From Dysgonomonas sp. BGC7 (GTDB taxonomy: Bacteria; Bacteroidota; Bacteroidia; Bacteroidales; Dysgonomonadaceae): a DNA stretch of 57,916 nt. This document shows positions 1-57,916 of the stretch, piece by piece (within the stretch, counting starts at the first letter, position 1; each line of letters opens with the position of its first letter). The notes below the pieces were generated by a model. It was not told where the DNA came from. It saw only the letters and a list, made by a program, of their open reading frames with translations, and made no database searches. Both the position numbers and the translations under genes were made by a program. The DNA lies in the NCBI RefSeq assembly GCF_001261735.1, contig NZ_CVRP01000022.1:1-57916 (forward strand), in the 5' to 3' direction.

Positions 1-875
1 AAATCATTACCTTTATCATCCCTTATTTCACAAGAACCGCCCATACAGATATATGCAACAAAAGAATCGACAGACGAATAATCCCTGGTCACATCTTTTG
101 TCAGTTCAAGAAGATTGGTTGTAAAATAGCGACAAGATTCGAGTTGTACCGGTTGATTTTCTTTTCGGGTATATGCCGTCTTATAGTTATCATACAATTT
201 AAAGTCTATTGCATCTTTTGCCAATTCGGTATGCAATTCTCGTCCATTACCGTTCGCATCTTTACGATTATAATCGTAGATACGATATGTAATATCGGAA
301 GTTTGTTGTATTTCTGCAATAAAAGTTCCAGCCCCAATAGCATGCACACGCCCAGCAGGAAGAAAGAACACGTCACCTTTCTTTATATCGTGCTTAGCCA
401 AGGAATCTATAAAAGTATTATCTTCTATACTTTTCACATACGAGTCGGGTGTCATCTGTTTTTCGAAACCGGAATATAAGAATGCCCCAGGAGCAGCATT
501 AATCACATACCACATTTCAGTCTTTCCAAACGAATTGTGCCGAGCTTTTGCCAACACATCGTCAGGATGTACCTGAATAGATAGATTATCTCGGGCATCG
601 ATAAATTTGATAAGAAGAGGGAATGTGGTTCCAAATATTTCATAATTGCGTTTTCCAACCAATTGCTCCTGATATGTAGCAATAACCTCGCTCAAATCTT
701 TATCTGCAAGCTCTCCATTAGCGACTACAGAGACATTTCCTTTCACACTGGATATCTCCCAACTCTCACCAACACCTTCCTGAACAGGTGTTATACCTTT
801 AAATTTACATATTTCGTTACCACCCCAAATAATAGACTTTAGAATGGGTTTAAACTTTAATGGATATAATTTCAT
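1..875 (-). CDS. manA: Class I mannose-6-phosphate isomerase (3' end beyond window)
   Basis: This zinc-dependent cytosolic enzyme interconverts mannose-6-phosphate and fructose-6-phosphate. Translation starts at the ATG at 875 (MKLYPLKFKPILKSIIWGG) and stays open to the left edge, so the C-terminus is missing. The sequence shows the type I cupin metal-site segments: SIQVHPDD, then KTEMWYV, then LPAGRVHAIGAG. The Gln/His pair, the Glu and the later His of these segments are the expected zinc ligands. Its 291 visible residues approach the usual 320 of short bacterial forms. glgB follows downstream of its start on the same strand but is transcribed toward it, so the two may form a sugar-metabolism cluster. 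Family assignment is firm; substrate is inferred from the family. Confidence 0.9.
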   Translation of the reverse strand, partial: MKLYPLKFKPILKSIIWGGNEICKFKGITPVQEGVGESWEISSVKGNVSVVANGELADKDLSEVIATYQEQLVGKRNYEIFGTTFPLLIKFIDARDNLSIQVHPDDVLAKARHNSFGKTEMWYVINAAPGAFLYSGFEKQMTPDSYVKSIEDNTFIDSLAKHDIKKGDVFFLPAGRVHAIGAGTFIAEIQQTSDITYRIYDYNRKDANGNGRELHTELAKDAIDFKLYDNYKTAYTRKENQPVQLESCRYFTTNLLELTKDVTRDYSSVDSFVAYICMGGSCEIRDDKGND

Positions 876-960
876 TCTTTTTGTTTAATTAATTCCTTAC
901 AAAAATAATCAATCTTTTCGATCTTTCTATTTTGCCTGCAAAAGCATTTAGTTAATTATT

Positions 961-2967
961 TCAATCTATTTTTTTCAGGACAAAAGCTGTACGCGAAGGT
1001 ATATATAGCTTCAACCAGCCTTTCCCATCCTCTGCGTATAATTTATCATAAATAGTGAAGTGCTCCATCGAGTCTTCTATAAGGCCGTTGCCTCCAAAAG
1101 TATATGAATCTGAATCTAAAACAACCTGATATTTGCCTTCAGGTGCTAAAAAGCCATAATCAAAAAATGATTGCCTTGGATTGAAATTAAACACAAAGAC
1201 TAAATTGCCACGCATAAACGCAAGTACTTGATCTGAATCTTTATCCCAAAGTTTTACAATCTCAGTCTGCTCAAAGTGCTTTACAGAAGATATAAGTAAA
1301 AGCATTGCTTTATCAAAATCGCCCATATAGTGATACTTCAAATCCTGATTGTCGGCCAGCCACCACTGCCTGCGGGCGTATTTATGAGACCATCCGTTCC
1401 CCTCGCGAGGAAAATCGACCCATTCGGGATGCCCGAACTCATTTCCCATAAAGTTGAGATATCCTCCGTTTATAGTAGATACTGTGACCAAACGTATCAT
1501 TTTATGAAGGGCGATACCTCTGTCTGTCATGTACGAACTTCCATAGTGCTTCGACATATACCAGTACATATCGGAATCTATCAACCGAAAGACAATGGTT
1601 TTGTCTCCTACCAGAGCCTGATCATGGCTTTCTGCATATGAAATAGTCTTTTCATCGGCACGCCTGTTAGTCAGTTCCCAGAAAATACTAGTAGGATGCC
1701 ACTCTTCATCTTTCTTTTCCTTTATTATTTTAATCCAGTAATCGGGTATATTCATCGCCATACGGTAATCGAAACCATATCCTCCATCTTTTACTTTGAC
1801 AGCCAATCCCGGCATACCGCTCACTTCTTCGGCTATGGTAATAGCTTTGGAGTTGATCTCGTGTATAAGTTTATTGGCTAGTGTAAGATAGCAGATGGCA
1901 TCTTCGTCTTCATTACCGTTATAATAATCAGGGTATCCGGAAAAGTTATCGCCCAACCCATGACTGTAATAGAGCATAGAAGTTACTCCATCGAAACGAA
2001 AGCCATCAAAGTTATATTCTTCGAGCCAATATCTACAGTTAGACAACAAAAAATGTATTACTTCATCCTTTCCATAGTCGAATACAAGAGAGTCCCATGC
2101 CGGATGCTCCCGTCTGCTACCCGAATGGAAATATTGTGTATACGACCCATCGAAACGCCCAAGCCCTTCTACTTCATTTTTCACGGCATGAGAATGAACT
2201 ATATCCATTATCACGGCAATGCCCATAGAGTGCGCATCATCAATAAGGTGCTTTAATTCATCAGGTGTACCAAAACGTGAAGAGGCTGCAAAGAAACTCG
2301 AAACATGATACCCAAACGACCCGTAATAAGGATGCTCCTGTATGGCCATTATTTGTATGGTATTATAACCATCAGCTTTGATACGAGGCAGAATATTCAT
2401 CCTGAATTCCTCGTATGTACCAACCTTTTCTTCTTCTACGGCCATACCGATATGACATTCGTATATAAGAAGAGGATCGGTCTTAGGCTTAAAGTTTTTC
2501 CTCTTAAAAAGGAATGGTTCGGCGGGATCCCATACCTGAGCACTGAATATTTTAGTATTATTATCCTGAACTACACGTGTAGCCCATGCGGGAATGCGTT
2601 CGGCTTCTCCCCCATCCCAGCATACGATAAGCTTATATAAATCTCCGTGCTTTATATTGTTCAATGGCACTTTGAGTTCCCATTCTCCGCCATCTTTACG
2701 ATGCAGCTTATAAGAATCATCTTTTTGCCAGCCATTGAAATCCCCTACCATATATATAGTCGTTGCATTAGGTGCCCACTCACGGAAAACCCACATGCGA
2801 GCCATCTTATGCAAGCCAAAATACAAATGACCTGAAGCAAACTCCGAAAGAGTCACTTTTCCCTTATCGGTGAGCTCCTCTTCCCTTTTCAACACATAAT
2901 TGTATCGTCCTTCTATAGCTTCCTGATAAGGTTTGAGCCACGGATCGTTTTTTATCAGTTTAAGCAT
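961..2967 (-). CDS. glgB: 1,4-alpha-glucan branching enzyme (GH13)
   Basis: This enzyme cuts alpha-1,4-glucan chains and re-attaches them through alpha-1,6 bonds during glycogen synthesis in the cytosol. The 668-residue protein has an N-terminal CBM48-like region (VFREWAPNATTIYMVGDFNGW) and a GH13 barrel with all four conserved regions: DIVHSHA, GFRFDGVTSMLY carrying the nucleophilic Asp, AEEVSGMP carrying the acid/base Glu, and YAESHDQA. A C-terminal beta domain follows. Length and motif wording resemble the eukaryote-like GlgB subfamily (GH13_8) common in Bacteroidetes rather than the 730-residue E. coli type; that subfamily call is from memory. It lies 85 nt upstream of manA on the same strand. 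No other glycogen gene is in the window. Confidence 0.95.
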   Translation of the reverse strand: MLKLIKNDPWLKPYQEAIEGRYNYVLKREEELTDKGKVTLSEFASGHLYFGLHKMARMWVFREWAPNATTIYMVGDFNGWQKDDSYKLHRKDGGEWELKVPLNNIKHGDLYKLIVCWDGGEAERIPAWATRVVQDNNTKIFSAQVWDPAEPFLFKRKNFKPKTDPLLIYECHIGMAVEEEKVGTYEEFRMNILPRIKADGYNTIQIMAIQEHPYYGSFGYHVSSFFAASSRFGTPDELKHLIDDAHSMGIAVIMDIVHSHAVKNEVEGLGRFDGSYTQYFHSGSRREHPAWDSLVFDYGKDEVIHFLLSNCRYWLEEYNFDGFRFDGVTSMLYYSHGLGDNFSGYPDYYNGNEDEDAICYLTLANKLIHEINSKAITIAEEVSGMPGLAVKVKDGGYGFDYRMAMNIPDYWIKIIKEKKDEEWHPTSIFWELTNRRADEKTISYAESHDQALVGDKTIVFRLIDSDMYWYMSKHYGSSYMTDRGIALHKMIRLVTVSTINGGYLNFMGNEFGHPEWVDFPREGNGWSHKYARRQWWLADNQDLKYHYMGDFDKAMLLLISSVKHFEQTEIVKLWDKDSDQVLAFMRGNLVFVFNFNPRQSFFDYGFLAPEGKYQVVLDSDSYTFGGNGLIEDSMEHFTIYDKLYAEDGKGWLKLYIPSRTAFVLKKID

Positions 2968-3027
2968 GGTTCAGAGATTTATTTGATTTGTATAACTACT
3001 ACAACTTACATTGAATACAAGAACAAT

Positions 3028-3474
3028 TTATAATCGTATTTTCACAACCACTTTTCTTATCTTTCCTTCTCCTATACATGGGGCATGTCCATCCTGAGGA
3101 AAGAATATTGCAAAATCTCCGGGCACAGCCGTAACCCGTGTAGTTCCTTTATCTTTAAAAAACTGAATATCTTTTTCTTCATTAAAGGCTTCGCGCTCTT
3201 CTTTTAGTTCTATGCGGGCTTTCCATCCATAAGTTTCGGCTTTGCTTACCGGCAATTGGATGTCGATATACTTATTATGCACTTCCATTTTTGCATCCTC
3301 TTCAGTTTTCATATCGCTGTCACTCACCACCACAAAAAGATCTTTTCCTTTAAGTTCGGTTTTGCCAAGTTCAGCTTTCGAGAAATCTACCGATTTGATG
3401 TATTCAAATGCTTCTTTAAATAAAGGATGCAAGCTATAATAAGCCTCTGCATTTTTTAAACTGTCTAAAATCAT
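3028..3474 (-). CDS. YhcH/YjgK/YiaL family cupin protein
   Basis: The 148-residue protein belongs to the YhcH/YjgK/YiaL (DUF386) family of small cupin-like proteins, some of which act in sialic-acid or ketosugar metabolism, with NanQ as an example. Visible family features are the VHNKYIDIQLPVSKAETYGW segment and the C-terminal metal-site stretch GDFAIFFPQDGHAPCIGEG, where the Glu/His residues would bind metal. It starts at the ATG at 3474 and lies 60 nt upstream of glgB on the same strand. A specific substrate cannot be assigned, and the neighbours only suggest a general link to sugar metabolism. Confidence 0.85.
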   Translation of the reverse strand: MILDSLKNAEAYYSLHPLFKEAFEYIKSVDFSKAELGKTELKGKDLFVVVSDSDMKTEEDAKMEVHNKYIDIQLPVSKAETYGWKARIELKEEREAFNEEKDIQFFKDKGTTRVTAVPGDFAIFFPQDGHAPCIGEGKIRKVVVKIRL

Positions 3475-3483
3475 ACTATAAAT

Positions 3484-3891
3484 TTATTTTTTGTAATTGT
3501 CAGGAGTAATAATCATTGAGAATATATATTTCCCTTCTGTATCGTTATATTGATACTCCATAGTAATATCATTGTCTTTATAGAACTTCACATCAGGGTT
3601 TGTTTTCATAGCACTTATTATTTGTGGTTCCAATTTCGATTTGAAAAGTGTAGTATCAGTTACGATTAATTCACCTATTATGCTATGATAATATCGCATA
3701 GCAAGACCAGATTGAACGGCACAACTATCGAGGCGTGTCCATTGATCCAACATACGAGGACACATCTTATTCGTTTCTTCTGCCAGTTCTTTCAAACGAG
3801 CATCCACACTTTTATTACATTGTGTAAAAAGCAGCCCTGAGCATACTATAGAAAAAAGTAACATAAACTGCTTCTTCCATCGTTTTTCCAT
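3484..3891 (-). CDS. Small hypothetical lipoprotein
   Basis: I do not recognise this family. The preferred start is the ATG at 3891, which places a basic N-terminus (MEKRWKKQF), a hydrophobic stretch and a cysteine (LLFTQC) in lipoprotein signal order; the glutamine before the cysteine is an imperfect lipobox. An in-frame start at 3924 would add 11 residues and weaken the signal. The mature region is about 110 residues with a helical first half and no recognised motif. It ends 9 nt before the YhcH-family gene on the same strand, so the two are probably co-transcribed. Confidence 0.65.
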   Translation of the reverse strand: MEKRWKKQFMLLFSIVCSGLLFTQCNKSVDARLKELAEETNKMCPRMLDQWTRLDSCAVQSGLAMRYYHSIIGELIVTDTTLFKSKLEPQIISAMKTNPDVKFYKDNDITMEYQYNDTEGKYIFSMIITPDNYKK

Positions 3892-3983
3892 ATATCTATT
3901 TCTTATTCCCATGATTAATATCACAAAATATGATATCTTGCCTGTTTTTCTTTATAAATACAAGTTTAACAAAATTAATCGGG

Positions 3984-4008
3984 ATTTTAGTTAATTCCTA
4001 TCTTTTTT
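3984..4008. repeat. 25-nt direct repeat, copy 1
   Basis: Positions 3984-4008 are identical over 25 nt to 4578-4602. The shared stretch begins ATTTTAGTTAATTCC and ends in six T residues. The two copies flank the DUF805 gene, one on each side. A related shorter string (TTAATTAATTCCTTAC) occurs upstream of manA near 886. Function is unknown. Confidence 0.75.
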
Positions 4009-4115
4009 CTTCATAAGGATCAAAAGCTATAAAAACAGTAGGCTCGATCCAGATGAACAATAACCTCATCTAAAGCGAACCTAATATTAAAAAATATAAA
4101 GTTTTTCTAAATTAC

Positions 4116-4475
4116 TTAGTAATCTTCTTTATAGTCTCCTATCTCATCGATCATTTCTTCTACATTGCCCAACCCTTTCGGATTTGGGCCATAATAGTTT
4201 GCACCATATTCACCATCGGCAAACAACATCCAAAAAAAATACAAGGGGATTATTTGATACCAGCCTGTATTACCTCTATCATGACATCTTTTAGCTCCTT
4301 GAGCCCATAGAAACCAATAAGCAGGAATCATAAAAATATACATTATCGACTCCGGCAATCCTAATAAGCCAATAATAAAGCCAACTATAAAAAAGAATAC
4401 AAGCGTTATAAGATAACTGATTCCATATTCCATTCGACGAATACGCCCACTGAAAGAAAAAGGATTTTGAAACAT
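4116..4475 (-). CDS. DUF805 family membrane protein
   Basis: The 119-residue protein matches the DUF805 (YhaH-like) pattern: an N-terminal FSFSGRIRRMEY segment, two or three hydrophobic helices, the characteristic AKRCHDRGNTGW motif, and a polar tail with a YGPNPKG segment. It is predicted to sit in the inner membrane; the role of the family is not established. It stands alone on the minus strand, with about 190 nt of AT-rich sequence on its 3' side and a divergent M3 peptidase gene on its 5' side. The same 25-nt sequence occurs on both sides of it. Confidence 0.85.
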   Translation of the reverse strand: MFQNPFSFSGRIRRMEYGISYLITLVFFFIVGFIIGLLGLPESIMYIFMIPAYWFLWAQGAKRCHDRGNTGWYQIIPLYFFWMLFADGEYGANYYGPNPKGLGNVEEMIDEIGDYKEDY

Positions 4476-4577
4476 AGGCTAGTGTTAAAAGGTTTTTATA
4501 AATACTAAACAAAATATTATCACCCACAAAGAAATATAAAATATTGTCAGCACAAAGAAAAAAGGAATAAAAAAAAT

Positions 4578-4602
4578 ATTTTAGTTAATTCCTATCTTTT
4601 TT
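4578..4602. repeat. 25-nt direct repeat, copy 2
   Basis: This is the second copy of the sequence at 3984-4008, identical at all 25 positions. It lies in the divergent intergenic region between the DUF805 gene and the M3 peptidase gene. Confidence 0.75.
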
Positions 4603-4689
4603 ATCCTACAGCAAACGAAATAGTTTTAATCAGTAGTATTTTTTACTTATTTTTGCCTACAAGTAAACAACTCACCTAAATACAAGTGT

Positions 4690-6834
4690 ATGAATAAGTT
4701 TCTTTTCATTATTAGTTTTTTAATTATGGTCTATTCTTGTAATACGAATACAAGCAGCAAAGATGTGGACAACCCATTTTTCTACGAGTTTGATACACCA
4801 AATGGTGTTCCTCCCTTCGACAAAATAAAAGCAGAACATTTTATGCCTGCTTTTGAGGAAGCTATAAAACAGCACGATGCTGAAATAGACTCTATAGTAA
4901 ATAATACTGAGGTTCCTACTTTCGAAAATACAGTAGTCGCTTTAGACGAATCGGGCAGAATGCTCGACAGGGTAAGTTCTGTGTTTTCTGTCATGACAGG
5001 CACAATGTCTGACTCTGTATACAGAAGTATGGAAACCGACCTGACTCCTATATTAACAAATCACTATGACAATATAAATTTCAACGAGAACCTATTTAAA
5101 CGTATTAAAGTAGTTCACGACGACAGTATAAAAACAGCAGGCCTGACCACCGAACAAAAAATGTTGCTCGACAAAACCTATAAAGGCTTTGTGCGCTCGG
5201 GTATCTTATTGGATGGGTCGAAGCAAAGCCGTTTACGTGAAATAAACAAGGAACTAGGTGCTGCAACATTAAGCTTTAGCCAAAACGAACTGAAAGAAAC
5301 AGACAGCTACCAACTTATAATAGAAAACAAAGAGGATCTTTCGGGGCTACCCGAAGGAGTTATTGCTGCGGCGGCAAAAGCAGCCAGCGACAAAGGTCTT
5401 GAAGGCAAGTGGCTATTTGGACTGAGCAAACCAAGCTGGGAGCCATTTCTACAATACGCAGACAACAGAGATCTGCGCGAAAAACTATACAAGGCTATGT
5501 ATATGCGTGGCGACAACAACAATGATGCAGACAACAAAGAAAATATTAAAAAGATTGTCAGCCTAAGATTGGAGAAAGCAAATATACTAGGTTACAAAAC
5601 CCATGCCGACTATGTATTGGAAAATACAATGGCAAAAACTCCGGAAAACGTAATGGGGCTTCTGAACAATATATGGAAATACGCATTACCTCAGGCAAAG
5701 AAAGAACTTGCCGAACTACAGGCTATTGCAAAAAAAGAAGGACATAGCATAAAAATAGAGTCGTGGGATTGGGCATATTATGCAGAAAAACTACGTAAAG
5801 AAAAATACGCTTTAGATGAAGAAGCCCTCAAACCATACTTCAAGGCCGATAACGTACGCGAAGGCATCTTTGCCGTAGCAAACAAACTCTATGGTATCAC
5901 ATTCAAACAAAGAACAGATGTACCCGTATATCAGCAAGACGTGAAGGCATATGAAGTAAGCGATGCTGATGGTTCACTCATTGGACTTATCTATTTTGAT
6001 GATTTTGCACGAACAGGGAAACGTTCGGGAGCATGGATGAGCAGCTTCCGCAAACAAGAAGTATTTAAAGGAGAATTTGTTCACCCTCTAATCTACAATG
6101 TAGGGAATTACAATCCTCCAACAGGCGGCAAACCGGCTTTACTTTCATTGGATCAGGTAGAAACTATGTTCCACGAATTTGGGCACGGGCTACATGGCCT
6201 GTTATCGAAGTGTAACTATCACGGACTTTCGGGCACCTCTGTAGCTCGCGACTTCGTAGAACTTCCATCGCAGATAATGGAGCACTGGGCATTTGAGCCG
6301 GAGGTATTGAAAATATATGCCAAACACTATGAAACAGGTGAAGTTATACCTAACGAATTGGTTCAGAAAATACAAAATGCAGGATATTTCAATCAAGGAT
6401 TCCGTACTACCGAACTGGTAGCTGCTGCTATCCTTGATATGAACTGGTATACAATGACCAGCGGCAGCAATGCAACTACTACGGAAGGATTGAAAAATCT
6501 GGATGTAAACAAGTTTGAAGCAGATGCTATGAAAAAAATAGGATTGATATCCGAAATCATTCCGAGATACAGAAGTACATACTTCAAACATATATTCAGC
6601 GGAGGATACTCTTCCGGATATTACAGCTACCTATGGTCTGAGGTTCTCGATTCTGATGCATATCAGGCATTCGCAGAAAAAGGAAATATATTCGATCAGG
6701 AAACAGCCAAATCATTCAGGGAAAATGTGCTTTCGAAAGGAGGATCGGACGAACCGATGACGCTATATAAAAAATTTAGAGGAGCAGAACCTGACCCTAT
6801 TTATCTATTAAAGAACAGAGGTTTTGTAAAATAA
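4690..6834 (+). CDS. dcp: M3 family peptidyl-dipeptidase, lipoprotein
   Basis: This zinc metallopeptidase of family M3 (Dcp / oligopeptidase A type) degrades short peptides. The 714-residue protein carries the family motif FHEFGHGLHG with the HEFGH zinc site at about residues 495-499; a downstream Glu as third ligand is expected from the family. The N-terminus MNKFLFIISFLIMVYSC is a lipoprotein signal with the acylated cysteine at residue 17, so the enzyme is probably anchored in the periplasm, whereas E. coli Dcp is cytoplasmic. The length is normal for the family. The promoter of the next gene, efp, begins inside its last codons. Confidence 0.92.
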   Translation: MNKFLFIISFLIMVYSCNTNTSSKDVDNPFFYEFDTPNGVPPFDKIKAEHFMPAFEEAIKQHDAEIDSIVNNTEVPTFENTVVALDESGRMLDRVSSVFSVMTGTMSDSVYRSMETDLTPILTNHYDNINFNENLFKRIKVVHDDSIKTAGLTTEQKMLLDKTYKGFVRSGILLDGSKQSRLREINKELGAATLSFSQNELKETDSYQLIIENKEDLSGLPEGVIAAAAKAASDKGLEGKWLFGLSKPSWEPFLQYADNRDLREKLYKAMYMRGDNNNDADNKENIKKIVSLRLEKANILGYKTHADYVLENTMAKTPENVMGLLNNIWKYALPQAKKELAELQAIAKKEGHSIKIESWDWAYYAEKLRKEKYALDEEALKPYFKADNVREGIFAVANKLYGITFKQRTDVPVYQQDVKAYEVSDADGSLIGLIYFDDFARTGKRSGAWMSSFRKQEVFKGEFVHPLIYNVGNYNPPTGGKPALLSLDQVETMFHEFGHGLHGLLSKCNYHGLSGTSVARDFVELPSQIMEHWAFEPEVLKIYAKHYETGEVIPNELVQKIQNAGYFNQGFRTTELVAAAILDMNWYTMTSGSNATTTEGLKNLDVNKFEADAMKKIGLISEIIPRYRSTYFKHIFSGGYSSGYYSYLWSEVLDSDAYQAFAEKGNIFDQETAKSFRENVLSKGGSDEPMTLYKKFRGAEPDPIYLLKNRGFVK

Positions 6835-6852
6835 TGATATTTACTATCTTTG
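6823..6852 (+). promoter_or_regulatory. Bacteroidetes-type promoter of efp
   Basis: A TTTG at 6823-6826 and TATCTTTG at 6845-6852 match the Bacteroidetes primary sigma factor consensus (TTTG, about 19 nt, TAnnTTTG); the spacer here is 18 nt. The -33 element lies within the last codons of the peptidase gene and the -7 element 37 nt before the efp start. Confidence 0.65.
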
Positions 6853-6889
6853 CAACTCGAAATTTTAAACAAATAATAAAATATAATCA

Positions 6890-7456
6890 ATGGCAACTAC
6901 AGCAGATATAAGAAACGGTATGTGCATCGACATAGATGGACAATACTATGTTATTATTGAGTTCTTACATGTTAAACCTGGTAAAGGAGCAGCGTTTGTT
7001 CGTACTAAAATGAGAAGCGTTACAACCGGACGTGTATTGGAAAGAACATTCAATGCAGGAGTAAAACTAGACGAAGTGCGTATAGAAAGACGTCCTTATC
7101 AATATCTTTACCAAGATGACATGGGGTATAATTTTATGAATACCGAAACATTTGAACAAATATCTCTTGCCGGCGACATGATAGAAGGTGTAGCATTCCT
7201 GAAAGAAGGCGACTTGGTAGAAGTACAGGTACATGCCGAAACAGAAACAGTATTGACTGCCGAAATGCCTCAAAACGTTGTTTTGGTAGTTACATATACC
7301 GAACCTGGACTAAAAGGTGATACAGCAACTAACACACTGAAACCTGCAACTGTAGAAACCGGTGCTGAAGTACGTGTTCCTCTTTTCATCAATGAAGGAG
7401 ATAAAATAAAAATCAGCACATCTGACGGTTCGTATGTAGAAAGAGTAAAAAGCTAA
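6890..7456 (+). CDS. efp: Elongation factor P
   Basis: EF-P binds between the ribosomal P and E sites and relieves stalling at proline runs. The 188-residue protein has the three-domain EF-P length and the conserved N-terminal loop [14 protein letters not shown], in which Lys32 is at the position modified in many species. The C-terminal domain shows the expected [20 protein letters not shown] ending. It has its own promoter and is followed by a strong hairpin terminator before radC, so it is probably monocistronic. No modification enzyme is visible in the window. Confidence 0.95.
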
Positions 7457-7476
7457 CAAAGTTTTTTAAATATAAG

Positions 7477-7510
7477 AAAAGAGGCATACCTTTGGGCATG
7501 TCTCTTTTTT
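7477..7510 (+). terminator. Rho-independent terminator after efp
   Basis: The sequence AAGAGGCATACC, a TTTG loop, then GGCATGTCTCTT and a run of T residues forms a stem of about 11 pairs with one mismatch and one G-T pair. It starts about 20 nt after the efp stop. Confidence 0.8.
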
Positions 7511-7518
7511 AGTTAGAA

Positions 7519-8217
7519 ATGGAAAACAAACTTAAACTCAACATTAAGGACTGGGCAGAAGAAGACCGCCCGAGGGAGAAAATGCTTCTTAAGGGAGTTT
7601 CGGCTTTGTCCGATGCCGAACTATTAGGGATACTGATAGGCTCGGGAAACAAAAAAGAAACAGCCGTAGAGCTAGCTCAACGAATACTACACAGCACAGA
7701 GAATAATCTCAACACATTGGGGAAACTTGAAATAAAAGAGTTAATAAAAAATTTCAATGGGATAGGAGAAGCTAAAGCGATCACTATTGTTGCAGCTTTG
7801 GAACTGGGGAAAAGAAGAAAACTATCCGAAATAGTTGTTCAGCCTCAGATAACATCTAGCGAAACAGTGTATCAGATATTTCATCCGATATTGGCAGACC
7901 TCAAACATGAAGAAGTATGGGTATTGCTATTGAACAGAGCCAACAAAATATTGAAGAAAATTCAGGTAAGCAAAGGAGGTGTAGCCGGAACGATTGTAGA
8001 CATACGTCTGATAATGAAAGAAGCAATAGACTCTTTGGCTTCAGCCATGATCCTTTGTCACAATCATCCTTCAGGAAATCCCAATCCGAGCGGAGACGAT
8101 GACAAAATCACACACAAATTAAAAGAAGCCGGACAAATAATGGATATTCGTCTTCTTGACCATATCATCGTTTGCGATCACACCTATTACAGTTATCTGG
8201 ATAAGGGAAGAATATAA
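7519..8217 (+). CDS. radC: RadC family protein (JAB domain)
   Basis: The 232-residue protein has the RadC layout. The N-terminal part (about residues 1-100) carries helix-hairpin-helix features, including the FNGIGEAKAITIVAALELG segment. The C-terminal part is a JAB/MPN-type metalloprotease fold with the motif CHNHPSGNPNPSGDD near residue 175 and a preceding conserved Glu region. The family was once tied to DNA repair, but its true role is unresolved. It starts at the ATG at 7519, immediately after the efp terminator. It is a single gene with no operon partner. Confidence 0.92.
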   Translation: MENKLKLNIKDWAEEDRPREKMLLKGVSALSDAELLGILIGSGNKKETAVELAQRILHSTENNLNTLGKLEIKELIKNFNGIGEAKAITIVAALELGKRRKLSEIVVQPQITSSETVYQIFHPILADLKHEEVWVLLLNRANKILKKIQVSKGGVAGTIVDIRLIMKEAIDSLASAMILCHNHPSGNPNPSGDDDKITHKLKEAGQIMDIRLLDHIIVCDHTYYSYLDKGRI

Positions 8218-8234
8218 TTCTGAGTTTTTTTCAT

Positions 8235-8242
8235 TACTTTTG
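8235..8242 (+). promoter_or_regulatory. Probable -7 element upstream of DUF59 gene
   Basis: TACTTTTG at 8235-8242 matches the Bacteroidetes -7 consensus TAnnTTTG. No clear TTTG lies at the expected upstream distance, so only the -7 element is called. The resulting leader to the ATG at 8314 would be about 65 nt. Confidence 0.45.
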
Positions 8243-8313
8243 CACTACAATATGGAATAGTTATAAACTATCGGCTTTGTTCAAATGTTTATAACGAACA
8301 TAAAAATAAAAAC

Positions 8314-8628
8314 ATGAGCGATTTATTAGAATTGGAAAGCAAAATAGTAAACATGTTGAAAACAGTTTACGACCCCGAAATACCTGTCAATGTATATGAC
8401 CTTGGACTTATCTACGAAGTAGAGGTCGACGATGATAAGAATGTAACAATTACAATGACGCTGACTGCACCAAACTGTCCGGCGGCCGATTTCATCCTTG
8501 AAGATGTTCGCTATAAAGTAGAATCTGTAAAGGGAGTAAACAATGTGATTGTGAATCTTACATTCGAGCCTCAGTGGAACAAAGACATGCTAAGCGAAGA
8601 AGCCAAACTGGAACTCGGATTTTTATAA
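8314..8628 (+). CDS. DUF59 / MIP18 family iron-sulfur assembly protein
   Basis: The 104-residue protein is a stand-alone DUF59 (MIP18, SufT/PaaD-like) domain. It shows the family's VYDPEIPVNVYDLGLIYEV segment near residue 20 and the conserved cysteine in TAPNCPAADF. Members help load or mature iron-sulfur clusters in the cytosol. The gene lies only 10 nt before the LpxH-like gene and is probably co-transcribed with it, although the two functions are not obviously related. The exact client protein is unknown. Confidence 0.88.
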   Translation: MSDLLELESKIVNMLKTVYDPEIPVNVYDLGLIYEVEVDDDKNVTITMTLTAPNCPAADFILEDVRYKVESVKGVNNVIVNLTFEPQWNKDMLSEEAKLELGFL

Positions 8629-8638
8629 GAAGACTAGG

Positions 8639-9460
8639 GTGAAAGGAAAGAAAGTCTATTTTTTATCAGATGTCCATTTAGGATCTGCATTTCACAAAAA
8701 GAATGTAGATAAATTTCAGGAGATGACCCTGCCTTCTACTCGTGCATATAATAGTGTAACTCCACTGCACGATATAGAACGAAAGTTGTGTCGGTGGTTC
8801 GACATGGTAAAAAAAGACGCCAGCGAAATATACCTGCTCGGAGACATCTTCGATTATTGGTTCGAATACAGAGATGTAGTGCCTCGTGGATTCGTACGCT
8901 TCCTTGGTAAGGTGGCAGAAATCACAGACATGGGTATACCCGTGCACTTTTTCATTGGCAACCACGACATATGGGTGACCGATTACCTGCAAAAGGAATG
9001 CGGTATGACAGTACATCTGCAACCTCTGGTAAGAGATATCAACGGTAAAAAGTTCTTCCTTGCACATGGAGACGGACTAGGCGACGAAAATCTGTCGTTC
9101 AAAATTCTGCGAAAAATATTTCACAGTAAGATCTGCCGTATTGCCTATGCAGCTATCCACCCCCGATGGACTGTTGGGTTCGCTCATTGGTGGTCGAATC
9201 ACAACAGAGAAAATGACGAAATGCCTCCTTATTTCGGAGAAAACAAAGAGCATCTTGTCGTATTTGCAAAAAAGCACCTACAGATGGCTCCAAACATCAA
9301 TTTCTTTATATTCGGGCATCGCCATATCATGCTCGATCTGGCTCTGACTGCAAGCGGCAGAGTCGTTATATTGGGCGATTGGATAAATTACTTCTCTTAC
9401 GGCGTCTTTGACGGAGAGAATTTTTCTCTCGAAATCTTCGATGAGAGTAGTCAATCCTGA
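8639..9460 (+). CDS. lpxH: UDP-2,3-diacylglucosamine hydrolase, LpxH-like
   Basis: The 273-residue calcineurin-type metallophosphoesterase is likely to remove UMP from UDP-2,3-diacylglucosamine in lipid A synthesis at the inner membrane face. All metal-site blocks are present in order: SDVHLG, GDIFDYWFEY, GNHDIW, HGDGLG and FGHRHIM. The start is a GTG at 8639, 10 nt after the previous stop; no ATG near the N-terminus would keep the DVHLG block. The last 10 nt overlap the convergent hypothetical gene on the other strand. LpxH is favoured over other phosphoesterases by the FDYWFEY and GHRH motifs. Confidence 0.85.
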   Translation: MKGKKVYFLSDVHLGSAFHKKNVDKFQEMTLPSTRAYNSVTPLHDIERKLCRWFDMVKKDASEIYLLGDIFDYWFEYRDVVPRGFVRFLGKVAEITDMGIPVHFFIGNHDIWVTDYLQKECGMTVHLQPLVRDINGKKFFLAHGDGLGDENLSFKILRKIFHSKICRIAYAAIHPRWTVGFAHWWSNHNRENDEMPPYFGENKEHLVVFAKKHLQMAPNINFFIFGHRHIMLDLALTASGRVVILGDWINYFSYGVFDGENFSLEIFDESSQS

Positions 9461-10125
9461 TTCTTCCTTGTCTCAAAATCGAAATAAAGAACTTCACTCC
9501 AGTTATCTATCCCTAAAGCAGAGTATTTATCCCTGTTGAGATTTCTTAATTCTCTTTCGAGGGCGGGAATATCTTCTTTTCCTGTAAATATACGAAGCAG
9601 GACATTCTTATTTTTAGCACTATCCAACTCATCTTCCTTATCCAATATTTTCTTATTTATCTCTGAAATCTCAGAGTAAAACTTTTTGATTTCGTCATCA
9701 ATATTGCTTATTTGTTGCCACAATACCTCATTCTGATCTTCGAGCGGAATACTCGACATATCAAATATCTCTCCACATTCCATGAAAAAATATTGTTGGC
9801 GACGATCTTCTCTTTCAAGGAAATCCTCAGTTAATTTTATGCAATCTTGCAAATATTTATGATCATACATGTCCTGTTTGGCAAGATCATCCAAGAAATC
9901 ATATAACCGTTCTTTACCCTGCTCATAGTCTCCTACAAGAGCAATAGGATGCTTATAATTCCATAACAAAGATGGGCATTTTCGAGGACGGACTGACAAT
10001 AGGAGTTTGAATGCAATAGGAATATTATAGTTCCATTCGGCTATTGACAAAATCTTGTCGGAATCAGACCTCTCCTGCCGGCTAAGGTCAAAATCTATAG
10101 AGTAAAGATAACTTCTGTTTGCCAT
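9451..10125 (-). CDS. Hypothetical protein with coiled coil
   Basis: I do not recognise this 224-residue protein. It begins MANRSYLYSIDFDLSR, has an aromatic-rich central part (NIPIAFKLLLSVRP, LLWNYKHPIALVGDY) and a heptad-like charged stretch at about residues 135-200 that suggests a coiled coil. There is no signal peptide or membrane segment, so it is probably cytosolic. Its 3' end overlaps lpxH by 10 nt in convergent orientation. The promoter side faces the divergent lrgA gene across about 125 nt. Confidence 0.75.
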   Translation of the reverse strand: MANRSYLYSIDFDLSRQERSDSDKILSIAEWNYNIPIAFKLLLSVRPRKCPSLLWNYKHPIALVGDYEQGKERLYDFLDDLAKQDMYDHKYLQDCIKLTEDFLEREDRRQQYFFMECGEIFDMSSIPLEDQNEVLWQQISNIDDEIKKFYSEISEINKKILDKEDELDSAKNKNVLLRIFTGKEDIPALERELRNLNRDKYSALGIDNWSEVLYFDFETRKNQD

Positions 10126-10213
10126 AAACTTATTTCATATATTTGTTTAATACGCAGCTAAATTAAGCAGTATTTATTTAAGAAAAAAAACCACCCTCTC
10201 CAGTAAAAATATG

Positions 10214-10221
10214 TACCTTTG
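10214..10221 (+). promoter_or_regulatory. Probable -7 element upstream of lrgA
   Basis: TACCTTTG at 10214-10221 matches the Bacteroidetes -7 consensus, 31 nt before the ATG. The expected upstream TTTG is not clear. Confidence 0.5.
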
Positions 10222-10251
10222 CACCCGAGTAAAAATTAGAAGGTTATCAAT

Positions 10252-10599
10252 ATGAAAATGGTAAAAGGTATTTTTATCATTCTTCTGTTCTATTTCTTAG
10301 GACAAGGTATCAGTTATCTGATCAGTGGTTTCGTGCCCGGGAATATCATTGGAATGATATTATTATTTCTTAGTCTCTATTTCAAAGCCCTCAAACCAGA
10401 CAATATAAAAGATGTCGCCAATGCCTTTACCCGCAATATGGCTATATTCTTTATTCCGGCAGGAGCCGGACTTCTTGGTTCGTACGGACTTATAAGTAAA
10501 TTCTGGATGTCGATACTTATTGTATGTTCGGTAAGTACAGTGCTTGTAATAGCAGTAGTAGCAATCATTCAACAACAAATGGAAAAAAGAAAAAAATGA
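10252..10599 (+). CDS. lrgA: LrgA/CidA family holin-like membrane protein
   Basis: The 115-residue protein has four hydrophobic segments and the LrgA/CidA family signature: GNIIGMILLFLSLYF, then an AFTRNMAIFFIPAGAGLL segment. In Gram-positive bacteria this family acts with LrgB in murein hydrolase control and pyruvate uptake; the Bacteroidetes role is not established. Its stop codon overlaps the lrgB start (ATGA), which indicates translational coupling of the pair. Confidence 0.88.
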   Translation: MKMVKGIFIILLFYFLGQGISYLISGFVPGNIIGMILLFLSLYFKALKPDNIKDVANAFTRNMAIFFIPAGAGLLGSYGLISKFWMSILIVCSVSTVLVIAVVAIIQQQMEKRKK

Positions 10600-11294
10600 A
10601 AGCACTATTCGAATCCACAGAATTTACACTCATGCTCATATTCGGTAGTTATCTGTTTGGGCAGTGGGTATTCAAGAAAACGAAATTAGGGTTGTTACAC
10701 CCTATGATTATATCAATAGCTATAATTATAGCTTTCCTCAAGATATCGGGTATCGACTACAAAACGTTTGAAGACAGCAGTAGTTTCGTCAGTTTTATGC
10801 TCGGCCCTTCGGTAGTTGCACTCGGATATGTATTGTATGAACAATTATCTTATCTCAAAGGCAATGTATTATCCATACTTACTTCTATCTTTATAGGGAG
10901 TATGGTCGGTATCACAAGTGTAATTCTTTTAGCCAGGCTCACCGGGGCTGACCAAATGCTGATAATGAGCCTTGAGCCTAAATCGGTGACCACACCTATT
11001 GCAATGAGCATAGCCGAACAGTCGGGAGGAAATGTATCTCTCACTGCCGTAATCGTTCTCTTTTGCGGTATATTCGGCAGTATAGTCGGGCCTCCTATCT
11101 TGCGACTATTAGGAATAAAGAGTAGTGTAGCAAAAGGCCTCGCAATGGGGGCATCTGCCCATGGAGTTGGCACAGCCAAAGCTATGGAAATGGGGGTAAT
11201 AGAAGGAGCCTTGAGTGGGCTCGCCATTGGACTAATGGGCGTTATGACAGCCCTACTGATACCTATAATCCATCAATTAATCTCAGCTCTGTGA
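10596..11294 (+). CDS. lrgB: LrgB family membrane protein
   Basis: The partner of the upstream LrgA-like protein. The chosen ATG at 10596 overlaps the lrgA stop and gives MKALFESTEF, a 232-residue protein typical of the family; an in-frame start at 10524 would lie inside lrgA and add a polar tail that does not fit. It contains several transmembrane helices and the LrgB hallmark LEPKSVTTPIAMSIAEQSGG near the middle, then the GASAHGVGTAKAMEMG segment. Acts in the inner membrane, role inferred only from the family. Confidence 0.9.
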   Translation: MKALFESTEFTLMLIFGSYLFGQWVFKKTKLGLLHPMIISIAIIIAFLKISGIDYKTFEDSSSFVSFMLGPSVVALGYVLYEQLSYLKGNVLSILTSIFIGSMVGITSVILLARLTGADQMLIMSLEPKSVTTPIAMSIAEQSGGNVSLTAVIVLFCGIFGSIVGPPILRLLGIKSSVAKGLAMGASAHGVGTAKAMEMGVIEGALSGLAIGLMGVMTALLIPIIHQLISAL

Positions 11295-11330
11295 CTTCAA
11301 AGACAAAGCTCGGTTAATAGTCGAAAATTG

Positions 11331-11360
11331 TTGACTATTGAGCTATTAAGATTACCTTTG
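11331..11360 (+). promoter_or_regulatory. Probable promoter of the ABC-F gene
   Basis: TACCTTTG at 11353-11360 fits the -7 consensus, and a TTG at 11331-11333 lies 19 nt upstream as a weak -33 element. The start codon follows 14 nt after the -7 element. Confidence 0.5.
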
Positions 11361-11374
11361 CAAAAAATAATTTT

Positions 11375-13252
11375 ATGGCATCAATATTACAGGTAGACTT
11401 ACTGACAAAAAGTTTTGGAGATCTTGTCCTTTTTTCTGACATATCTTTTGGTATAGCAGAAGGAGAACGAATAGGACTGATAGCCAAAAACGGATCAGGA
11501 AAAACGACCTTACTAAATATACTTACAGGAAAAGAGAGCTATGATAACGGATCGGTGGTTTTTCGCCGCGATCTGCGTGTAGCCTATCTGGAACAAGACC
11601 CTGTATATCCTTCAGAGCTTACAGTATTGCAGGCATGTTTTCACTCGGGAAATGAAGTGACAGACCTTATTGCCGAATATGAAAGGGTTATGGGTTCGAA
11701 AGATCATTCCAATCTGGATGAGATACTCCAAAAAATGGATATTCTGCAAGCATGGGATTATGAACACAGAGCTAAACAAATTCTGGCTCAGTTGAAGATC
11801 ACAGACTTTGAACAAAAGATATCTGAACTTTCGGGCGGACAACTTAAACGTGTAGCTCTTGCCAATGTACTTATTACCGAACCTGACCTTATTATTCTGG
11901 ATGAACCAACCAACCACTTGGATTTGGATATGGTGGAATGGCTGGAAGAATATCTGCAACGCTCGCGCCTGAGCCTATTAATGGTAACGCACGACCGTTA
12001 TTTTTTGGACAGAGTATGCAACGAGATAATAGAAATAGACCAGCAACAGTTGTATCAGTATAAAGGAAACTATTCCTACTATCTGGAAAAGAGAGATGAG
12101 CGTGTCAGTGCACAAAATTCAGAGATAGACCGGGCTAACAATCTTATGCGTAAAGAGCTGGAATGGATGCGCCGTCAACCTCAGGCAAGAGGAACAAAAG
12201 CAAAATCACGCATCGATGCTTTTTACGATCTGGAGAAGAAAGCTCAACAAGTACGTGATGCAGGGAATGTTCAGTTGCAAATGAAAGGTGCGTATATAGG
12301 TAATAAGATATTCGAGGCACAACATGTCTACAAGTCTTTCGGAGACCTGAAAATTCTGGAAGATTTCAATTATGTATTTGCTCGCTACGAGAAACTCGGT
12401 GTAGTAGGTAATAACGGTACAGGGAAATCCACTTTCATAAAAATGCTGATGGGTGAAGTAGCTCCCGACAAAGGTACGTTTGATATAGGAGAAACAGTAA
12501 AATTCGGCTATTACAGTCAGGATGGGCTGAAATTTGATGAGCAAATGAAAGTGCTGGATGTGGTACAAAACATTGCTGAAGTAATAGACTTAGGTAATGG
12601 TAGCAGACTCACGGCTTCGCAGTTTCTACAACATTTCTTGTTTCCACCCGAGAAACAACACAATTTCGTATATAAACTATCGGGGGGAGAAAAGCGGCGT
12701 TTGTATCTCTGCACTGTGCTTATTACCAATCCCAACTTTCTTGTTCTGGACGAACCAACGAATGATTTGGATATAGTTACTCTAAATATACTGGAAGAAT
12801 ACCTCCAACAATTTAAAGGGTGCGTAATAGTGGTTTCGCACGACCGTTACTTTATGGACAAGGTCGTTGATCATTTACTTGCATTTCGGGGAAATGCACA
12901 AATAAAAGACTTTCCTGGAAACTATACTCAATACAGAGAATGGAAAGAAATTCAAGAGATCATAGAAAAAGAGCAGGCGCAGCCTGTGCGTATTAAAGAA
13001 GAAAAGTCTGAAGCCATAAGTCCCAAAAAGGAGGAAAAGAAGAAACTGTCATTTAAAGAAAAACGTGAGTTTGAAGAATTGGATGTTCTTATTCCTCGGT
13101 TGGAGGAAGAAAAAGGCAAGTTGGAAAATGAACTCTCCAGCGGCACATTATCAGCTGAGCAGCTGATCTCGAAGTCGAGCCGTATCAGCGAACTTATAGA
13201 TGAGATAGACGAAAAAACGATGCGCTGGATGGAGTTGAGCGAATTGATGTAA
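11375..13252 (+). CDS. ABC-F family ATPase, Uup-like
   Basis: This soluble 625-residue protein has two ABC ATPase domains and no membrane segments, which is the ABC-F pattern of ribosome-associated factors. Domain 1 has Walker A GLIAKNGSGKTT and signature LSGGQLKRVALA followed by ILDEPTNHLD. Domain 2 has GVVGNNGTGKST, LSGGEKRRLYLC and VLDEPTNDLD. A linker with basic residues (MRRQPQARGTKAKSR) lies between them. The C-terminal 70 residues form a charged coiled coil, as in Uup. Uup is favoured over EttA because of this tail; antibiotic resistance function is not indicated. Confidence 0.9.
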   Translation: MASILQVDLLTKSFGDLVLFSDISFGIAEGERIGLIAKNGSGKTTLLNILTGKESYDNGSVVFRRDLRVAYLEQDPVYPSELTVLQACFHSGNEVTDLIAEYERVMGSKDHSNLDEILQKMDILQAWDYEHRAKQILAQLKITDFEQKISELSGGQLKRVALANVLITEPDLIILDEPTNHLDLDMVEWLEEYLQRSRLSLLMVTHDRYFLDRVCNEIIEIDQQQLYQYKGNYSYYLEKRDERVSAQNSEIDRANNLMRKELEWMRRQPQARGTKAKSRIDAFYDLEKKAQQVRDAGNVQLQMKGAYIGNKIFEAQHVYKSFGDLKILEDFNYVFARYEKLGVVGNNGTGKSTFIKMLMGEVAPDKGTFDIGETVKFGYYSQDGLKFDEQMKVLDVVQNIAEVIDLGNGSRLTASQFLQHFLFPPEKQHNFVYKLSGGEKRRLYLCTVLITNPNFLVLDEPTNDLDIVTLNILEEYLQQFKGCVIVVSHDRYFMDKVVDHLLAFRGNAQIKDFPGNYTQYREWKEIQEIIEKEQAQPVRIKEEKSEAISPKKEEKKKLSFKEKREFEELDVLIPRLEEEKGKLENELSSGTLSAEQLISKSSRISELIDEIDEKTMRWMELSELM

Positions 13253-13397
13253 AATCTTTTCCTACCTCTTTTTCTAATCAGAGAAAACCAAATATCTAAT
13301 TATACGTTTATCTATAGTAAAATAGTAAATATAGAGTAAAAAAGTTACAATTGAGAATTGCTCAATAGAGTGTTACTTTCGTTACTTTTTAGTTAAA

Positions 13398-14585
13398 ATG
13401 AAGGAAATGGAAGCAATATCGAAACCAAGGCTTTGGTCGCTGAGTTATCTGAATGTTTGTCTGGCTAATTTTTTGATGGCATGTTCGTTTAATCTGCTAA
13501 TGCCATCTATTCCACTATATATAACGGAGCAAATGGGAGTAGAGCAGTCCAAAACAGGAATCGTTCTGGCATCCTATGCCATTGCATTAATGTTCGTACG
13601 CCCTTTTTCCGGCTATGTGGTAGACCTTTATTCTCGCAAGAAAATATTGCTGATTTCTTTTTCTTGTTACGTGTTGATATTTCTCGGCTACTTTTGGGCA
13701 ACTACTGTTTTACTATTCGTCCTAATACGTTTTCTGCATGGTATTACATGGGGGTTATCGACCGTATCATCGAGTACATTGGCCATAGACGTCGTTCCAT
13801 CGGAACGCAGAGCCGAGGGAATAGGCTATTACGGCACATTTATGAATGTAGCTATGGCTATAGGCCCTTTCATCGCCATTCATATATATAACAACTATGG
13901 GTTCGACATTTTGCTATGGTGTGCCATTGCAATGGGTGCACTTGGAATTATCACCGTTGCATTGATAAAAGCACCCTTGCGCCCAGTAGTAGAACAAACA
14001 CAAAAGCTATCTTTAGACCGTTTTTTTCTTGTGAAAGGATTGCCTATTTTTCTCAACCAACTTCTTCCCTGTTTTGCATGGGGAACAATAGGACCGTTTG
14101 TGGCTCAATATGGTAAGCAAATAGATATTCCAAATGCAGGCATATTTTTCCTGTTTTGGGCAGGGGGGATAATCGCTTCACGTGTGTTTGCAGGAAAACT
14201 AGTAGACAAAGGTAAGATACACGAAGTAAACGTTTCGGCGATGACCATTGTTGCTATTTCATTTTTTGTATTTGCCACTGTACATAACATTTACGCATTC
14301 TGTATCTCGGGGCTATTTATTGGAGTAGGATTTGGGATGATGTTTCCCGCACTGCAAACTTTATATATCAACATGGCCGAGAACAGCCAGAGAGGTACAG
14401 CAAATTCAACCTATCTTATCGGGTTCGACCTAGGACTGGCAATTGGAATGCTTTTGGGCGGATATATAACCGGAATATTTTCTTTCCCGACACTGTATCT
14501 TGTAGCATCGGGATTGTGTTTACTTAGTACAATTATATATTGGTTCTATTCCCGAATTGTATTCGAACGAAAAAGGCTAAGATGA
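13398..14585 (+). CDS. MFS transporter
   Basis: The 395-residue protein has about 12 hydrophobic helices and the MFS motif A region between helices 2 and 3 (RPFSGYVVDLYSRKK). A helix 4 arginine in the VLIRFLHGITWG segment is typical of drug-proton antiporters, which suggests efflux, but the substrate cannot be assigned. It starts at the ATG at 13398, about 145 nt after the ABC-F gene, with TACTTTCG at 13373-13380 as a possible weak -7 element. It converges on the oxidoreductase gene, leaving 12 nt between the stops. Confidence 0.85.
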   Translation: MKEMEAISKPRLWSLSYLNVCLANFLMACSFNLLMPSIPLYITEQMGVEQSKTGIVLASYAIALMFVRPFSGYVVDLYSRKKILLISFSCYVLIFLGYFWATTVLLFVLIRFLHGITWGLSTVSSSTLAIDVVPSERRAEGIGYYGTFMNVAMAIGPFIAIHIYNNYGFDILLWCAIAMGALGIITVALIKAPLRPVVEQTQKLSLDRFFLVKGLPIFLNQLLPCFAWGTIGPFVAQYGKQIDIPNAGIFFLFWAGGIIASRVFAGKLVDKGKIHEVNVSAMTIVAISFFVFATVHNIYAFCISGLFIGVGFGMMFPALQTLYINMAENSQRGTANSTYLIGFDLGLAIGMLLGGYITGIFSFPTLYLVASGLCLLSTIIYWFYSRIVFERKRLR

Positions 14586-14597
14586 TAATTCCTTATC

Positions 14598-15584
14598 TTA
14601 TCCTACCCTATTATTCGTTATCAGATCCATAATACGCGAGGTACGTGCACCGGACACTCCATTGGAAGGACACTCTCCCACTCCTCGCAATTCGTCTACA
14701 ATAGTCTGAATCAATGGCTGCTGAATATGTTCGGGCTGAATGGTTTCGTAATAAGACACTTTACTGCCTGTAACCAATGCAATAGACTGAAAAGAGAATG
14801 TGTTGAATTTCAGACACCCCTCAGTTCCTATTATAGTAACAGTGTCCTGCATCATCTCTTTAGGGCTGGCAAAGTTCCACAAGCCTGTCCCTACAACACC
14901 TGATTTGAATTGCATCACTGCCGATACAGTATCCGACACCGTATAATATCCAGCCAGATTGCGGGCATATCCTGTAGCATCTTCTATCTCACCTAAAAGG
15001 AAGTCGAGAATATCGAGTGTATGAGGAGCCATATCGAAGAAATAGCCATCGCCTGCAATATTCTTCTTCACCCGCCATGGCTGAGTGTTCACATCTTTAT
15101 CCTCTTCACTTGCAGGACGGATATACTTAACATCAACAGTCATTACTTTCCCTATAAATCCGGCATCGAGCAATTCTTTAACCTTTAGAAAATAAGGTAA
15201 GGCTCTGCGATAATAAGCAGTGAATAGCTTCTGTCCTGAACGATTAGCAACGTCTATCATATCTAAACACTCCTGATAATTCAATGCCATAGGTTTCTCT
15301 ACATAAACAGGCTTGCCCGCCTCAAGAGCTTTAATCGTATATTCTTTGTGTGTATCTGGAGGAGTCGCTATATAGATCGCATTTACATCCGGATCATTTA
15401 TTAGAGACATGGCATCAGTATAATATCTATCGACATGGTGACGGGTTGCAAAGTCTTTTATTTTAGCCTCATCTCTTCGCATTACAGCGACCAACGTAGA
15501 ATGTTCTATTTTATAAAAAGCAGGACCGCTTTTATGTTCACACACATCTCCGGCACCTATTATACCCCATTTTATGTTTTGCAT
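14598..15584 (-). CDS. Gfo/Idh/MocA family NAD(P)-dependent oxidoreductase
   Basis: The preferred start at 15584 gives MQNIKWGIIGAGDVCE and a 328-residue protein; an in-frame start at 15617 would add 11 residues before the Rossmann fold. The first 120 residues bind NAD(P) through GIIGAGD, with IATPPDTHKEY and the family motif EKPMALN. The remaining part is the alpha/beta substrate domain with the FFDMAPHTLDIL segment, whose His is typical of the family's active site. The substrate is probably a sugar or inositol, but none can be named from the sequence. Confidence 0.88.
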   Translation of the reverse strand: MQNIKWGIIGAGDVCEHKSGPAFYKIEHSTLVAVMRRDEAKIKDFATRHHVDRYYTDAMSLINDPDVNAIYIATPPDTHKEYTIKALEAGKPVYVEKPMALNYQECLDMIDVANRSGQKLFTAYYRRALPYFLKVKELLDAGFIGKVMTVDVKYIRPASEEDKDVNTQPWRVKKNIAGDGYFFDMAPHTLDILDFLLGEIEDATGYARNLAGYYTVSDTVSAVMQFKSGVVGTGLWNFASPKEMMQDTVTIIGTEGCLKFNTFSFQSIALVTGSKVSYYETIQPEHIQQPLIQTIVDELRGVGECPSNGVSGARTSRIMDLITNNRVG

Positions 15585-15931
15585 ATTACTTATTTTAATG
15601 AATTTAATCAACGACATAGTTACCTGACATAGAACGTCTCAGTTTCCTGTCTTATTGTATATCTCTTTTCAAATTTATTCCTTACAAATTATATAATAGC
15701 CCATTAAATAGCTTTAAACACAACAGAAAGTACTACTCAATTTGCTATTTTTCATAGTATTTTATGAATAACAAAATCCAGGAGATAGAGACTCAGATAC
15801 ATCTTTTACACAGAAAGAGCTCCACCTATAACAAAGGTATAAATAAATCATTTGCTTTTTTATTCAATATCCAATAAAAAAAGCTGTCCGCTTTTATTCG
15901 AACAGCTTTTACTTCTTATTGTATTATAAGA
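15585..15931. other. Intergenic region with one terminator
   Basis: This 347-nt stretch lies between the oxidoreductase start and the 3' end of the outer-membrane protein gene. It is AT-rich. It contains the hairpin at 15877-15912 and presumably the oxidoreductase promoter. I see no coding capacity beyond short antisense frames. Confidence 0.6.
15877..15912 (-). terminator. Rho-independent terminator after the beta-barrel gene
   Basis: Read on the minus strand, AAAAGCTGTTCG, an AATAAAAG loop and CGGACAGCTTTT pair with one mismatch and end in a run of seven T residues. It begins about 20 nt after the stop of the outer-membrane protein gene. Confidence 0.8.
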
Positions 15932-17746
15932 TTAGAACTTGAAGCTCAATCCAGCCATAAAGTTAAAACCTTGTAAAGCATAACCATATTGCAGTTCGTA
16001 CTTCTGAAACAATATATTATTAACTCTAGCATTTACAGATACCCAATCGGCAATCTCGTACTCGCCTTTAAAGTTAAGTTCATTTATATCATTCATTTTT
16101 TCTACTCTGTAATTAAGTACTCCATAATCTGCTGCAAGGGCTTTTCTACCTGCTGCAAACAGATAATTCACCGATAATATCAGTTTATCGAATGGTCTTA
16201 CATCTGCATTAAATTCGGCGGTAAAAGTAGGGCGTCCCCACGCCTTTTTCTCAGAAAGCAAAGCTGTATCGAACAGACCATCTATATATCCATTCGTATA
16301 TTTCACATTATAAAAATAGGCTGTAAGCTTAGCAGACAAGTCGGTATAAGGTATCAATGTTGTTTTAATCAAACCTCCGATATGACCTGTACCCACATTT
16401 GCATAAACAGGAGTACCCACATTACCCCATGCTGTATAATCAGGATCAGGGTCTCCGGCAACAACCGGTATATACAAAGGAGAAGCAGCAAACAAATGAT
16501 CTTTGTCAGTTTTTTTATATCCCGCAAACAGATCGAACTCGAAGCCTGTTATTACTCCCGACTTAAAACCAATTTTAGCATCATATAGCGTTTTCGAGTA
16601 TTCTATACGAGCCAATGGTGTAGCATATCTGTTTTCTTGAAGAATATCAAGAAAAGTGTTATTGTTCACTCCCCCTGTTGCTTCTACATAGAATGTGTTC
16701 TCCTCGTTAACTCTGGCCTGAGCTTTGATATTAGGAGACACCAAAAATTTTGTTTTGATATCGAATAGACTGTTTATATTCAAGCCTAGACTTACATCCC
16801 AGTTACCACCTTCCATATTAAAATAAGGACTTGCAGTTATATTCGTAAAGCTATGAAAGGCATCTTTATGAAAGGTTTCATTCTTACTTCCAAAAGACTG
16901 ATTCATTATGCCTCCTTTTATTCCTATCACTTTGTCTGACGCAAAGTCTGTATAAAAGTCTACATCTATATCGAATTGTCCACCTTTTGGACCTTTATTA
17001 TCGGTATACAATCCATATTTGCTTTTAAAATTCTGATAACGAACAGAGCCTTTATACTTCAATAAGCCATCATTGTTTTCGCTTGAGCGTAAGCTTGCAC
17101 CAATATTAATAACATCGACATTCTGACGAGTAGTTATATCGTAAGGAAAAACAGGACTCTCTTTAGGGACAAATGTGTTACCATAATAATTGAACGAATT
17201 GTTGAGGAATGAAGCATCGAAAGACAAAATTGACGGCTCGAAAGAATGCTGATATTTCAGTTTTACCTGACTTGCCGCATACTTTGCTTTCGCATCTTTA
17301 TAGAAATATTTGTCTCCATCCAGATAATCGACATTGCCACTTGTAGAAGAATGAGCTGCTGTAATATCCAGACGATCGTTGTCAGAGTCTAATATTCTAT
17401 ACCCCAATGCACCTTCTACATTCGCATGCGAACCTCCTCCTATGACAAAATAGCCACGCTTCTTACTGAATACAACATCTGTCTTTATATCTCCCGGCTC
17501 GGCACTGCCCAAACGATTATTATTAAGGGTCAGCTGAGGAGCCGAACTAACATATTTAAAGTCTTTAGCCTTCACCACAGGGGTGTAAATAGAGGGCAAT
17601 GTATTTATCTTCGATGCATCTTGCAAAGTCGGGTTATATTCGCGTTCGAGCAATACCTGACGAATTATTGTAGAATCTTTCTGGGCGGCAGCAGTCAATG
17701 AGACAAAAGCCAGACCTATTGTAAAAATCGTTTTATATATATTCAT
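15932..17746 (-). CDS. Outer-membrane beta-barrel protein
   Basis: The 604-residue protein has a signal peptide (MNIYKTIFTIGLAFVSLTAAAQ) and alternating polar/aromatic strands throughout. It ends in FMAGLSFKF, a typical outer-membrane C-terminal phenylalanine signature. No TonB plug domain is evident, so it is not called a TonB-dependent receptor. It lies 48 nt downstream of the long TPR protein gene on the same strand, so the two probably form a cell-envelope pair, with the TPR protein in the periplasm. Its substrate or partner is unknown. Confidence 0.75.
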   Translation of the reverse strand: MNIYKTIFTIGLAFVSLTAAAQKDSTIIRQVLLEREYNPTLQDASKINTLPSIYTPVVKAKDFKYVSSAPQLTLNNNRLGSAEPGDIKTDVVFSKKRGYFVIGGGSHANVEGALGYRILDSDNDRLDITAAHSSTSGNVDYLDGDKYFYKDAKAKYAASQVKLKYQHSFEPSILSFDASFLNNSFNYYGNTFVPKESPVFPYDITTRQNVDVINIGASLRSSENNDGLLKYKGSVRYQNFKSKYGLYTDNKGPKGGQFDIDVDFYTDFASDKVIGIKGGIMNQSFGSKNETFHKDAFHSFTNITASPYFNMEGGNWDVSLGLNINSLFDIKTKFLVSPNIKAQARVNEENTFYVEATGGVNNNTFLDILQENRYATPLARIEYSKTLYDAKIGFKSGVITGFEFDLFAGYKKTDKDHLFAASPLYIPVVAGDPDPDYTAWGNVGTPVYANVGTGHIGGLIKTTLIPYTDLSAKLTAYFYNVKYTNGYIDGLFDTALLSEKKAWGRPTFTAEFNADVRPFDKLILSVNYLFAAGRKALAADYGVLNYRVEKMNDINELNFKGEYEIADWVSVNARVNNILFQKYELQYGYALQGFNFMAGLSFKF

Positions 17747-17794
17747 TGTTCTTGATTTTCTAATTTGTACTTCAGATTATAATATCTACACTTC

Positions 17795-20791
17795 TTAATT
17801 CAACTTAGCAAGACGAGAAGAAATCATTTCTGCCAAATCCGCCTCAGATCCTTTATAGTTAGCCTGCAAGCTTTCTAAATACTGACGAGCTTGAAATTTA
17901 TCTCCCTTAGCTGCATATACATCAGACAGTAAGACAACGGCTCTTGCCATCCAATATTCGTGAGGCGTTCCTTCTTTCATAAAGGCTTGTATTTGCTTCT
18001 CTGTCTTATCATATGCCTTCGACTGATAATATATATCGGCCAACAGATATTGAGATTCGGCACCAAATACATTGCGGGTATCTTTGGCTACAATCTGAAG
18101 ATCGGCAATAGCCTTATCACCCTGTCCCAGATTCTTTAATGACTGACCACGATAGAAACGAGCCTCGTTGGCAACAGTAGTCGATAGCTTAGTATCTTCC
18201 AATATTTTATTGGCAGCAGTAACCACATCATTATCTTTTTTCATCAGATAAGCACATCTGAGCATACCCAGTCTGGCTACATTACGATTATCGCCACTAG
18301 CTGCTACCATATTCAGATGTTCATAAGCAGCATAGGCCGATTCATAATTTCTGCGATCAAATTCTATCCCCGAAGCATATATTAACGCATCATCGATATA
18401 TTTAGGGTTGTTAGAGTTTATTACTTCTTTGAAATTGCTTAATGCCGAATCAAAATCTTTGATATCAAAAGCCATACTTCCCAGATAGAAATGTGCATCG
18501 CTGGCAAATACACCACGAGGATATGTGCGCAAATAACTGTTCAAAGCTGTTTTTGATTCCTCTTTCCTACCTTTCATATACACATTTTCGGCAGCAAGGT
18601 AAGTCAAAGAATCCTGACGGCTGGCAGAAAGCACAGTTCCTTTGCCCAAAGAGTTGACATACGAGGCATAAGAACCAATATCGTTTATGTCTTTATATAC
18701 CCCCTCAAGACTCTCTATTGCTGTACGGGCTTCTTCCGAGTTCGGGTAATTACTGATTACATTCTTGTAGGCATTTATCGACTTCTGAGGATTGTTGGTA
18801 TTGAAATATAACTGTCCCAATTGTATTCCTGCTTTTTGAGCCAAATTTGTACGTGGATAGTCTTGCAACAGTTTTTCGAGAACAGAAATGGCATCCTTCT
18901 CCTTATCTAGCATAACCAAAGCACGGCTCTTTTCGAACAAAGCATCATCGTAATACTGTGAATCGGGATACTTAGCCATCATATTATTAAGGGCTGAGAT
19001 TTTCCCATTATAGTTACGTTGCAACCCTAGTACAAATGCTTTCTGAAATTCAGAATAATCGGCATTATTAGGATTTACCCGTGCCGCTTGAGAGTAAAAG
19101 CTCTCTGCTTCACTAAAATTTCGGTTGAATAAATAACAGTCTCCGATACGGTTGAGAGCATCGGGATAGTTCTGAGATTGACGATCTACTTCGGCTGAAA
19201 TATATTTTCGGAAATTAGTCAGAGCCTTATTGTAATCTTTTTGCTGAAAGTTTGCATAGCCCAGATTGTACAATGCTAACGGATAGTTCTTTTGTGTAGG
19301 CGATACTTGAGCAATATAGGATGAGTAATCGCGTGCTGCCGTAGTATAGTCCCCTTTTCGGTAAGCGGTTTCTCCTCTCCAAAAATAGGCCTCGTTGCGT
19401 ACTTCTGTGTTGTAACTTCCCAGATTGATTGTTGTATTGAAATCGCGAAGAGCATTATCGTAGCGTCCGTCGATAAATTCCTGCACTCCAATTTGGAACT
19501 GAATAATCTGTTTAGCATCCAGAATTTGTTTTCCGGGCGATTTTATACTATTTATTGCATTGAGAGCTGTAGTATAGTTTTTAGTAGACAATAGAGTAGT
19601 AGCCAATGCTCCATTCACGTCATCGGTATATTTAGATGCAGGATATTCTGTCAAAAATCGCTGCGAAGCTGTAATAGCTTGGCCGAAAGCAGAACCGCCG
19701 TCTTTGTTCATCAGCATCACATAATTATACAAAGCCTCTTCGCTAATTACCCTGTCGAACTGGCTACGTGCAGCAGCATCGAAAGCCATAATTGCATTGG
19801 GTGTATCACTGATCTTCAGATAAGACTGTCCGAGAAGCATATACCCGGCCTGACCAAGTTGATCGGAGGTGGATGCAACATTTTTCAAGGCTCCCACTGC
19901 CTTCGAATACAAACCTGTTTGATAATACGCTTCGGCTAGTTGGTACATATCTTCACGAAAGGGACTTTCTGTTTTTTCCAAATATCTTTCATAAGCAGTT
20001 ATTGCACTACTGGTGTTGCCTAAGCGATAATAACTGTTCCCCAAGAGACGATAAACCTCCGCCGCATTATCGGTAGAAGGATAAGACGATAGGTAGTTTT
20101 GTCCTTCCGAAATTGTCTCATTCAAATCACCTTGCAAAAATGAGCTTTGAATAAGGAAGAATGTTGCTGTTTCTTTATATTCGCTTTTATTTTTCAATTT
20201 TCTGAAAATAGGTGTTGCCTGTGCATATTCACCATCCTGAAAATTAGCATAGGCCAAATAGTATGAGGCCGGCTCTCCATATTTATTACTATTACGGGTT
20301 AGTAAGCCAAACAATCTCTTAGCTTCGGCTCTATTGCCTTCTTGAAGATTTGCATAAGCAGCCCTATAACTATAATCTTCCTGCTCGTCTCCTACCAGAT
20401 AATCTACATCCGATTTGGACAACCAATATAAGGCTTTCTTCCAGTCTTTTTTCACAAAGTGTGTTGAGCCAATAAAGAAATACAATTGGTTGCTATGATA
20501 TGTTTCGGGATATTTCTCCAGATAGTCTTTCAGCAGATTGCCGACATTGCCTTTTCCTGTATAATACATGGAGCTTACAAGCATATAGTCTGCCTCGGGC
20601 ATCAGTTTAGTATCTTTCGATTTTGTTTTAAATTCTTCGAGGGTATTCATTGCACCCACATAGTTTTTGTCCAAGAACATTTCTTTGCCTTGCGTAAACA
20701 GTCTTCCGGGTTGCTCCGTATAAACAGATTTCTGCGCATAAGCAAATTGCACACTTAATGCAATACTTAAAGCTACTAGCAATTTTTTCAT
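17795..20791 (-). CDS. Large periplasmic TPR protein
   Basis: This 998-residue protein begins with a signal peptide (MKKLLVALSIALSVQFAYAQ) and otherwise consists almost wholly of tetratricopeptide repeats of about 34-37 residues. Recurrent units resemble ALYNLGYANFQQKDYNKAL and AEAYYQTGLYSKAVGAL. Such arrays are protein-docking scaffolds. The layout resembles BamD/YbgF-like envelope TPR proteins but is much longer. Its ATG overlaps the Nudix gene stop (ATGA), and the outer-membrane protein gene follows, so all four minus-strand genes here are likely one operon. The partner is unknown. Confidence 0.85.
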   Translation of the reverse strand: MKKLLVALSIALSVQFAYAQKSVYTEQPGRLFTQGKEMFLDKNYVGAMNTLEEFKTKSKDTKLMPEADYMLVSSMYYTGKGNVGNLLKDYLEKYPETYHSNQLYFFIGSTHFVKKDWKKALYWLSKSDVDYLVGDEQEDYSYRAAYANLQEGNRAEAKRLFGLLTRNSNKYGEPASYYLAYANFQDGEYAQATPIFRKLKNKSEYKETATFFLIQSSFLQGDLNETISEGQNYLSSYPSTDNAAEVYRLLGNSYYRLGNTSSAITAYERYLEKTESPFREDMYQLAEAYYQTGLYSKAVGALKNVASTSDQLGQAGYMLLGQSYLKISDTPNAIMAFDAAARSQFDRVISEEALYNYVMLMNKDGGSAFGQAITASQRFLTEYPASKYTDDVNGALATTLLSTKNYTTALNAINSIKSPGKQILDAKQIIQFQIGVQEFIDGRYDNALRDFNTTINLGSYNTEVRNEAYFWRGETAYRKGDYTTAARDYSSYIAQVSPTQKNYPLALYNLGYANFQQKDYNKALTNFRKYISAEVDRQSQNYPDALNRIGDCYLFNRNFSEAESFYSQAARVNPNNADYSEFQKAFVLGLQRNYNGKISALNNMMAKYPDSQYYDDALFEKSRALVMLDKEKDAISVLEKLLQDYPRTNLAQKAGIQLGQLYFNTNNPQKSINAYKNVISNYPNSEEARTAIESLEGVYKDINDIGSYASYVNSLGKGTVLSASRQDSLTYLAAENVYMKGRKEESKTALNSYLRTYPRGVFASDAHFYLGSMAFDIKDFDSALSNFKEVINSNNPKYIDDALIYASGIEFDRRNYESAYAAYEHLNMVAASGDNRNVARLGMLRCAYLMKKDNDVVTAANKILEDTKLSTTVANEARFYRGQSLKNLGQGDKAIADLQIVAKDTRNVFGAESQYLLADIYYQSKAYDKTEKQIQAFMKEGTPHEYWMARAVVLLSDVYAAKGDKFQARQYLESLQANYKGSEADLAEMISSRLAKLN

Positions 20792-21309
20792 ATATTCATT
20801 TTTTGTATTTTCCTTACCACTTCTTTTACTGACAGTAGTCCAAACAAATCGGGATTGAGATCGGTTATTTTTATAAACTGAAGTTTTGCGACATCATCTT
20901 CTGCCTTAAACGTTGAAGCATCTGTTACTTTACACAGATATACCATATCTAAAGTATGCACTTCAAAGCCCGAATATACATATCGGTTTGGTATAGAGAA
21001 CATGTATTTCACGTCTGTCACATCCATATTTGTTTCTTCTTTTACCTCTCGTATAACAGCTTCTTCACCCGTTTCGTTCATATCCACAAATCCGCCCGGC
21101 AAGTCAAGTGTACCTTTTACCGGTTCATGAGCACGGGTGGCAACAAGCAACTCTCTGTTTTCGTTAACAATAAGAGCTATTGTAGAAGAGCATGAATTGA
21201 AATAATATACAAATCCACAATCTTCACATCTCTTCGATTTGAAGTTATTCTCCACAAAACGGTCTGAACCACATTTAGGACAATATTTAAACTGAGCTAA
21301 CGGATGCAT
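20788..21309 (-). CDS. Nudix hydrolase with N-terminal zinc ribbon
   Basis: The start at 21309 (MHPLAQFKYCPKCGS) is chosen because it lies 4 nt after the DUF3109 stop, while the longer frame from 21381 would overlap that gene. The first 40 residues are a zinc ribbon with CPKCG and CEDCG. The Nudix box starts at GGFVDMNETGEEA and ends REVKEET, with the catalytic glutamates intact. The order resembles NudC-like or ADP-ribose-type hydrolases; the 173-residue length is short for NudC. It is probably a cytosolic nucleoside diphosphate-X hydrolase of unknown substrate. Confidence 0.85.
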   Translation of the reverse strand: MHPLAQFKYCPKCGSDRFVENNFKSKRCEDCGFVYYFNSCSSTIALIVNENRELLVATRAHEPVKGTLDLPGGFVDMNETGEEAVIREVKEETNMDVTDVKYMFSIPNRYVYSGFEVHTLDMVYLCKVTDASTFKAEDDVAKLQFIKITDLNPDLFGLLSVKEVVRKIQKMNI

Positions 21310-21313
21310 AGTC

Positions 21314-21895
21314 TTACTTTTGTTTAGTGTTATTATATTCTTCGGCAACCAGAGACAACTCATTATACCAATTTTCTCCAAAACAACGAATCAAGGGTTC
21401 TTTAAGAAATTTGTATATGCTTAGTCCTTTTTCTTTTCCCAATACAAGGGCGGCGTCACATACCTGCCAACGATGATAATTCACCGCCGTAAAATCTTTA
21501 TATTTATGCAAGCGTATAGGATATAAATGGCACGATACTGGTTTGTAGAAATCGACACGTCCTTCTCTATGAGCTTTTTCTATAGAGCATTTGCAGATGC
21601 CATTGTCGTCGTAATATGTAAAAACACAGTCTTTACCATTGACTATAGAAGTCACCATATCACCGTCCTCATCTTCGTAAGCAACACCTTGTGCCTCTAT
21701 AACTTCTTGAGCCTTGGGAGATAAATCGGCCCAGACTTCCGGCAATAAATCTTCGATAATCTTAACTTCTTCCCTTTCGAGAGGAGCACCTGAGTCTCCC
21801 TCTACACAACATTCTCCTCTACATGCCGACAAGTTGCACAGGAATTTTTGTTCTATTACTTCCAACGAAACAACTGTATCTCCTATTTGAATCAT
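21314..21895 (-). CDS. DUF3109 family cysteine-rich protein
   Basis: The 193-residue protein matches DUF3109, common in Bacteroidetes. It has a cysteine cluster near the N-terminus (CNLSACRGECCVEGDSGAPL) and further cysteines in the middle (GKDCVFTYYDDNGICKCSIE and VSCHLYPIR), a pattern resembling metal or iron-sulfur binding, as in YkgJ-like proteins. The biochemical role is unknown. It is the first gene of the minus-strand operon and starts at the ATG at 21895, with the tRNA promoter divergently placed about 115 nt away. Confidence 0.85.
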   Translation of the reverse strand: MIQIGDTVVSLEVIEQKFLCNLSACRGECCVEGDSGAPLEREEVKIIEDLLPEVWADLSPKAQEVIEAQGVAYEDEDGDMVTSIVNGKDCVFTYYDDNGICKCSIEKAHREGRVDFYKPVSCHLYPIRLHKYKDFTAVNYHRWQVCDAALVLGKEKGLSIYKFLKEPLIRCFGENWYNELSLVAEEYNNTKQK

Positions 21896-22010
21896 TATAG
21901 TCTTTTTGATCTAAAAATTTTAACAAAGATAATCTTTTTTAAAAACTCATCTCTAATTAAGGTTCAGGCACAACACATATTAACACTATTTGATGAAAAA
22001 TTCAATTGAA

Positions 22011-22042
22011 TTTGACATGTTGTAGAAATTCTATTACTTTTG
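22011..22042 (+). promoter_or_regulatory. Promoter of tRNA-Arg
   Basis: TTTG at 22011-22014 and TACTTTTG at 22035-22042 are both perfect matches to the Bacteroidetes promoter consensus, with a 20-nt spacer. The tRNA begins about 40 nt downstream. Confidence 0.75.
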
Positions 22043-22082
22043 CATCCATAAAAACACCGTCACAGGACAGGACGGAATTTAA

Positions 22083-22154
22083 GGCGCAGTAGTTCAATGG
22101 ATAGAATAGAAGTTTCCTAAACTTTAGATTCGGGTTCGATTCCCGGCTGTGCTA
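22083..22154 (+). tRNA. tRNA-Arg (anticodon CCT)
   Basis: The 72-nt sequence folds as a tRNA. The acceptor stem GGCGCAG pairs with CTGTGCT with two G-T pairs. The anticodon stem GAAGT/ACTTT encloses the loop TTCCTAA, which gives the anticodon CCT reading AGG. The T arm is TCGGG-TTCGATT-CCCGG. The discriminator is A and CCA is not encoded. The integrase gene starts 167 nt downstream, so this tRNA is the likely integration site of the prophage. Confidence 0.9.
22132..22154 (+). other. Likely attachment site core (attL) in tRNA 3' end
   Basis: Tyrosine-integrase prophages commonly insert into the 3' half of a tRNA, restoring it with a phage-borne copy, and the integrase lies directly downstream here. 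The core itself cannot be seen because the matching right-hand copy is beyond the window; the range given is the T arm to the tRNA end. Confidence 0.3.
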
Positions 22155-22159
22155 CTTTA

Positions 22160-22183
22160 AAGCCCGCTAACAATGCGGGTTTT
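22160..22183 (+). terminator. Terminator after tRNA-Arg
   Basis: AGCCCGC, a 7-nt loop and GCGGGTT form a seven-pair stem with one G-T pair, followed by TTT. It begins six nucleotides after the tRNA end, and if the attachment core lies in the tRNA it belongs to the phage side. Confidence 0.7.
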
Positions 22184-22270
22184 ACTATATAAAAACCTAA
22201 ATAACAGCATCTAACAAACCCTCAACAATCCAACACAATCCAAACTAATATTATAAAATCCATTCTATTT

Positions 22271-22318
22271 TCGGACATTATACGGACATTTATTATATTT
22301 GCTTATTAATTTGTCCGA
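22271..22318 (+). promoter_or_regulatory. Operator-like repeats over the integrase promoter
   Basis: TCGGACAT at 22271-22278 and ACGGACAT at 22282-22289 are direct repeats 11 nt apart. An inverted copy, TTGTCCGA, lies at 22311-22318 just before the start codon. Between them TATATTTG at 22294-22301 fits the -7 promoter consensus. The arrangement resembles binding sites for an excisionase, a phage repressor or the integrase itself. Confidence 0.5.
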
Positions 22319-22321
22319 AAA

Positions 22322-23446
22322 ATGAATAATATCAGCCTCAGATTCCGCTTCGATAAAAGAAATGAAGCTTCAAAGACTAAACAAGGCCTACTTCACATAG
22401 AAGCGAGGGAGCTTGGAACCAATGATTGTGTACTTATATCCACAGGAATAAGATTGTATAAAAATCAATTTTCCGACAAAATGGGATTTACTTGTAAAAA
22501 CCACGATATCGCAGATGCAATTACGAAACAGGCTACCGACCTATTTAATACAATCCATGAATATGCCATTTCCGATAAATGCAGAACTTTAAAAGATATA
22601 AAAGGCTGGAAATCGAAAGACAATAAACAGTTGCTAGTCCCATTTATAGAGGCTGAAATGAGGCTTCGTAACATGGAGTATAATACATTAAAGGCCCATG
22701 TTACACTTGTAAACAAATTGAACGAATTTAAAAGGATCAAGACGTTTGCAGACCTAACATATGTCAATATAACATCTTTCGACAAATACATGCGAGACAA
22801 AGGGATAGGCAACATTTCTATAAATAAAAACCATTCTCTATTGAATATGTATATCAAAATAGCCATAAATAAAGAACTAATAGCAAGATCTCCATACGAT
22901 TTATTTATACCTCCAAAAGGGAAAAATAAAGAGCCGGTATTTTTAACAATAGATGAAGTTTACAAGATAAAAAAACTATCAGGGTTAAATGATAAACTTG
23001 AAAGGACAAGAGATTTATTCATTTTCCAATGCTTCACCGGAATGGCTTATGTCGATATGCAATCATTTTCAAAAAATGACATTCAGATAATAGACGAACA
23101 AGAAATAATAAGAAGCAGTAGGACAAAGACAGATGAGTCATTCATATTACTTTTTTTACCCGATGCTAAAATTATAGCGGAAAGATACAATTATAATTTA
23201 CCTAAAATAAGTAATCAGAAGTACAATGATTATCTAAAGTTATTGATTGCTCATCCGGAAGTAAATATTAATAAGAAAGTCACCTCACATACTGCTAGGC
23301 ACACTTTTGCAACATATTTACTTAACAAAGGAGTACCTCTTGAAACTGTATCTAAGACTTTAGGACATGCCAATATCAAACAAACTCAACTTTATGCCCG
23401 TTTGTTAGGAAAAAAAGTAATTGACGATATGAAAAAAATATTGTAA
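22322..23446 (+). CDS. int: Prophage tyrosine recombinase / integrase
   Basis: The 374-residue protein is a phage integrase of the Bacteroidetes type. An arm-binding N-terminal region is followed by a SAM-like core-binding domain at about residues 110-200 and a catalytic domain. The catalytic residues HTARH (His323, Arg326), LGHANIKQTQ and Tyr358 are present. The first catalytic arginine expected in TGLR is replaced in FTGMAYVDM, as in many Bacteroidetes recombinases such as IntDOT. It is oriented away from the tRNA-Arg and starts at the ATG at 22322, and probably integrates the prophage there. Confidence 0.92.
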   Translation: MNNISLRFRFDKRNEASKTKQGLLHIEARELGTNDCVLISTGIRLYKNQFSDKMGFTCKNHDIADAITKQATDLFNTIHEYAISDKCRTLKDIKGWKSKDNKQLLVPFIEAEMRLRNMEYNTLKAHVTLVNKLNEFKRIKTFADLTYVNITSFDKYMRDKGIGNISINKNHSLLNMYIKIAINKELIARSPYDLFIPPKGKNKEPVFLTIDEVYKIKKLSGLNDKLERTRDLFIFQCFTGMAYVDMQSFSKNDIQIIDEQEIIRSSRTKTDESFILLFLPDAKIIAERYNYNLPKISNQKYNDYLKLLIAHPEVNINKKVTSHTARHTFATYLLNKGVPLETVSKTLGHANIKQTQLYARLLGKKVIDDMKKIL

Positions 23447-23523
23447 AATTGGTAAAATAGTTTATCTATACATTAAAGTAAATATTCGGAATAAACACTA
23501 TTATTTATCAAAAGGAATATCAA

Positions 23524-23910
23524 ATGGAAGAAATAGTAAAATTGTTGAGACTCTTAGAGGACCATGGTAGCGGAGTGAAAGGCTCTGACATTATCGGGCT
23601 GTATAAGATACCAGAAAAAACACTTGTATTGGCCAATAGGAAAGGGCTAATACAATTTTATAATATGTATTACAATAGCTATTGTAACTATTTCCATATG
23701 TCATTTCTTTGCCAAATAACTCAATCCGGATCAGATTATCTTATAACAGGTGGTGCAGAAGGCTTAATGAAGCGGGATGAAGAAAACAAGAAGATTTCAG
23801 AAGAGACGCTGCTAGTTTCAAAAAAGACGCTGCTAGTTTCATCTATTGCCGTTATAGTTTCAATTTTAGCTTTATTTACAACTATTGTCATTTATTTTTT
23901 AACTAAATAA
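23524..23910 (+). CDS. Hypothetical tail-anchored protein
   Basis: I do not recognise this 128-residue protein. The first 75 residues look like a small folded domain with winged-helix-like spacing (VKGSDIIGLYKIPEKTLVLA). A charged linker leads to one C-terminal membrane helix (SIAVIVSILALFTTIVIYFL), so it is probably tail-anchored with the N-terminus in the cytosol. The linker contains a tandem heptad, EETLLVS-KKTLLVS, made by a 21-nt period repeat. It follows the integrase on the same strand and converges on the lysis cassette. A role in superinfection exclusion or lysogeny is possible but unsupported. Confidence 0.65.
   Translation: MEEIVKLLRLLEDHGSGVKGSDIIGLYKIPEKTLVLANRKGLIQFYNMYYNSYCNYFHMSFLCQITQSGSDYLITGGAEGLMKRDEENKKISEETLLVSKKTLLVSSIAVIVSILALFTTIVIYFLTK
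23804..23841 (+). repeat. Tandem repeat, 21-nt period
   Basis: A 17-nt unit at 23804-23820 recurs exactly at 23825-23841, giving two adjacent seven-codon units that encode TLLVS. It probably arose by slippage. Confidence 0.8.
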
Positions 23911-23963
23911 AAAGCCGCCTATCTTCCCAGACAAGCGGATCCAAACAATCTTAACCTATATAC

Positions 23964-24521
23964 CTAAAACTTATATTTTATTCCTATCAAATGCCCATTG
24001 CCTAAATTGCCTAAGCTTTTTTGATACTGATACTCAAATCCCAGATTATGATAGAATATACCACCTCCGACTCCAACATAATTAAGGGTAGAATAAGAGC
24101 CTGAAACAAAAGGCTGCCATACTTTAGTCTTATATATCGTTTGCCGTTCTATAACTGGAGTGAAATTATAATCTAAAGCCGATAGCCTGTTGAATTGTAT
24201 AGTTGGAAATAACTCAAGCTTACCTTGTGTCTTGTTATCAAAGGCTACAAGGTTGTATGTTCGTTTCATCTCCCAATCTGCAATTATAGCTGCTGTATCT
24301 GCCGGAAGATTTACATACTTTACACTTCCTGTATCTCGATACTGTATGTTTGGTTTTTCTTCTTTTACCGGATCAAACTGATTCGGGCTAACAGATCCTG
24401 TTATAGTATTGCCCTTTATGTATTCTATTTTAGTGGATGTATCTATAGTTGATCTGCCGATAAAGAAACCGACAACTAAACAGATAATCATTGCTATAAC
24501 TATGGCTGACGCTTGTTTCAT
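23964..24521 (-). CDS. Phage protein with N-terminal membrane anchor (DUF6808-like)
   Basis: The 185-residue protein begins with an inner-membrane anchor or uncleaved signal (AIVIAMIICLVVGFFIG). A linker rich in Pro and Thr and then a beta-rich C-terminal half ending in GHLIGIKYKF follow. It resembles DUF6808-type proteins found near lysis genes in Bacteroides prophages; this is a recollection, not a search result. It is the last gene of the minus-strand lysis region, and its ATG overlaps the stop of the small zinc-ribbon gene. A spanin-like role is possible. Confidence 0.6.
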   Translation of the reverse strand: MKQASAIVIAMIICLVVGFFIGRSTIDTSTKIEYIKGNTITGSVSPNQFDPVKEEKPNIQYRDTGSVKYVNLPADTAAIIADWEMKRTYNLVAFDNKTQGKLELFPTIQFNRLSALDYNFTPVIERQTIYKTKVWQPFVSGSYSTLNYVGVGGGIFYHNLGFEYQYQKSLGNLGNGHLIGIKYKF

Positions 24522-24694
24522 AACGCTATATATTCTTTATTGCACTTCCTACATTTATACATTCTCATACTATGCTCATCCGGGATGTTATCTCCATGAA
24601 AATGAGAAAATCTTAATCTGCATCCGCATAACTCACACTTATAAGAAAACTTATTTCGAATCCATATTAACAGCTTCGGTATATATCGTTTCAT
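24518..24694 (-). CDS. Small zinc-ribbon protein
   Basis: This 58-residue frame runs from the ATG at 24694 to a TGA at 24518. It starts with a basic hydrophobic stretch (MKRYIPKLLIWIRNKF), then has four cysteines in two pairs (CELC and CRKC) with intervening His residues, a zinc-ribbon pattern. Its TGA overlaps the ATG of the next gene (ATGA), which supports real translation. It lies after the terminator that follows the M15 gene. Function unknown. Confidence 0.6.
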   Translation of the reverse strand: MKRYIPKLLIWIRNKFSYKCELCGCRLRFSHFHGDNIPDEHSMRMYKCRKCNKEYIAL

Positions 24695-24735
24695 TTTTAT
24701 TTTATATTTTTGATAAGTTTAGTATAACTGAGATT

Positions 24736-24767
24736 AAAAGAGCCTTTGCAGAAATGCGGGGCTTTTT
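24736..24767 (-). terminator. Terminator after the M15 peptidase
   Basis: Read on the minus strand, AGCC and GGCT enclose an inner GCA-TTTC-TGC hairpin and are followed by CTTTT. It overlaps the last codons of the peptidase gene. Confidence 0.5.
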
Positions 24768-25191
24768 ATGGTTTTGTTCCTTTACTGTATAATACTTGCT
24801 TCCTGTTATGTCCCGAATTATAAGACATGTGTAAGAAGTTGTTTCTTCCATCCTGATATAATATTGCCTGATCGAAGTCCAATCCACTTCTCAAAAGAGC
24901 TGCTAATAGTTTGCGAGGATCTTTCACCGATACATCAGCAGCCTGACCTTTCATGTGCTGTGATGTAGGTACACCTCCAACAGCCTTATTTACTTCCGGG
25001 CTTCTATATCCACTACTTATAATAAACGCTTCTCCATATGCCTCTCTTAACGGCTGTAAAAGTCGGTTGCATAACCTGAACAGATTGTCAGTCTGTTCGA
25101 TGTTAGGCTCATTCTTCATGTTTCTTGCCTTCGCTGTATTGGAATGAGACATTTCTTCTAATGTGAAGTTCTTAGTTAATTGTGTTGCCAT
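24766..25191 (-). CDS. M15 family peptidase, probable endolysin
   Basis: The 141-residue protein is a peptidase M15 (D-Ala-D-Ala carboxypeptidase type) that probably cleaves peptidoglycan cross-bridges at lysis. Visible features are SSGYRSPEVN near residue 60, the zinc-ligand stretch SQHMKGQAADV with His79 and Asp86, and the third ligand His121 in FLHMSYN. It lacks a signal peptide, so it would rely on the holin encoded just upstream, with which it overlaps by 20 nt. It lies in the lysis cassette after the holin. Confidence 0.85.
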   Translation of the reverse strand: MATQLTKNFTLEEMSHSNTAKARNMKNEPNIEQTDNLFRLCNRLLQPLREAYGEAFIISSGYRSPEVNKAVGGVPTSQHMKGQAADVSVKDPRKLLAALLRSGLDFDQAILYQDGRNNFLHMSYNSGHNRKQVLYSKGTKP

Positions 25192-25711
25192 TGCTGTTAT
25201 TGTTTATATATTCTTCAATATCTTTTACTTCTATATTTAATTTCTTTGCGACTTCGCTTTTCAGGACTTTCCATAAAAGTTTTATTACAGGTGTATCAGG
25301 TTTAATTATTAGTATATGACCAAATATGCTGACTGCTTCGGCTACTATAAGTACTGAAGATGCAAGTCTGAACATTATATCCCAATTGTCAGAAAGGGCT
25401 TTTTCCGCTATTACAACTATCGTTAGGATAGACATATATACAGCCAGTTTAATACATGTCTTGGTAAATCCTATGCTCATTGCAAATGATCCACGTTTTG
25501 CGCTCGATGCAATACCCCATATTAAGTCAAGAATAATAGCAGCCAAAACCAAATACACACACATCTCCCGTGTGTCACCAATCCATGTTACTAACCATGT
25601 AAGGATAAAGGCAATTAAACTTCCCGCCCATCCCCAAAGGGTTGATATTATCTTCTGTAACTTATCTATTACATTCGCTATCACTTGGCTAATTATTGGT
25701 AATAGTTCCAT
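25172..25711 (-). CDS. Phage holin
   Basis: The 179-residue protein has three or four hydrophobic segments (WAGSLIAFILTWLVTWIG, VYLVLAAIILDLIWGIAS, KLAVYMSILTIVVIAEKA) and a charged C-terminus. It fits the phage holin family (PF05105-like). It would form membrane lesions that release the endolysin. The gene overlaps the M15 peptidase gene by 20 nt and the upstream HExxH gene by 23 nt, which is the usual tight lysis cassette. The C-terminal part is helical and hydrophilic, as in many holins. Confidence 0.8.
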   Translation of the reverse strand: MELLPIISQVIANVIDKLQKIISTLWGWAGSLIAFILTWLVTWIGDTREMCVYLVLAAIILDLIWGIASSAKRGSFAMSIGFTKTCIKLAVYMSILTIVVIAEKALSDNWDIMFRLASSVLIVAEAVSIFGHILIIKPDTPVIKLLWKVLKSEVAKKLNIEVKDIEEYINNNSNGNTIN

Positions 25712-26045
25712 CGTTATATATATATTTCACCCAGCTATACCATTTACGGGTATTCAGGTAGTTTAAGTTATGTTGGTTACTGTATGCTTCACGCTCAAAA
25801 GAGATATTGTAATAGGCTTTTGCCTTATCCCTGTATTGAATCAGCCTGATAAGCCATTCGATAACATAGAACAGATAGAAGAATATCCAAAGCATTTCAT
25901 TTCCCTGTCGGATGTGTATTGCTTCGTGATTGCTTTCTTCTTTGCCGAGTTCTCTCTTAGCGAATACCAACCCGAAGAGGGTTATAGCTAAATAACCCTT
26001 CGGAGGAATATATTTGTTGATAATTACTTTCATCTCTTTTATCAT
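25689..26045 (-). CDS. Membrane protein with HExxH motif
   Basis: The 118-residue protein contains HEAIH at residues 40-44, the zinc-ligand pair and catalytic Glu of gluzincin peptidases. Membrane-spanning hydrophobic segments follow (MLWIFFYLFYVIEWLIRLI). A later ISFEREAY segment (Glu84, Glu86) could supply a third ligand. I recall similar uncharacterised proteins in Bacteroides prophages. Placement between the SGNH tail protein and the holin suggests a lysis or envelope-processing role. It starts at the ATG at 26045, one nucleotide after the preceding gene, and overlaps the holin gene by 23 nt. Confidence 0.7.
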   Translation of the reverse strand: MIKEMKVIINKYIPPKGYLAITLFGLVFAKRELGKEESNHEAIHIRQGNEMLWIFFYLFYVIEWLIRLIQYRDKAKAYYNISFEREAYSNQHNLNYLNTRKWYSWVKYIYNDGTITNN

Positions 26046-26046
26046 T

Positions 26047-28371
26047 TTATGCTTTTATCGCAGCTAAGAGGACTCCTATTGAATTAGTTACCATTTCTTT
26101 TTTGCCTCCTAACACAGGATGCGTATCATCTGTATAAACAGGATAACGCATGTCGAATGATTTCCCCGGATAAAAAGACGAAACCGTTTCGATCTGCCCG
26201 TTATATCCGTTGTATCTGTCAATACATAAACCCATGTCTCCGATAAATACATTTTCCATTTCTGAGAACATATCTAAGATATTTTGACGGATTAACAGAA
26301 TATTATTATTCTTAAATGTTGATTTAGGCGAATCTAAACCTGTCATTGTCGTAAAATTCACGATAAACTTACATTCGGGATTATATGCTTTCATAAAATC
26401 TATAACTGATTTTATGTTATTTGCAGTAGATATCGCTGTCTGAATAGCTGTTGAACTAGCATCATTAAATCCTATCAGAAATGAAACGACATCGATTTGA
26501 GGTATTCCCGTTATAACATCGCCTGTTGTTGTATCGGCATATTTCGCCTTTGTCAGATAATTCGCAATGTCAATTTGGCTAGTAGTTTCGTTATAAAAAG
26601 GGTTTCCTGTATTTAGTGCCACAAAACGACCTGATGTTGTACCCCAATACCCCTCGTGATAGGCATTAAGATTTGGAGAGTATGGATCGCTGACACCTCC
26701 CTGAACTCCTGAAAAATGAGGTAATAAACTACCGGGTGTCAATATGTTTTTTAATGCATCGAGCCAATAATAAGCAAGATTATTCCCTTGTGTTATTGAA
26801 TCACCGAGACAAATTACAGTTTTTGTAATGTTCAGTGTATTTTGAACGGTTCTTATTATAACATCTTTATTGGCTATAACCGTACCTGTTAACGAAAGAA
26901 GTTTGAAATTAACGGTCTGATCACCTCCTGCTGTCGGAGTAAAGTAGAAACGTTTATTTCTCACAGTACCGAAAGAGGATGTGATATGTATTTTAAGTGT
27001 AGGGTTGTTCATCGTGATATTTTCCAGATATATTGATTTTTCAACTCCCACAACTGCATAAATAATATTAGGTATTAACAGCCTGTTTATAGATATGATA
27101 CTATTAATTGTCTTTATATCATATGCGTTATCTCTTATCTTATCAGAGAGCAATGATAATGTAGACAGGGTAAGTTCACCTTTATAGAAAACATTACATA
27201 TGTTATTTAAAGAGCCGTATCTGATATATGCTGTATTCGAAGGTGTCGTAAAATCAAAGTTCTTTCCATCTCCTATAAGATCGGGCGTTTTGTTAGCAGA
27301 TAATACAGAGATAAGATTAGAAAATCTATCAAAAAACTGTATAGCAGCCCATCCGTTAAGACTACCGTTATAATTGAATATTGCATTTGGCTTTATCGGT
27401 ATAAATCTGTCATAGCATCTAGAACCACTATATCCCCCTATACCTCCAGTGTCATTTGTACAATAACCGAGAAGCAGCTCATACCCTTTAGGAGCTATAT
27501 TAGACCCTGTAATAATTAATTTTTCTGTGCTATTTACTTCGTCTTTTATTTCTGTAAGATGAGTTGTTCTGCTAAATATAGTATTTACACTTGTAACCTT
27601 CCCATATCTAACTTTTGTAGCCCCCTGTGGAGCTATTATGCTTCTTTCAGGTACAGCGACATTCGTTGAAAATATTCCCGAAATAAAGCTGCTGTCATTA
27701 TCGTTAGCATAGAATACAACAATACCCAGACCAACAGCAGACATATAGTTTTGAGCTGTAAATACCTGTCCGGGTATGCAGTCATATTTTTTATCAGAAA
27801 CAACATAACTTGCAGACGCTGCAACAGTTTCGACCCCAGCAGAATTTATATACCTGTTTGAAACTACCGGAAACGTAAATGGAACTTTTAAATATACATT
27901 GTCAGCTTTCTTTTCATCCATCTGCTGCATGGATAGAGTAGAGCCGCCTTTGTCGGACTTGTCGTTGTCAAGTTGTTGCCCTGTGCCTTCATATCCCCCT
28001 GATGGCATTATATCAGCAGGGACAACGATTCCTGATACAAACTCCCACGTCCTTATATTTATATCTTCTGGATCCACTGTATATCGGTATATTCCGTTCA
28101 ATAAAGGAGTAGGATCATTTGAGACACTAACTAGCTGATCTAACTTTATAGGTGTACCATCATTAGCTATAGGAGAATCTACATCGCCAACCATTTGAGC
28201 ATAGGTTGCATATGATTTTCTTATACCTAATGAAGATTGTCCGGCTATCGCATTGGCCGCTGTCAGAATGGCTTCTCCTTCCATTATCTGGGTTACTGAT
28301 TCTCTGCCTGTTGAGTTTCTTATTTTGTTTCCCCAGTTTATAAGGTCCTGTATCGTATTTCCTACTGCCAT
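26047..28371 (-). CDS. Tail protein with C-terminal SGNH hydrolase domain
   Basis: This probable receptor-binding or tail protein ends in an SGNH/GDSL esterase domain of about 250 residues. Block I is CLGDSITQG with the catalytic Ser, block III is LIGFND, and block V is DDTHPVLGG with the Asp/His pair. The preceding 500 residues include repetitive beta-rich segments and no recognised domain. The start at 28371 (MAVGNTIQDLINWGNKI) follows the stop of the previous gene by one nucleotide; a frame from 28398 would overlap it. The enzyme could deacetylate surface glycans during adsorption. Confidence 0.75.
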   Translation of the reverse strand: MAVGNTIQDLINWGNKIRNSTGRESVTQIMEGEAILTAANAIAGQSSLGIRKSYATYAQMVGDVDSPIANDGTPIKLDQLVSVSNDPTPLLNGIYRYTVDPEDINIRTWEFVSGIVVPADIMPSGGYEGTGQQLDNDKSDKGGSTLSMQQMDEKKADNVYLKVPFTFPVVSNRYINSAGVETVAASASYVVSDKKYDCIPGQVFTAQNYMSAVGLGIVVFYANDNDSSFISGIFSTNVAVPERSIIAPQGATKVRYGKVTSVNTIFSRTTHLTEIKDEVNSTEKLIITGSNIAPKGYELLLGYCTNDTGGIGGYSGSRCYDRFIPIKPNAIFNYNGSLNGWAAIQFFDRFSNLISVLSANKTPDLIGDGKNFDFTTPSNTAYIRYGSLNNICNVFYKGELTLSTLSLLSDKIRDNAYDIKTINSIISINRLLIPNIIYAVVGVEKSIYLENITMNNPTLKIHITSSFGTVRNKRFYFTPTAGGDQTVNFKLLSLTGTVIANKDVIIRTVQNTLNITKTVICLGDSITQGNNLAYYWLDALKNILTPGSLLPHFSGVQGGVSDPYSPNLNAYHEGYWGTTSGRFVALNTGNPFYNETTSQIDIANYLTKAKYADTTTGDVITGIPQIDVVSFLIGFNDASSTAIQTAISTANNIKSVIDFMKAYNPECKFIVNFTTMTGLDSPKSTFKNNNILLIRQNILDMFSEMENVFIGDMGLCIDRYNGYNGQIETVSSFYPGKSFDMRYPVYTDDTHPVLGGKKEMVTNSIGVLLAAIKA

Positions 28372-28372
28372 T

Positions 28373-29185
28373 TTAGTTGAATTTATTGTTAAATGCATTT
28401 ATATGTATTCTGTTGGAGGTTCCGCTATATATACGATCCTCATCCGGCTGCTCTACATTCATTTTGAATACATACAGCGGATAATAAGTACCTAATTTTA
28501 TAAGTTCAGGAATTGCAGATTCATTGCGGGTAGTTTCTATACCGTCTATAAGGATGTCAGATAATTTAAATATGGAATTTATCTTGTTTCCTACCCATTG
28601 CGGAACACCTCTTTTTGTACCTATGGTTAACGCTGATATTTCGTATGATTCAGCGGCTGTCTGGAAAGGTTCGAATCGTTGATCTCGAAATATCTCGTTT
28701 TCTACAGCCTGTACTCTGTCTCCGGGATAAAAACCGCCTTCTACACGAAAATTAAACCTCTTATCAACTCCATCCTCATCAATGAAGATAGTATCGTATT
28801 CATTCTTACGATGTGTATAATTTAAAAGAATAGTATCAGCGAGATCTTCCGGTTGAGCAATATAAAAAAACGTAGAAACCTCATCAACTTCATTAGTAAG
28901 CATAAAACTATATAATCCGGCTGTCTCTACTGAGAAAACTATTTCATAGAGAACTCTTCCATATATATCAGGTTCCAGATACAAAGCTGTTACCGGAACT
29001 ATAACTTCATCACCTGACTTACTTATATATTTAGAGACAAATCCCCCCGAATCTCCTATAAACTGAATCCTTATTTCTTCTCTTATTGCATAACGCTGCA
29101 TATAGCATACATCCTGATCGAATGACGCTTTCCAGTTCTCCTTCCTGCCAAGATATAAACTACTGAATTTTGAATTTATAATCAT
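28373..29185 (-). CDS. Tail/baseplate-associated protein, function unknown
   Basis: I do not recognise this family. The start at 29185 (MIINSKFSSLYLGRKE) removes a His-rich seven-residue prefix and gives 270 residues. It is beta-rich with conserved-looking aromatic stretches and has no signal peptide. Position between the baseplate protein and the SGNH tail protein suggests a distal tail structural part. The two-copy 25-nt repeat lies about 55 nt upstream of this start, so this may be the first gene of a late transcript, although two plus-strand lipoproteins sit beyond it. Confidence 0.6.
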   Translation of the reverse strand: MIINSKFSSLYLGRKENWKASFDQDVCYMQRYAIREEIRIQFIGDSGGFVSKYISKSGDEVIVPVTALYLEPDIYGRVLYEIVFSVETAGLYSFMLTNEVDEVSTFFYIAQPEDLADTILLNYTHRKNEYDTIFIDEDGVDKRFNFRVEGGFYPGDRVQAVENEIFRDQRFEPFQTAAESYEISALTIGTKRGVPQWVGNKINSIFKLSDILIDGIETTRNESAIPELIKLGTYYPLYVFKMNVEQPDEDRIYSGTSNRIHINAFNNKFN

Positions 29186-29238
29186 ATGCCAATGCCATTT
29201 ACACAAAGGTAAAAGGATGACATATCAGTAAACAGCCT

Positions 29239-29263
29239 CGCAAATAACTCGCAAATAACTTTT
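29239..29263 (-). repeat. 25-nt prophage repeat, copy 1
   Basis: The sequence CGCAAATAACT is repeated twice in tandem, followed by TTT, and the whole 25-nt stretch recurs exactly at 43022-43046. Both copies lie 50-60 nt upstream of a minus-strand structural gene start. Read on the minus strand it contains two TTATTTGCG units. A TACCTTTG -7-like box lies between this copy and the gene start. Confidence 0.7.
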
Positions 29264-29310
29264 TATATATAGCGAAAAGTAATTACTTTTATAAAAAAAT
29301 ATCAGGTACT

Positions 29311-29802
29311 ATGAAAAAAATACTCTTAATCATCTTTCTGGGTTCTTTCTTATTTTCGTGTTCCAGTTCAAATGATGAATCCAATACATTAATATCACAC
29401 CAATTCAATGTTTATAATGATTATATAGAAGATGGTATAACGAATGTAATCATACAATGTAAAGATTTTTCATCTGGCGAGTTGATAGAAAAATTTACAA
29501 TTGAGCAAATTAATTATAATTCGAAGTCTCAAACAATAACAACCAAAGGAAATAATATTGCTATCACCTATGAATATGTAGTGAATGGAATAATAAAAAA
29601 GGATTCTAGAAACGGTTTGTATTTTTCTGGTAATAATACGAAAACAATTAGTATTTCCGGACTAGCTGACAACTTAGGCTCAAATAATTCAGGAGGTAGC
29701 GGAGGAAGCCAAACATCATATACGTGTGGAGCTCGCACTAAGGATGGAGGTTATTGTAAAAGAAAAGTAAAAGGTGGCGGCCGGTGCTGGCAACATAAAT
29801 AA
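29311..29802 (+). CDS. Lipoprotein with C-terminal zinc-knuckle motif
   Basis: The 163-residue protein starts with a lipoprotein signal (MKKILLIIFLGSFLFSC). Its C-terminus carries the pattern CGARTKDGGYCKRKVKGGG followed by RCWQH, a Cys3-His arrangement that resembles DUF5763-like zinc motifs of Bacteroidetes proteins. The middle is beta-rich and Gly/Ser-linked to the zinc motif. It is on the plus strand inside a minus-strand late region and is followed 18 nt later by a second lipoprotein gene. Both look like cargo genes that could change the host surface. Confidence 0.7.
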   Translation: MKKILLIIFLGSFLFSCSSSNDESNTLISHQFNVYNDYIEDGITNVIIQCKDFSSGELIEKFTIEQINYNSKSQTITTKGNNIAITYEYVVNGIIKKDSRNGLYFSGNNTKTISISGLADNLGSNNSGGSGGSQTSYTCGARTKDGGYCKRKVKGGGRCWQHK

Positions 29803-29820
29803 ATATATATATATAAACTT

Positions 29821-30114
29821 ATGAAAAAAATACTCTTACTACTATTCATATTTCCTCTTTTCATTGCTTGCTCATCTGACGATGACGATAATAAATATTA
29901 TTGGGAAGTGTATATTTCAAACAGAAGCGAATTGCACTGTTCCCCTAGCATATATTCAGAAATATTGGCAGGTTATCCAACGATAAGTCCTAAAACAACA
30001 GAAATAGATGTAAAAGGGCGCGTTGAACAAAGCAATAAAGATTGGAAATACCTCTATGATAAAGGTGAAATAGATTGCCTTCCTATAATTGCTTACAGGA
30101 AGGCAGATAAATAG
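29821..30114 (+). CDS. Small lipoprotein with acidic export signal
   Basis: The 97-residue protein begins MKKILLLLFIFPLFIAC and continues SSDDDD. Acidic residues after the cysteine resemble the lipoprotein export signal that directs Bacteroidetes lipoproteins to the cell surface. The rest (about 75 residues) has no recognised domain. The first 20 nt of its coding sequence are nearly identical to those of the lipoprotein gene 18 nt upstream, so the pair may be co-transcribed. It ends at the base before the next, convergent gene. Confidence 0.65.
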   Translation: MKKILLLLFIFPLFIACSSDDDDNKYYWEVYISNRSELHCSPSIYSEILAGYPTISPKTTEIDVKGRVEQSNKDWKYLYDKGEIDCLPIIAYRKADK

Positions 30115-32136
30115 CTATTTCTTTTTATACAACCTCCATGTTGTTTCCATTTCCCATGCAGGGTTTTTAGATATTTCTTCTATAAATCCCTCATAAACTT
30201 GCCCTTTGTATCTGAATCGCACTATTCCATTCACGTTTTCGCCCGATGGCAAATGCTGTATATTACGGCTTGCAATGTCATATATAGTAGGATCGAATAA
30301 TCCTGATCCTTCGGGTATGTCATAGTTTTGGTCTATTCGTTGGCCGTCTATTATTATCTGAGCATTTGAATCACTGGCCGTAAATTCCATTCGGGCTGCA
30401 CTTACCCCTAGCAGATCCTCATTTATCTTCATCAGGTTGTACGGGTTTAGGTTACCGTTAAATATGGTACTGCTTCCGGGATAATTACCCGAAAAAACGC
30501 TCGTTACTGTTTCGTATGTCGATGCGGCTTCTTTTACATTCACAAGAAACAAATCTTTATCCGATTTGTTATCGGTAGAATCTTTTCCCCTTTCCTGTGT
30601 CAGAAATTCTATTCCGTAACAGTCTGCTCTGTATGGGGAAATAAGCTCTAATACCTTATCTATGATGTTCAGGTCGGTTACATAATCATGTATGCCATTA
30701 AACTCGAAACGGCCGTTTACATTATCTATCTCTTTTCGATTATACCCTATCTTTAACCCCGGATACAGACGCTCTTCATCTACATACTCTCTAAGATCGG
30801 CGCACTCTCTTTCTCCAAGTTCCATAGCTGTCAGATCAGCCCTAAATCCCTTATGCCTTTTTCGTATATTCAGGTGTGTACCGTCTACATGCTGCTCATA
30901 GCCATATGCATTCATCCATGTCACAAAATCACGGTACGATGTATGCACTTTAGCCTCATTATCAGCCGTCACAGGTATTCCCCTTATGCTTTCTGCCGCC
31001 GATAACATTATCAGATTGTTACTATCTGTATTGAAATCTTCTATGTCGGATGTATAAATTCCCGTACTGTTTGTCATTCTGTCTACCATCGATTGCAATA
31101 GTACTTTAGGATCTATCATATCCACACTTACAGGCTTATATTTTGCATTATATTCTACTCTTATGGTTCCGTTTGCCTTAATCGCGACTATTTTAGGAAA
31201 CGGTTCCTGATCATTCTTCAAATCCAACGCCAGAATAAGATAAAACCTGTTACCTCTATATGCCATAAATTTTTCTGTAGTTATCCATGATGTAGTATCT
31301 AATCCCGGTGTAATATCTTTATGGGGCGCAGAGATACTCCACGGATCAGACGTATCATAGTTTGTAGACAATATAAGCCGGGCTCTTCTGATGGAGGCGT
31401 GATGGGATGGATCGATATATGCCATGATCTCTGTCAGATTGATTATAAACGTAATCTCTACGGGATTTTCTAATTTATCGTTTACTTCCAGAAAATGAGA
31501 ATCTGAATTAAAATCAGCCAATGAGGCTATTGTTCTTTCATATACAATATCCTTCACTGCTACTTCTGTAGATTCATAGCTTATACCAACAGTCTTATTA
31601 TATATTCCTGAACTTTTGAAATTAAACCCAGACGAATTTGCAGCCCTTAACGAAATTGTATTCGCCATCATTATGCGCTCAAAATTCCATGTCTTTTCGG
31701 CTTTTAGCTCCGATACGGGAATATCATACACCATCTTGTTTTTTACTTTCAGGTAGTCATATAAGCTTACTCTTTTAGTATCTACCTTTATTATGTTGTC
31801 TGTTTTGCTATATGATATGAAATCGAGATTGAATATTTGCGGCTCATGGTATTGTTCTTCTACCCACGGCCAATCATTTTTCAGTAAATAAATATACATA
31901 TCTCCCTGCGAACGGTGCCTGTAGGTTTCATATATGTTCTTTACCACATCATAAGCTTCAAGGGCAAACTCGAAAGGAAAGCTTATCTGGTGGAATATTC
32001 CCGATGTTCTGTCTCTTTTCAGTGTAAACTCTAGTTGTTTCCAGTTTTCTATACTTTTCAATGAAAAATCATATACTTCTCCATAGGCATGGAGTTCAAA
32101 CTTAGCTCTTGGTGGCGTAATACTGTATTGTGACAT
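30115..32136 (-). CDS. Phage baseplate / distal tail protein, function unknown
   Basis: The 673-residue protein lies immediately downstream of the tape measure gene, a place typical for distal tail and baseplate hub proteins. It begins MSQYSITPPRAKFELHAYGE and has beta-rich segments with a central hub-like region, but no recognised catalytic motif. There is no signal peptide. It starts 3 nt after the tape measure stop, so it is probably co-translated. A role in tail assembly or host contact is inferred from order only. Confidence 0.65.
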   Translation of the reverse strand: MSQYSITPPRAKFELHAYGEVYDFSLKSIENWKQLEFTLKRDRTSGIFHQISFPFEFALEAYDVVKNIYETYRHRSQGDMYIYLLKNDWPWVEEQYHEPQIFNLDFISYSKTDNIIKVDTKRVSLYDYLKVKNKMVYDIPVSELKAEKTWNFERIMMANTISLRAANSSGFNFKSSGIYNKTVGISYESTEVAVKDIVYERTIASLADFNSDSHFLEVNDKLENPVEITFIINLTEIMAYIDPSHHASIRRARLILSTNYDTSDPWSISAPHKDITPGLDTTSWITTEKFMAYRGNRFYLILALDLKNDQEPFPKIVAIKANGTIRVEYNAKYKPVSVDMIDPKVLLQSMVDRMTNSTGIYTSDIEDFNTDSNNLIMLSAAESIRGIPVTADNEAKVHTSYRDFVTWMNAYGYEQHVDGTHLNIRKRHKGFRADLTAMELGERECADLREYVDEERLYPGLKIGYNRKEIDNVNGRFEFNGIHDYVTDLNIIDKVLELISPYRADCYGIEFLTQERGKDSTDNKSDKDLFLVNVKEAASTYETVTSVFSGNYPGSSTIFNGNLNPYNLMKINEDLLGVSAARMEFTASDSNAQIIIDGQRIDQNYDIPEGSGLFDPTIYDIASRNIQHLPSGENVNGIVRFRYKGQVYEGFIEEISKNPAWEMETTWRLYKKK

Positions 32137-32139
32137 AAT

Positions 32140-35100
32140 TTAATTAAATATATTGTTTGTTAATCTATTATTTGATCCGTACTTATTGCCGGAATATATA
32201 TTATTCAATCGTATGGCATTTATACCCCTGTTAATAGAATTAAGCTGATTATTGGCTTCTCTGGTATTGTGCCTCAACACATCATCATGAAGCAATATCA
32301 TTTTGCCGCTATCATCATCGTAATACGATAAAGAAGGGTGAACCATCATTTCCGACATGGCTTTCTGGTAGTCAGGTAATACCTCCGTACCCTTTGGTAA
32401 ATATGCGTATGTATCGGTTGCGGGTGTTTTCCAGATCTCTCCGGATGGGAATATTACCATCTCCGGTCTACCTCCGTCTCCGACACGGGCAAGCCCTCCG
32501 GGATGACTATCCGTACCTTTAGCGTAAGCCGGTATTTGTTGTGCTGCAATCATAGCTATCTGAGCCGCTACCATTCCGGCTACAATACCTGCCAGTATAG
32601 GCCCCAATATAGGCCCTGCGGTTAATGCTACGGCAAAGGCCTGAGCTCCGGCGATTGTTGTTTGTACTATAGAGTTGGCTTTGTTCCATATAGCTTGCTT
32701 ACGCTGCATTTCTTTACGCTGCTCATCAAATTGTTTTTCTCTTTCCAGTTGGGTTTCTTCGAGTATGCGCTTACGGGCATCAGCTTCTTCTTCAGACATC
32801 AACCCAGCTTCTACATTTTCATCTATCATTTTCAATTTGTCCTCATAATATTCCTGCTCTCTCTTTTCCAATGCATCTATCGACTTTATTTGCTCATCAT
32901 AATACATAGTCATGGAATCGAATACCATCCCCCACGTTTCCAATATGGACTTAGTGCGCTGATCGTCTAATATACGTTGTATTTTTTTAGACAGTTGTTC
33001 CAGAGCAGATGTTGCTCCTTCTGCACTGGACTCGAATTGGTCAATTTCATAGTCGGCTACTTCCTTGGCATGTTTTTTTCGCAATTCATTTATTTTATCT
33101 CTAATGTTTTGCTTTTCATCTTCACCTATATCAGTCAATTCCACAACTTTTTCCAGATAGCTTATTTCTTCTTCGTATGCCTGATTGTTATATTGACGAA
33201 TAATCTGCAAGCGTTCTTTTTGGTAGTCCTCTGTTATCTTATTACGTTCTGTTTCGCTGTTTGCAGCTTTCATCGTTTGCTCGTAAACTTTTGCAGCCAA
33301 TACCAAGTCTTTTTGTAACGATTCATTTATGGCGGCACTCCTTTTGCTCATAGCGCTTTCTGCATTCTTAATGAAGTCTTTTTCAAAGTCCTTTGCTATA
33401 TCAAGTCTTAATTTGTTGGTTTCACGATCCAATTTCAAAATCTCCTCATCTGCCTTCTGGTTTATCTGATATATATGCTCTCTACCCTGATCTTCCGACA
33501 AGCCTAGTTCCTTCATTTGTTTATTTACAGTAGCTATCTGATTTTTACGCGTTATCTCTATAGACTCCTGTAGTCGCTGAGAATAGACATTCACTGCTGC
33601 AAGGCGACTTTCCATAGCTTCTGTTTCACTCGAAGCTATATCTTTATGCTTTTCAGCCTCTATTTGTATAGATTTGGCTTTGTTATCCTCTCTCAATTTA
33701 GCTTCTTCTTCAAGAAATTTCTTTTGTTTTTCAAGAAGAGACTCCTGTGCATCTTTCTCTTTTGTCAGAGCTTTAATCTTAATGCCAGCTGATTTTAAGG
33801 CTGCATCGGCCTCTGACTCTCTGGATGTCTTTAGATCAAAATATGCATCTCCGGCTTTACGTGACGCTTCTGCTTCTTTATCTAACGCTTCTGCTTCTTT
33901 ATCTATGGCATTAGCCCTCTGATCTGCCATTTCTGTCACACCCGATCTGTCAAAACGGGTATCTCTCATAACGTCTGTAGAGTTTATAGTCCTGTTTCGG
34001 CGACCTTCTTCTGCTTCTTCCCTTTTTATACGGGCTTCTTCTTCTTTTTCTATTTGTTCTTTGTATTTTTTACTGGCTAACTCAGCAGCAGCGGACGCTT
34101 GTGCCCTCAACTTTAAAGATTCTATAAACCTGTCAGTATTCGTTACAAGTAAATTTTCAGCATCATTTACTGTCGTTATTGAAACTCCCAGCTCATCAAA
34201 CGAGCTTTTATTATCTTTTATAAATTTTGTTTTTTCGGATAATGAATTACCTAACTTATTCCATTCTTCCTGAAGTGTCTTTATTTTTACTATTTGATTT
34301 CCTGTACTCGAACTTCCCTCTTGCATAGCTTTGTTGACATCCTTTTGCAACTCTATGGATGTTTTTACAGTACTGTTTGTTTTGAATAATCCTGCGGCCA
34401 TTTTAAACAGTTCGGTTCCGTATTTAGATAATAGGGTAATACCTACCACTAATAATGTTTGCCATGACAAAAATCCCGATAAAACTTGCTTCCATACGGG
34501 TACCGTTTGCATTCCTTGTGCTTTCAGTTCCGTTACTTCCATGCGGGTTTTCTTTATTTCGTCCAATAGCATAGGGAAATTGTTGGATATAGCAAGAAAG
34601 AACGTATTGAAACCAATACTTAAAGCAGGCAACTCTCTTACTAATTGGTTTACCTGAACATTCAGCCCGTTCCATCCCTTTGCATAATTACCAACACTTA
34701 GAGTATGTTTTCCGGTAGCCTCTTGTAATTTACTCATTTGGGTATATACATCTAGAGCTGCTTTTTGCTTCTGTTTCAAAGCTTCTGAACTTTGAATTTC
34801 CGCTTCTGAATATCCGTTCAGTTCAGCCTTCATTATGTTATACTGAGCCGACAGCCTATTGTAACTTTCTATATTGGTATTAAGTACCTGTGTATTGTAT
34901 TTTAGCAGGCTCTGTTCTTGTTTTATTTCTTGTTTTTGCTGTTGCTCCTGCTTTATTAGCTCAGCCTTCTTGTTCTTATAGTCCTCAATGGTCATTCCTC
35001 CGGATGCATACACCTTATCAAGATTTCTCATCTCTTGCTGGGTACCACTAAGCACACCTTTGAGGATCACAAGGTTTTTAGCCTGATCATCTATATTTTT

Positions 35101-35505
35101 TCGGGCTTCTTTAAACACCTCAGAACTATCATTCGCAGCTCGAGTCTGATTTTCTATCGCTTTTGCGGAATTGTTATACTCATTCCGTAAAGCCTCCATT
35201 GCTTTTACCTGATTACTGGTAGTCTGAGCATTTTCTTTGGCGGCCGCATCTATTTCTTTTCTTATCTTAATATTAGATTCGGTTACCTTGTTAAGTTCCT
35301 GCTCTACTTTTGTTTGACGCTCTATTAGTTTCGAAACATCGGTAAAGGAATTTCCGGCTTTATTTAATCCTGTCGATAATTCTTGTACTTGTCCCAAGAG
35401 CTTCTCCATTTCATCATAAGAAGAAATCAACTTTGTATTTAATGTATCTAAGCCTTTCAGCGCACTATCACTGACCAGCTGATCAATCATTTCTGTATTA
35501 GCCAT
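32140..35505 (-). CDS. Tail tape measure protein
   Basis: At 1121 residues this is the longest protein in the window. It has long alpha-helical coiled coils (many runs of Glu, Lys, Gln and Ala), a central hydrophobic stretch, and near the C-terminus a hydrophobic Gly/Ala/Ile segment (GPILGPILAGIVAGMVAAQI) followed by a Gly-rich region with VGDGGRPEMV typical of tape measure proteins. It sets tail length and may form the DNA channel. It overlaps the next upstream gene by 8 nt. Confidence 0.88.
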   Translation of the reverse strand: MANTEMIDQLVSDSALKGLDTLNTKLISSYDEMEKLLGQVQELSTGLNKAGNSFTDVSKLIERQTKVEQELNKVTESNIKIRKEIDAAAKENAQTTSNQVKAMEALRNEYNNSAKAIENQTRAANDSSEVFKEARKNIDDQAKNLVILKGVLSGTQQEMRNLDKVYASGGMTIEDYKNKKAELIKQEQQQKQEIKQEQSLLKYNTQVLNTNIESYNRLSAQYNIMKAELNGYSEAEIQSSEALKQKQKAALDVYTQMSKLQEATGKHTLSVGNYAKGWNGLNVQVNQLVRELPALSIGFNTFFLAISNNFPMLLDEIKKTRMEVTELKAQGMQTVPVWKQVLSGFLSWQTLLVVGITLLSKYGTELFKMAAGLFKTNSTVKTSIELQKDVNKAMQEGSSSTGNQIVKIKTLQEEWNKLGNSLSEKTKFIKDNKSSFDELGVSITTVNDAENLLVTNTDRFIESLKLRAQASAAAELASKKYKEQIEKEEEARIKREEAEEGRRNRTINSTDVMRDTRFDRSGVTEMADQRANAIDKEAEALDKEAEASRKAGDAYFDLKTSRESEADAALKSAGIKIKALTKEKDAQESLLEKQKKFLEEEAKLREDNKAKSIQIEAEKHKDIASSETEAMESRLAAVNVYSQRLQESIEITRKNQIATVNKQMKELGLSEDQGREHIYQINQKADEEILKLDRETNKLRLDIAKDFEKDFIKNAESAMSKRSAAINESLQKDLVLAAKVYEQTMKAANSETERNKITEDYQKERLQIIRQYNNQAYEEEISYLEKVVELTDIGEDEKQNIRDKINELRKKHAKEVADYEIDQFESSAEGATSALEQLSKKIQRILDDQRTKSILETWGMVFDSMTMYYDEQIKSIDALEKREQEYYEDKLKMIDENVEAGLMSEEEADARKRILEETQLEREKQFDEQRKEMQRKQAIWNKANSIVQTTIAGAQAFAVALTAGPILGPILAGIVAGMVAAQIAMIAAQQIPAYAKGTDSHPGGLARVGDGGRPEMVIFPSGEIWKTPATDTYAYLPKGTEVLPDYQKAMSEMMVHPSLSYYDDDSGKMILLHDDVLRHNTREANNQLNSINRGINAIRLNNIYSGNKYGSNNRLTNNIFN

Positions 35506-36103
35506 GCTTATTTTTCCTCACTTTTAATTGATTTTGGTACTCATTGAACATATTTATATATTCAGCAAATTCAGCAACTGTCATCTCTTTGGCTTTCAGT
35601 TGCATTTTTATTGCTTCACAGGTAGATAACATCACAAGAAGTTTATTATAGTATCTACGTGTTGGCTTTTCTCCCTTACCGGAAGAAAGAGCATTATACC
35701 TCCCCTGAGCTTCTTTTAGCTTTGCTAATCTATTTTTTCTTTTTAGCAGTATCTTATCTACTAATTTCTTTAATTCTTCTTTGTTTTGAGGGATATAGCA
35801 CTGTATGCCGTTCTTATTCAGATAGCCTATTGCTGTATCAAATTTGCCGCCTATTATAAGATTAAGAGACAGTTCATATCCTAATATGATATTTCGTTGA
35901 TAATACAAAGATCCTATCACATCGGAATAGGCTTGCAGCTCTCCATTATTGGATATATCGGCAAAATCGGATATTAATTTAAACCGGGCATTCTCCAACT
36001 CTTCCAGTGTCGCATCTCCTTTTATGATCAGGCTTCTTATTTTATCTTCATTGCAGGTAATGTCAATATATACAGACAACGGGCATGTATATACGTCATA
36101 CAA
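35498..36103 (-). CDS. Tail-region protein upstream of tape measure
   Basis: I do not recognise this family. The reading frame is open from an ATG at 36259, but its first 52 residues are basic, low in complexity and overlap a different gene by 164 nt. The TTG at 36103 (giving MYDVYTCPLSVYIDI) begins the well-structured part and overlaps the stop of the preceding zinc-ribbon gene, so it is preferred. The product is about 200 residues with helical segments and would be a tail assembly protein by position. The longer start remains possible. Confidence 0.55.
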   Translation of the reverse strand: MYDVYTCPLSVYIDITCNEDKIRSLIIKGDATLEELENARFKLISDFADISNNGELQAYSDVIGSLYYQRNIILGYELSLNLIIGGKFDTAIGYLNKNGIQCYIPQNKEELKKLVDKILLKRKNRLAKLKEAQGRYNALSSGKGEKPTRRYYNKLLVMLSTCEAIKMQLKAKEMTVAEFAEYINMFNEYQNQLKVRKNKHG

Positions 36104-36293
36104 TAAAGTATTCGATTGGTTGCCCGATTCGTCCGGATTTGATCCAGCATTCTTCACATTCGATATATCGCTTTCCTTCGATTTCGATAATGATTTGTGT
36201 TTTATTATCTTTTTGGGAAATAGTTTTCGCAAGTTCCCTGATCTTTTGATATCCCTCATTAGATATTGTTTTTTTACATGTTTTACAGCTCAT
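36096..36293 (-). CDS. Small zinc-binding protein
   Basis: The start at 36293 (MSCKTCKKTISNEGY) gives 65 residues with two CxxC pairs: CKTC near the start and CEEC near residue 47. The pattern suggests a small zinc finger. The ATG overlaps the stop of the upstream gene (ATGA), which supports this start over the one at 36326. It lies between a structural protein and the tape-measure-proximal gene. The first part of the next gene's longer frame runs through it in another frame. Confidence 0.6.
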   Translation of the reverse strand: MSCKTCKKTISNEGYQKIRELAKTISQKDNKTQIIIEIEGKRYIECEECWIKSGRIGQPIEYFIV

Positions 36294-36826
36294 TTTTTCG
36301 ATAAGTGTTTTAAAATATTTAGCCATATCATAGGCCTGATCCAGTTGTCATAATAGAATTGACGAGATTGCGGGGCTAGTCCGTAAACTTTGCCGTATTT
36401 CTGTTCGATGTCACTTGCAGCCTTACCACTCGATCCTATTGTATAGTTGTCAAGGCTTACGGTTATGAAAAAATAGTTATAAAAGAAATTACCATTTACT
36501 ATCAGATTGGGGGTGTTATAATCCTTCTTCGGGAAAAGCTGTACTTTTGTATAGCTTTTCATAGATTCGTGATCTTGCAGCATGCTAAATTTCATATAAA
36601 AGTATGTTCTAGCCTGCTCAAAAGTCTTAAAGTAAGGATCTGATAAATAACCGGGGGTTAATTCGTTTCCGGCTGTATCGCGTCCATATAGCAGCTGATC
36701 ACGGTTCAGATCGAGTATAACATCTGATGTTTTATTCACCTCTTCTGATACAATGACCATTATTCCTTCCCCTTCATTTCCATAAAGTTGTTCGAATTGT
36801 CGTTTAAATCCTGCTATTGTCGCCAT
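36290..36826 (-). CDS. Phage tail/head structural protein, unknown
   Basis: The 178-residue protein begins MATIAGFKRQFEQLYGNEGE. It is a soluble mixed alpha/beta protein with many aromatic residues near the C-terminus (RQFYYDNWIRPMIWLNIL). No family was recognised. It lies between the putative tail tube region and the tape measure region, so tail assembly or a tail completion role is plausible. It starts after a strong inverted repeat that could regulate its expression. Confidence 0.65.
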   Translation of the reverse strand: MATIAGFKRQFEQLYGNEGEGIMVIVSEEVNKTSDVILDLNRDQLLYGRDTAGNELTPGYLSDPYFKTFEQARTYFYMKFSMLQDHESMKSYTKVQLFPKKDYNTPNLIVNGNFFYNYFFITVSLDNYTIGSSGKAASDIEQKYGKVYGLAPQSRQFYYDNWIRPMIWLNILKHLSKK

Positions 36827-36838
36827 ATCTATAAATAT

Positions 36839-36864
36839 AAAAGGGTGCTATTCCGCACCCTTTT
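36839..36864. terminator. Perfect 10-bp hairpin inside the tail operon
   Basis: AAAAGGGTGC, a TATTCC loop and GCACCCTTTT form a perfect ten-pair stem. On the minus strand it is followed by an A/T-rich stretch with several T residues. It spans the stop of the 36848-37063 gene and lies 13 nt before the next start. It could be an attenuator or partial terminator that lowers expression of downstream tail genes. Confidence 0.6.
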
Positions 36865-37063
36865 CGTTATTTTCCTTTTGCGGAAATGCTTCTTCCCATA
36901 TCCTTTTCAGAACCTTCTTCAATTCCGTTTTACTTACATTTTCGTGTTTTTTTTGAACATCATCAAAGAATTCTTCTTTCTTGTCCGGGGTATATCTTTT
37001 CCGGATGCTTTCTATTGAAAAACCGATGGAGAAATTCCCGATTGTATAAACTGGCTGTTTCAT
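36848..37063 (-). CDS. Small hypothetical tail-region protein
   Basis: The 71-residue protein begins MKQPVYTIGNFSIGFSIES and has a charged C-terminal helix (KKVLKRIWEEAFPQKENN). It starts by an ATGA overlap with the tail tube gene (37060), so it is likely translated. Position after the tube gene is where tail assembly chaperones often lie, but no programmed frameshift signal was identified and the family is not recognised. A perfect hairpin spans its stop codon. Confidence 0.6.
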   Translation of the reverse strand: MKQPVYTIGNFSIGFSIESIRKRYTPDKKEEFFDDVQKKHENVSKTELKKVLKRIWEEAFPQKENNEKGAE

Positions 37064-37929
37064 GTCAGGTCAGTATATTCTTCTTCTCCCTCATACCCTT
37101 CTATATCGGCTGCATCAAGAACAGACGCATCTCCAATCATATATTTGCCTACAGGATCAAATGTCAATTCTCCGGCAGCATATGTCACAGTTGTAGGATT
37201 AGCACCTGTAGGATCTTTATATAAAGCCGCGGTTGCCAATGTTGCTCCGTATGTCTCTGTAAGGTCTTCGCCGGAACATGCAATAACAAACTTCGCCTTA
37301 CCTGCTCCGCTTCTTTGCAATACGACTCCTGTAAGTCCTTCCACATCTCCAGTTAGAGCAATAGAAGCCATCGCATTTTCTTCATTTTCATAGTCAGCAT
37401 CATAAAACACAGACAAAATGATTGCCCCGGTCTGAGAACCTGTATTATCACGCTTTGTTCTCCATAATTTAGCAAGAAAGCCTCTGAAATGATCTTTACC
37501 TTCTATTGTTGCTATTGTACCGTATGCAATCTTGTTTTTGTCTACGGGAAATAGCCGTATTTGCTTTCCGTTAAGCTTTCCCAATTCCTTGAATAAACAA
37601 AGCCCTCCCTCGTTGATTATGTAATCCACTCGCTTAGCATTGATACCGATAGGTGTTTCAGGGCCGAATCCTTCTTGTGATGTTCTTACATCTCCTCCGG
37701 TCGGCTGGTAGTCTGTGATACCTCCGAGCAATGGAGTAATGCGATCCGCTCCTAAAGCAATAATGCCTGCCTGAATAGCTGCATTGAATAGTGTTTCATC
37801 CAAAGGATAGTATTTCCCTTTGTCATGGATAATAAATCCATGGGGTGTACCCTCAAACATGGAACATTCACCCACTCTTGTATGTGCTTTCTTGTTGCCT
37901 TTACATAGGCTTGCTATAAATCCACTCAT
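37060..37929 (-). CDS. Probable major tail tube protein
   Basis: The 289-residue protein begins MSGFIASLCKGNKKAHTRVG. Its beta-rich composition, its position between the tail-completion genes and the tape measure region, and its Ala/Gly/Thr-rich C-terminal Ig-like half (around PTTVTYAAGELTFDPVG) suggest a major tail tube protein. No sheath-type length or motif is visible, so a contractile tail is not supported. Overlaps of 4 nt with both neighbours show tight translational coupling. Confidence 0.6.
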   Translation of the reverse strand: MSGFIASLCKGNKKAHTRVGECSMFEGTPHGFIIHDKGKYYPLDETLFNAAIQAGIIALGADRITPLLGGITDYQPTGGDVRTSQEGFGPETPIGINAKRVDYIINEGGLCLFKELGKLNGKQIRLFPVDKNKIAYGTIATIEGKDHFRGFLAKLWRTKRDNTGSQTGAIILSVFYDADYENEENAMASIALTGDVEGLTGVVLQRSGAGKAKFVIACSGEDLTETYGATLATAALYKDPTGANPTTVTYAAGELTFDPVGKYMIGDASVLDAADIEGYEGEEEYTDLT

Positions 37930-38576
37930 TTTATTAAGTTTTTAATTTCATCTGTTACTTTTTCGCTTTCTTCTGTTATTACATTACTTTTAGCCGTACA
38001 AATGTTATTCAAGGCCTTTAGTGTAAAATTTGGCAACTCTATAGCATCTATAAAATCACCATACTGAATTCTTATAATCGAGTTTAAAGTGTTACCCGTT
38101 GTTGGTATATATGCACTCGAATAAGGATATCTCCCTGTTGGCTTCTGAAAGAAAGAACTTAATTCTATTTGCCGTATCAGCTCTTCTTCTATAGGTCGCA
38201 AAACCAACTTATAAACCTGTGATTCGCGTTTCTGGGTAGTCCATTCTGACAACACAGGAGCTACTATTGCAAGGTTGTATCGAATAAGAGTTATACCCGG
38301 ATTAAAATTATGTTCCTGATAGATACCCTGATAGCTCAATATTGCAGGAAATTTCAACTTACTACCATTTATAGAGTCTTTTCCAAGGGCCTTAAACACT
38401 TGTGATATTTCTTGCATAGTTCCCGGAAAATGCCATAAATGGAGCTTATTTTCATTTATCAACGAAAGCCAGTAATAATACTCCTTTATTCCATCAATGA
38501 ATTGTTGGTTCTTATTAAGGGCTTGTGATGTCCTGTAAATAAGACTTCCCATTATTTCATTTGCCGTTGCTTTCAT
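37926..38576 (-). CDS. Tail completion/terminator-like protein, unknown
   Basis: The 216-residue protein lies between the connector-like gene and the tail tube gene, where tail terminator or completion proteins normally sit. It begins MKATANEIMGSLIYRTSQAL and has an aromatic-rich middle (EYYYWLSLINENKLHLWHFP). I do not recognise a family. Its ends overlap both neighbours by 4 nt (ATGA-type), consistent with the late operon. Confidence 0.6.
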   Translation of the reverse strand: MKATANEIMGSLIYRTSQALNKNQQFIDGIKEYYYWLSLINENKLHLWHFPGTMQEISQVFKALGKDSINGSKLKFPAILSYQGIYQEHNFNPGITLIRYNLAIVAPVLSEWTTQKRESQVYKLVLRPIEEELIRQIELSSFFQKPTGRYPYSSAYIPTTGNTLNSIIRIQYGDFIDAIELPNFTLKALNNICTAKSNVITEESEKVTDEIKNLIK

Positions 38577-39130
38577 AGTCCGAACGTATTTATATTACGG
38601 GTTATGCTGCACACATTGCGCCCTGTATAACATCCTGCATATTCTTTATAATCCTCAATATGATTACAGAACCATTTATCAATATCGAATGTCATATCTA
38701 CCATATCATTCCATGCCTTAACCATCTTATAGTTATTATTTGCATTTATGGCATTATCAAATGTAGGATCTGCTTCTCCGGCTTGAGTTGTTTTTGTACG
38801 GGCATCCCTTATTAGCCAATAATAAACATAGTTGGCCAATGGGGATGCTTTATATGGTACTGTTACAATAAGTAACTGATCCCTTAGATTTGTCCATATT
38901 TCATCGGGTGAAGATTCAGATATTTCTTTCAAAAAGATTATGGTAAGTTCACGTCCAAACAGGCGGGTTAGATAGTCTATAACATACTTATCTATAAATA
39001 TGTCAATATTATTTTCACCTACAGTCTGCAATGCTAACTCAACGCCACTACTAGCCGTTCCCGATGGTGATACCGGTATGTTAGGTAGAGATAATTCCCC
39101 GATGAAATATGTATTATCTATAAGGATCAT
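38573..39130 (-). CDS. Head-tail connector-like protein (DUF6712-like)
   Basis: The 185-residue protein sits immediately after the major capsid and a small lysine-rich gene, the position of head-tail connectors of the gp6 type. It resembles the Bacteroides-phage DUF6712 family, a recalled similarity that I could not test. It begins MILIDNTYFIGELSLPNIPV and contains helical segments (YVYYWLIRDARTKTTQ). It overlaps the next gene by 4 nt. Confidence 0.6.
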   Translation of the reverse strand: MILIDNTYFIGELSLPNIPVSPSGTASSGVELALQTVGENNIDIFIDKYVIDYLTRLFGRELTIIFLKEISESSPDEIWTNLRDQLLIVTVPYKASPLANYVYYWLIRDARTKTTQAGEADPTFDNAINANNNYKMVKAWNDMVDMTFDIDKWFCNHIEDYKEYAGCYTGRNVCSITRNINTFGL

Positions 39131-39134
39131 TTTA

Positions 39135-39311
39135 CTATTTTTTAGGAGATTCTTTTGTAGCTTTACCAGCCGCTATCAGTTTATCTGCTAATACCTGATG
39201 AACTTTTATTTCTTCCCCTTTTTTGTAGTGTCTGCTTTTATCTGTAGCATAAACTGTTACCTTTTCGTTCAGCTTGATCACTTCCCCTTTTTTATCTGTA
39301 TCTTTTGACAT
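39135..39311 (-). CDS. Small lysine-rich phage protein
   Basis: This 58-residue frame runs from the ATG at 39311 to a TAG at 39135, 28 nt after the major capsid stop and 4 nt before the next gene. It is rich in Lys and begins MSKDTDKKGEVIKLNEKV. A charged YATDKSRHYKKGEEIKV segment and a KLIAAGKATKE ending resemble short head-completion proteins that follow capsid genes. It is not long enough for confident family assignment. Confidence 0.6.
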   Translation of the reverse strand: MSKDTDKKGEVIKLNEKVTVYATDKSRHYKKGEEIKVHQVLADKLIAAGKATKESPKK

Positions 39312-39339
39312 AATATTCTAATTATATGTTTATAAATTG

Positions 39340-40785
39340 TTACGCTGCATCCGATGGAGCATCAATTGCAGTTTTCACTGTTGCAAATGATTCATATATT
39401 ACGGATCCTGCATCTATAGAGTTTTGATAGGAGTGCAATCTCATTTCAGCAATTACCGTTACAAGGTTCTTGCGAAAATCGTCATTCTCCCAGCCAAATT
39501 CGAGACGGAAGTCTTCATAAACACGAACCATCCATTTTGCAGTATCCATCAGCAAGAAATTACCTGCGGGAATCTCAGTCGTTTCAATTATTCTAAGGCT
39601 TCTTAATATCCCTTCCAATTCTATCTTGATATAGTTTCCGGTAGTTGATTTTGTCAAATCCATTACAGCGGAATCAGTAGGATTTAGAAACACAACGTTT
39701 GGCTTGTAATTGAGTAGTCTCATTTGAAGCATAGCCGCACGGATAGCATCGGCATTGTTAGCCATAAATATTTTTCCATCTAATCCCGTTCCTATATACC
39801 CCCCTGCGTTTGTTATAATACCAGCCGGATCCGTTGTTCCTCCAGTACCGTTCAAAAGCTTATTATCTAACACTTGATAAAGATCCCTATTCAAAAGCAG
39901 TCTTATTTCGGATTCCATATATTCGAAATCCTGCAACATTTCTGTTGATACCTTTGTTGATACAGCTATCTTCTTCGCTGTTGAGGATTCTTCATCGTAT
40001 TCCCAATCCATAAGGGGTTTTAGTGTACCTTCTGCTATGAATGCTGCACCTCCCTCTTTATTTATACGATTAATCCAAATTATAGTTCTGGATGAAGTCA
40101 TTCCCTTTAATAGGGTTGTTAGGATAACCGGTTGTTCGAATGGAGATTCTTGTATTCCCGGAACAACTTCATAACTTAAGGCATGAGGTGCATTAGTCGC
40201 ATTTGCAGTAGTTATTACGGCGGCTGCTTTTATTTCCATACCCTCTGCTTTACCGGCTTTCATCTGAGATTTGAAAGAATCTGAGCCTAAAAAATCGGTT
40301 AATTGTTTTTTAAATGTTTCTCCGCTAGGGCTTCCTTTGTCTTTAATCTTTTTTATTTCCAAGCCCTGATCTTTCAACGCTTTTTCTAATTTACCGAGTG
40401 TATCTTTATTGATACCATAATCTTCAACAAAATGCTCGAAGGCCTTCTTTACTTTCTCATTTAATTCAGGGCCATCTAATAATCCTTTCTGATGCTGGTC
40501 TAATTGATCTCCCAAATGTTTGGCCAGCGACTCCAAACCTTTCTCTTCATTCTCACTCAATCCCAATTCTTTTGGTACCACAAACGCCAAAGGAGCAGCC
40601 ATTGCCACGCCCATCACGGTGCCGCCTACCTTAGATATTGTATTGTCTGAACTAAAGGCTGACCCTGCATACAATATGCCCACAAATAGCAACATTATGA
40701 TTGCAAAGCCTTTCATTTTCAACAGCCGACTGCATCTGCGCCCGTACAGACTGTTTTGTTTTGCTTTCTTAAAAATCTCTTTCAT
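39340..40785 (-). CDS. Major capsid protein, HK97-type, with hydrophobic N-terminus
   Basis: The 481-residue protein has an HK97-like capsid layout. A helical delta-like segment (residues about 75-170, charged) is followed by the capsid core with NAPHALSYEVVPGIQ, the DLYQVLDNKLLNGTGGTTDP segment and a MRVYEDFRLEFGWENDD-type axial region. Unusually, residues 20-65 form two hydrophobic segments (FAIIMLLFVGILYAG and GVAMAAPLAFVVP). Such segments are not expected in a capsid protein and would be removed if the prohead protease encoded upstream cleaves the delta region. The longest frame start at 40785 lies 1 nt after the protease gene. Confidence 0.8.
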   Translation of the reverse strand: MKEIFKKAKQNSLYGRRCSRLLKMKGFAIIMLLFVGILYAGSAFSSDNTISKVGGTVMGVAMAAPLAFVVPKELGLSENEEKGLESLAKHLGDQLDQHQKGLLDGPELNEKVKKAFEHFVEDYGINKDTLGKLEKALKDQGLEIKKIKDKGSPSGETFKKQLTDFLGSDSFKSQMKAGKAEGMEIKAAAVITTANATNAPHALSYEVVPGIQESPFEQPVILTTLLKGMTSSRTIIWINRINKEGGAAFIAEGTLKPLMDWEYDEESSTAKKIAVSTKVSTEMLQDFEYMESEIRLLLNRDLYQVLDNKLLNGTGGTTDPAGIITNAGGYIGTGLDGKIFMANNADAIRAAMLQMRLLNYKPNVVFLNPTDSAVMDLTKSTTGNYIKIELEGILRSLRIIETTEIPAGNFLLMDTAKWMVRVYEDFRLEFGWENDDFRKNLVTVIAEMRLHSYQNSIDAGSVIYESFATVKTAIDAPSDAA

Positions 40786-40786
40786 C

Positions 40787-41611
40787 TTAATTTTTTGTTA
40801 ATTGATTAAATTTACTGAACATACTTTTTAGTGCGGGTGGCTGTGCCGGCCCTTCATATTGAGTGCCTCTCGGCGGCTCAGATTCTTTTACTGATTGTGT
40901 AGGTGTAGCCCAATTGGAACCCATAAGAACAGCTGATCCTTCTACTAATTTAGCTTCTGTTACAGCCCAGAAATATCCATTATCTTCGGCGGCATCTTTA
41001 TTTACCACTTCGTTAATATATTTGTCCCAGTTAGCCTTTTCGGATGAGTAATAGGCTTCATTGCTATTTATGCACAAGAATAGCTGAACATATCTCATAC
41101 CTACTGAATGATTCTTGACATATCCTCTTGCATATTGTTCGAACATAAAAGGATTGCGCGCTTTTTCAATCTCACTGTCAAATATTAAAGCCTCTGTTTG
41201 TCCATCAAAATCTATCCCGATCTCTTTCCATGTCATTTTCTTTACAGATGCTGTAACCTCATCGGATATGACATGATCGAACTTCATTAAATGTTCCTGA
41301 AGATGATAAACCAGCTTTAATTCTTTAATGGATTTCTTCCAGAGGCCATCAATATGTACATCATCGTGACTGTCTAACAGCTTTGTTGTATTGATAATCA
41401 CTCTTACCTTTATCTTATCTTTCGAAAGCAGGTATTGCACATTATCAGCGGCCTTTTCGGCCTCATCTTTCTCATTGACAGAATGAACAATGTAGGAAAC
41501 TGCATCGGCCTTCTTCATTTCAAACTTCTTCTGCGAAACAAGCTGTTTCTCATTATCTTTGAGAAATTTGAATAATTCTGATTTATTTTGAAACTTACTT
41601 TTGTCTATCAT
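40787..41611 (-). CDS. Prohead protease
   Basis: The 274-residue protein matches the HK97-type S78 prohead protease pattern. It has a His-containing segment (KNHSVGMRYVQ) and later a Ser-containing segment (AKLVEGSAVLMGSNWATP), typical of the catalytic His and Ser of the family. It is directly upstream of the major capsid gene, as expected. The C-terminal part (PPRGTQYEGPAQPPAL) is Pro-rich. Its ATG overlaps the stop of a 33-residue frame. Confidence 0.8.
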   Translation of the reverse strand: MIDKSKFQNKSELFKFLKDNEKQLVSQKKFEMKKADAVSYIVHSVNEKDEAEKAADNVQYLLSKDKIKVRVIINTTKLLDSHDDVHIDGLWKKSIKELKLVYHLQEHLMKFDHVISDEVTASVKKMTWKEIGIDFDGQTEALIFDSEIEKARNPFMFEQYARGYVKNHSVGMRYVQLFLCINSNEAYYSSEKANWDKYINEVVNKDAAEDNGYFWAVTEAKLVEGSAVLMGSNWATPTQSVKESEPPRGTQYEGPAQPPALKSMFSKFNQLTKN

Positions 41612-41709
41612 TTCTTCACTATTTTCTTATCTGTTAATAGCTTCTCCTTTTCCTGCTTCTTTTGGTCGAGTATCTTCTTATCAACTTTGACCGGTAACTT
41701 TGTTTCCAT
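41608..41709 (-). CDS. Possible 33-residue lysine-rich protein
   Basis: A frame from the ATG at 41709 to a TGA at 41608 fills the gap between portal and protease. It overlaps the portal end by 29 nt and its TGA overlaps the protease ATG (ATGA). It encodes METKLPVKVDKKILDQKKQE and then KEKLLTDKKIVKK. The coupling geometry supports translation; its shortness keeps this tentative. Confidence 0.4.
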   Translation of the reverse strand: METKLPVKVDKKILDQKKQEKEKLLTDKKIVKK

Positions 41710-42970
41710 TTTCTTCGGTATAGTATGTTGTACCTTTCGGCTTCTCATCCATGTCTAACAATACCCTATATTCTTCTTTCGTTATCACTTTTAGTTTATA
41801 AGGTATTTGCAGAGCCTGATTCATTTTCAGAAGTGCTTCAGCTTTCTCTTTTTCAGCTTCTTTCAGATATTCTACATCTGAGAAATCAATGCTTATGACT
41901 GCATTTTCAAGATCCAAGAACTCTGTAAATTTTTCTTCGTAAATCCGTGAGGTAGGTATCACATTATCCTGATACAGATATTTGATGGCTTCTGATCTGT
42001 TGGCAAATGTTGTTCCCTTCTGGTTAGCCAAAAGTTCGAATGGATAATTAAGTGCATCAGACACACTCTCTATGTTTTGCTTAATACCTTCGTAAAGCAT
42101 CAAATCCCTTACATTGAAGGATAGTGGTAACCAACCCAAATCTGAGTCCGTTATTATAACTTTTGACTGGTACTCGTTTAGTCCATACTTTCTTTGATAA
42201 TCGGATTGTATTTTTTCTTTTTCTATAGGGGAAAATGGTACATTTCCGGAAGCATCTTTAGTTTTATTGGTGATAATGCCTTGTGCGCCTCTATCTTTAT
42301 TCAGGGAATAGATAGCTTCCTGAGCTTGAATAATATTACGTATCTCGTAATGAAGCCCTCCTATGCGAGATGTATTTTTATTTCTATTAAGATATGATAT
42401 GTCACCGAACGAATCCCGAATAGTAAGTATATGCCGTGGATTAACATCAATAGTAGATCCATTTATAGTAATCACATATTTTTCTATAATATCCTCTATA
42501 CTTTGGGCAAAGTAGATAATATCCTTTTTAAATATTGGTTCTATACGTTCCGGATTTATGGGCCATAGTGCTGTTGCATCTGATACAGATGAGAAACCTT
42601 CAGGAACTACTGCATATACATGAGTAATACCATAAAGACTTCGATATGTATCTGTTTGTATTATAAATTCGGTACGTGTCTGTAGCGGATTTGGCTTCTT
42701 TATAAGATCGGATATATTCTTATATCGCTTACTAGAATCGTTATTTTTTTCGTCTACAATCCACCATTTACCATTTGACAAAGATGATGCTGTACGATTT
42801 ATAATAGTAGATACCGGCGAACATTTGCAATAGGCTTCACGCAATCCAGACATGCTATCCAGTTTGATAGTAAATCCCGGCGAATTGCAATCTCCTTTCC
42901 AAGTCATCCAACTCATTGGAAGGCCTTTGAAATATCCTTTTCTTGATAATATCTTTTCTAATATGCCCAT
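41681..42970 (-). CDS. Phage portal protein
   Basis: The 429-residue protein is an HK97-family portal: it forms the dodecameric ring through which DNA enters the capsid. Typical segments are the CSPVSTIINRTASSL region, LIKKPNPLQTRTEFI, and the stem/clip region with SDALNYPFELLANQKG. It starts at the ATG at 42970, and the second copy of the 25-nt prophage repeat lies about 55 nt upstream. It precedes the protease and capsid in standard order. Confidence is high from order and motifs. Confidence 0.85.
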   Translation of the reverse strand: MGILEKILSRKGYFKGLPMSWMTWKGDCNSPGFTIKLDSMSGLREAYCKCSPVSTIINRTASSLSNGKWWIVDEKNNDSSKRYKNISDLIKKPNPLQTRTEFIIQTDTYRSLYGITHVYAVVPEGFSSVSDATALWPINPERIEPIFKKDIIYFAQSIEDIIEKYVITINGSTIDVNPRHILTIRDSFGDISYLNRNKNTSRIGGLHYEIRNIIQAQEAIYSLNKDRGAQGIITNKTKDASGNVPFSPIEKEKIQSDYQRKYGLNEYQSKVIITDSDLGWLPLSFNVRDLMLYEGIKQNIESVSDALNYPFELLANQKGTTFANRSEAIKYLYQDNVIPTSRIYEEKFTEFLDLENAVISIDFSDVEYLKEAEKEKAEALLKMNQALQIPYKLKVITKEEYRVLLDMDEKPKGTTYYTEENGNKVTGQS

Positions 42971-43021
42971 AAAAATCGAATAATAACAAAAGTCCTAATT
43001 CTATCCCTATCATGGAATAGC

Positions 43022-43046
43022 CGCAAATAACTCGCAAATAACTTTT
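43022..43046 (-). repeat. 25-nt prophage repeat, copy 2
   Basis: This copy is identical over 25 nt to 29239-29263 and contains the tandem CGCAAATAACT unit. It lies 52 nt upstream of the portal start, between portal and the DnaA-like gene, again on the 5' side of a minus-strand structural gene. Confidence 0.7.
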
Positions 43047-43049
43047 GTA

Positions 43050-43337
43050 TTATGTTATGGGAATAATATCATTTTCTATTCTTGCAATCTTGTTTTTCAG
43101 TCCTTTATATAAATTCAGTTGATTATTAAATACAATCAGGTTATACGATACATTTTGATCTGTCATTCTTAGATATTTGGCTACAGCAGCTCTTGATTCA
43201 CTTAACCTTATCATCATTATGTATATAAATATCCTACGGGCCTCGCATATATCCTGTGTTCTTTTTCTCGATAGTATATCTACTTGTGATATACCTGTCA
43301 GTTCACTAACTTTCATTATAATATCATTCATGTCCAT
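43050..43337 (-). CDS. DnaA C-terminal-domain-like protein
   Basis: The 95-residue protein resembles the DNA-binding domain IV of DnaA. ILSRKRTQDICEARRIFIYI corresponds to the basic loop and helix that contact DnaA boxes, and AVAKYLRMTDQNVSY to the domain IV recognition helix. It lacks the ATPase domain. It may regulate replication or late transcription. It lies between the terminase/packaging genes and the portal and starts at the ATG at 43337. Confidence 0.6.
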   Translation of the reverse strand: MDMNDIIMKVSELTGISQVDILSRKRTQDICEARRIFIYIMMIRLSESRAAVAKYLRMTDQNVSYNLIVFNNQLNLYKGLKNKIARIENDIIPIT

Positions 43338-43343
43338 ACTTTT

Positions 43344-43817
43344 TTATTTGAAATAAAATCTTCTTAAATATTGTGTTGCATCCGACAATACATCTAAGGC
43401 TATATTTGTCTTGTCCGGATCGGATATATTGAAAGACGTCATCTTATCAATAAAAGATGGGAATATTTCATTTACCAGTACATTGCTTTCTATCCAGTGA
43501 GCTTGTGATACTATGCGGTTAATATATGTTCCTTCCGATTTATATCCTCTAACCTTTATATTGTCGTGTTGCAGTATATTACGTAAAGTGGTACACTCAT
43601 GCATATACACCGTACATTCATATTGAACTAACTCCGGGATATGCTTTCTGGCCAAAAACGATAAATCTTCTATAAATTGATCTATATCACCGGATTCTAC
43701 GATATCACACACCATCAATTTTTCTTTATTCTCATAAACTGTTATTGCACAATAGCCATACGCGGTGGCTTTTGCGAATATCATTTTATGTTTTGTATTT
43801 TTCTTTTCTTCATTCAT
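43344..43817 (-). CDS. Packaging-region protein of unknown function
   Basis: The 157-residue protein begins MNEEKKNTKHKMIFAKATAYGY and its ATG overlaps the terminase stop by 8 nt. It has an alpha/beta pattern with an early hydrophobic strand (GYCAITVYENKEKLMVCDIV) that loosely resembles RNase H-fold nucleases. The large terminase already has its own nuclease half, so this call is weak. Position suggests a packaging accessory. Confidence 0.55.
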   Translation of the reverse strand: MNEEKKNTKHKMIFAKATAYGYCAITVYENKEKLMVCDIVESGDIDQFIEDLSFLARKHIPELVQYECTVYMHECTTLRNILQHDNIKVRGYKSEGTYINRIVSQAHWIESNVLVNEIFPSFIDKMTSFNISDPDKTNIALDVLSDATQYLRRFYFK

Positions 43818-45336
43818 CTTCTTTATATGTTGAAGGTTTCTTTATCAGACTATTATTCAGCTCAAACCATTCATTCATCATATACATATCCAATAGATTG
43901 GGGCTCTCTCCATTCAGATATTTCTGTTTCATTTCATCTTTAGGTATCAGCCGGGTTGCCTCCTCATCCTTCTTTGTCTGTTTTTTTATCGCTTTACGTT
44001 CGAGCATAAACTGCTGACGAATAGTATTCTTTTCATCGTACATTTTATTCGCTACATGTTCAGATATATATGATTCACCCCGGGCGGCTCTTTCTCCCGA
44101 ATAGATATAACATTGAGTCTTCAGATTGGCAAACGTTCTATTATCACCCGTATCTATAGCCTTACCTCCATTGTGAAAAGGTATTGATCCTTGTATAAAT
44201 CCATTTTTTTCTCCTCCGATGAAGAAACCTACTCCATCGGCATCATACAGTATATTCGAGTTTCTTACTTTATGTTTTACCTTGAATCTGAGAAGAAGAT
44301 CTATTACATCCTTGCCGGTCGTCTTATCGTATATCTCTATATCCTCCAACCTATGACCTTCAAAAAATCCGGCTGCGAGTTTATCATTACCTTCTCCGGC
44401 AACGTCTACAACTATGCGCCGTTCTCCCCTACTGACGAATGAATTAGAGAATATATCACGAAACGCATAATAGTCATAGACATCGTTATCGCTTATTATA
44501 GGTTTCCAACTGCCTAATAATAGCCGGGCTTTTTCTTCTTCCGACAAAGAAGCCAGATTACCTAAATATTCAGGGTTGATACTCAACAATTCCACATTGT
44601 CATATATAGATCCTCCTATAAATGTTATAGATTTTATAAAGTTGTCATATGTAGCTAGTCCTTTAGAACTTTCAACCATCGGCTCTAAATAGTATCGAGC
44701 CTTCTCTATAACCTCATCTTTTGTATCACCCCAAATATAACTTTCTCCATCTCGCACAAAATATCTTACGATTCCTTTTCTTTCCGGTATTGGCAATCCC
44801 GTATTGGGATCTATCCACCAGCTTATTAATTCATATACCCAACTATCAGGATCAGGGTTGCATGTAGCGCGCACATAAGGTATTACTCCACACGTGGACC
44901 GGTTACGTGACAACATATAAAAAAACATCTTCTTACTAAAGTGTGTCAGCTCATCGAAGCCTATCATTGGTATCTCGGATCCTTGCCAGTCATATATATT
45001 TTTTTCATACTCCAGATGCGAAAATTTAAGTTTCGATCTATCTCCAAAATGCCATTCATAAGATGATTCTTTCGAACGGGCATCAAATACATAACTATAT
45101 AGTTTTTTAGAGGCATCCCACAACCCACCTTCACTTCTTATCTGAGGGGTTGTCCTTCTAAATATGACAGCTCCAAAGCCTTTTACATCTTTATGCCTCA
45201 ACGGCTCCAATAGCAGTGTAAATGTCTTACCCACTCCGGCAGCTCCACCGCCTATAACAATATCTGCTGGACTGGATAATGCCATCATCTGATACCCGTC
45301 TTGCGGACGTATCTTATTTATTCTTATTTCTGCCAT
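43810..45336 (-). CDS. Terminase large subunit
   Basis: The DNA-packaging motor. The start at 45336 (MAEIRINKIRPQDGYQM) is preferred over 45351. The N-terminal ATPase has Walker A GGGAAGVGKTFTLL and Walker B IPMIGFDELTHF. The C-terminal nuclease part includes the acidic segment VDVAGEGND near residue 310 and the conserved Asp in LYDADGVGF. It overlaps the small subunit gene by 23 nt. The length and motifs match HK97-type large terminases. Confidence 0.9.
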   Translation of the reverse strand: MAEIRINKIRPQDGYQMMALSSPADIVIGGGAAGVGKTFTLLLEPLRHKDVKGFGAVIFRRTTPQIRSEGGLWDASKKLYSYVFDARSKESSYEWHFGDRSKLKFSHLEYEKNIYDWQGSEIPMIGFDELTHFSKKMFFYMLSRNRSTCGVIPYVRATCNPDPDSWVYELISWWIDPNTGLPIPERKGIVRYFVRDGESYIWGDTKDEVIEKARYYLEPMVESSKGLATYDNFIKSITFIGGSIYDNVELLSINPEYLGNLASLSEEEKARLLLGSWKPIISDNDVYDYYAFRDIFSNSFVSRGERRIVVDVAGEGNDKLAAGFFEGHRLEDIEIYDKTTGKDVIDLLLRFKVKHKVRNSNILYDADGVGFFIGGEKNGFIQGSIPFHNGGKAIDTGDNRTFANLKTQCYIYSGERAARGESYISEHVANKMYDEKNTIRQQFMLERKAIKKQTKKDEEATRLIPKDEMKQKYLNGESPNLLDMYMMNEWFELNNSLIKKPSTYKEDE

Positions 45337-45835
45337 TATCGGGTAATTCAAATATGGTTAATTGACTTATTTCACCTGATATCTCCCTCTTTTCCGGCAT
45401 ATCATATCCTAGCATTTTACAGATACGTTCTATTGTCCAACTTTTACCATGAAGTTTTAATTCAATACCGTATTTACCTTTTTTAATACTTTCTATAGCC
45501 TTTACTTGCGTTTCCGATAAGTCGGAGAAGTTCTTGAATTTTATCCTGCCATTTTTAAAAGACAAATAGTCGGTTATTCTTGAATTTAAAATCGCTGATA
45601 GCTCTTCTAATATCCTTTCCTTGGTTATATCTGATTTACGCCGCAAATTATCCTGCAATTGTTTTATCCTTGTACTAATCTTGTACTCCTTTAGTAATCT
45701 GCTCGATCGTTCATTAATTGTTTCCGGCTTCATACTATCACATGAATATGCCTGCCTATATGCTTCACTGGCATTACCCATTTCTACATACAGATCACAA
45801 AATTTTTCTTGCTTTACAGTTAATTTTTCTAACAT
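45314..45835 (-). CDS. Terminase small subunit
   Basis: The 173-residue protein is the DNA-recognition subunit of the packaging enzyme. It starts with the TerS hallmark LTVKQEKFCDLYVEMGNASE, followed by AYRQAYSC. These features form the N-terminal HTH. Helical oligomerisation segments follow. It lies immediately upstream of the large subunit and is the first gene after the strong terminator at 45853-45892, so it probably heads the late operon. Confidence 0.9.
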   Translation of the reverse strand: MLEKLTVKQEKFCDLYVEMGNASEAYRQAYSCDSMKPETINERSSRLLKEYKISTRIKQLQDNLRRKSDITKERILEELSAILNSRITDYLSFKNGRIKFKNFSDLSETQVKAIESIKKGKYGIELKLHGKSWTIERICKMLGYDMPEKREISGEISQLTIFELPDNGRNKNK

Positions 45836-45846
45836 ACTTTCGAAAT

Positions 45847-45892
45847 AAAAAAGAGAGCCACCGATAACGTATTTACGCTATCAATGGCTCTC
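45847..45892 (-). terminator. Strong terminator between early and late regions
   Basis: On the minus strand GAGAGCCA pairs with TGGCTCTC and the inner GATAGCGTA/TACGTTATC arms pair with one mismatch, followed by six T residues. This long hairpin lies just upstream of the terminase small subunit and ends transcription coming from the early genes. Confidence 0.85.
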
Positions 45893-45918
45893 TGTATCTG
45901 CGATAACTGGAACTCTAT

Positions 45919-46089
45919 TTATTTGGCTTTCTTAGAAGCTCTAATTATTACGTCTTGCTTACACCGGGAACATTTAAAATTTAATTCTCCAACCGTATCC
46001 TCTGATATTTTAGCAAGTACTTTCCTGCAAAAAGGACATCTAACATCCTTAAATACACTCAAATATACTATTTTTTCTTCATTAATCAT
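45919..46089 (-). CDS. Com-like zinc-ribbon protein
   Basis: A 56-residue frame from the ATG at 46089 to TAA at 45919 encodes a compact zinc ribbon, with CPFC and CSRC pairs separated by 20 residues. It resembles the Com family of phage Mu, a small RNA-binding regulator that activates translation of the mom DNA-modification gene. The similarity is by pattern: RC-x2-C, KVLAK, and FKCSRC. It is the last gene before the strong terminator upstream of the terminases. The target here is unknown. Confidence 0.65.
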   Translation of the reverse strand: MINEEKIVYLSVFKDVRCPFCRKVLAKISEDTVGELNFKCSRCKQDVIIRASKKAK

Positions 46090-46115
46090 ATATATTGAAC
46101 TTATTCTTAGATATA

Positions 46116-46328
46116 CTACTCTTCCTGCCTTTTTCGGCTCTTATCTATGATAAGATTATCGTTTTCATCATATCGAAAACAATCAGGACAATAATACTTA
46201 TCTCCTTCTCTTATCCATTCGCCGTTATTTCTTACTGCATTGTCTGCCTCTTCTTGATCCGGATAAACCATGTAAAGATCATACTCTTCATAATCACATT
46301 CGCAATTATCACATGTACAGATATACAA
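46116..46328 (-). CDS. Small acidic cysteine-rich protein
   Basis: The 70-residue protein begins MYICTCDNCECDYEEYD and has further cysteines in YYCPDCFRY. The CxxC pairs suggest a zinc ribbon. Most of the rest is acidic. It lies in a run of small early genes of the prophage and its role is unknown. It starts at 46328 with no overlap. Confidence 0.6.
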   Translation of the reverse strand: MYICTCDNCECDYEEYDLYMVYPDQEEADNAVRNNGEWIREGDKYYCPDCFRYDENDNLIIDKSRKRQEE

Positions 46329-46373
46329 TTCGACTTTCTTTATTCCCTTATTATTTGCTATTTATCTTATTTA

Positions 46374-46640
46374 CTATTTTCTAAAATACCCTAGATAGCA
46401 TTGCGGATCAGATTCTAATGCGCCATTACATAAAGGGAGATTGTTTTGTTTGGCTATCTGATACAAATTGACTGACCTTGATAGCATTCTGTGATCTGCT
46501 ATATATCGCTTTCCAGATAAGGAACGATTCATTGTTACATCCCATAACCTTACTCCTCTTTTATCTTTATAGGTAAACTTAACTCTATACCAATGTCGAA
46601 TACCTGTCTTTATATTAAACCATTCATTTAATTTTTTCAT
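46374..46640 (-). CDS. Hypothetical early phage protein
   Basis: This 88-residue basic protein starts MKKLNEWFNIKTGIRHWYRV and ends in PQCYLGYFRK. The pattern of aromatic and basic residues suggests nucleic-acid contact, but no family is recognised. It is part of the early minus-strand gene run. Confidence 0.55.
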   Translation of the reverse strand: MKKLNEWFNIKTGIRHWYRVKFTYKDKRGVRLWDVTMNRSLSGKRYIADHRMLSRSVNLYQIAKQNNLPLCNGALESDPQCYLGYFRK

Positions 46641-46665
46641 TTCGATAATTACTATTTTTTGGCAG

Positions 46666-46899
46666 TTATTTATATTGATATATTTTTATAGTGTACATCA
46701 CGCCATCCTGTATTGTAAGAGACGGATATATCCACCATTGGCATTCGCCATATAGCTGCAAAAGCCGTTGAATCTTATTTATTGTTGATTCGTGAAAGAA
46801 TTTACCCTCAATGGCAATTACATCAGAATCTATACGCAATAGCAATTTTGATTCTTCAACTACTTTACCAAGTTTATCTATTAGATCATTGTATTTCAT
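46666..46899 (-). CDS. Hypothetical early phage protein
   Basis: This 77-residue protein starts MKYNDLIDKLGKVVEESKLL and ends in VMYTIKIYQYK. It appears to be a small alpha/beta protein without a recognised motif. It lies upstream of the 46374 gene on the minus strand, and the plus-strand membrane protein gene starts 41 nt beyond its 5' end. Confidence 0.55.
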   Translation of the reverse strand: MKYNDLIDKLGKVVEESKLLLRIDSDVIAIEGKFFHESTINKIQRLLQLYGECQWWIYPSLTIQDGVMYTIKIYQYK

Positions 46900-46928
46900 T
46901 TCTATTTAAAGTGATTTAATTATTTTAT

Positions 46929-46936
46929 TACTTTTG
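46929..46936 (+). promoter_or_regulatory. -7 element of the plus-strand membrane protein
   Basis: TACTTTTG matches the Bacteroidetes -7 consensus and ends 4 nt before the ATG at 46941. If used, the transcript would start at or next to the ATG. No clear -33 element is seen. Confidence 0.4.
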
Positions 46937-46940
46937 AGGT

Positions 46941-47135
46941 ATGGTTGAAACAGTAATAGCTCACTCAGTTCTTTTTTCTCCCCTTGTTGCGATACTATCG
47001 TTACTGTGCGCTGGTATAACTTGGCTGAATAGAAAGAAAAGAATAAGTATTTTTTTTGTTATACTATCTGTTGTTTTTATTACCATATCAATTTTATTCT
47101 ACACCTCTGACTTATGGTGGAATCCGCTAAAGTGA
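46941..47135 (+). CDS. Small two-helix membrane protein (possible cargo gene)
   Basis: This 64-residue protein has two membrane helices (SVLFSPLVAILSLLCAGITW and ISIFFVILSVVFITISILFY) separated by a basic RKKR loop. It is the only plus-strand gene in the early region and its 3' end overlaps the minus-strand neighbour by 37 nt. A -7 box lies directly before the ATG, which suggests independent expression, perhaps in the lysogen. Small two-helix phage proteins often block superinfection; here this is only a suggestion. Confidence 0.6.
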   Translation: MVETVIAHSVLFSPLVAILSLLCAGITWLNRKKRISIFFVILSVVFITISILFYTSDLWWNPLK

Positions 47136-47524
47136 TTGATTAATTCTTCGAGGGTGGCTTTGTGTATCAAACTCTTATCTCTAAAATTGTATATATCTCT
47201 CCACTTCGATATGTTTTCTTCATAACATAGAGTCCATTTCACCCCATCCGTAAACCACTGCATATAATCGCTATCATCCCTCATAGCTGTTACGGCTCGG
47301 AATAATTCATCATTACCAGTACAATCAATCAAATCAGGATATGCTTCTTTTACTTTTTCAATAGAACTAGTGTAAAACTGAGCGTATTGTGTAAGCTCGT
47401 CACTTGTTATTACTATGATAGGGGTTGGATGCTTTAATTGCAATTCATCTTTATATCCTAACTTCTCTAACCATTCTCTATTTTCAGGCGTGTTGTCGCC
47501 TATGCAACTGTATTTGAAATTCAT
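47099..47524 (-). CDS. Hypothetical early phage protein
   Basis: The 141-residue protein starts MNFKYSCIGDNTPENREWLE and is an alpha/beta protein with no recognised domain. Small proteins of this kind occur in Bacteroides prophage early regions, but I cannot name a family. Its 3' end overlaps the plus-strand membrane protein by 37 nt. Confidence 0.6.
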   Translation of the reverse strand: MNFKYSCIGDNTPENREWLEKLGYKDELQLKHPTPIIVITSDELTQYAQFYTSSIEKVKEAYPDLIDCTGNDELFRAVTAMRDDSDYMQWFTDGVKWTLCYEENISKWRDIYNFRDKSLIHKATLEELINHFSGFHHKSEV

Positions 47525-47526
47525 TG

Positions 47527-47739
47527 TTAATCGTATTTATAGTTTGGTTCTATTCTTATTCCAAAAGCCCACAGAAGCCATCCGCATTCAATAGAGAAGT
47601 CACTCCAATCTATCTTTGTAGGATTAGCTCTGACAACAATGTAAGGCAGTATGTTGAAGCATCTATCCCACCCACTATATCTAAAATGGAATCTTTTATT
47701 CCGTATATAGAAATACTTTGTTTTATTGTATTCTTTCAT
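47527..47739 (-). CDS. Hypothetical early phage protein
   Basis: The 70-residue protein (MKEYNKTKYFYIRNKRFHFR) is rich in aromatic and basic residues and ends in FGIRIEPNYKYD. It starts 6 nt from the stop of the next upstream gene and ends 2 nt before the downstream gene start. Family not recognised. Confidence 0.55.
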   Translation of the reverse strand: MKEYNKTKYFYIRNKRFHFRYSGWDRCFNILPYIVVRANPTKIDWSDFSIECGWLLWAFGIRIEPNYKYD

Positions 47740-47745
47740 CTTTCT

Positions 47746-48036
47746 TTATTTTGAGGTTAGTAATTCGGGGTTAATGATCTCGTTTACAAATTTTCCTGCC
47801 ATGATAGCAAGCCCTCTAGGAGAATATGACTTTTGGATAGTCCTCATATAAAGGACACCGTTATAAGCAAATCTTAAATATGATCTATTATTATCATACT
47901 CCGATGTACATTTCACAAATCCATATTTGCAAGTGTATAGCCCTGCACAGTATAATTTACCTTCTCGTGTTTCTCGGTCATATATATTAGACCAAGGCTT
48001 ACTTATCTTCATTGAACTATCATATATCTTTCTCAT
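47746..48036 (-). CDS. Hypothetical early phage protein
   Basis: The 96-residue protein begins MRKIYDSSMKISKPWSNIYD and contains two cysteines (YTCKYGFVKC) that may bind zinc. The rest is beta-rich (YLRFAYNGVLYMRTIQ). No family is recognised. It is in the run of small early genes. Confidence 0.55.
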   Translation of the reverse strand: MRKIYDSSMKISKPWSNIYDRETREGKLYCAGLYTCKYGFVKCTSEYDNNRSYLRFAYNGVLYMRTIQKSYSPRGLAIMAGKFVNEIINPELLTSK

Positions 48037-48053
48037 ATCATTCGTTATTACAA

Positions 48054-48326
48054 TTATAAATCTTCATAGTCATAGCCAAGTTCAGCAATTCGGGCACGCT
48101 TTTCTTTGATCTCTTTCTTATATTCCCTGCGTTGACCTTTCATGTGTTCGGCATCATTATCTAAATCATACTCTAAGTCTAATATTTCTTGATGCAAAGT
48201 GTCTACTTCGTTATCAACTTCATAGCATGATTCACAATAGAGCTTGTTTCTATCTGTTTCGGATTGTCGGGTACTATTTAATTCTACCCATTCTCCACAT
48301 TTGTCACATGGTACTGGCATTTCCAT
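48054..48326 (-). CDS. Small zinc-ribbon coiled-coil protein
   Basis: The 90-residue protein has an N-terminal zinc ribbon (CDKCGEW and CESC) and a charged C-terminal coiled coil (EILDLEYDLDNDAEHMKGQR and beyond). This layout suggests a nucleic-acid or protein adaptor, function unknown. Its start is 1 nt after the stop of the upstream gene. Confidence 0.6.
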   Translation of the reverse strand: MEMPVPCDKCGEWVELNSTRQSETDRNKLYCESCYEVDNEVDTLHQEILDLEYDLDNDAEHMKGQRREYKKEIKEKRARIAELGYDYEDL

Positions 48327-48327
48327 A

Positions 48328-48648
48328 TTATTCGTTATTAAATAGTTGTTTGGCTTTTTCAGAAGCTAAAATATACTTGCGTCTACACTCCAATGCCTCG
48401 AAGTAAGTTTCTGCTACACATGGGTCAATTACAACCGGGGCAAGTTCTACCAACTCTCTCAGCACCTCCTTGTACTGAGAGAGGGTGTCGGATTGGTCTG
48501 TGATGGCTTGAGTGTAGCCAGTCGTATAGTCATCAGCGGTATATCGTTTTAGCGTTTCAATTTCCAATGTCAATTTAACTTCATCTGGCAGACGCCAATT
48601 ATCATTAGCTCTCTGTTTCGCTTTCTCTTCTATATCTTTATCGTTCAT
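48328..48648 (-). CDS. Hypothetical early phage protein
   Basis: The 106-residue acidic protein begins MNDKDIEEKAKQRANDNWRL and is mostly helical. It has no recognised motif. It lies between the ASCH-domain gene and the zinc-ribbon gene on the same strand. Confidence 0.55.
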   Translation of the reverse strand: MNDKDIEEKAKQRANDNWRLPDEVKLTLEIETLKRYTADDYTTGYTQAITDQSDTLSQYKEVLRELVELAPVVIDPCVAETYFEALECRRKYILASEKAKQLFNNE

Positions 48649-48655
48649 GGCTGTG

Positions 48656-49267
48656 TTATTTAAAATTTCCGTTTATCATAATCTCTCTACAGTTCCAAAT
48701 ACCCAATTGTCCTTTTACATTAATGATAGGGTTCTCAAATAGTACAGGATTAGCCAGCACCCAATGATAATGATCTTTCAAGGCCCATGTAGATTTATTA
48801 TTCTCAACAATGTCTACAAGATCAACATGACCGATAATAGCAGAGTACATTGAATCTTTCTCGCTCAATAATGAGGTCACTATCGGGTTTTGTGATATAA
48901 TAGTTTCTTGTTCCTCTGTCAGCTGATAGGCTGAACGACCTTTTTTCCAAGCGCACGCATGAATATATATCCGGCCTCTGTAATCAGTTTTCCAAGCCCT
49001 ATTTTCAATATATTTTATTCCTAATACTTCCAATAGAGCAAAGGGCTGTTGAACGGATAAGGCTTGTACTTTTAGCGTTTGCTGGCCTCTGTATATATCA
49101 TCTGTTGAATATTTATATCCGATCTCAATTGCGGAGGCCGCTTCTTTACTGTCAAATGCCAGAATGTGATTAGGGGCACTTCCCCAATTACGGGATTCTA
49201 CCAACACATGCCACTTATTGCCAAACAAATGAGGTTCACCCATTACTTTTGTTACTGTTCGTATCAT
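48656..49267 (-). CDS. ASCH-domain protein
   Basis: The 203-residue protein has an ASCH-like domain from about residue 67 to the end: VQALSVQQPFALLEVLGIKY with the conserved IENRAWKTDYRGRIYIHA stretch and the closing KGQLGIWNC. ASCH domains bind RNA or modified nucleic acids and are frequent in phage genomes. The N-terminal 65 residues form a separate small beta-rich region. The ATG overlaps the HAD gene stop by 4 nt. Confidence 0.7.
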   Translation of the reverse strand: MIRTVTKVMGEPHLFGNKWHVLVESRNWGSAPNHILAFDSKEAASAIEIGYKYSTDDIYRGQQTLKVQALSVQQPFALLEVLGIKYIENRAWKTDYRGRIYIHACAWKKGRSAYQLTEEQETIISQNPIVTSLLSEKDSMYSAIIGHVDLVDIVENNKSTWALKDHYHWVLANPVLFENPIINVKGQLGIWNCREIMINGNFK

Positions 49268-49650
49268 TGCTCTAATTCTCCTATAATTTTAGTTTGATAA
49301 TATTCTTTCTCTATTTTACATACATATTCATATATCACGGGCCACGATGGGAGGCCGCCTACCTGCTTGTCATCTATATACAGATGTGCATAAACTTTGC
49401 GGGTTGAGCCTCCATATTTAGCATTATTTTCAGGCTCGTGATCGTTTACCCTGTCAAACGGGATATTATTCTCTAAAAGCCAATTTATCGCATCTGTCAA
49501 TCTATCTCCGTTTCTGCATGTCCATATTATAAGATAGTGTCCTTTATCTTTTAATTGCTGCATTACATATATCGAATTGGGAAAAGGGTTTCCTATATCC
49601 GGATAAACACCATCGTGCAACGTTCCATCAAAATCTACTGCTATAATCAT
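49264..49650 (-). CDS. HAD-superfamily phosphatase
   Basis: The 128-residue protein begins MIIAVDFDGTLHDG, the DxDGT motif with the catalytic Asp of HAD phosphatases. LIIWTCRNG supplies motif II with the Thr/Arg pair, and YIDDKQVGG supplies the acidic motif IV. Small HAD proteins of this type (BT0820-like) occur in Bacteroides phages. The substrate is unknown; nucleotide handling is possible. Its stop overlaps the ASCH gene by 4 nt. Confidence 0.75.
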   Translation of the reverse strand: MIIAVDFDGTLHDGVYPDIGNPFPNSIYVMQQLKDKGHYLIIWTCRNGDRLTDAINWLLENNIPFDRVNDHEPENNAKYGGSTRKVYAHLYIDDKQVGGLPSWPVIYEYVCKIEKEYYQTKIIGELEQ

Positions 49651-49656
49651 TGTCCT

Positions 49657-51237
49657 TTATTGTTCTGTTACTTGTTTAAATTCTTCTATAAACATGAATG
49701 AGAGTATATGAACTATTACATCAACCGTCCATCCGTTACCACACATCTTGTAAATTTGAGTGTCTGACACTATCCATTCGTACCAATCAGGAATAGTTTG
49801 AAGGCGTGATACTTCTTTTGGGGTTAATCGGCGTATTCGATCTTTCGTACTTATATTATTTCTACCTCCAAGCTCAGCCGTTAGAGCCGGCATTATTCCA
49901 TAATCAGCATAGATTCTATTTTGTTGATATGGCTGTTTACCCCCGCTTTCTGTAGATGTATTTAATTGGATTACATGATTATTATGCTCCCAACTGTTTT
50001 TTGTTAGAGTAGGTGTTTTGTCTTTATGCATGCCACCTTTATTAAATCCTCTTCCGAGTTGTATAATCAGGTTATCTTTTTGAACACTGGTCAATGTATT
50101 TGTTTTACCATATTCACGGGGTTCTAAGCTTTGGATGTTCTTCCTTTGCTCCTTAATATCCCCAGCTTCATAGGCTTTTCTTATTTGTTTACCATATTCG
50201 GTACGTTTCGGGGCTAGGCACGCAACACAAATTAAATCCATATCGGAGTGATTACCTGCCGAATGCGCACCTGCCGTAAAACAGGATGCTTTGGATTGGT
50301 CTTTCTTTGGATTACCCTGTTTGTCTAACTTTATGAACTGAAAATTATATTTTTTATCAAGACATCTTCCTGTTGGACTCCGTTGTGTTGGGGCTTTTCC
50401 GTTTACTGAAATAAATGTAGTCCCCGAATCAATAGACATTTGTCCTGAATTATTTTTAGTGTTTAATGTTCCCGTTTTATCCGGATCAATTGCAGGCTTC
50501 GAATATTGTTTCCTATTTATCCGATCAACAACCGATTGAGAAATATAATACTTCTCATCTACATTCTTTTCCAAAATATCACGTAATAAAATACCTCTAT
50601 CCTTTGGCTGTGATATATCAGAATGTATTTCTCCAAATATTCCTACTTGCTTGGTTCTGATATTCGTCCAGTACCAACGGTTACGATTCTGAGCCGATAC
50701 AAGGTTGCTGTTAATGTTGACAGGGAACACTCCGCAATAGTCAGATATAACTCTCATATGAGATCGTTTCATATCTACATTTTCAAGCAAAAATTTCACA
50801 TTTGGATTTATCCTTTTTATATGATTTAATATTTTAATAAACTCAAAAAACAATTTGCTTCTGGGATCATTAAAGGCTAACTGTTTTCCTGCATAGCTAA
50901 AACCCTGACAAGGTGATCCCGCTAATACAAGATTTATACTACTCCAGTCTATTTTATATATTTGTCTAAATCTTTCTTTTGTCCTTTCACTAATCCATTT
51001 CGATTGGTAGAATCTATTAACCGTATTTTCTTTCCAAGTCATAGCATATCTCAAAAGAACTACATTCCCCATCTGTATAGTATCAGGAAAGTTATGTTGT
51101 GTCTGTTGTATAGCAAACTTATCTATCTCGGATGCGTAATAGTTCAGAATCTTTACTCCGAGTTGGCGTAAAGCGATCTGACCGCAGCTCATACCGTCAA
51201 AGAGACTCAATACATTTATTCCTTCGTTCTTTCTCAT
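49657..51237 (-). CDS. DNA (cytosine-5-)-methyltransferase
   Basis: The enzyme methylates cytosine C5 in DNA. The start at 51237 (MRKNEGINVLSLFDG) is preferred to a TTG at 51303. Motif I is LSLFDGMSCGQIAL, motif IV is GSPCQGFS with the catalytic Cys, motif VI is LLENVD, and motifs IX and X (RRLTPKEVSRLQTIPDW and MCGNGWTVDVIV) close the C-terminus. The long middle (about residues 220-440) is the target recognition region. No cognate restriction enzyme is seen, so it probably protects phage DNA or is regulatory. The wording resembles phage-borne members rather than Dcm. Confidence 0.85.
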   Translation of the reverse strand: MRKNEGINVLSLFDGMSCGQIALRQLGVKILNYYASEIDKFAIQQTQHNFPDTIQMGNVVLLRYAMTWKENTVNRFYQSKWISERTKERFRQIYKIDWSSINLVLAGSPCQGFSYAGKQLAFNDPRSKLFFEFIKILNHIKRINPNVKFLLENVDMKRSHMRVISDYCGVFPVNINSNLVSAQNRNRWYWTNIRTKQVGIFGEIHSDISQPKDRGILLRDILEKNVDEKYYISQSVVDRINRKQYSKPAIDPDKTGTLNTKNNSGQMSIDSGTTFISVNGKAPTQRSPTGRCLDKKYNFQFIKLDKQGNPKKDQSKASCFTAGAHSAGNHSDMDLICVACLAPKRTEYGKQIRKAYEAGDIKEQRKNIQSLEPREYGKTNTLTSVQKDNLIIQLGRGFNKGGMHKDKTPTLTKNSWEHNNHVIQLNTSTESGGKQPYQQNRIYADYGIMPALTAELGGRNNISTKDRIRRLTPKEVSRLQTIPDWYEWIVSDTQIYKMCGNGWTVDVIVHILSFMFIEEFKQVTEQ

Positions 51238-51425
51238 ATTCTCTTTTTTTTGATTTCCCTTTTGGAAGCCTATCGGCTTACCCTTTCGGGAAATATACGA
51301 CAAGCAACCGGAATATTACGGCATGTATATAAGTCGCCGTATGAGTTATACTTTTATACTCATTTATGCCTTTTCGTATTCTATTTGCATCGTAATTCAT
51401 TGATAACTAACCTTTCTTGTTTTTA

Positions 51426-52403
51426 CTATTTTGTGCTGTAATCATCATTCTCTATAATTGTCTGGCAATCTGCCATTAATTGCCTGAACTCCAATTCCTC
51501 ATCACTCTTTATATAGCGAATTTCTTTTTTCAGGACATTCCATTCGTTTGTTACAAACTCCCGGATGTTTCGATACTCCCAATCTGTTAGCACACGTCTA
51601 TCATGCTTCTCTTTGGCTTGACGCAATACAATATCAGGGCCTTTGTTCATTATCTCGATACATAGCTGTTGACGGGCGCGCCCTGTTCCTTTAGGAGTAA
51701 TGATGTCTTTCTCAAACTGTATTGTTCTCCAATCGCGGAAGAATGTATTTACCATCTTTCGGAGATTATCAGGCGAAAAGAAATCGTTAACAAAACATTT
51801 ATCTTGTCGCCTGAATACTGTTTCTATCCGCAATATATTTCCTTCCGGTATCAGCTTACTTTTACGATCCTTCATCTCAAATACTTTATCATATACTTTA
51901 AAGTATTTTCGGAAATCTTTATGAAAAAGAGTTGTTATTGTTCGCTTGTCTTTATAGCGGGCATTTACAAAGAATGGCTTTAAATTTCCCTCCGGACCTA
52001 TACTTCTCATTTTATCCATATAGGCCCTACAATCTTTCGATACATTCAGGTTTATTCCCACTTCATAATTATACACCCTAGTACCTTCCGCAACAATACC
52101 TTTGTCAAATAATAGCCTCTCTATAGTCCCTTTTGCCTCGGACATCGTAAATAGATCGAAGTTATTCCGGCCGTTATTCGTTATGTCATTTCGGTACTTA
52201 TGCAAACTTCCCTCTAGCTTTAGGCGGCCATTTGTTTCTATCCTGATAAACAGACCGTTCTGCTGCTTTAAATTCTTAGTACCTATGTTGTCATAAAAAA
52301 CAACTCCATCCTTCGAATTTGTTTGTAAACCGTTACGCCAAACAATATTGAATATCTCCTCATCGCTCAATGACGGCTTTACCAATGTGATAAGGTCTAT
52401 CAT
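51426..52403 (-). CDS. Possible gene II/X-type replication protein
   Basis: The 325-residue protein starts at 52403 (MIDLITLVKPSLSDEE); its ATG overlaps the HTH gene stop (ATGA). Segments such as FIRIETNGRLKLEGSLHKY, KYFKVYDKVFEMKDR and NILRIETVFRR resemble the gene II/X replication-initiation family found in filamentous phages and small replicons. The resemblance is by eye and no HUH motif could be confirmed. If correct it would be a rolling-circle type initiator inside a dsDNA prophage. Otherwise it is an unknown early gene. Confidence 0.5.
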   Translation of the reverse strand: MIDLITLVKPSLSDEEIFNIVWRNGLQTNSKDGVVFYDNIGTKNLKQQNGLFIRIETNGRLKLEGSLHKYRNDITNNGRNNFDLFTMSEAKGTIERLLFDKGIVAEGTRVYNYEVGINLNVSKDCRAYMDKMRSIGPEGNLKPFFVNARYKDKRTITTLFHKDFRKYFKVYDKVFEMKDRKSKLIPEGNILRIETVFRRQDKCFVNDFFSPDNLRKMVNTFFRDWRTIQFEKDIITPKGTGRARQQLCIEIMNKGPDIVLRQAKEKHDRRVLTDWEYRNIREFVTNEWNVLKKEIRYIKSDEELEFRQLMADCQTIIENDDYSTK

Positions 52404-52678
52404 ATGCAACCCTCATCTATAAGTCTTTCCAGATAGCCCCGTTTCACATAAGCCTTACTATTTGCCCCGCTACCTATCTTCTTTTGTTCTATTATCCCCT
52501 CTTTTACATATCGCTGATAAGTATTGCGATTTATTTTTAATATCTCGCAGACCTCAACAGGGGTTAACAGATCCTTCTGTCTTTCGACCAGTATCTTATC
52601 CAATTTAAGCTCTATGGATGCAAGGCGGCTCTTTGCCTCGTTCCATTCGCGGATCGGTATGATTATAGTTCTTTGCAT
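52400..52678 (-). CDS. HTH_17 / excisionase-like DNA-binding protein
   Basis: The 92-residue protein has a MerR-like helix-turn-helix: TPVEVCEILKINRNTYQRYV, followed by the wing KKIGSGANSKAYVKR. The N-terminal 35 residues form a short helix with a charged stretch. Such proteins act as excisionases or regulators for the adjacent Rep gene. It lies between the helicase-methyltransferase and Rep-like genes and is coupled to the latter by an ATGA overlap. Confidence 0.75.
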   Translation of the reverse strand: MQRTIIIPIREWNEAKSRLASIELKLDKILVERQKDLLTPVEVCEILKINRNTYQRYVKEGIIEQKKIGSGANSKAYVKRGYLERLIDEGCI

Positions 52679-52689
52679 AGGAGATATAA

Positions 52690-55380
52690 TTATACAGTTT
52701 CCACGATATCAAATAGAGACGGCATTAATACTTCTTCCTCTGCGGCCCGGCAATAAACGGAACCGTCTAAGAAATATTTATGAGCCAATTCAATTATAAT
52801 TGCTTTACGCTTTTTTAATATTGATCTATAGGCCACTGTTCCAATACCCCCAAACGGATCAAGAATCGTATCGCCGATATTACTACATTGCTCTATTACG
52901 CGGTCTACTATGTCGAATTGAAGAGGACAAAGATGCATTTCTTTACCTTTCCCTGATTGAAGGGTATTAAGAGTAAGCATACGTGTTATATCTGTCCAAA
53001 CCTCATCACTCCAGCTCTGAGGCTGTAATAACATAAATCCGGAAGGAAGCTTACCATGAAGTTCCAATGTTTCTGCGATAGTAACCACATGCTCAAAATC
53101 CCATACTTCGCTCAAAGAATACCGTTTAAATTCCTGAAATATGACATCACAATCCAACTTCGCCAGCTCATCGGGTGTAAGACATCTATTGCCAGAACTG
53201 CGTGTATATCCGTGTGCATCCATCTGCCATCGGGCCCTACTATATGGAATCATTTCCTTTTCACACTTATGGCAATAAAAAGTTCCTTTTTCCTCTGTGC
53301 TCTCATATTTTTTATGAATTTTAGTTTTGCAATTTGGACACTCAACATAATCATTGTCTGAACTCACATAGTGTTTTCCTTTTACTACCGGTATATCGGC
53401 ATAAGCATTTGTCCGATCGGTCTGAGGTTTGCGAAAGTATAATAGATATTCAGGCATACCTACACCCATTTTAGAACCATCTTTACACTGCTCTGTCCAT
53501 CCTAAACGATAGGTTTGATTATTCTCCCTTACGACATCAGTTACGATTGTTTTCATCCCCATGTATGCAAAACCATGTTTTTTGTAATGGTTTATAGCAT
53601 CCAAATGAAAAGGATAAACTTCTTGACATCCCATGCCCGATAATCCCATAGGCACTATACGATCTTTCACATGAATAACAGCCAAACGACCGGGCATTAA
53701 TACTCTATAAAGATTCGGGGTTAAGAAATCCATTTGTTTAAAGAACTCTTCATTACTTTCCGAATGTCCGTAATCGGCATAGTTAGGAGAATACTCATAC
53801 TGAGTAGAGAAAGGAATAGATGTATGTATAAGCCCTATAGTATTATCCTGATAGCGTTTTTTATCTGCTAGTTCAGGAACATTGTCATTGTTAACACTTG
53901 TGTATGTCTTTCCTTTTATTTCCATACGCTCAACTCCTATTTTTCGAGTAAGGGCTTGTGCCATTTCCGCATGGGATAATCCGTACTTCTTTATTATCTC
54001 AGTCATTTTTCGTATCAGTTTATTATGTTTTTTCCATTTGTCCTCTAGCGATTTGCGAACATTACGTTCAGCTTCAGTGTAAATGAGATCTACTCTAACT
54101 GTATTCTTTTGAAGAAATCGCTGCAAACGATGTATAGATTGTATGAAATCATTAAACTTATAACCTATGCCCAGATATATAGCCCAACTACAATAACGTT
54201 GAAAGTTGCAGCCGCTACCAGCTATTACGGGTTTCGCTGCCAGTTCAGGAATATGACCGTATGAAAAATCATGTATTGCCTCTTCTCTCTTTTCATAATC
54301 CTGTGATCCATATATTGAGGTTATACCTGTTATTGCCTTTTCTATTGATCTTCGCTCATCTTCAAGATCGTGCCATATAATACGATGTGCATGCGGATTC
54401 TCACTCCGTAATTCTATCATTTTGTCAATACGTGCGTCAAGACTTTCTCGCTTTTCTTTGGCCGATTGCTGCAAACCCAATGCTACATCCTTAAACATCC
54501 GGAATTGTCCACTCTTCTCAACCTCACTTTTGCTATGATCGGTAGGTATTTCATGCCATCGAAGATCAAGTTCAGGCAAGATATACCCCTCATCGTCCGC
54601 AGGGTTGCCCGTTATGTCGGAAGGCATATTCACAAATACGGCCCATGAAGCAATCCACATCCAGAAATCCTCCTCCATGTGTTCGAGTAATATCAGGTTA
54701 TCGGCTTTTGTAGAATCACGTTTAAAAAACCGTGTCTTTGCCTGCGATATATCCATGATACCCAGAAAATCAGCATAGGTTAGCAGTTCTATATAGTCAT
54801 TAGGTGATGGTGTCGCCGTAGCTACAAAACGATATTTTACATTCTCTTTTCCGCGTCTAACTTGCATAGGTCCGGCATCACCCGTAAACAAACGCATATA
54901 TTCACGAAAGGTCTTAGAACTGCCGCCACCCCTCAGTGTAGAGGCTTCGTCAAGACTTGCCACCTGAAATAATCGAGGATCAAGACGTCCGTCACGTACA
55001 CTTTCGTAATTCGTTAGATAGATACCATCTCCTTTTACCTCATTATTGCGACGTATAAACCTAGGGGCTTCACTCCATCCCAATATATTTACTGCATCTT
55101 CTATAAATTCCTGCCTTACATTCAAAGGAAGATTTATAAGTCCCCTATTAGTGGATGACTTTTCAAGCATACAGCGGACAGCTTCCAATTGGGTTACAGT
55201 CTTATGAAGCCCGAATGAGGCAAAGCAAGCCCTCTTGCCGCCTTCTACAAGCCATTTTACCATCAGCTTATTATGCAACTTCATGCGAGGGTTTATTTCG
55301 TCTAAATCCAGTTTAAAGCCATAATTCTCTGCGATCTTTATTTTTCCTTTAAGGAATGCGTTATACTCTTTTTCTTCCAT
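52690..55380 (-). CDS. SNF2-like helicase fused to a DNA methyltransferase
   Basis: This 896-residue protein has an N-terminal SF2/SNF2-like region: a Walker A variant ASFGLHKT near residue 57, a DExx-like LDEAS, a TATPSPNDY motif III and a QSIHRLQRF motif VI. The C-terminal 350 residues form a beta-class N4/N6 methyltransferase with motif IV reading HTSIPF near residue 545 and motif I DPFGGIGT near residue 855. A zinc ribbon (CPNCKTKI, CHKCEK) lies between. Both catalytic motifs are non-standard: GxGKT reads GLHKT and SPPF reads SIPF. It may remodel and modify phage DNA, or defend against host restriction. Confidence 0.75.
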   Translation of the reverse strand: MEEKEYNAFLKGKIKIAENYGFKLDLDEINPRMKLHNKLMVKWLVEGGKRACFASFGLHKTVTQLEAVRCMLEKSSTNRGLINLPLNVRQEFIEDAVNILGWSEAPRFIRRNNEVKGDGIYLTNYESVRDGRLDPRLFQVASLDEASTLRGGGSSKTFREYMRLFTGDAGPMQVRRGKENVKYRFVATATPSPNDYIELLTYADFLGIMDISQAKTRFFKRDSTKADNLILLEHMEEDFWMWIASWAVFVNMPSDITGNPADDEGYILPELDLRWHEIPTDHSKSEVEKSGQFRMFKDVALGLQQSAKEKRESLDARIDKMIELRSENPHAHRIIWHDLEDERRSIEKAITGITSIYGSQDYEKREEAIHDFSYGHIPELAAKPVIAGSGCNFQRYCSWAIYLGIGYKFNDFIQSIHRLQRFLQKNTVRVDLIYTEAERNVRKSLEDKWKKHNKLIRKMTEIIKKYGLSHAEMAQALTRKIGVERMEIKGKTYTSVNNDNVPELADKKRYQDNTIGLIHTSIPFSTQYEYSPNYADYGHSESNEEFFKQMDFLTPNLYRVLMPGRLAVIHVKDRIVPMGLSGMGCQEVYPFHLDAINHYKKHGFAYMGMKTIVTDVVRENNQTYRLGWTEQCKDGSKMGVGMPEYLLYFRKPQTDRTNAYADIPVVKGKHYVSSDNDYVECPNCKTKIHKKYESTEEKGTFYCHKCEKEMIPYSRARWQMDAHGYTRSSGNRCLTPDELAKLDCDVIFQEFKRYSLSEVWDFEHVVTIAETLELHGKLPSGFMLLQPQSWSDEVWTDITRMLTLNTLQSGKGKEMHLCPLQFDIVDRVIEQCSNIGDTILDPFGGIGTVAYRSILKKRKAIIIELAHKYFLDGSVYCRAAEEEVLMPSLFDIVETV

Positions 55381-55637
55381 TACCTTTTATCTTTCTCAAA
55401 CTGTTTATACTTTTCCTCATCCAACACAAAGAAGCCTTTAGCCTTGCGGATAGCTTCACAATAATGAAGTGATTCTTCTCCCGGTACTATAACTCCATAA
55501 CCCAAAGGCACACAATAGCCTAATGCCTTACATTTCCACATATGGCCGAATCGCTTATTTTCACCTTCATTGTTGCGACAGTATTCGCACCGGGCAATAA
55601 TAGGAGGAAATTCCGTCTGTTTGGCTTTCTTACTCAT
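55380..55637 (-). CDS. Small cysteine-rich early protein
   Basis: From the ATG at 55637 this 85-residue protein begins MSKKAKQTEFPPIIARCEYC. It has four or five cysteines (CEYC, MWKCKALGYC, HYCEAI) that could bind zinc. Its start lies within the last codons of the DUF4494-FtsK gamma gene and its stop overlaps the next start by one nucleotide. Family not recognised. Confidence 0.6.
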   Translation of the reverse strand: MSKKAKQTEFPPIIARCEYCRNNEGENKRFGHMWKCKALGYCVPLGYGVIVPGEESLHYCEAIRKAKGFFVLDEEKYKQFEKDKR

Positions 55638-56304
55638 GTTCCTCATTTATCAGCACACGCCGGGGCGATGCTCCGTTAAACGGTCCTACAATACCTTGTT
55701 GCTCCAACGCATCTAATAGCCTGTTAGCACGGTTGTAGCCTATTGAGTAGGTACGCTGTAGTAATGATGGGCTAACGGTTGTATGATGTGCCAATAGATC
55801 TTTCGCCTGATCATATAGAGGATCTTCATATATCCCATCCAAAAGATCGGGCTCCTGCTTTGGCTTTTCCGCTTTATCGGCATCATAAGGAAATATATCC
55901 ATTATGCCAGTTTCGGTTAACGATCCGATTGTATAATCAGCCATTGTTCCTTCCATCCCTTTTTCGATGACCTTCAGAGCTTCTTTTATATCGCATGCCT
56001 GTACAAGCATATTCGAAGGCGTTTTCTTTTCCTGTCCGTTCTTTTCGTCCAACGTGATGAAATATACTTTTGCCCTGAAATAGCGATCCCCATTCTTATT
56101 GAAAAATATTTCGCTTAGTTTCGCTCGCTTTATATCGGCGACACTGAATTCTCCGGAGATATAAGGCTTAATGTTTTCTATTATACGGGCCTCAGCCTCA
56201 GTAAAAGACAACGCATCGACCAAATAAGACTCTGTTACTTTCTTTTGTTGACCATTCTCCAGTTGCTTGTCATAGCTTATCTTACATTCAAACCAATTGT
56301 GCAT
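55630..56304 (-). CDS. DUF4494 domain fused to FtsK gamma domain
   Basis: The 224-residue protein has two parts. Residues 1-140 match DUF4494 of Bacteroidetes (WFECKISYDKQLENG). The C-terminal 65 residues (about 158-222) match the FtsK gamma winged helix: DPLYDQAKDLLAHHTTVSPS and RTYSIGYNRANRLLDALEQQ, followed by IVGPFNGASPR. In full-length FtsK this domain reads KOPS sequences and activates XerD at dif. No motor is present here. It might recruit host FtsK/Xer functions or bind phage DNA. It starts at 56304. Confidence 0.75.
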   Translation of the reverse strand: MHNWFECKISYDKQLENGQQKKVTESYLVDALSFTEAEARIIENIKPYISGEFSVADIKRAKLSEIFFNKNGDRYFRAKVYFITLDEKNGQEKKTPSNMLVQACDIKEALKVIEKGMEGTMADYTIGSLTETGIMDIFPYDADKAEKPKQEPDLLDGIYEDPLYDQAKDLLAHHTTVSPSLLQRTYSIGYNRANRLLDALEQQGIVGPFNGASPRRVLINEEHE

Positions 56305-56316
56305 GATTATTTATTT

Positions 56317-56634
56317 TTAGGTGAAATAAAATGTTTTGCCACTACCGACTCCGAAACTTTGCTGCTTAATAGTAACTGTAAAAGGGAAGCCATTTTCAGG
56401 TATTTTATCAAGTACCTGTTTTAAGTTTTCCGAATTGGTAAAGAATTTATAATCGTTATTGTTATGCCGTATCTTTATTACATACCTATCAGGACCATGC
56501 TGTGTTTTTACTCCCTTTTGAAAAGCAATCACAATTATTTCACAGTTAATAATATCCGTAATTGATATTTTAGGCACTTCAAATATTTTACTATTGTTCT
56601 GTATCTTAATTCCAAGCTCCGAGAACTTCTTCAT
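56317..56634 (-). CDS. Small protein overlapping the DGR reverse transcriptase
   Basis: The 105-residue protein starts at 56634, 29 nt inside the 3' end of the reverse transcriptase gene, so the two are translationally coupled. It begins MKKFSELGIKIQNNSKIFEV and is beta-rich with an OB-fold-like strand pattern (YVIKIRHNNNDYKFFTN) and a C-terminal Gly-rich FGVGSGKTFYF. An SSB-like or DGR accessory role is conceivable but unproven. It is not an Avd-type four-helix protein. Confidence 0.6.
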   Translation of the reverse strand: MKKFSELGIKIQNNSKIFEVPKISITDIINCEIIVIAFQKGVKTQHGPDRYVIKIRHNNNDYKFFTNSENLKQVLDKIPENGFPFTVTIKQQSFGVGSGKTFYFT

Positions 56635-57604
56635 GCTTAATTATCGTTTTAATTAAATTTCTTGAATTAGAATATTTACACCATCCTATCCATGAGCATA
56701 TCTTTATCCTGTATTCCTTTGCTGTCATTATACTTTTGTTCAACCGGGCTACACGCCTGCAAAAATTCTTCTTTATGCGTTTTCGCAGCATTGTATGTGT
56801 ATGGTAGAATACATAGCCTAAAAAATCTATTCCGCGCGAGACTATGGGAAATACCTGATAGTTTTGTTTCATCTTCAGATTGAGCTTTCCGGATAAATAA
56901 GATCCGATATCTATCCGTAACCGGTGCAGATCCTCTTTACTATCGCACAGGATAACCAGATCATCAGCATACCGGTAGTAATATTTTACCTTCTTTACTT
57001 CTTTCAGCCAATGATCGAAATAGGATAAATACAGATTAGCCAGAAACTGAGAGAGGTAATTTCCGATAGGTATGCCCGGAGCAGAATCTATTATACCATC
57101 TAGCAATACCAGAAGCTTAGTGTCCTTTATTTTCTTCCGGACAATCTGTTTCAATATATCATGGTCTACAGATGGATAGAACTTTGTGATATCCATTTTC
57201 AGACAATAAGTAGTTTCTTTCCGGTTTCTCAAATCGCGCCTGATATGTTTCCATGCCCCGTGTATGCCTTTGCCCTTGATGCTTGAATAAGAATGCGAGA
57301 TAAACACAGAGGTCCATATATCTTCCAATACGTTCATTATCGCATGCTGTACAACCCTGTCACTGAACGGTAAGCTATAGATGGTACGCTCTTTAGGATC
57401 GCGGATAACGAATACATTGTATTCCGATGTAACATAAGTTTCGTTCATCAATACTTTTTGTATCTGAAGAATGTTTCTATCCAGATCCTTCTCGAACTGC
57501 AATACACCTCTTGTTTTCGATTTACCTTGCTTTGCCTTACTGTAAGCTAGATAAAGATTATCCAAATCGTATATTCTACTGTATAAGTTTCCTTTTCGCT
57601 TCAT
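56606..57604 (-). CDS. DGR reverse transcriptase
   Basis: This 332-residue reverse transcriptase starts at the ATG at 57604 (MKRKGNLYSRIYDLDNL); an in-frame GTG at 57646 adds 14 residues not typical of the family. Finger and palm motifs are present: KMDITKFYPSVDH with the catalytic Asp near 138, the DGR-specific IGNYLSQ near 180-186 (other RTs read QGxxxS), and YRYADDLV with Asp214/215. It lacks group II intron maturase and retron-type features. It would copy the template repeat RNA with adenine errors. Gene order, target then template then RT, is the classical DGR layout. Confidence 0.92.
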   Translation of the reverse strand: MKRKGNLYSRIYDLDNLYLAYSKAKQGKSKTRGVLQFEKDLDRNILQIQKVLMNETYVTSEYNVFVIRDPKERTIYSLPFSDRVVQHAIMNVLEDIWTSVFISHSYSSIKGKGIHGAWKHIRRDLRNRKETTYCLKMDITKFYPSVDHDILKQIVRKKIKDTKLLVLLDGIIDSAPGIPIGNYLSQFLANLYLSYFDHWLKEVKKVKYYYRYADDLVILCDSKEDLHRLRIDIGSYLSGKLNLKMKQNYQVFPIVSRGIDFLGYVFYHTHTMLRKRIKKNFCRRVARLNKSIMTAKEYRIKICSWIGWCKYSNSRNLIKTIIKHEEVLGAWN

Positions 57605-57667
57605 GCCTTTGTTTCTTATCGGAGCGTTCGGTATTCCTACTAACACCTTTTGAATATTTGTTTTTCG

Positions 57668-57686
57668 CCAAGGGGCGGGGCCTTTG
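57668..57686 (-). ncRNA. Candidate structured segment between TR and RT
   Basis: CCAAGG and CCTTTG flank a GC-rich loop and can pair with one mismatch. The block GGGGCGGGGCC is unusually GC-rich for this AT-rich window. In known DGRs the RNA downstream of the template repeat is folded and needed to prime cDNA synthesis, and this segment sits in that place. Confidence 0.4.
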
Positions 57687-57705
57687 CTCTGATTAATGTT
57701 TTACA

Positions 57706-57785
57706 ATTGTGGGAACCCGAACCCGCGTTCGCATTCGTGTTATCGTAATTCGAGTTCTTGAAAGCGAACGCAGAAGGACTACAGG
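57706..57785 (-). repeat. DGR template repeat (TR)
   Basis: On the minus strand the sequence reads in frame as CSPSAFAFKNSNYDNTNAN, then AGSGSHN, with many AAC/AAT codons, the signature of a DGR template. Positions 57706-57733 align over 28 nt to the variable repeat at 57889-57916: all 23 non-adenine positions are identical, and 4 of the 5 adenines are changed. The 5' boundary near 57785 is a guess because the matching part of the VR is beyond the edge. Confidence 0.88.
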
Positions 57786-57810
57786 TTCAAAGCAAACAGC
57801 CCTGTTTCTA

Positions 57811-57916
57811 TTATTTCAGTTGAACAGCTTCCCAAACTTCAGGAAACGTTTTGCCAATATGATCGGCTGCGATCTCGCTTAAAACGCGAAGGCGGGAACC
57901 CGAACCCGCGTGCGCA
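57811..57916 (-). CDS. DGR target gene, C-terminal end (5' part beyond window)
   Basis: The last 34 codons of the diversified protein are visible. They begin AHAGSGSRL, the end of the variable repeat in frame, and continue with a constant tail RVLSEIAADHIGKTFPEVWE and AVQLK before a TAA at 57811. The VR at the C-terminus of a target is the usual DGR arrangement, in which the repeat encodes the ligand-binding face of a C-type lectin or Ig-like fold. The GSRL closing of the repeat is common in such targets. The rest of the gene lies outside the window. Confidence 0.85.
   Translation of the reverse strand, partial: AHAGSGSRLRVLSEIAADHIGKTFPEVWEAVQLK
57889..57916 (-). repeat. DGR variable repeat (VR), 3' end
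   Basis: This 28-nt piece is the visible end of the VR. Compared with the TR on the minus strand, position 5 is A to C, position 24 is A to G, position 26 is A to C and position 27 is A to T, while all other positions agree. Its GC-rich core GCGGGTTCGGGTTCC would be the initiation of mutagenic homology. A short stem (TCGC, 7-nt loop, GCGA) lies immediately downstream. Confidence 0.88.

Follow-up and report, generated by a model that had tools for sequence, protein, structure and literature searches.

A prophage diversity-generating retroelement of Dysgonomonas sp. BGC7 with small paralogous target genes and a predicted OB-fold gene beside its reverse transcriptase

In BPP-1, the mechanism of the diversity-generating retroelement (DGR) involves a fixed 3′ end difference between the template repeat (TR) and the variable region (VR) and a spacer before the reverse transcriptase (RT), as at the locus described here. 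An IGNxxSQ-like motif is the mark of DGR RTs, and the need for a structured spacer RNA is, to our knowledge, known for BPP-1 only. Annotated DGR variable regions are systematically assigned a lectin fold in the literature, where most phage targets are said to be tail proteins (PMC8144416). A non-structural second target has been described for Quimbyviridae, where one TR serves an RT-adjacent target and a distal one described as a C-type lectin (PMC8008677), and in four prophage species the distal VR lies near counter-defence genes (PMC12629997). With these published distal or non-structural targets, an early target is not new as an idea; what is new here is the dedicated small-target array. 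In a literature search that left most subscription papers outside its scope, small-target arrays and an OB partner were not found described. The present analysis concerns a window of 57,916 nucleotides of Dysgonomonas sp. BGC7. At its right edge lies a prophage DGR with an RT, a structured RNA and an OB-fold-like gene tied to the RT, and this DGR probably rewrites several small paralogous early genes that stand in an array; judged from sequence, we give this reading a probability of about 0.8.

Layout of the locus and its continuation on a second contig

The window is one contig (C22), and its right edge is the contig end, which falls inside the DGR. The minus-strand order of target 3′ end, TR and RT, claimed for this edge by the first-pass annotation, was borne out. 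The features are listed below.

22322-23446: integrase (PHROG match)
30115-32136: virion structural protein (PHROG match)
32140-35505: tape measure (PHROG match)
39340-40785: major head (PHROG match)
41681-42970: portal (PHROG match)
43810-45351: terminase (PHROG match)
52690..55380, minus strand: helicase/DNA methylase fusion, neighbour outside the DGR (Pfam N6_N4_Mtase, PHROG_16 DNA helicase)
56317..56634, minus strand: accessory gene, 105 aa, overlapping the RT stop, predicted OB fold, PHROG_19665 (unknown function)
56606..57646, minus strand: DGR reverse transcriptase, 346 aa from GTG (Pfam RVT_1 1.8e-22; PHROG_1423 reverse transcriptase 1.2e-128; motifs; identity to Brt of BPP-1)
57599..57682, minus strand: structured spacer RNA between TR and RT, Rfam RF03020 (RT-17), 41.2 bits (gathering score 40.4)
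57711..57779, minus strand: TR, 69 bp, 15 adenines (genome repeat search and TR/VR alignment)
57811..57915, minus strand: C-terminal end of the third small target gene (target profile match C22:57817-57915, E 5.7e-8; stop codon read)
57890..57909, minus strand: VR 3′ end (GCGGG...CCCGCCT), candidate initiation-of-mutagenic-homing (IMH) site (folding of four copies and GCCT versus ACAA)
57894..57916, minus strand: last 23 bp of VR3, the remainder being C17:144377-144442 of the same genome (20-nt contig-end overlap)
L027 16134-16442, the end of contig C17 of the same genome: N-terminal part of the third small target gene

A search of the genome with the TR region found three further TR-like repeats, all on C17 (143179-143248, 143666-143737 and 144377-144442); besides the TR and these three VRs the listed matches had E 0.046 or worse, and no further VR was found at useful significance. 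The repeat at 144377-144442 reaches the very end of C17, and the last 20 nt of C17 are the first 20 nt of C22 on the minus strand. We infer C17 into C22 as the simplest join, since the other place where the identical 20 nt occur, inside VR2, continues into a different downstream sequence of its own. In L029 (RT 83% identical), the nearest relative for which flank is available, three small targets from this family stand together with TR and RT in one unbroken piece. The prophage targets here are three small paralogous genes, one of which is frame-shifted and one split by the contig break.

The gene order runs from the structural genes (30115-45351) through methylase and helicase genes to the DGR and then, on C17, to the targets, a VRR-NUC gene and a repressor-like gene. 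The small targets sit outside the structural module of the prophage (terminase, portal, capsid and tail; the same interval of the window). Next to the accessory gene, a DUF4494 protein with a C-terminal FtsK gamma domain is encoded on the minus strand (55630-56304), homologues of which flank 19 of 53 listed small-target loci. Directly before the first target, a tRNA-like gene with a long insert (L027:14783-14909) scored 32.6 bits against the Rfam tRNA model and received no ARAGORN call; tRNA matches also occur upstream of the DGR in L045 and L049. The VR 3′ hairpin (window 57894-57909; GCGGG, loop, CCCGC) resembles the T-arm of this gene (L027 near 14885-14905), which is probably a coincidence.

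Template repeat, spacer RNA and reverse transcriptase

Alignment of the full TR with the VRs and counting by template base, as proposed by the first-pass annotation, gave no substitution off adenine in three VRs: all 24 counted substitutions fall on TR adenines, with 5/5 in VR1 (chance 4e-4; the count omits five TR bases around a length change, four of them A), 8/8 in VR2 (chance of all at A 7.7e-7) and 11/11 in the C17 part of VR3 (chance 1.3e-9). VR1 is one base longer than the TR, and its gene is therefore frame-shifted. The adenine-specific bias noted at the window edge is thus stronger over the C17 repeats, and neither of the outcomes named beforehand as contrary to a DGR, many non-adenine substitutions or the lack of an open target gene upstream, was seen. 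The original 28-nt match with changes at four of five adenines held in part. One change, at an A, lies inside the repeat and is the only difference from the TR in the window's 23 bp of VR3; the A to G, A to C and A to T changes fall just beyond the end of the repeat. There the three VRs have GCC(T) in common against ACAA in the TR, a fixed end difference rather than mutagenesis.

The shared GCC(T) against ACAA in the TR would fit the fixed end of an initiation site. In the folding of four copies, the VR 3′ end can form a hairpin, which the TR copy forms only in part. With GCCT in the VRs and ACAA in the TR, the locus has the directional 3′ end of a DGR, the candidate IMH site of the VR being unlike the TR copy. 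The 3′ ends of relatives read CACCTATG in the TR versus CGCCTTTG in the VR; of the 89 pairs whose TR carries the former motif, 88 show a G at the second position of the VR and 87 a T at the sixth, and the motif is absent in 55 of 144 TR/VR pairs.

The RT translation (56606-57646) contains both IGNYLSQ and YADD, as had been noted, and is 35.9% identical to Brt of BPP-1, so that it belongs to the DGR group by its IGNxxSQ-like motif and Brt homology. Translation likely starts at an ATG about 57604 rather than at the called GTG. A defence RT (DRT or retron) was also considered: PADLOC and NCBIfam RT models score, yet no NCBIfam match reached the cut-off, and a DGR is preferred on account of the TR/VR repeats and the relation to Brt.

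The window spacer matches the Rfam RT-17 family above its gathering score, and matches at that score were found in 5 of 12 sources searched (11 small-target loci and one lectin-target locus, the latter without a match). Sixty-four spacers were extracted; a first alignment comprised 50 of them and the window, omitting nine mis-picked segments and L209, L210, L223, L256 and L264, and a repeat alignment of 56 rows, with these five added, gave the same result. The 56 rows support eight pairs in three helices, all with double changes (106 double-change cells), and 96.9% of cells are paired. The covariation score was 0.673 versus a shuffled mean of 0.230, with 0 of 500 shuffles as high and slid controls at or below 0.108, the structure having been predicted on the first alignment, which favours structure somewhat in this test. 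A structured spacer RNA is hence present between TR and RT, as in a DGR. RF03020 matches the TR-RT spacer of this DGR lineage, and in the literature search, most subscription papers being outside its scope, no statement placing RT-17 in DGRs was found.

Taken with the same bias in related loci, the DGR-type RT and the adenine-only TR/VR differences support the earlier DGR reading; this locus is a real DGR, well beyond chance, and mutagenic homing appears nearly certain by homology and signature.

Related loci, target proteins and the accessory gene

Relatives were collected from viral contigs with the RT (best 80 of 263 loci), and with the targets both from viral contigs (best 80 of 244 loci) and from genomes, where the best 80 of 87 gave 79 distinct loci; because loci were found by RT or target similarity, the survey set is biased. 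The collected loci held 191 RT matches, of which 122 were non-redundant and 94 had enough flank, the annotated phage records L141-L147 being excluded from the count. Small targets occur in 81 of the 94 (59 from viral contigs and 22 from genomes), with two targets in 64 loci, three in 12 and one in 5 (ORFs of at least 100 aa). A quick RT tree did not give the small-target type as one clean clade: the main group has 46 rows (SH-aLRT 83), L050-L053, L080 and L090/L093/L096 fall outside, and the lectin-target group has 24 rows (98). Small-target loci not forming one clade, the type was gained or lost more than once, or the tree is unresolved.

A base-blind scan found 144 TR/VR pairs in 79 of the 81 loci, with 1900 of 2320 mismatches at TR A, or 0.623 per A versus 0.030 to 0.065 for other bases. 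At least 75% of mismatches lie at TR A in 125 of the 144 pairs, and in several loci the picked segment is probably not the TR. A control-base scan of 80 loci gave A 66, C 0, G 22 and T 6; on inspection, most of the G pairs turned out to be these repeats again with TR and VR exchanged, or two VRs paired with each other.

Natural activity was assessed in 20 near-identical pairs (12 small-target and 8 lectin-type), which share members and hence are not independent; pairs whose ungapped upstream sequence differed by more than 5% were dropped. Of 789 adenine positions in the VRs, 60 differed, as against none of the 2119 remaining VR positions and 7 of 24963 positions outside the VRs. L055/L057 differ at 9 and L056/L057 at 20 of 43 VR adenine positions, and L062/L063 and L062/L064 at 6 of 45 each, with no other VR base changed. 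The 8 remaining small-target pairs had no VR difference, and among the lectin-type pairs only L091/L095 differed (19/27). In some near-identical relatives, then, the VRs diverge at adenines alone, which shows that the system works in nature.

Target loci also occur without an RT hit. For 30 of 60 such loci, a search in trans found an RT candidate in 19 of the 30 genomes; for 7 loci the genome has, at another place, an RT with a matching TR next to it, and for 23 no such TR was found. A-biased repeats are present in 11 of the 60. L243 and L269 have four tandem target matches and no detectable RT in the flank, and L269 keeps a TR-like repeat. In L232, also without an RT hit, the TR is followed immediately by a helicase-methylase fusion (L232:6523-8781) resembling the one at window 52690-55380, and then by a C5 methylase.

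The small-target flanks (129/156 ORFs, 10/12 loci) gave regulators and transposition, repressor, recombination and helicase families, as well as some portal, minor head and tail-completion genes, among 25 of 146 families listed. The lectin-target flanks (38/64 ORFs, 7/8 loci) gave tail proteins among 25 of 43 families listed, in a set that included the lectin targets themselves, so that the contrast of neighbourhoods is only suggestive.

The expectation of a C-lectin or Ig-like target found no clear support. Against Pfam, nothing better than E 0.002 was obtained for the small-target family (3 of 55 members, unrelated family), and PHROG_11581 (unknown function) matches two of the three targets here. 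The model of the first L029 target, built from a 55-row alignment, is mostly helical with one hairpin, located in the VR (pLDDT 86.9 overall, 58-67 at residues 101-130), and the best Foldseek match in the PDB had E 8.8 or worse. Over 29 columns, the VR hairpin can be aligned (probability 90) to the final hairpin in lectin-type targets of sister RTs; two scaffolds may therefore have the variable hairpin in common, and the small target might even be a degenerate lectin. Membrane-like stretches occur in 6 of 278 distinct targets, N-terminally in one, and in none of the other 272. In the model, the stretch that is rewritten is a predicted beta-hairpin close to the C-terminus; the rest of the protein is helical, and no secretion signal is evident.

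The absence of avd also held in sequence searches, which might miss a distant Avd, though another conserved gene, the accessory gene, overlaps the RT stop. A phmmer search with the single BPP-1 Avd sequence, run on the ORFs from 80 relatives and from 7 phage records, picked up nothing but Avd itself, and tblastn against the window and L027 gave a best E of 0.83. The accessory model (pLDDT 89.5) has strands at 32-44, 47-57 and 60-66, a helix at 69-77 and strands at 85-94 and 99-104, that is, the five-strand OB topology of strands 1-3, helix and strands 4-5, with weak structural matches; it is predicted to be an OB-fold-like nucleic-acid-binding candidate. An OB-fold-like gene overlaps, adjoins or is fused to the RT in 78 of 81 small-target loci versus 0 of 13 others, the latter all being lectin-target loci. 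RT and accessory form a single 428-aa open frame in L077:375-1661 and L241:6576-7862, and the RTs of Hankyphage and BT-TP2 likewise end in an OB domain, which is thus found outside the small-target type too. Dysgonomonas sp. 216 (L228:6400-6830) keeps targets, TR and spacer but lacks the RT together with the front portion of the OB gene, whose C-terminal part is still in place. Overall, the array layout, the RT-linked OB protein and the spacer RNA are well supported.

Three phages with small-family homologues were compared with the locus. Versailles, LoVEphage and BT-TP2 each have a single TR that matches two repeats, one adjacent to the RT and one far away within a small-family homologue (protein match E 8e-9, 1e-3 and 1e-5, respectively, that of LoVEphage being a weak homologue). 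In the distant repeat, 15/23, 20/28 and 14/34 adenines are changed, with one other mismatch each. The Versailles and LoVEphage homologues sit among recombination, replication, repair or methyltransferase genes. LoVEphage has an OB homologue near the RT, and its RT-adjacent repeat lies in no annotated gene. In BT-TP2, the match follows regulator genes at the end of the record and its VR is found at the start; the two apparently belong to one gene that spans the record ends. The Versailles homologue (L307:5905-6486) is annotated as a 'tail protein' yet lies among recombination and replication genes, and this annotation may derive from the VR alone.

Proposed function, alternatives and comparison with known systems

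Following known DGR biochemistry, an RNA of TR plus spacer would be copied by the RT with errors at adenines, the OB protein might take the place that Avd has in BPP-1, handling nucleic acid or acting as RT partner, and the cDNA would replace each VR from its fixed 3′ end, leaving the TR unchanged. The targets could be early cytoplasmic binding proteins with hairpins re-drawn to meet variable host or rival-phage factors, for instance defence systems, for which we see roughly even odds; a virion or adhesion role is less likely. More tentatively, and with somewhat less than even confidence, a Bacteroidota phage DGR lineage might have left the tail fibre, with two to three small helical non-lectin early proteins whose hypervariable hairpin is rewritten in parallel, an OB-fold protein replacing Avd, and the products serving as renewable binders against host or rival defence proteins.

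If instead this were an ordinary tropism DGR, the small targets would be virion adhesins or decoration proteins from an early operon that vary surface binding. Such a role would agree with phage targets being mostly tail or receptor-binding proteins, as stated in PMC8144416 and PMC10743442, with the 'tail protein' label in Versailles and with the 29-column likeness to the lectin hairpin. However, the targets lie outside the structural module here and among replication, repair and methyltransferase genes in Versailles and LoVEphage, the Versailles TR also serves a separate RT-adjacent gene annotated as a tail protein, the RT-adjacent repeat of LoVEphage lies outside annotated genes, and 272 of 278 targets have no membrane-like stretch, which makes this explanation unlikely. 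A decaying or inactive DGR in which old VR differences persist seems quite improbable: the RT, TR, spacer RNA and accessory are open or complete here, and four near-identical small-target pairs, relatives rather than this strain, differ at VR adenines with 0 to 3 upstream and 0 to 2 RT changes, even though VR1 is frame-shifted, L228 keeps targets, TR and spacer without the RT, and 8 of 12 near-identical small-target pairs show no VR difference.

The OB-fold gene could also be a general single-strand binding protein (SSB) of the phage that stands beside the RT by chance, an improbable reading given its overlap or fusion with the RT (L077, L241, Hankyphage and BT-TP2) and the 0 of 13 lectin-target loci with an adjacent OB gene. 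SSBs do occur, with other OB proteins, among its weak structural matches, and in L080 and L205 the homologue lies upstream of the RT, with its start some 1.5 kb ahead of the RT stop; yet LoVEphage has both an OB homologue and a separately annotated SSB that the accessory profile does not match.

Under the preferred reading of a DGR that mutates small early genes, a widespread type devoted to such proteins would make the interior of the infected cell a further site of targeted hypermutation, and would offer a concrete family in which to seek phage proteins that track fast-changing defences. The OB protein would be a second candidate protein partner of the RT beside Avd, and the RT-17 RNA gains a likely role. 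Moreover, sequenced phages with the same parts (Versailles and LoVEphage) make the small-target DGR type testable.

Compared with known systems, the locus shares with the BPP-1 DGR (mtd/avd/TR/brt) the RT family (35.9% identity), an adenine-specific VR and, by annotation, a TR upstream of the RT; BPP-1 differs in having one tail target, Avd and a TR of 134 bp, against a small-target array, an OB-fold-like partner, no Avd found and a TR of 69 bp here. Tentaclin dual-target DGRs likewise have more than one target per TR, but both targets are lectin-domain proteins proposed to bind receptors (PMC10743442). The Hankyphage p00 DGR is alike in the OB-like domain at the RT C-terminus (residues 327-434, E 6e-32) and differs in its single large lectin-domain target; a small ORF of Avd-like size near its RT is also described (PMC6199706). 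The dual-target DGRs are alike in having a hypervariable protein that is non-structural or distal and lies close to methyltransferase or other counter-defence genes, and LoVEphage has a distal target of this kind. They differ in pairing an RT-adjacent target with one distal target (PMC8008677, PMC12629997), whereas here three small paralogues lie in cis and no other target was found.
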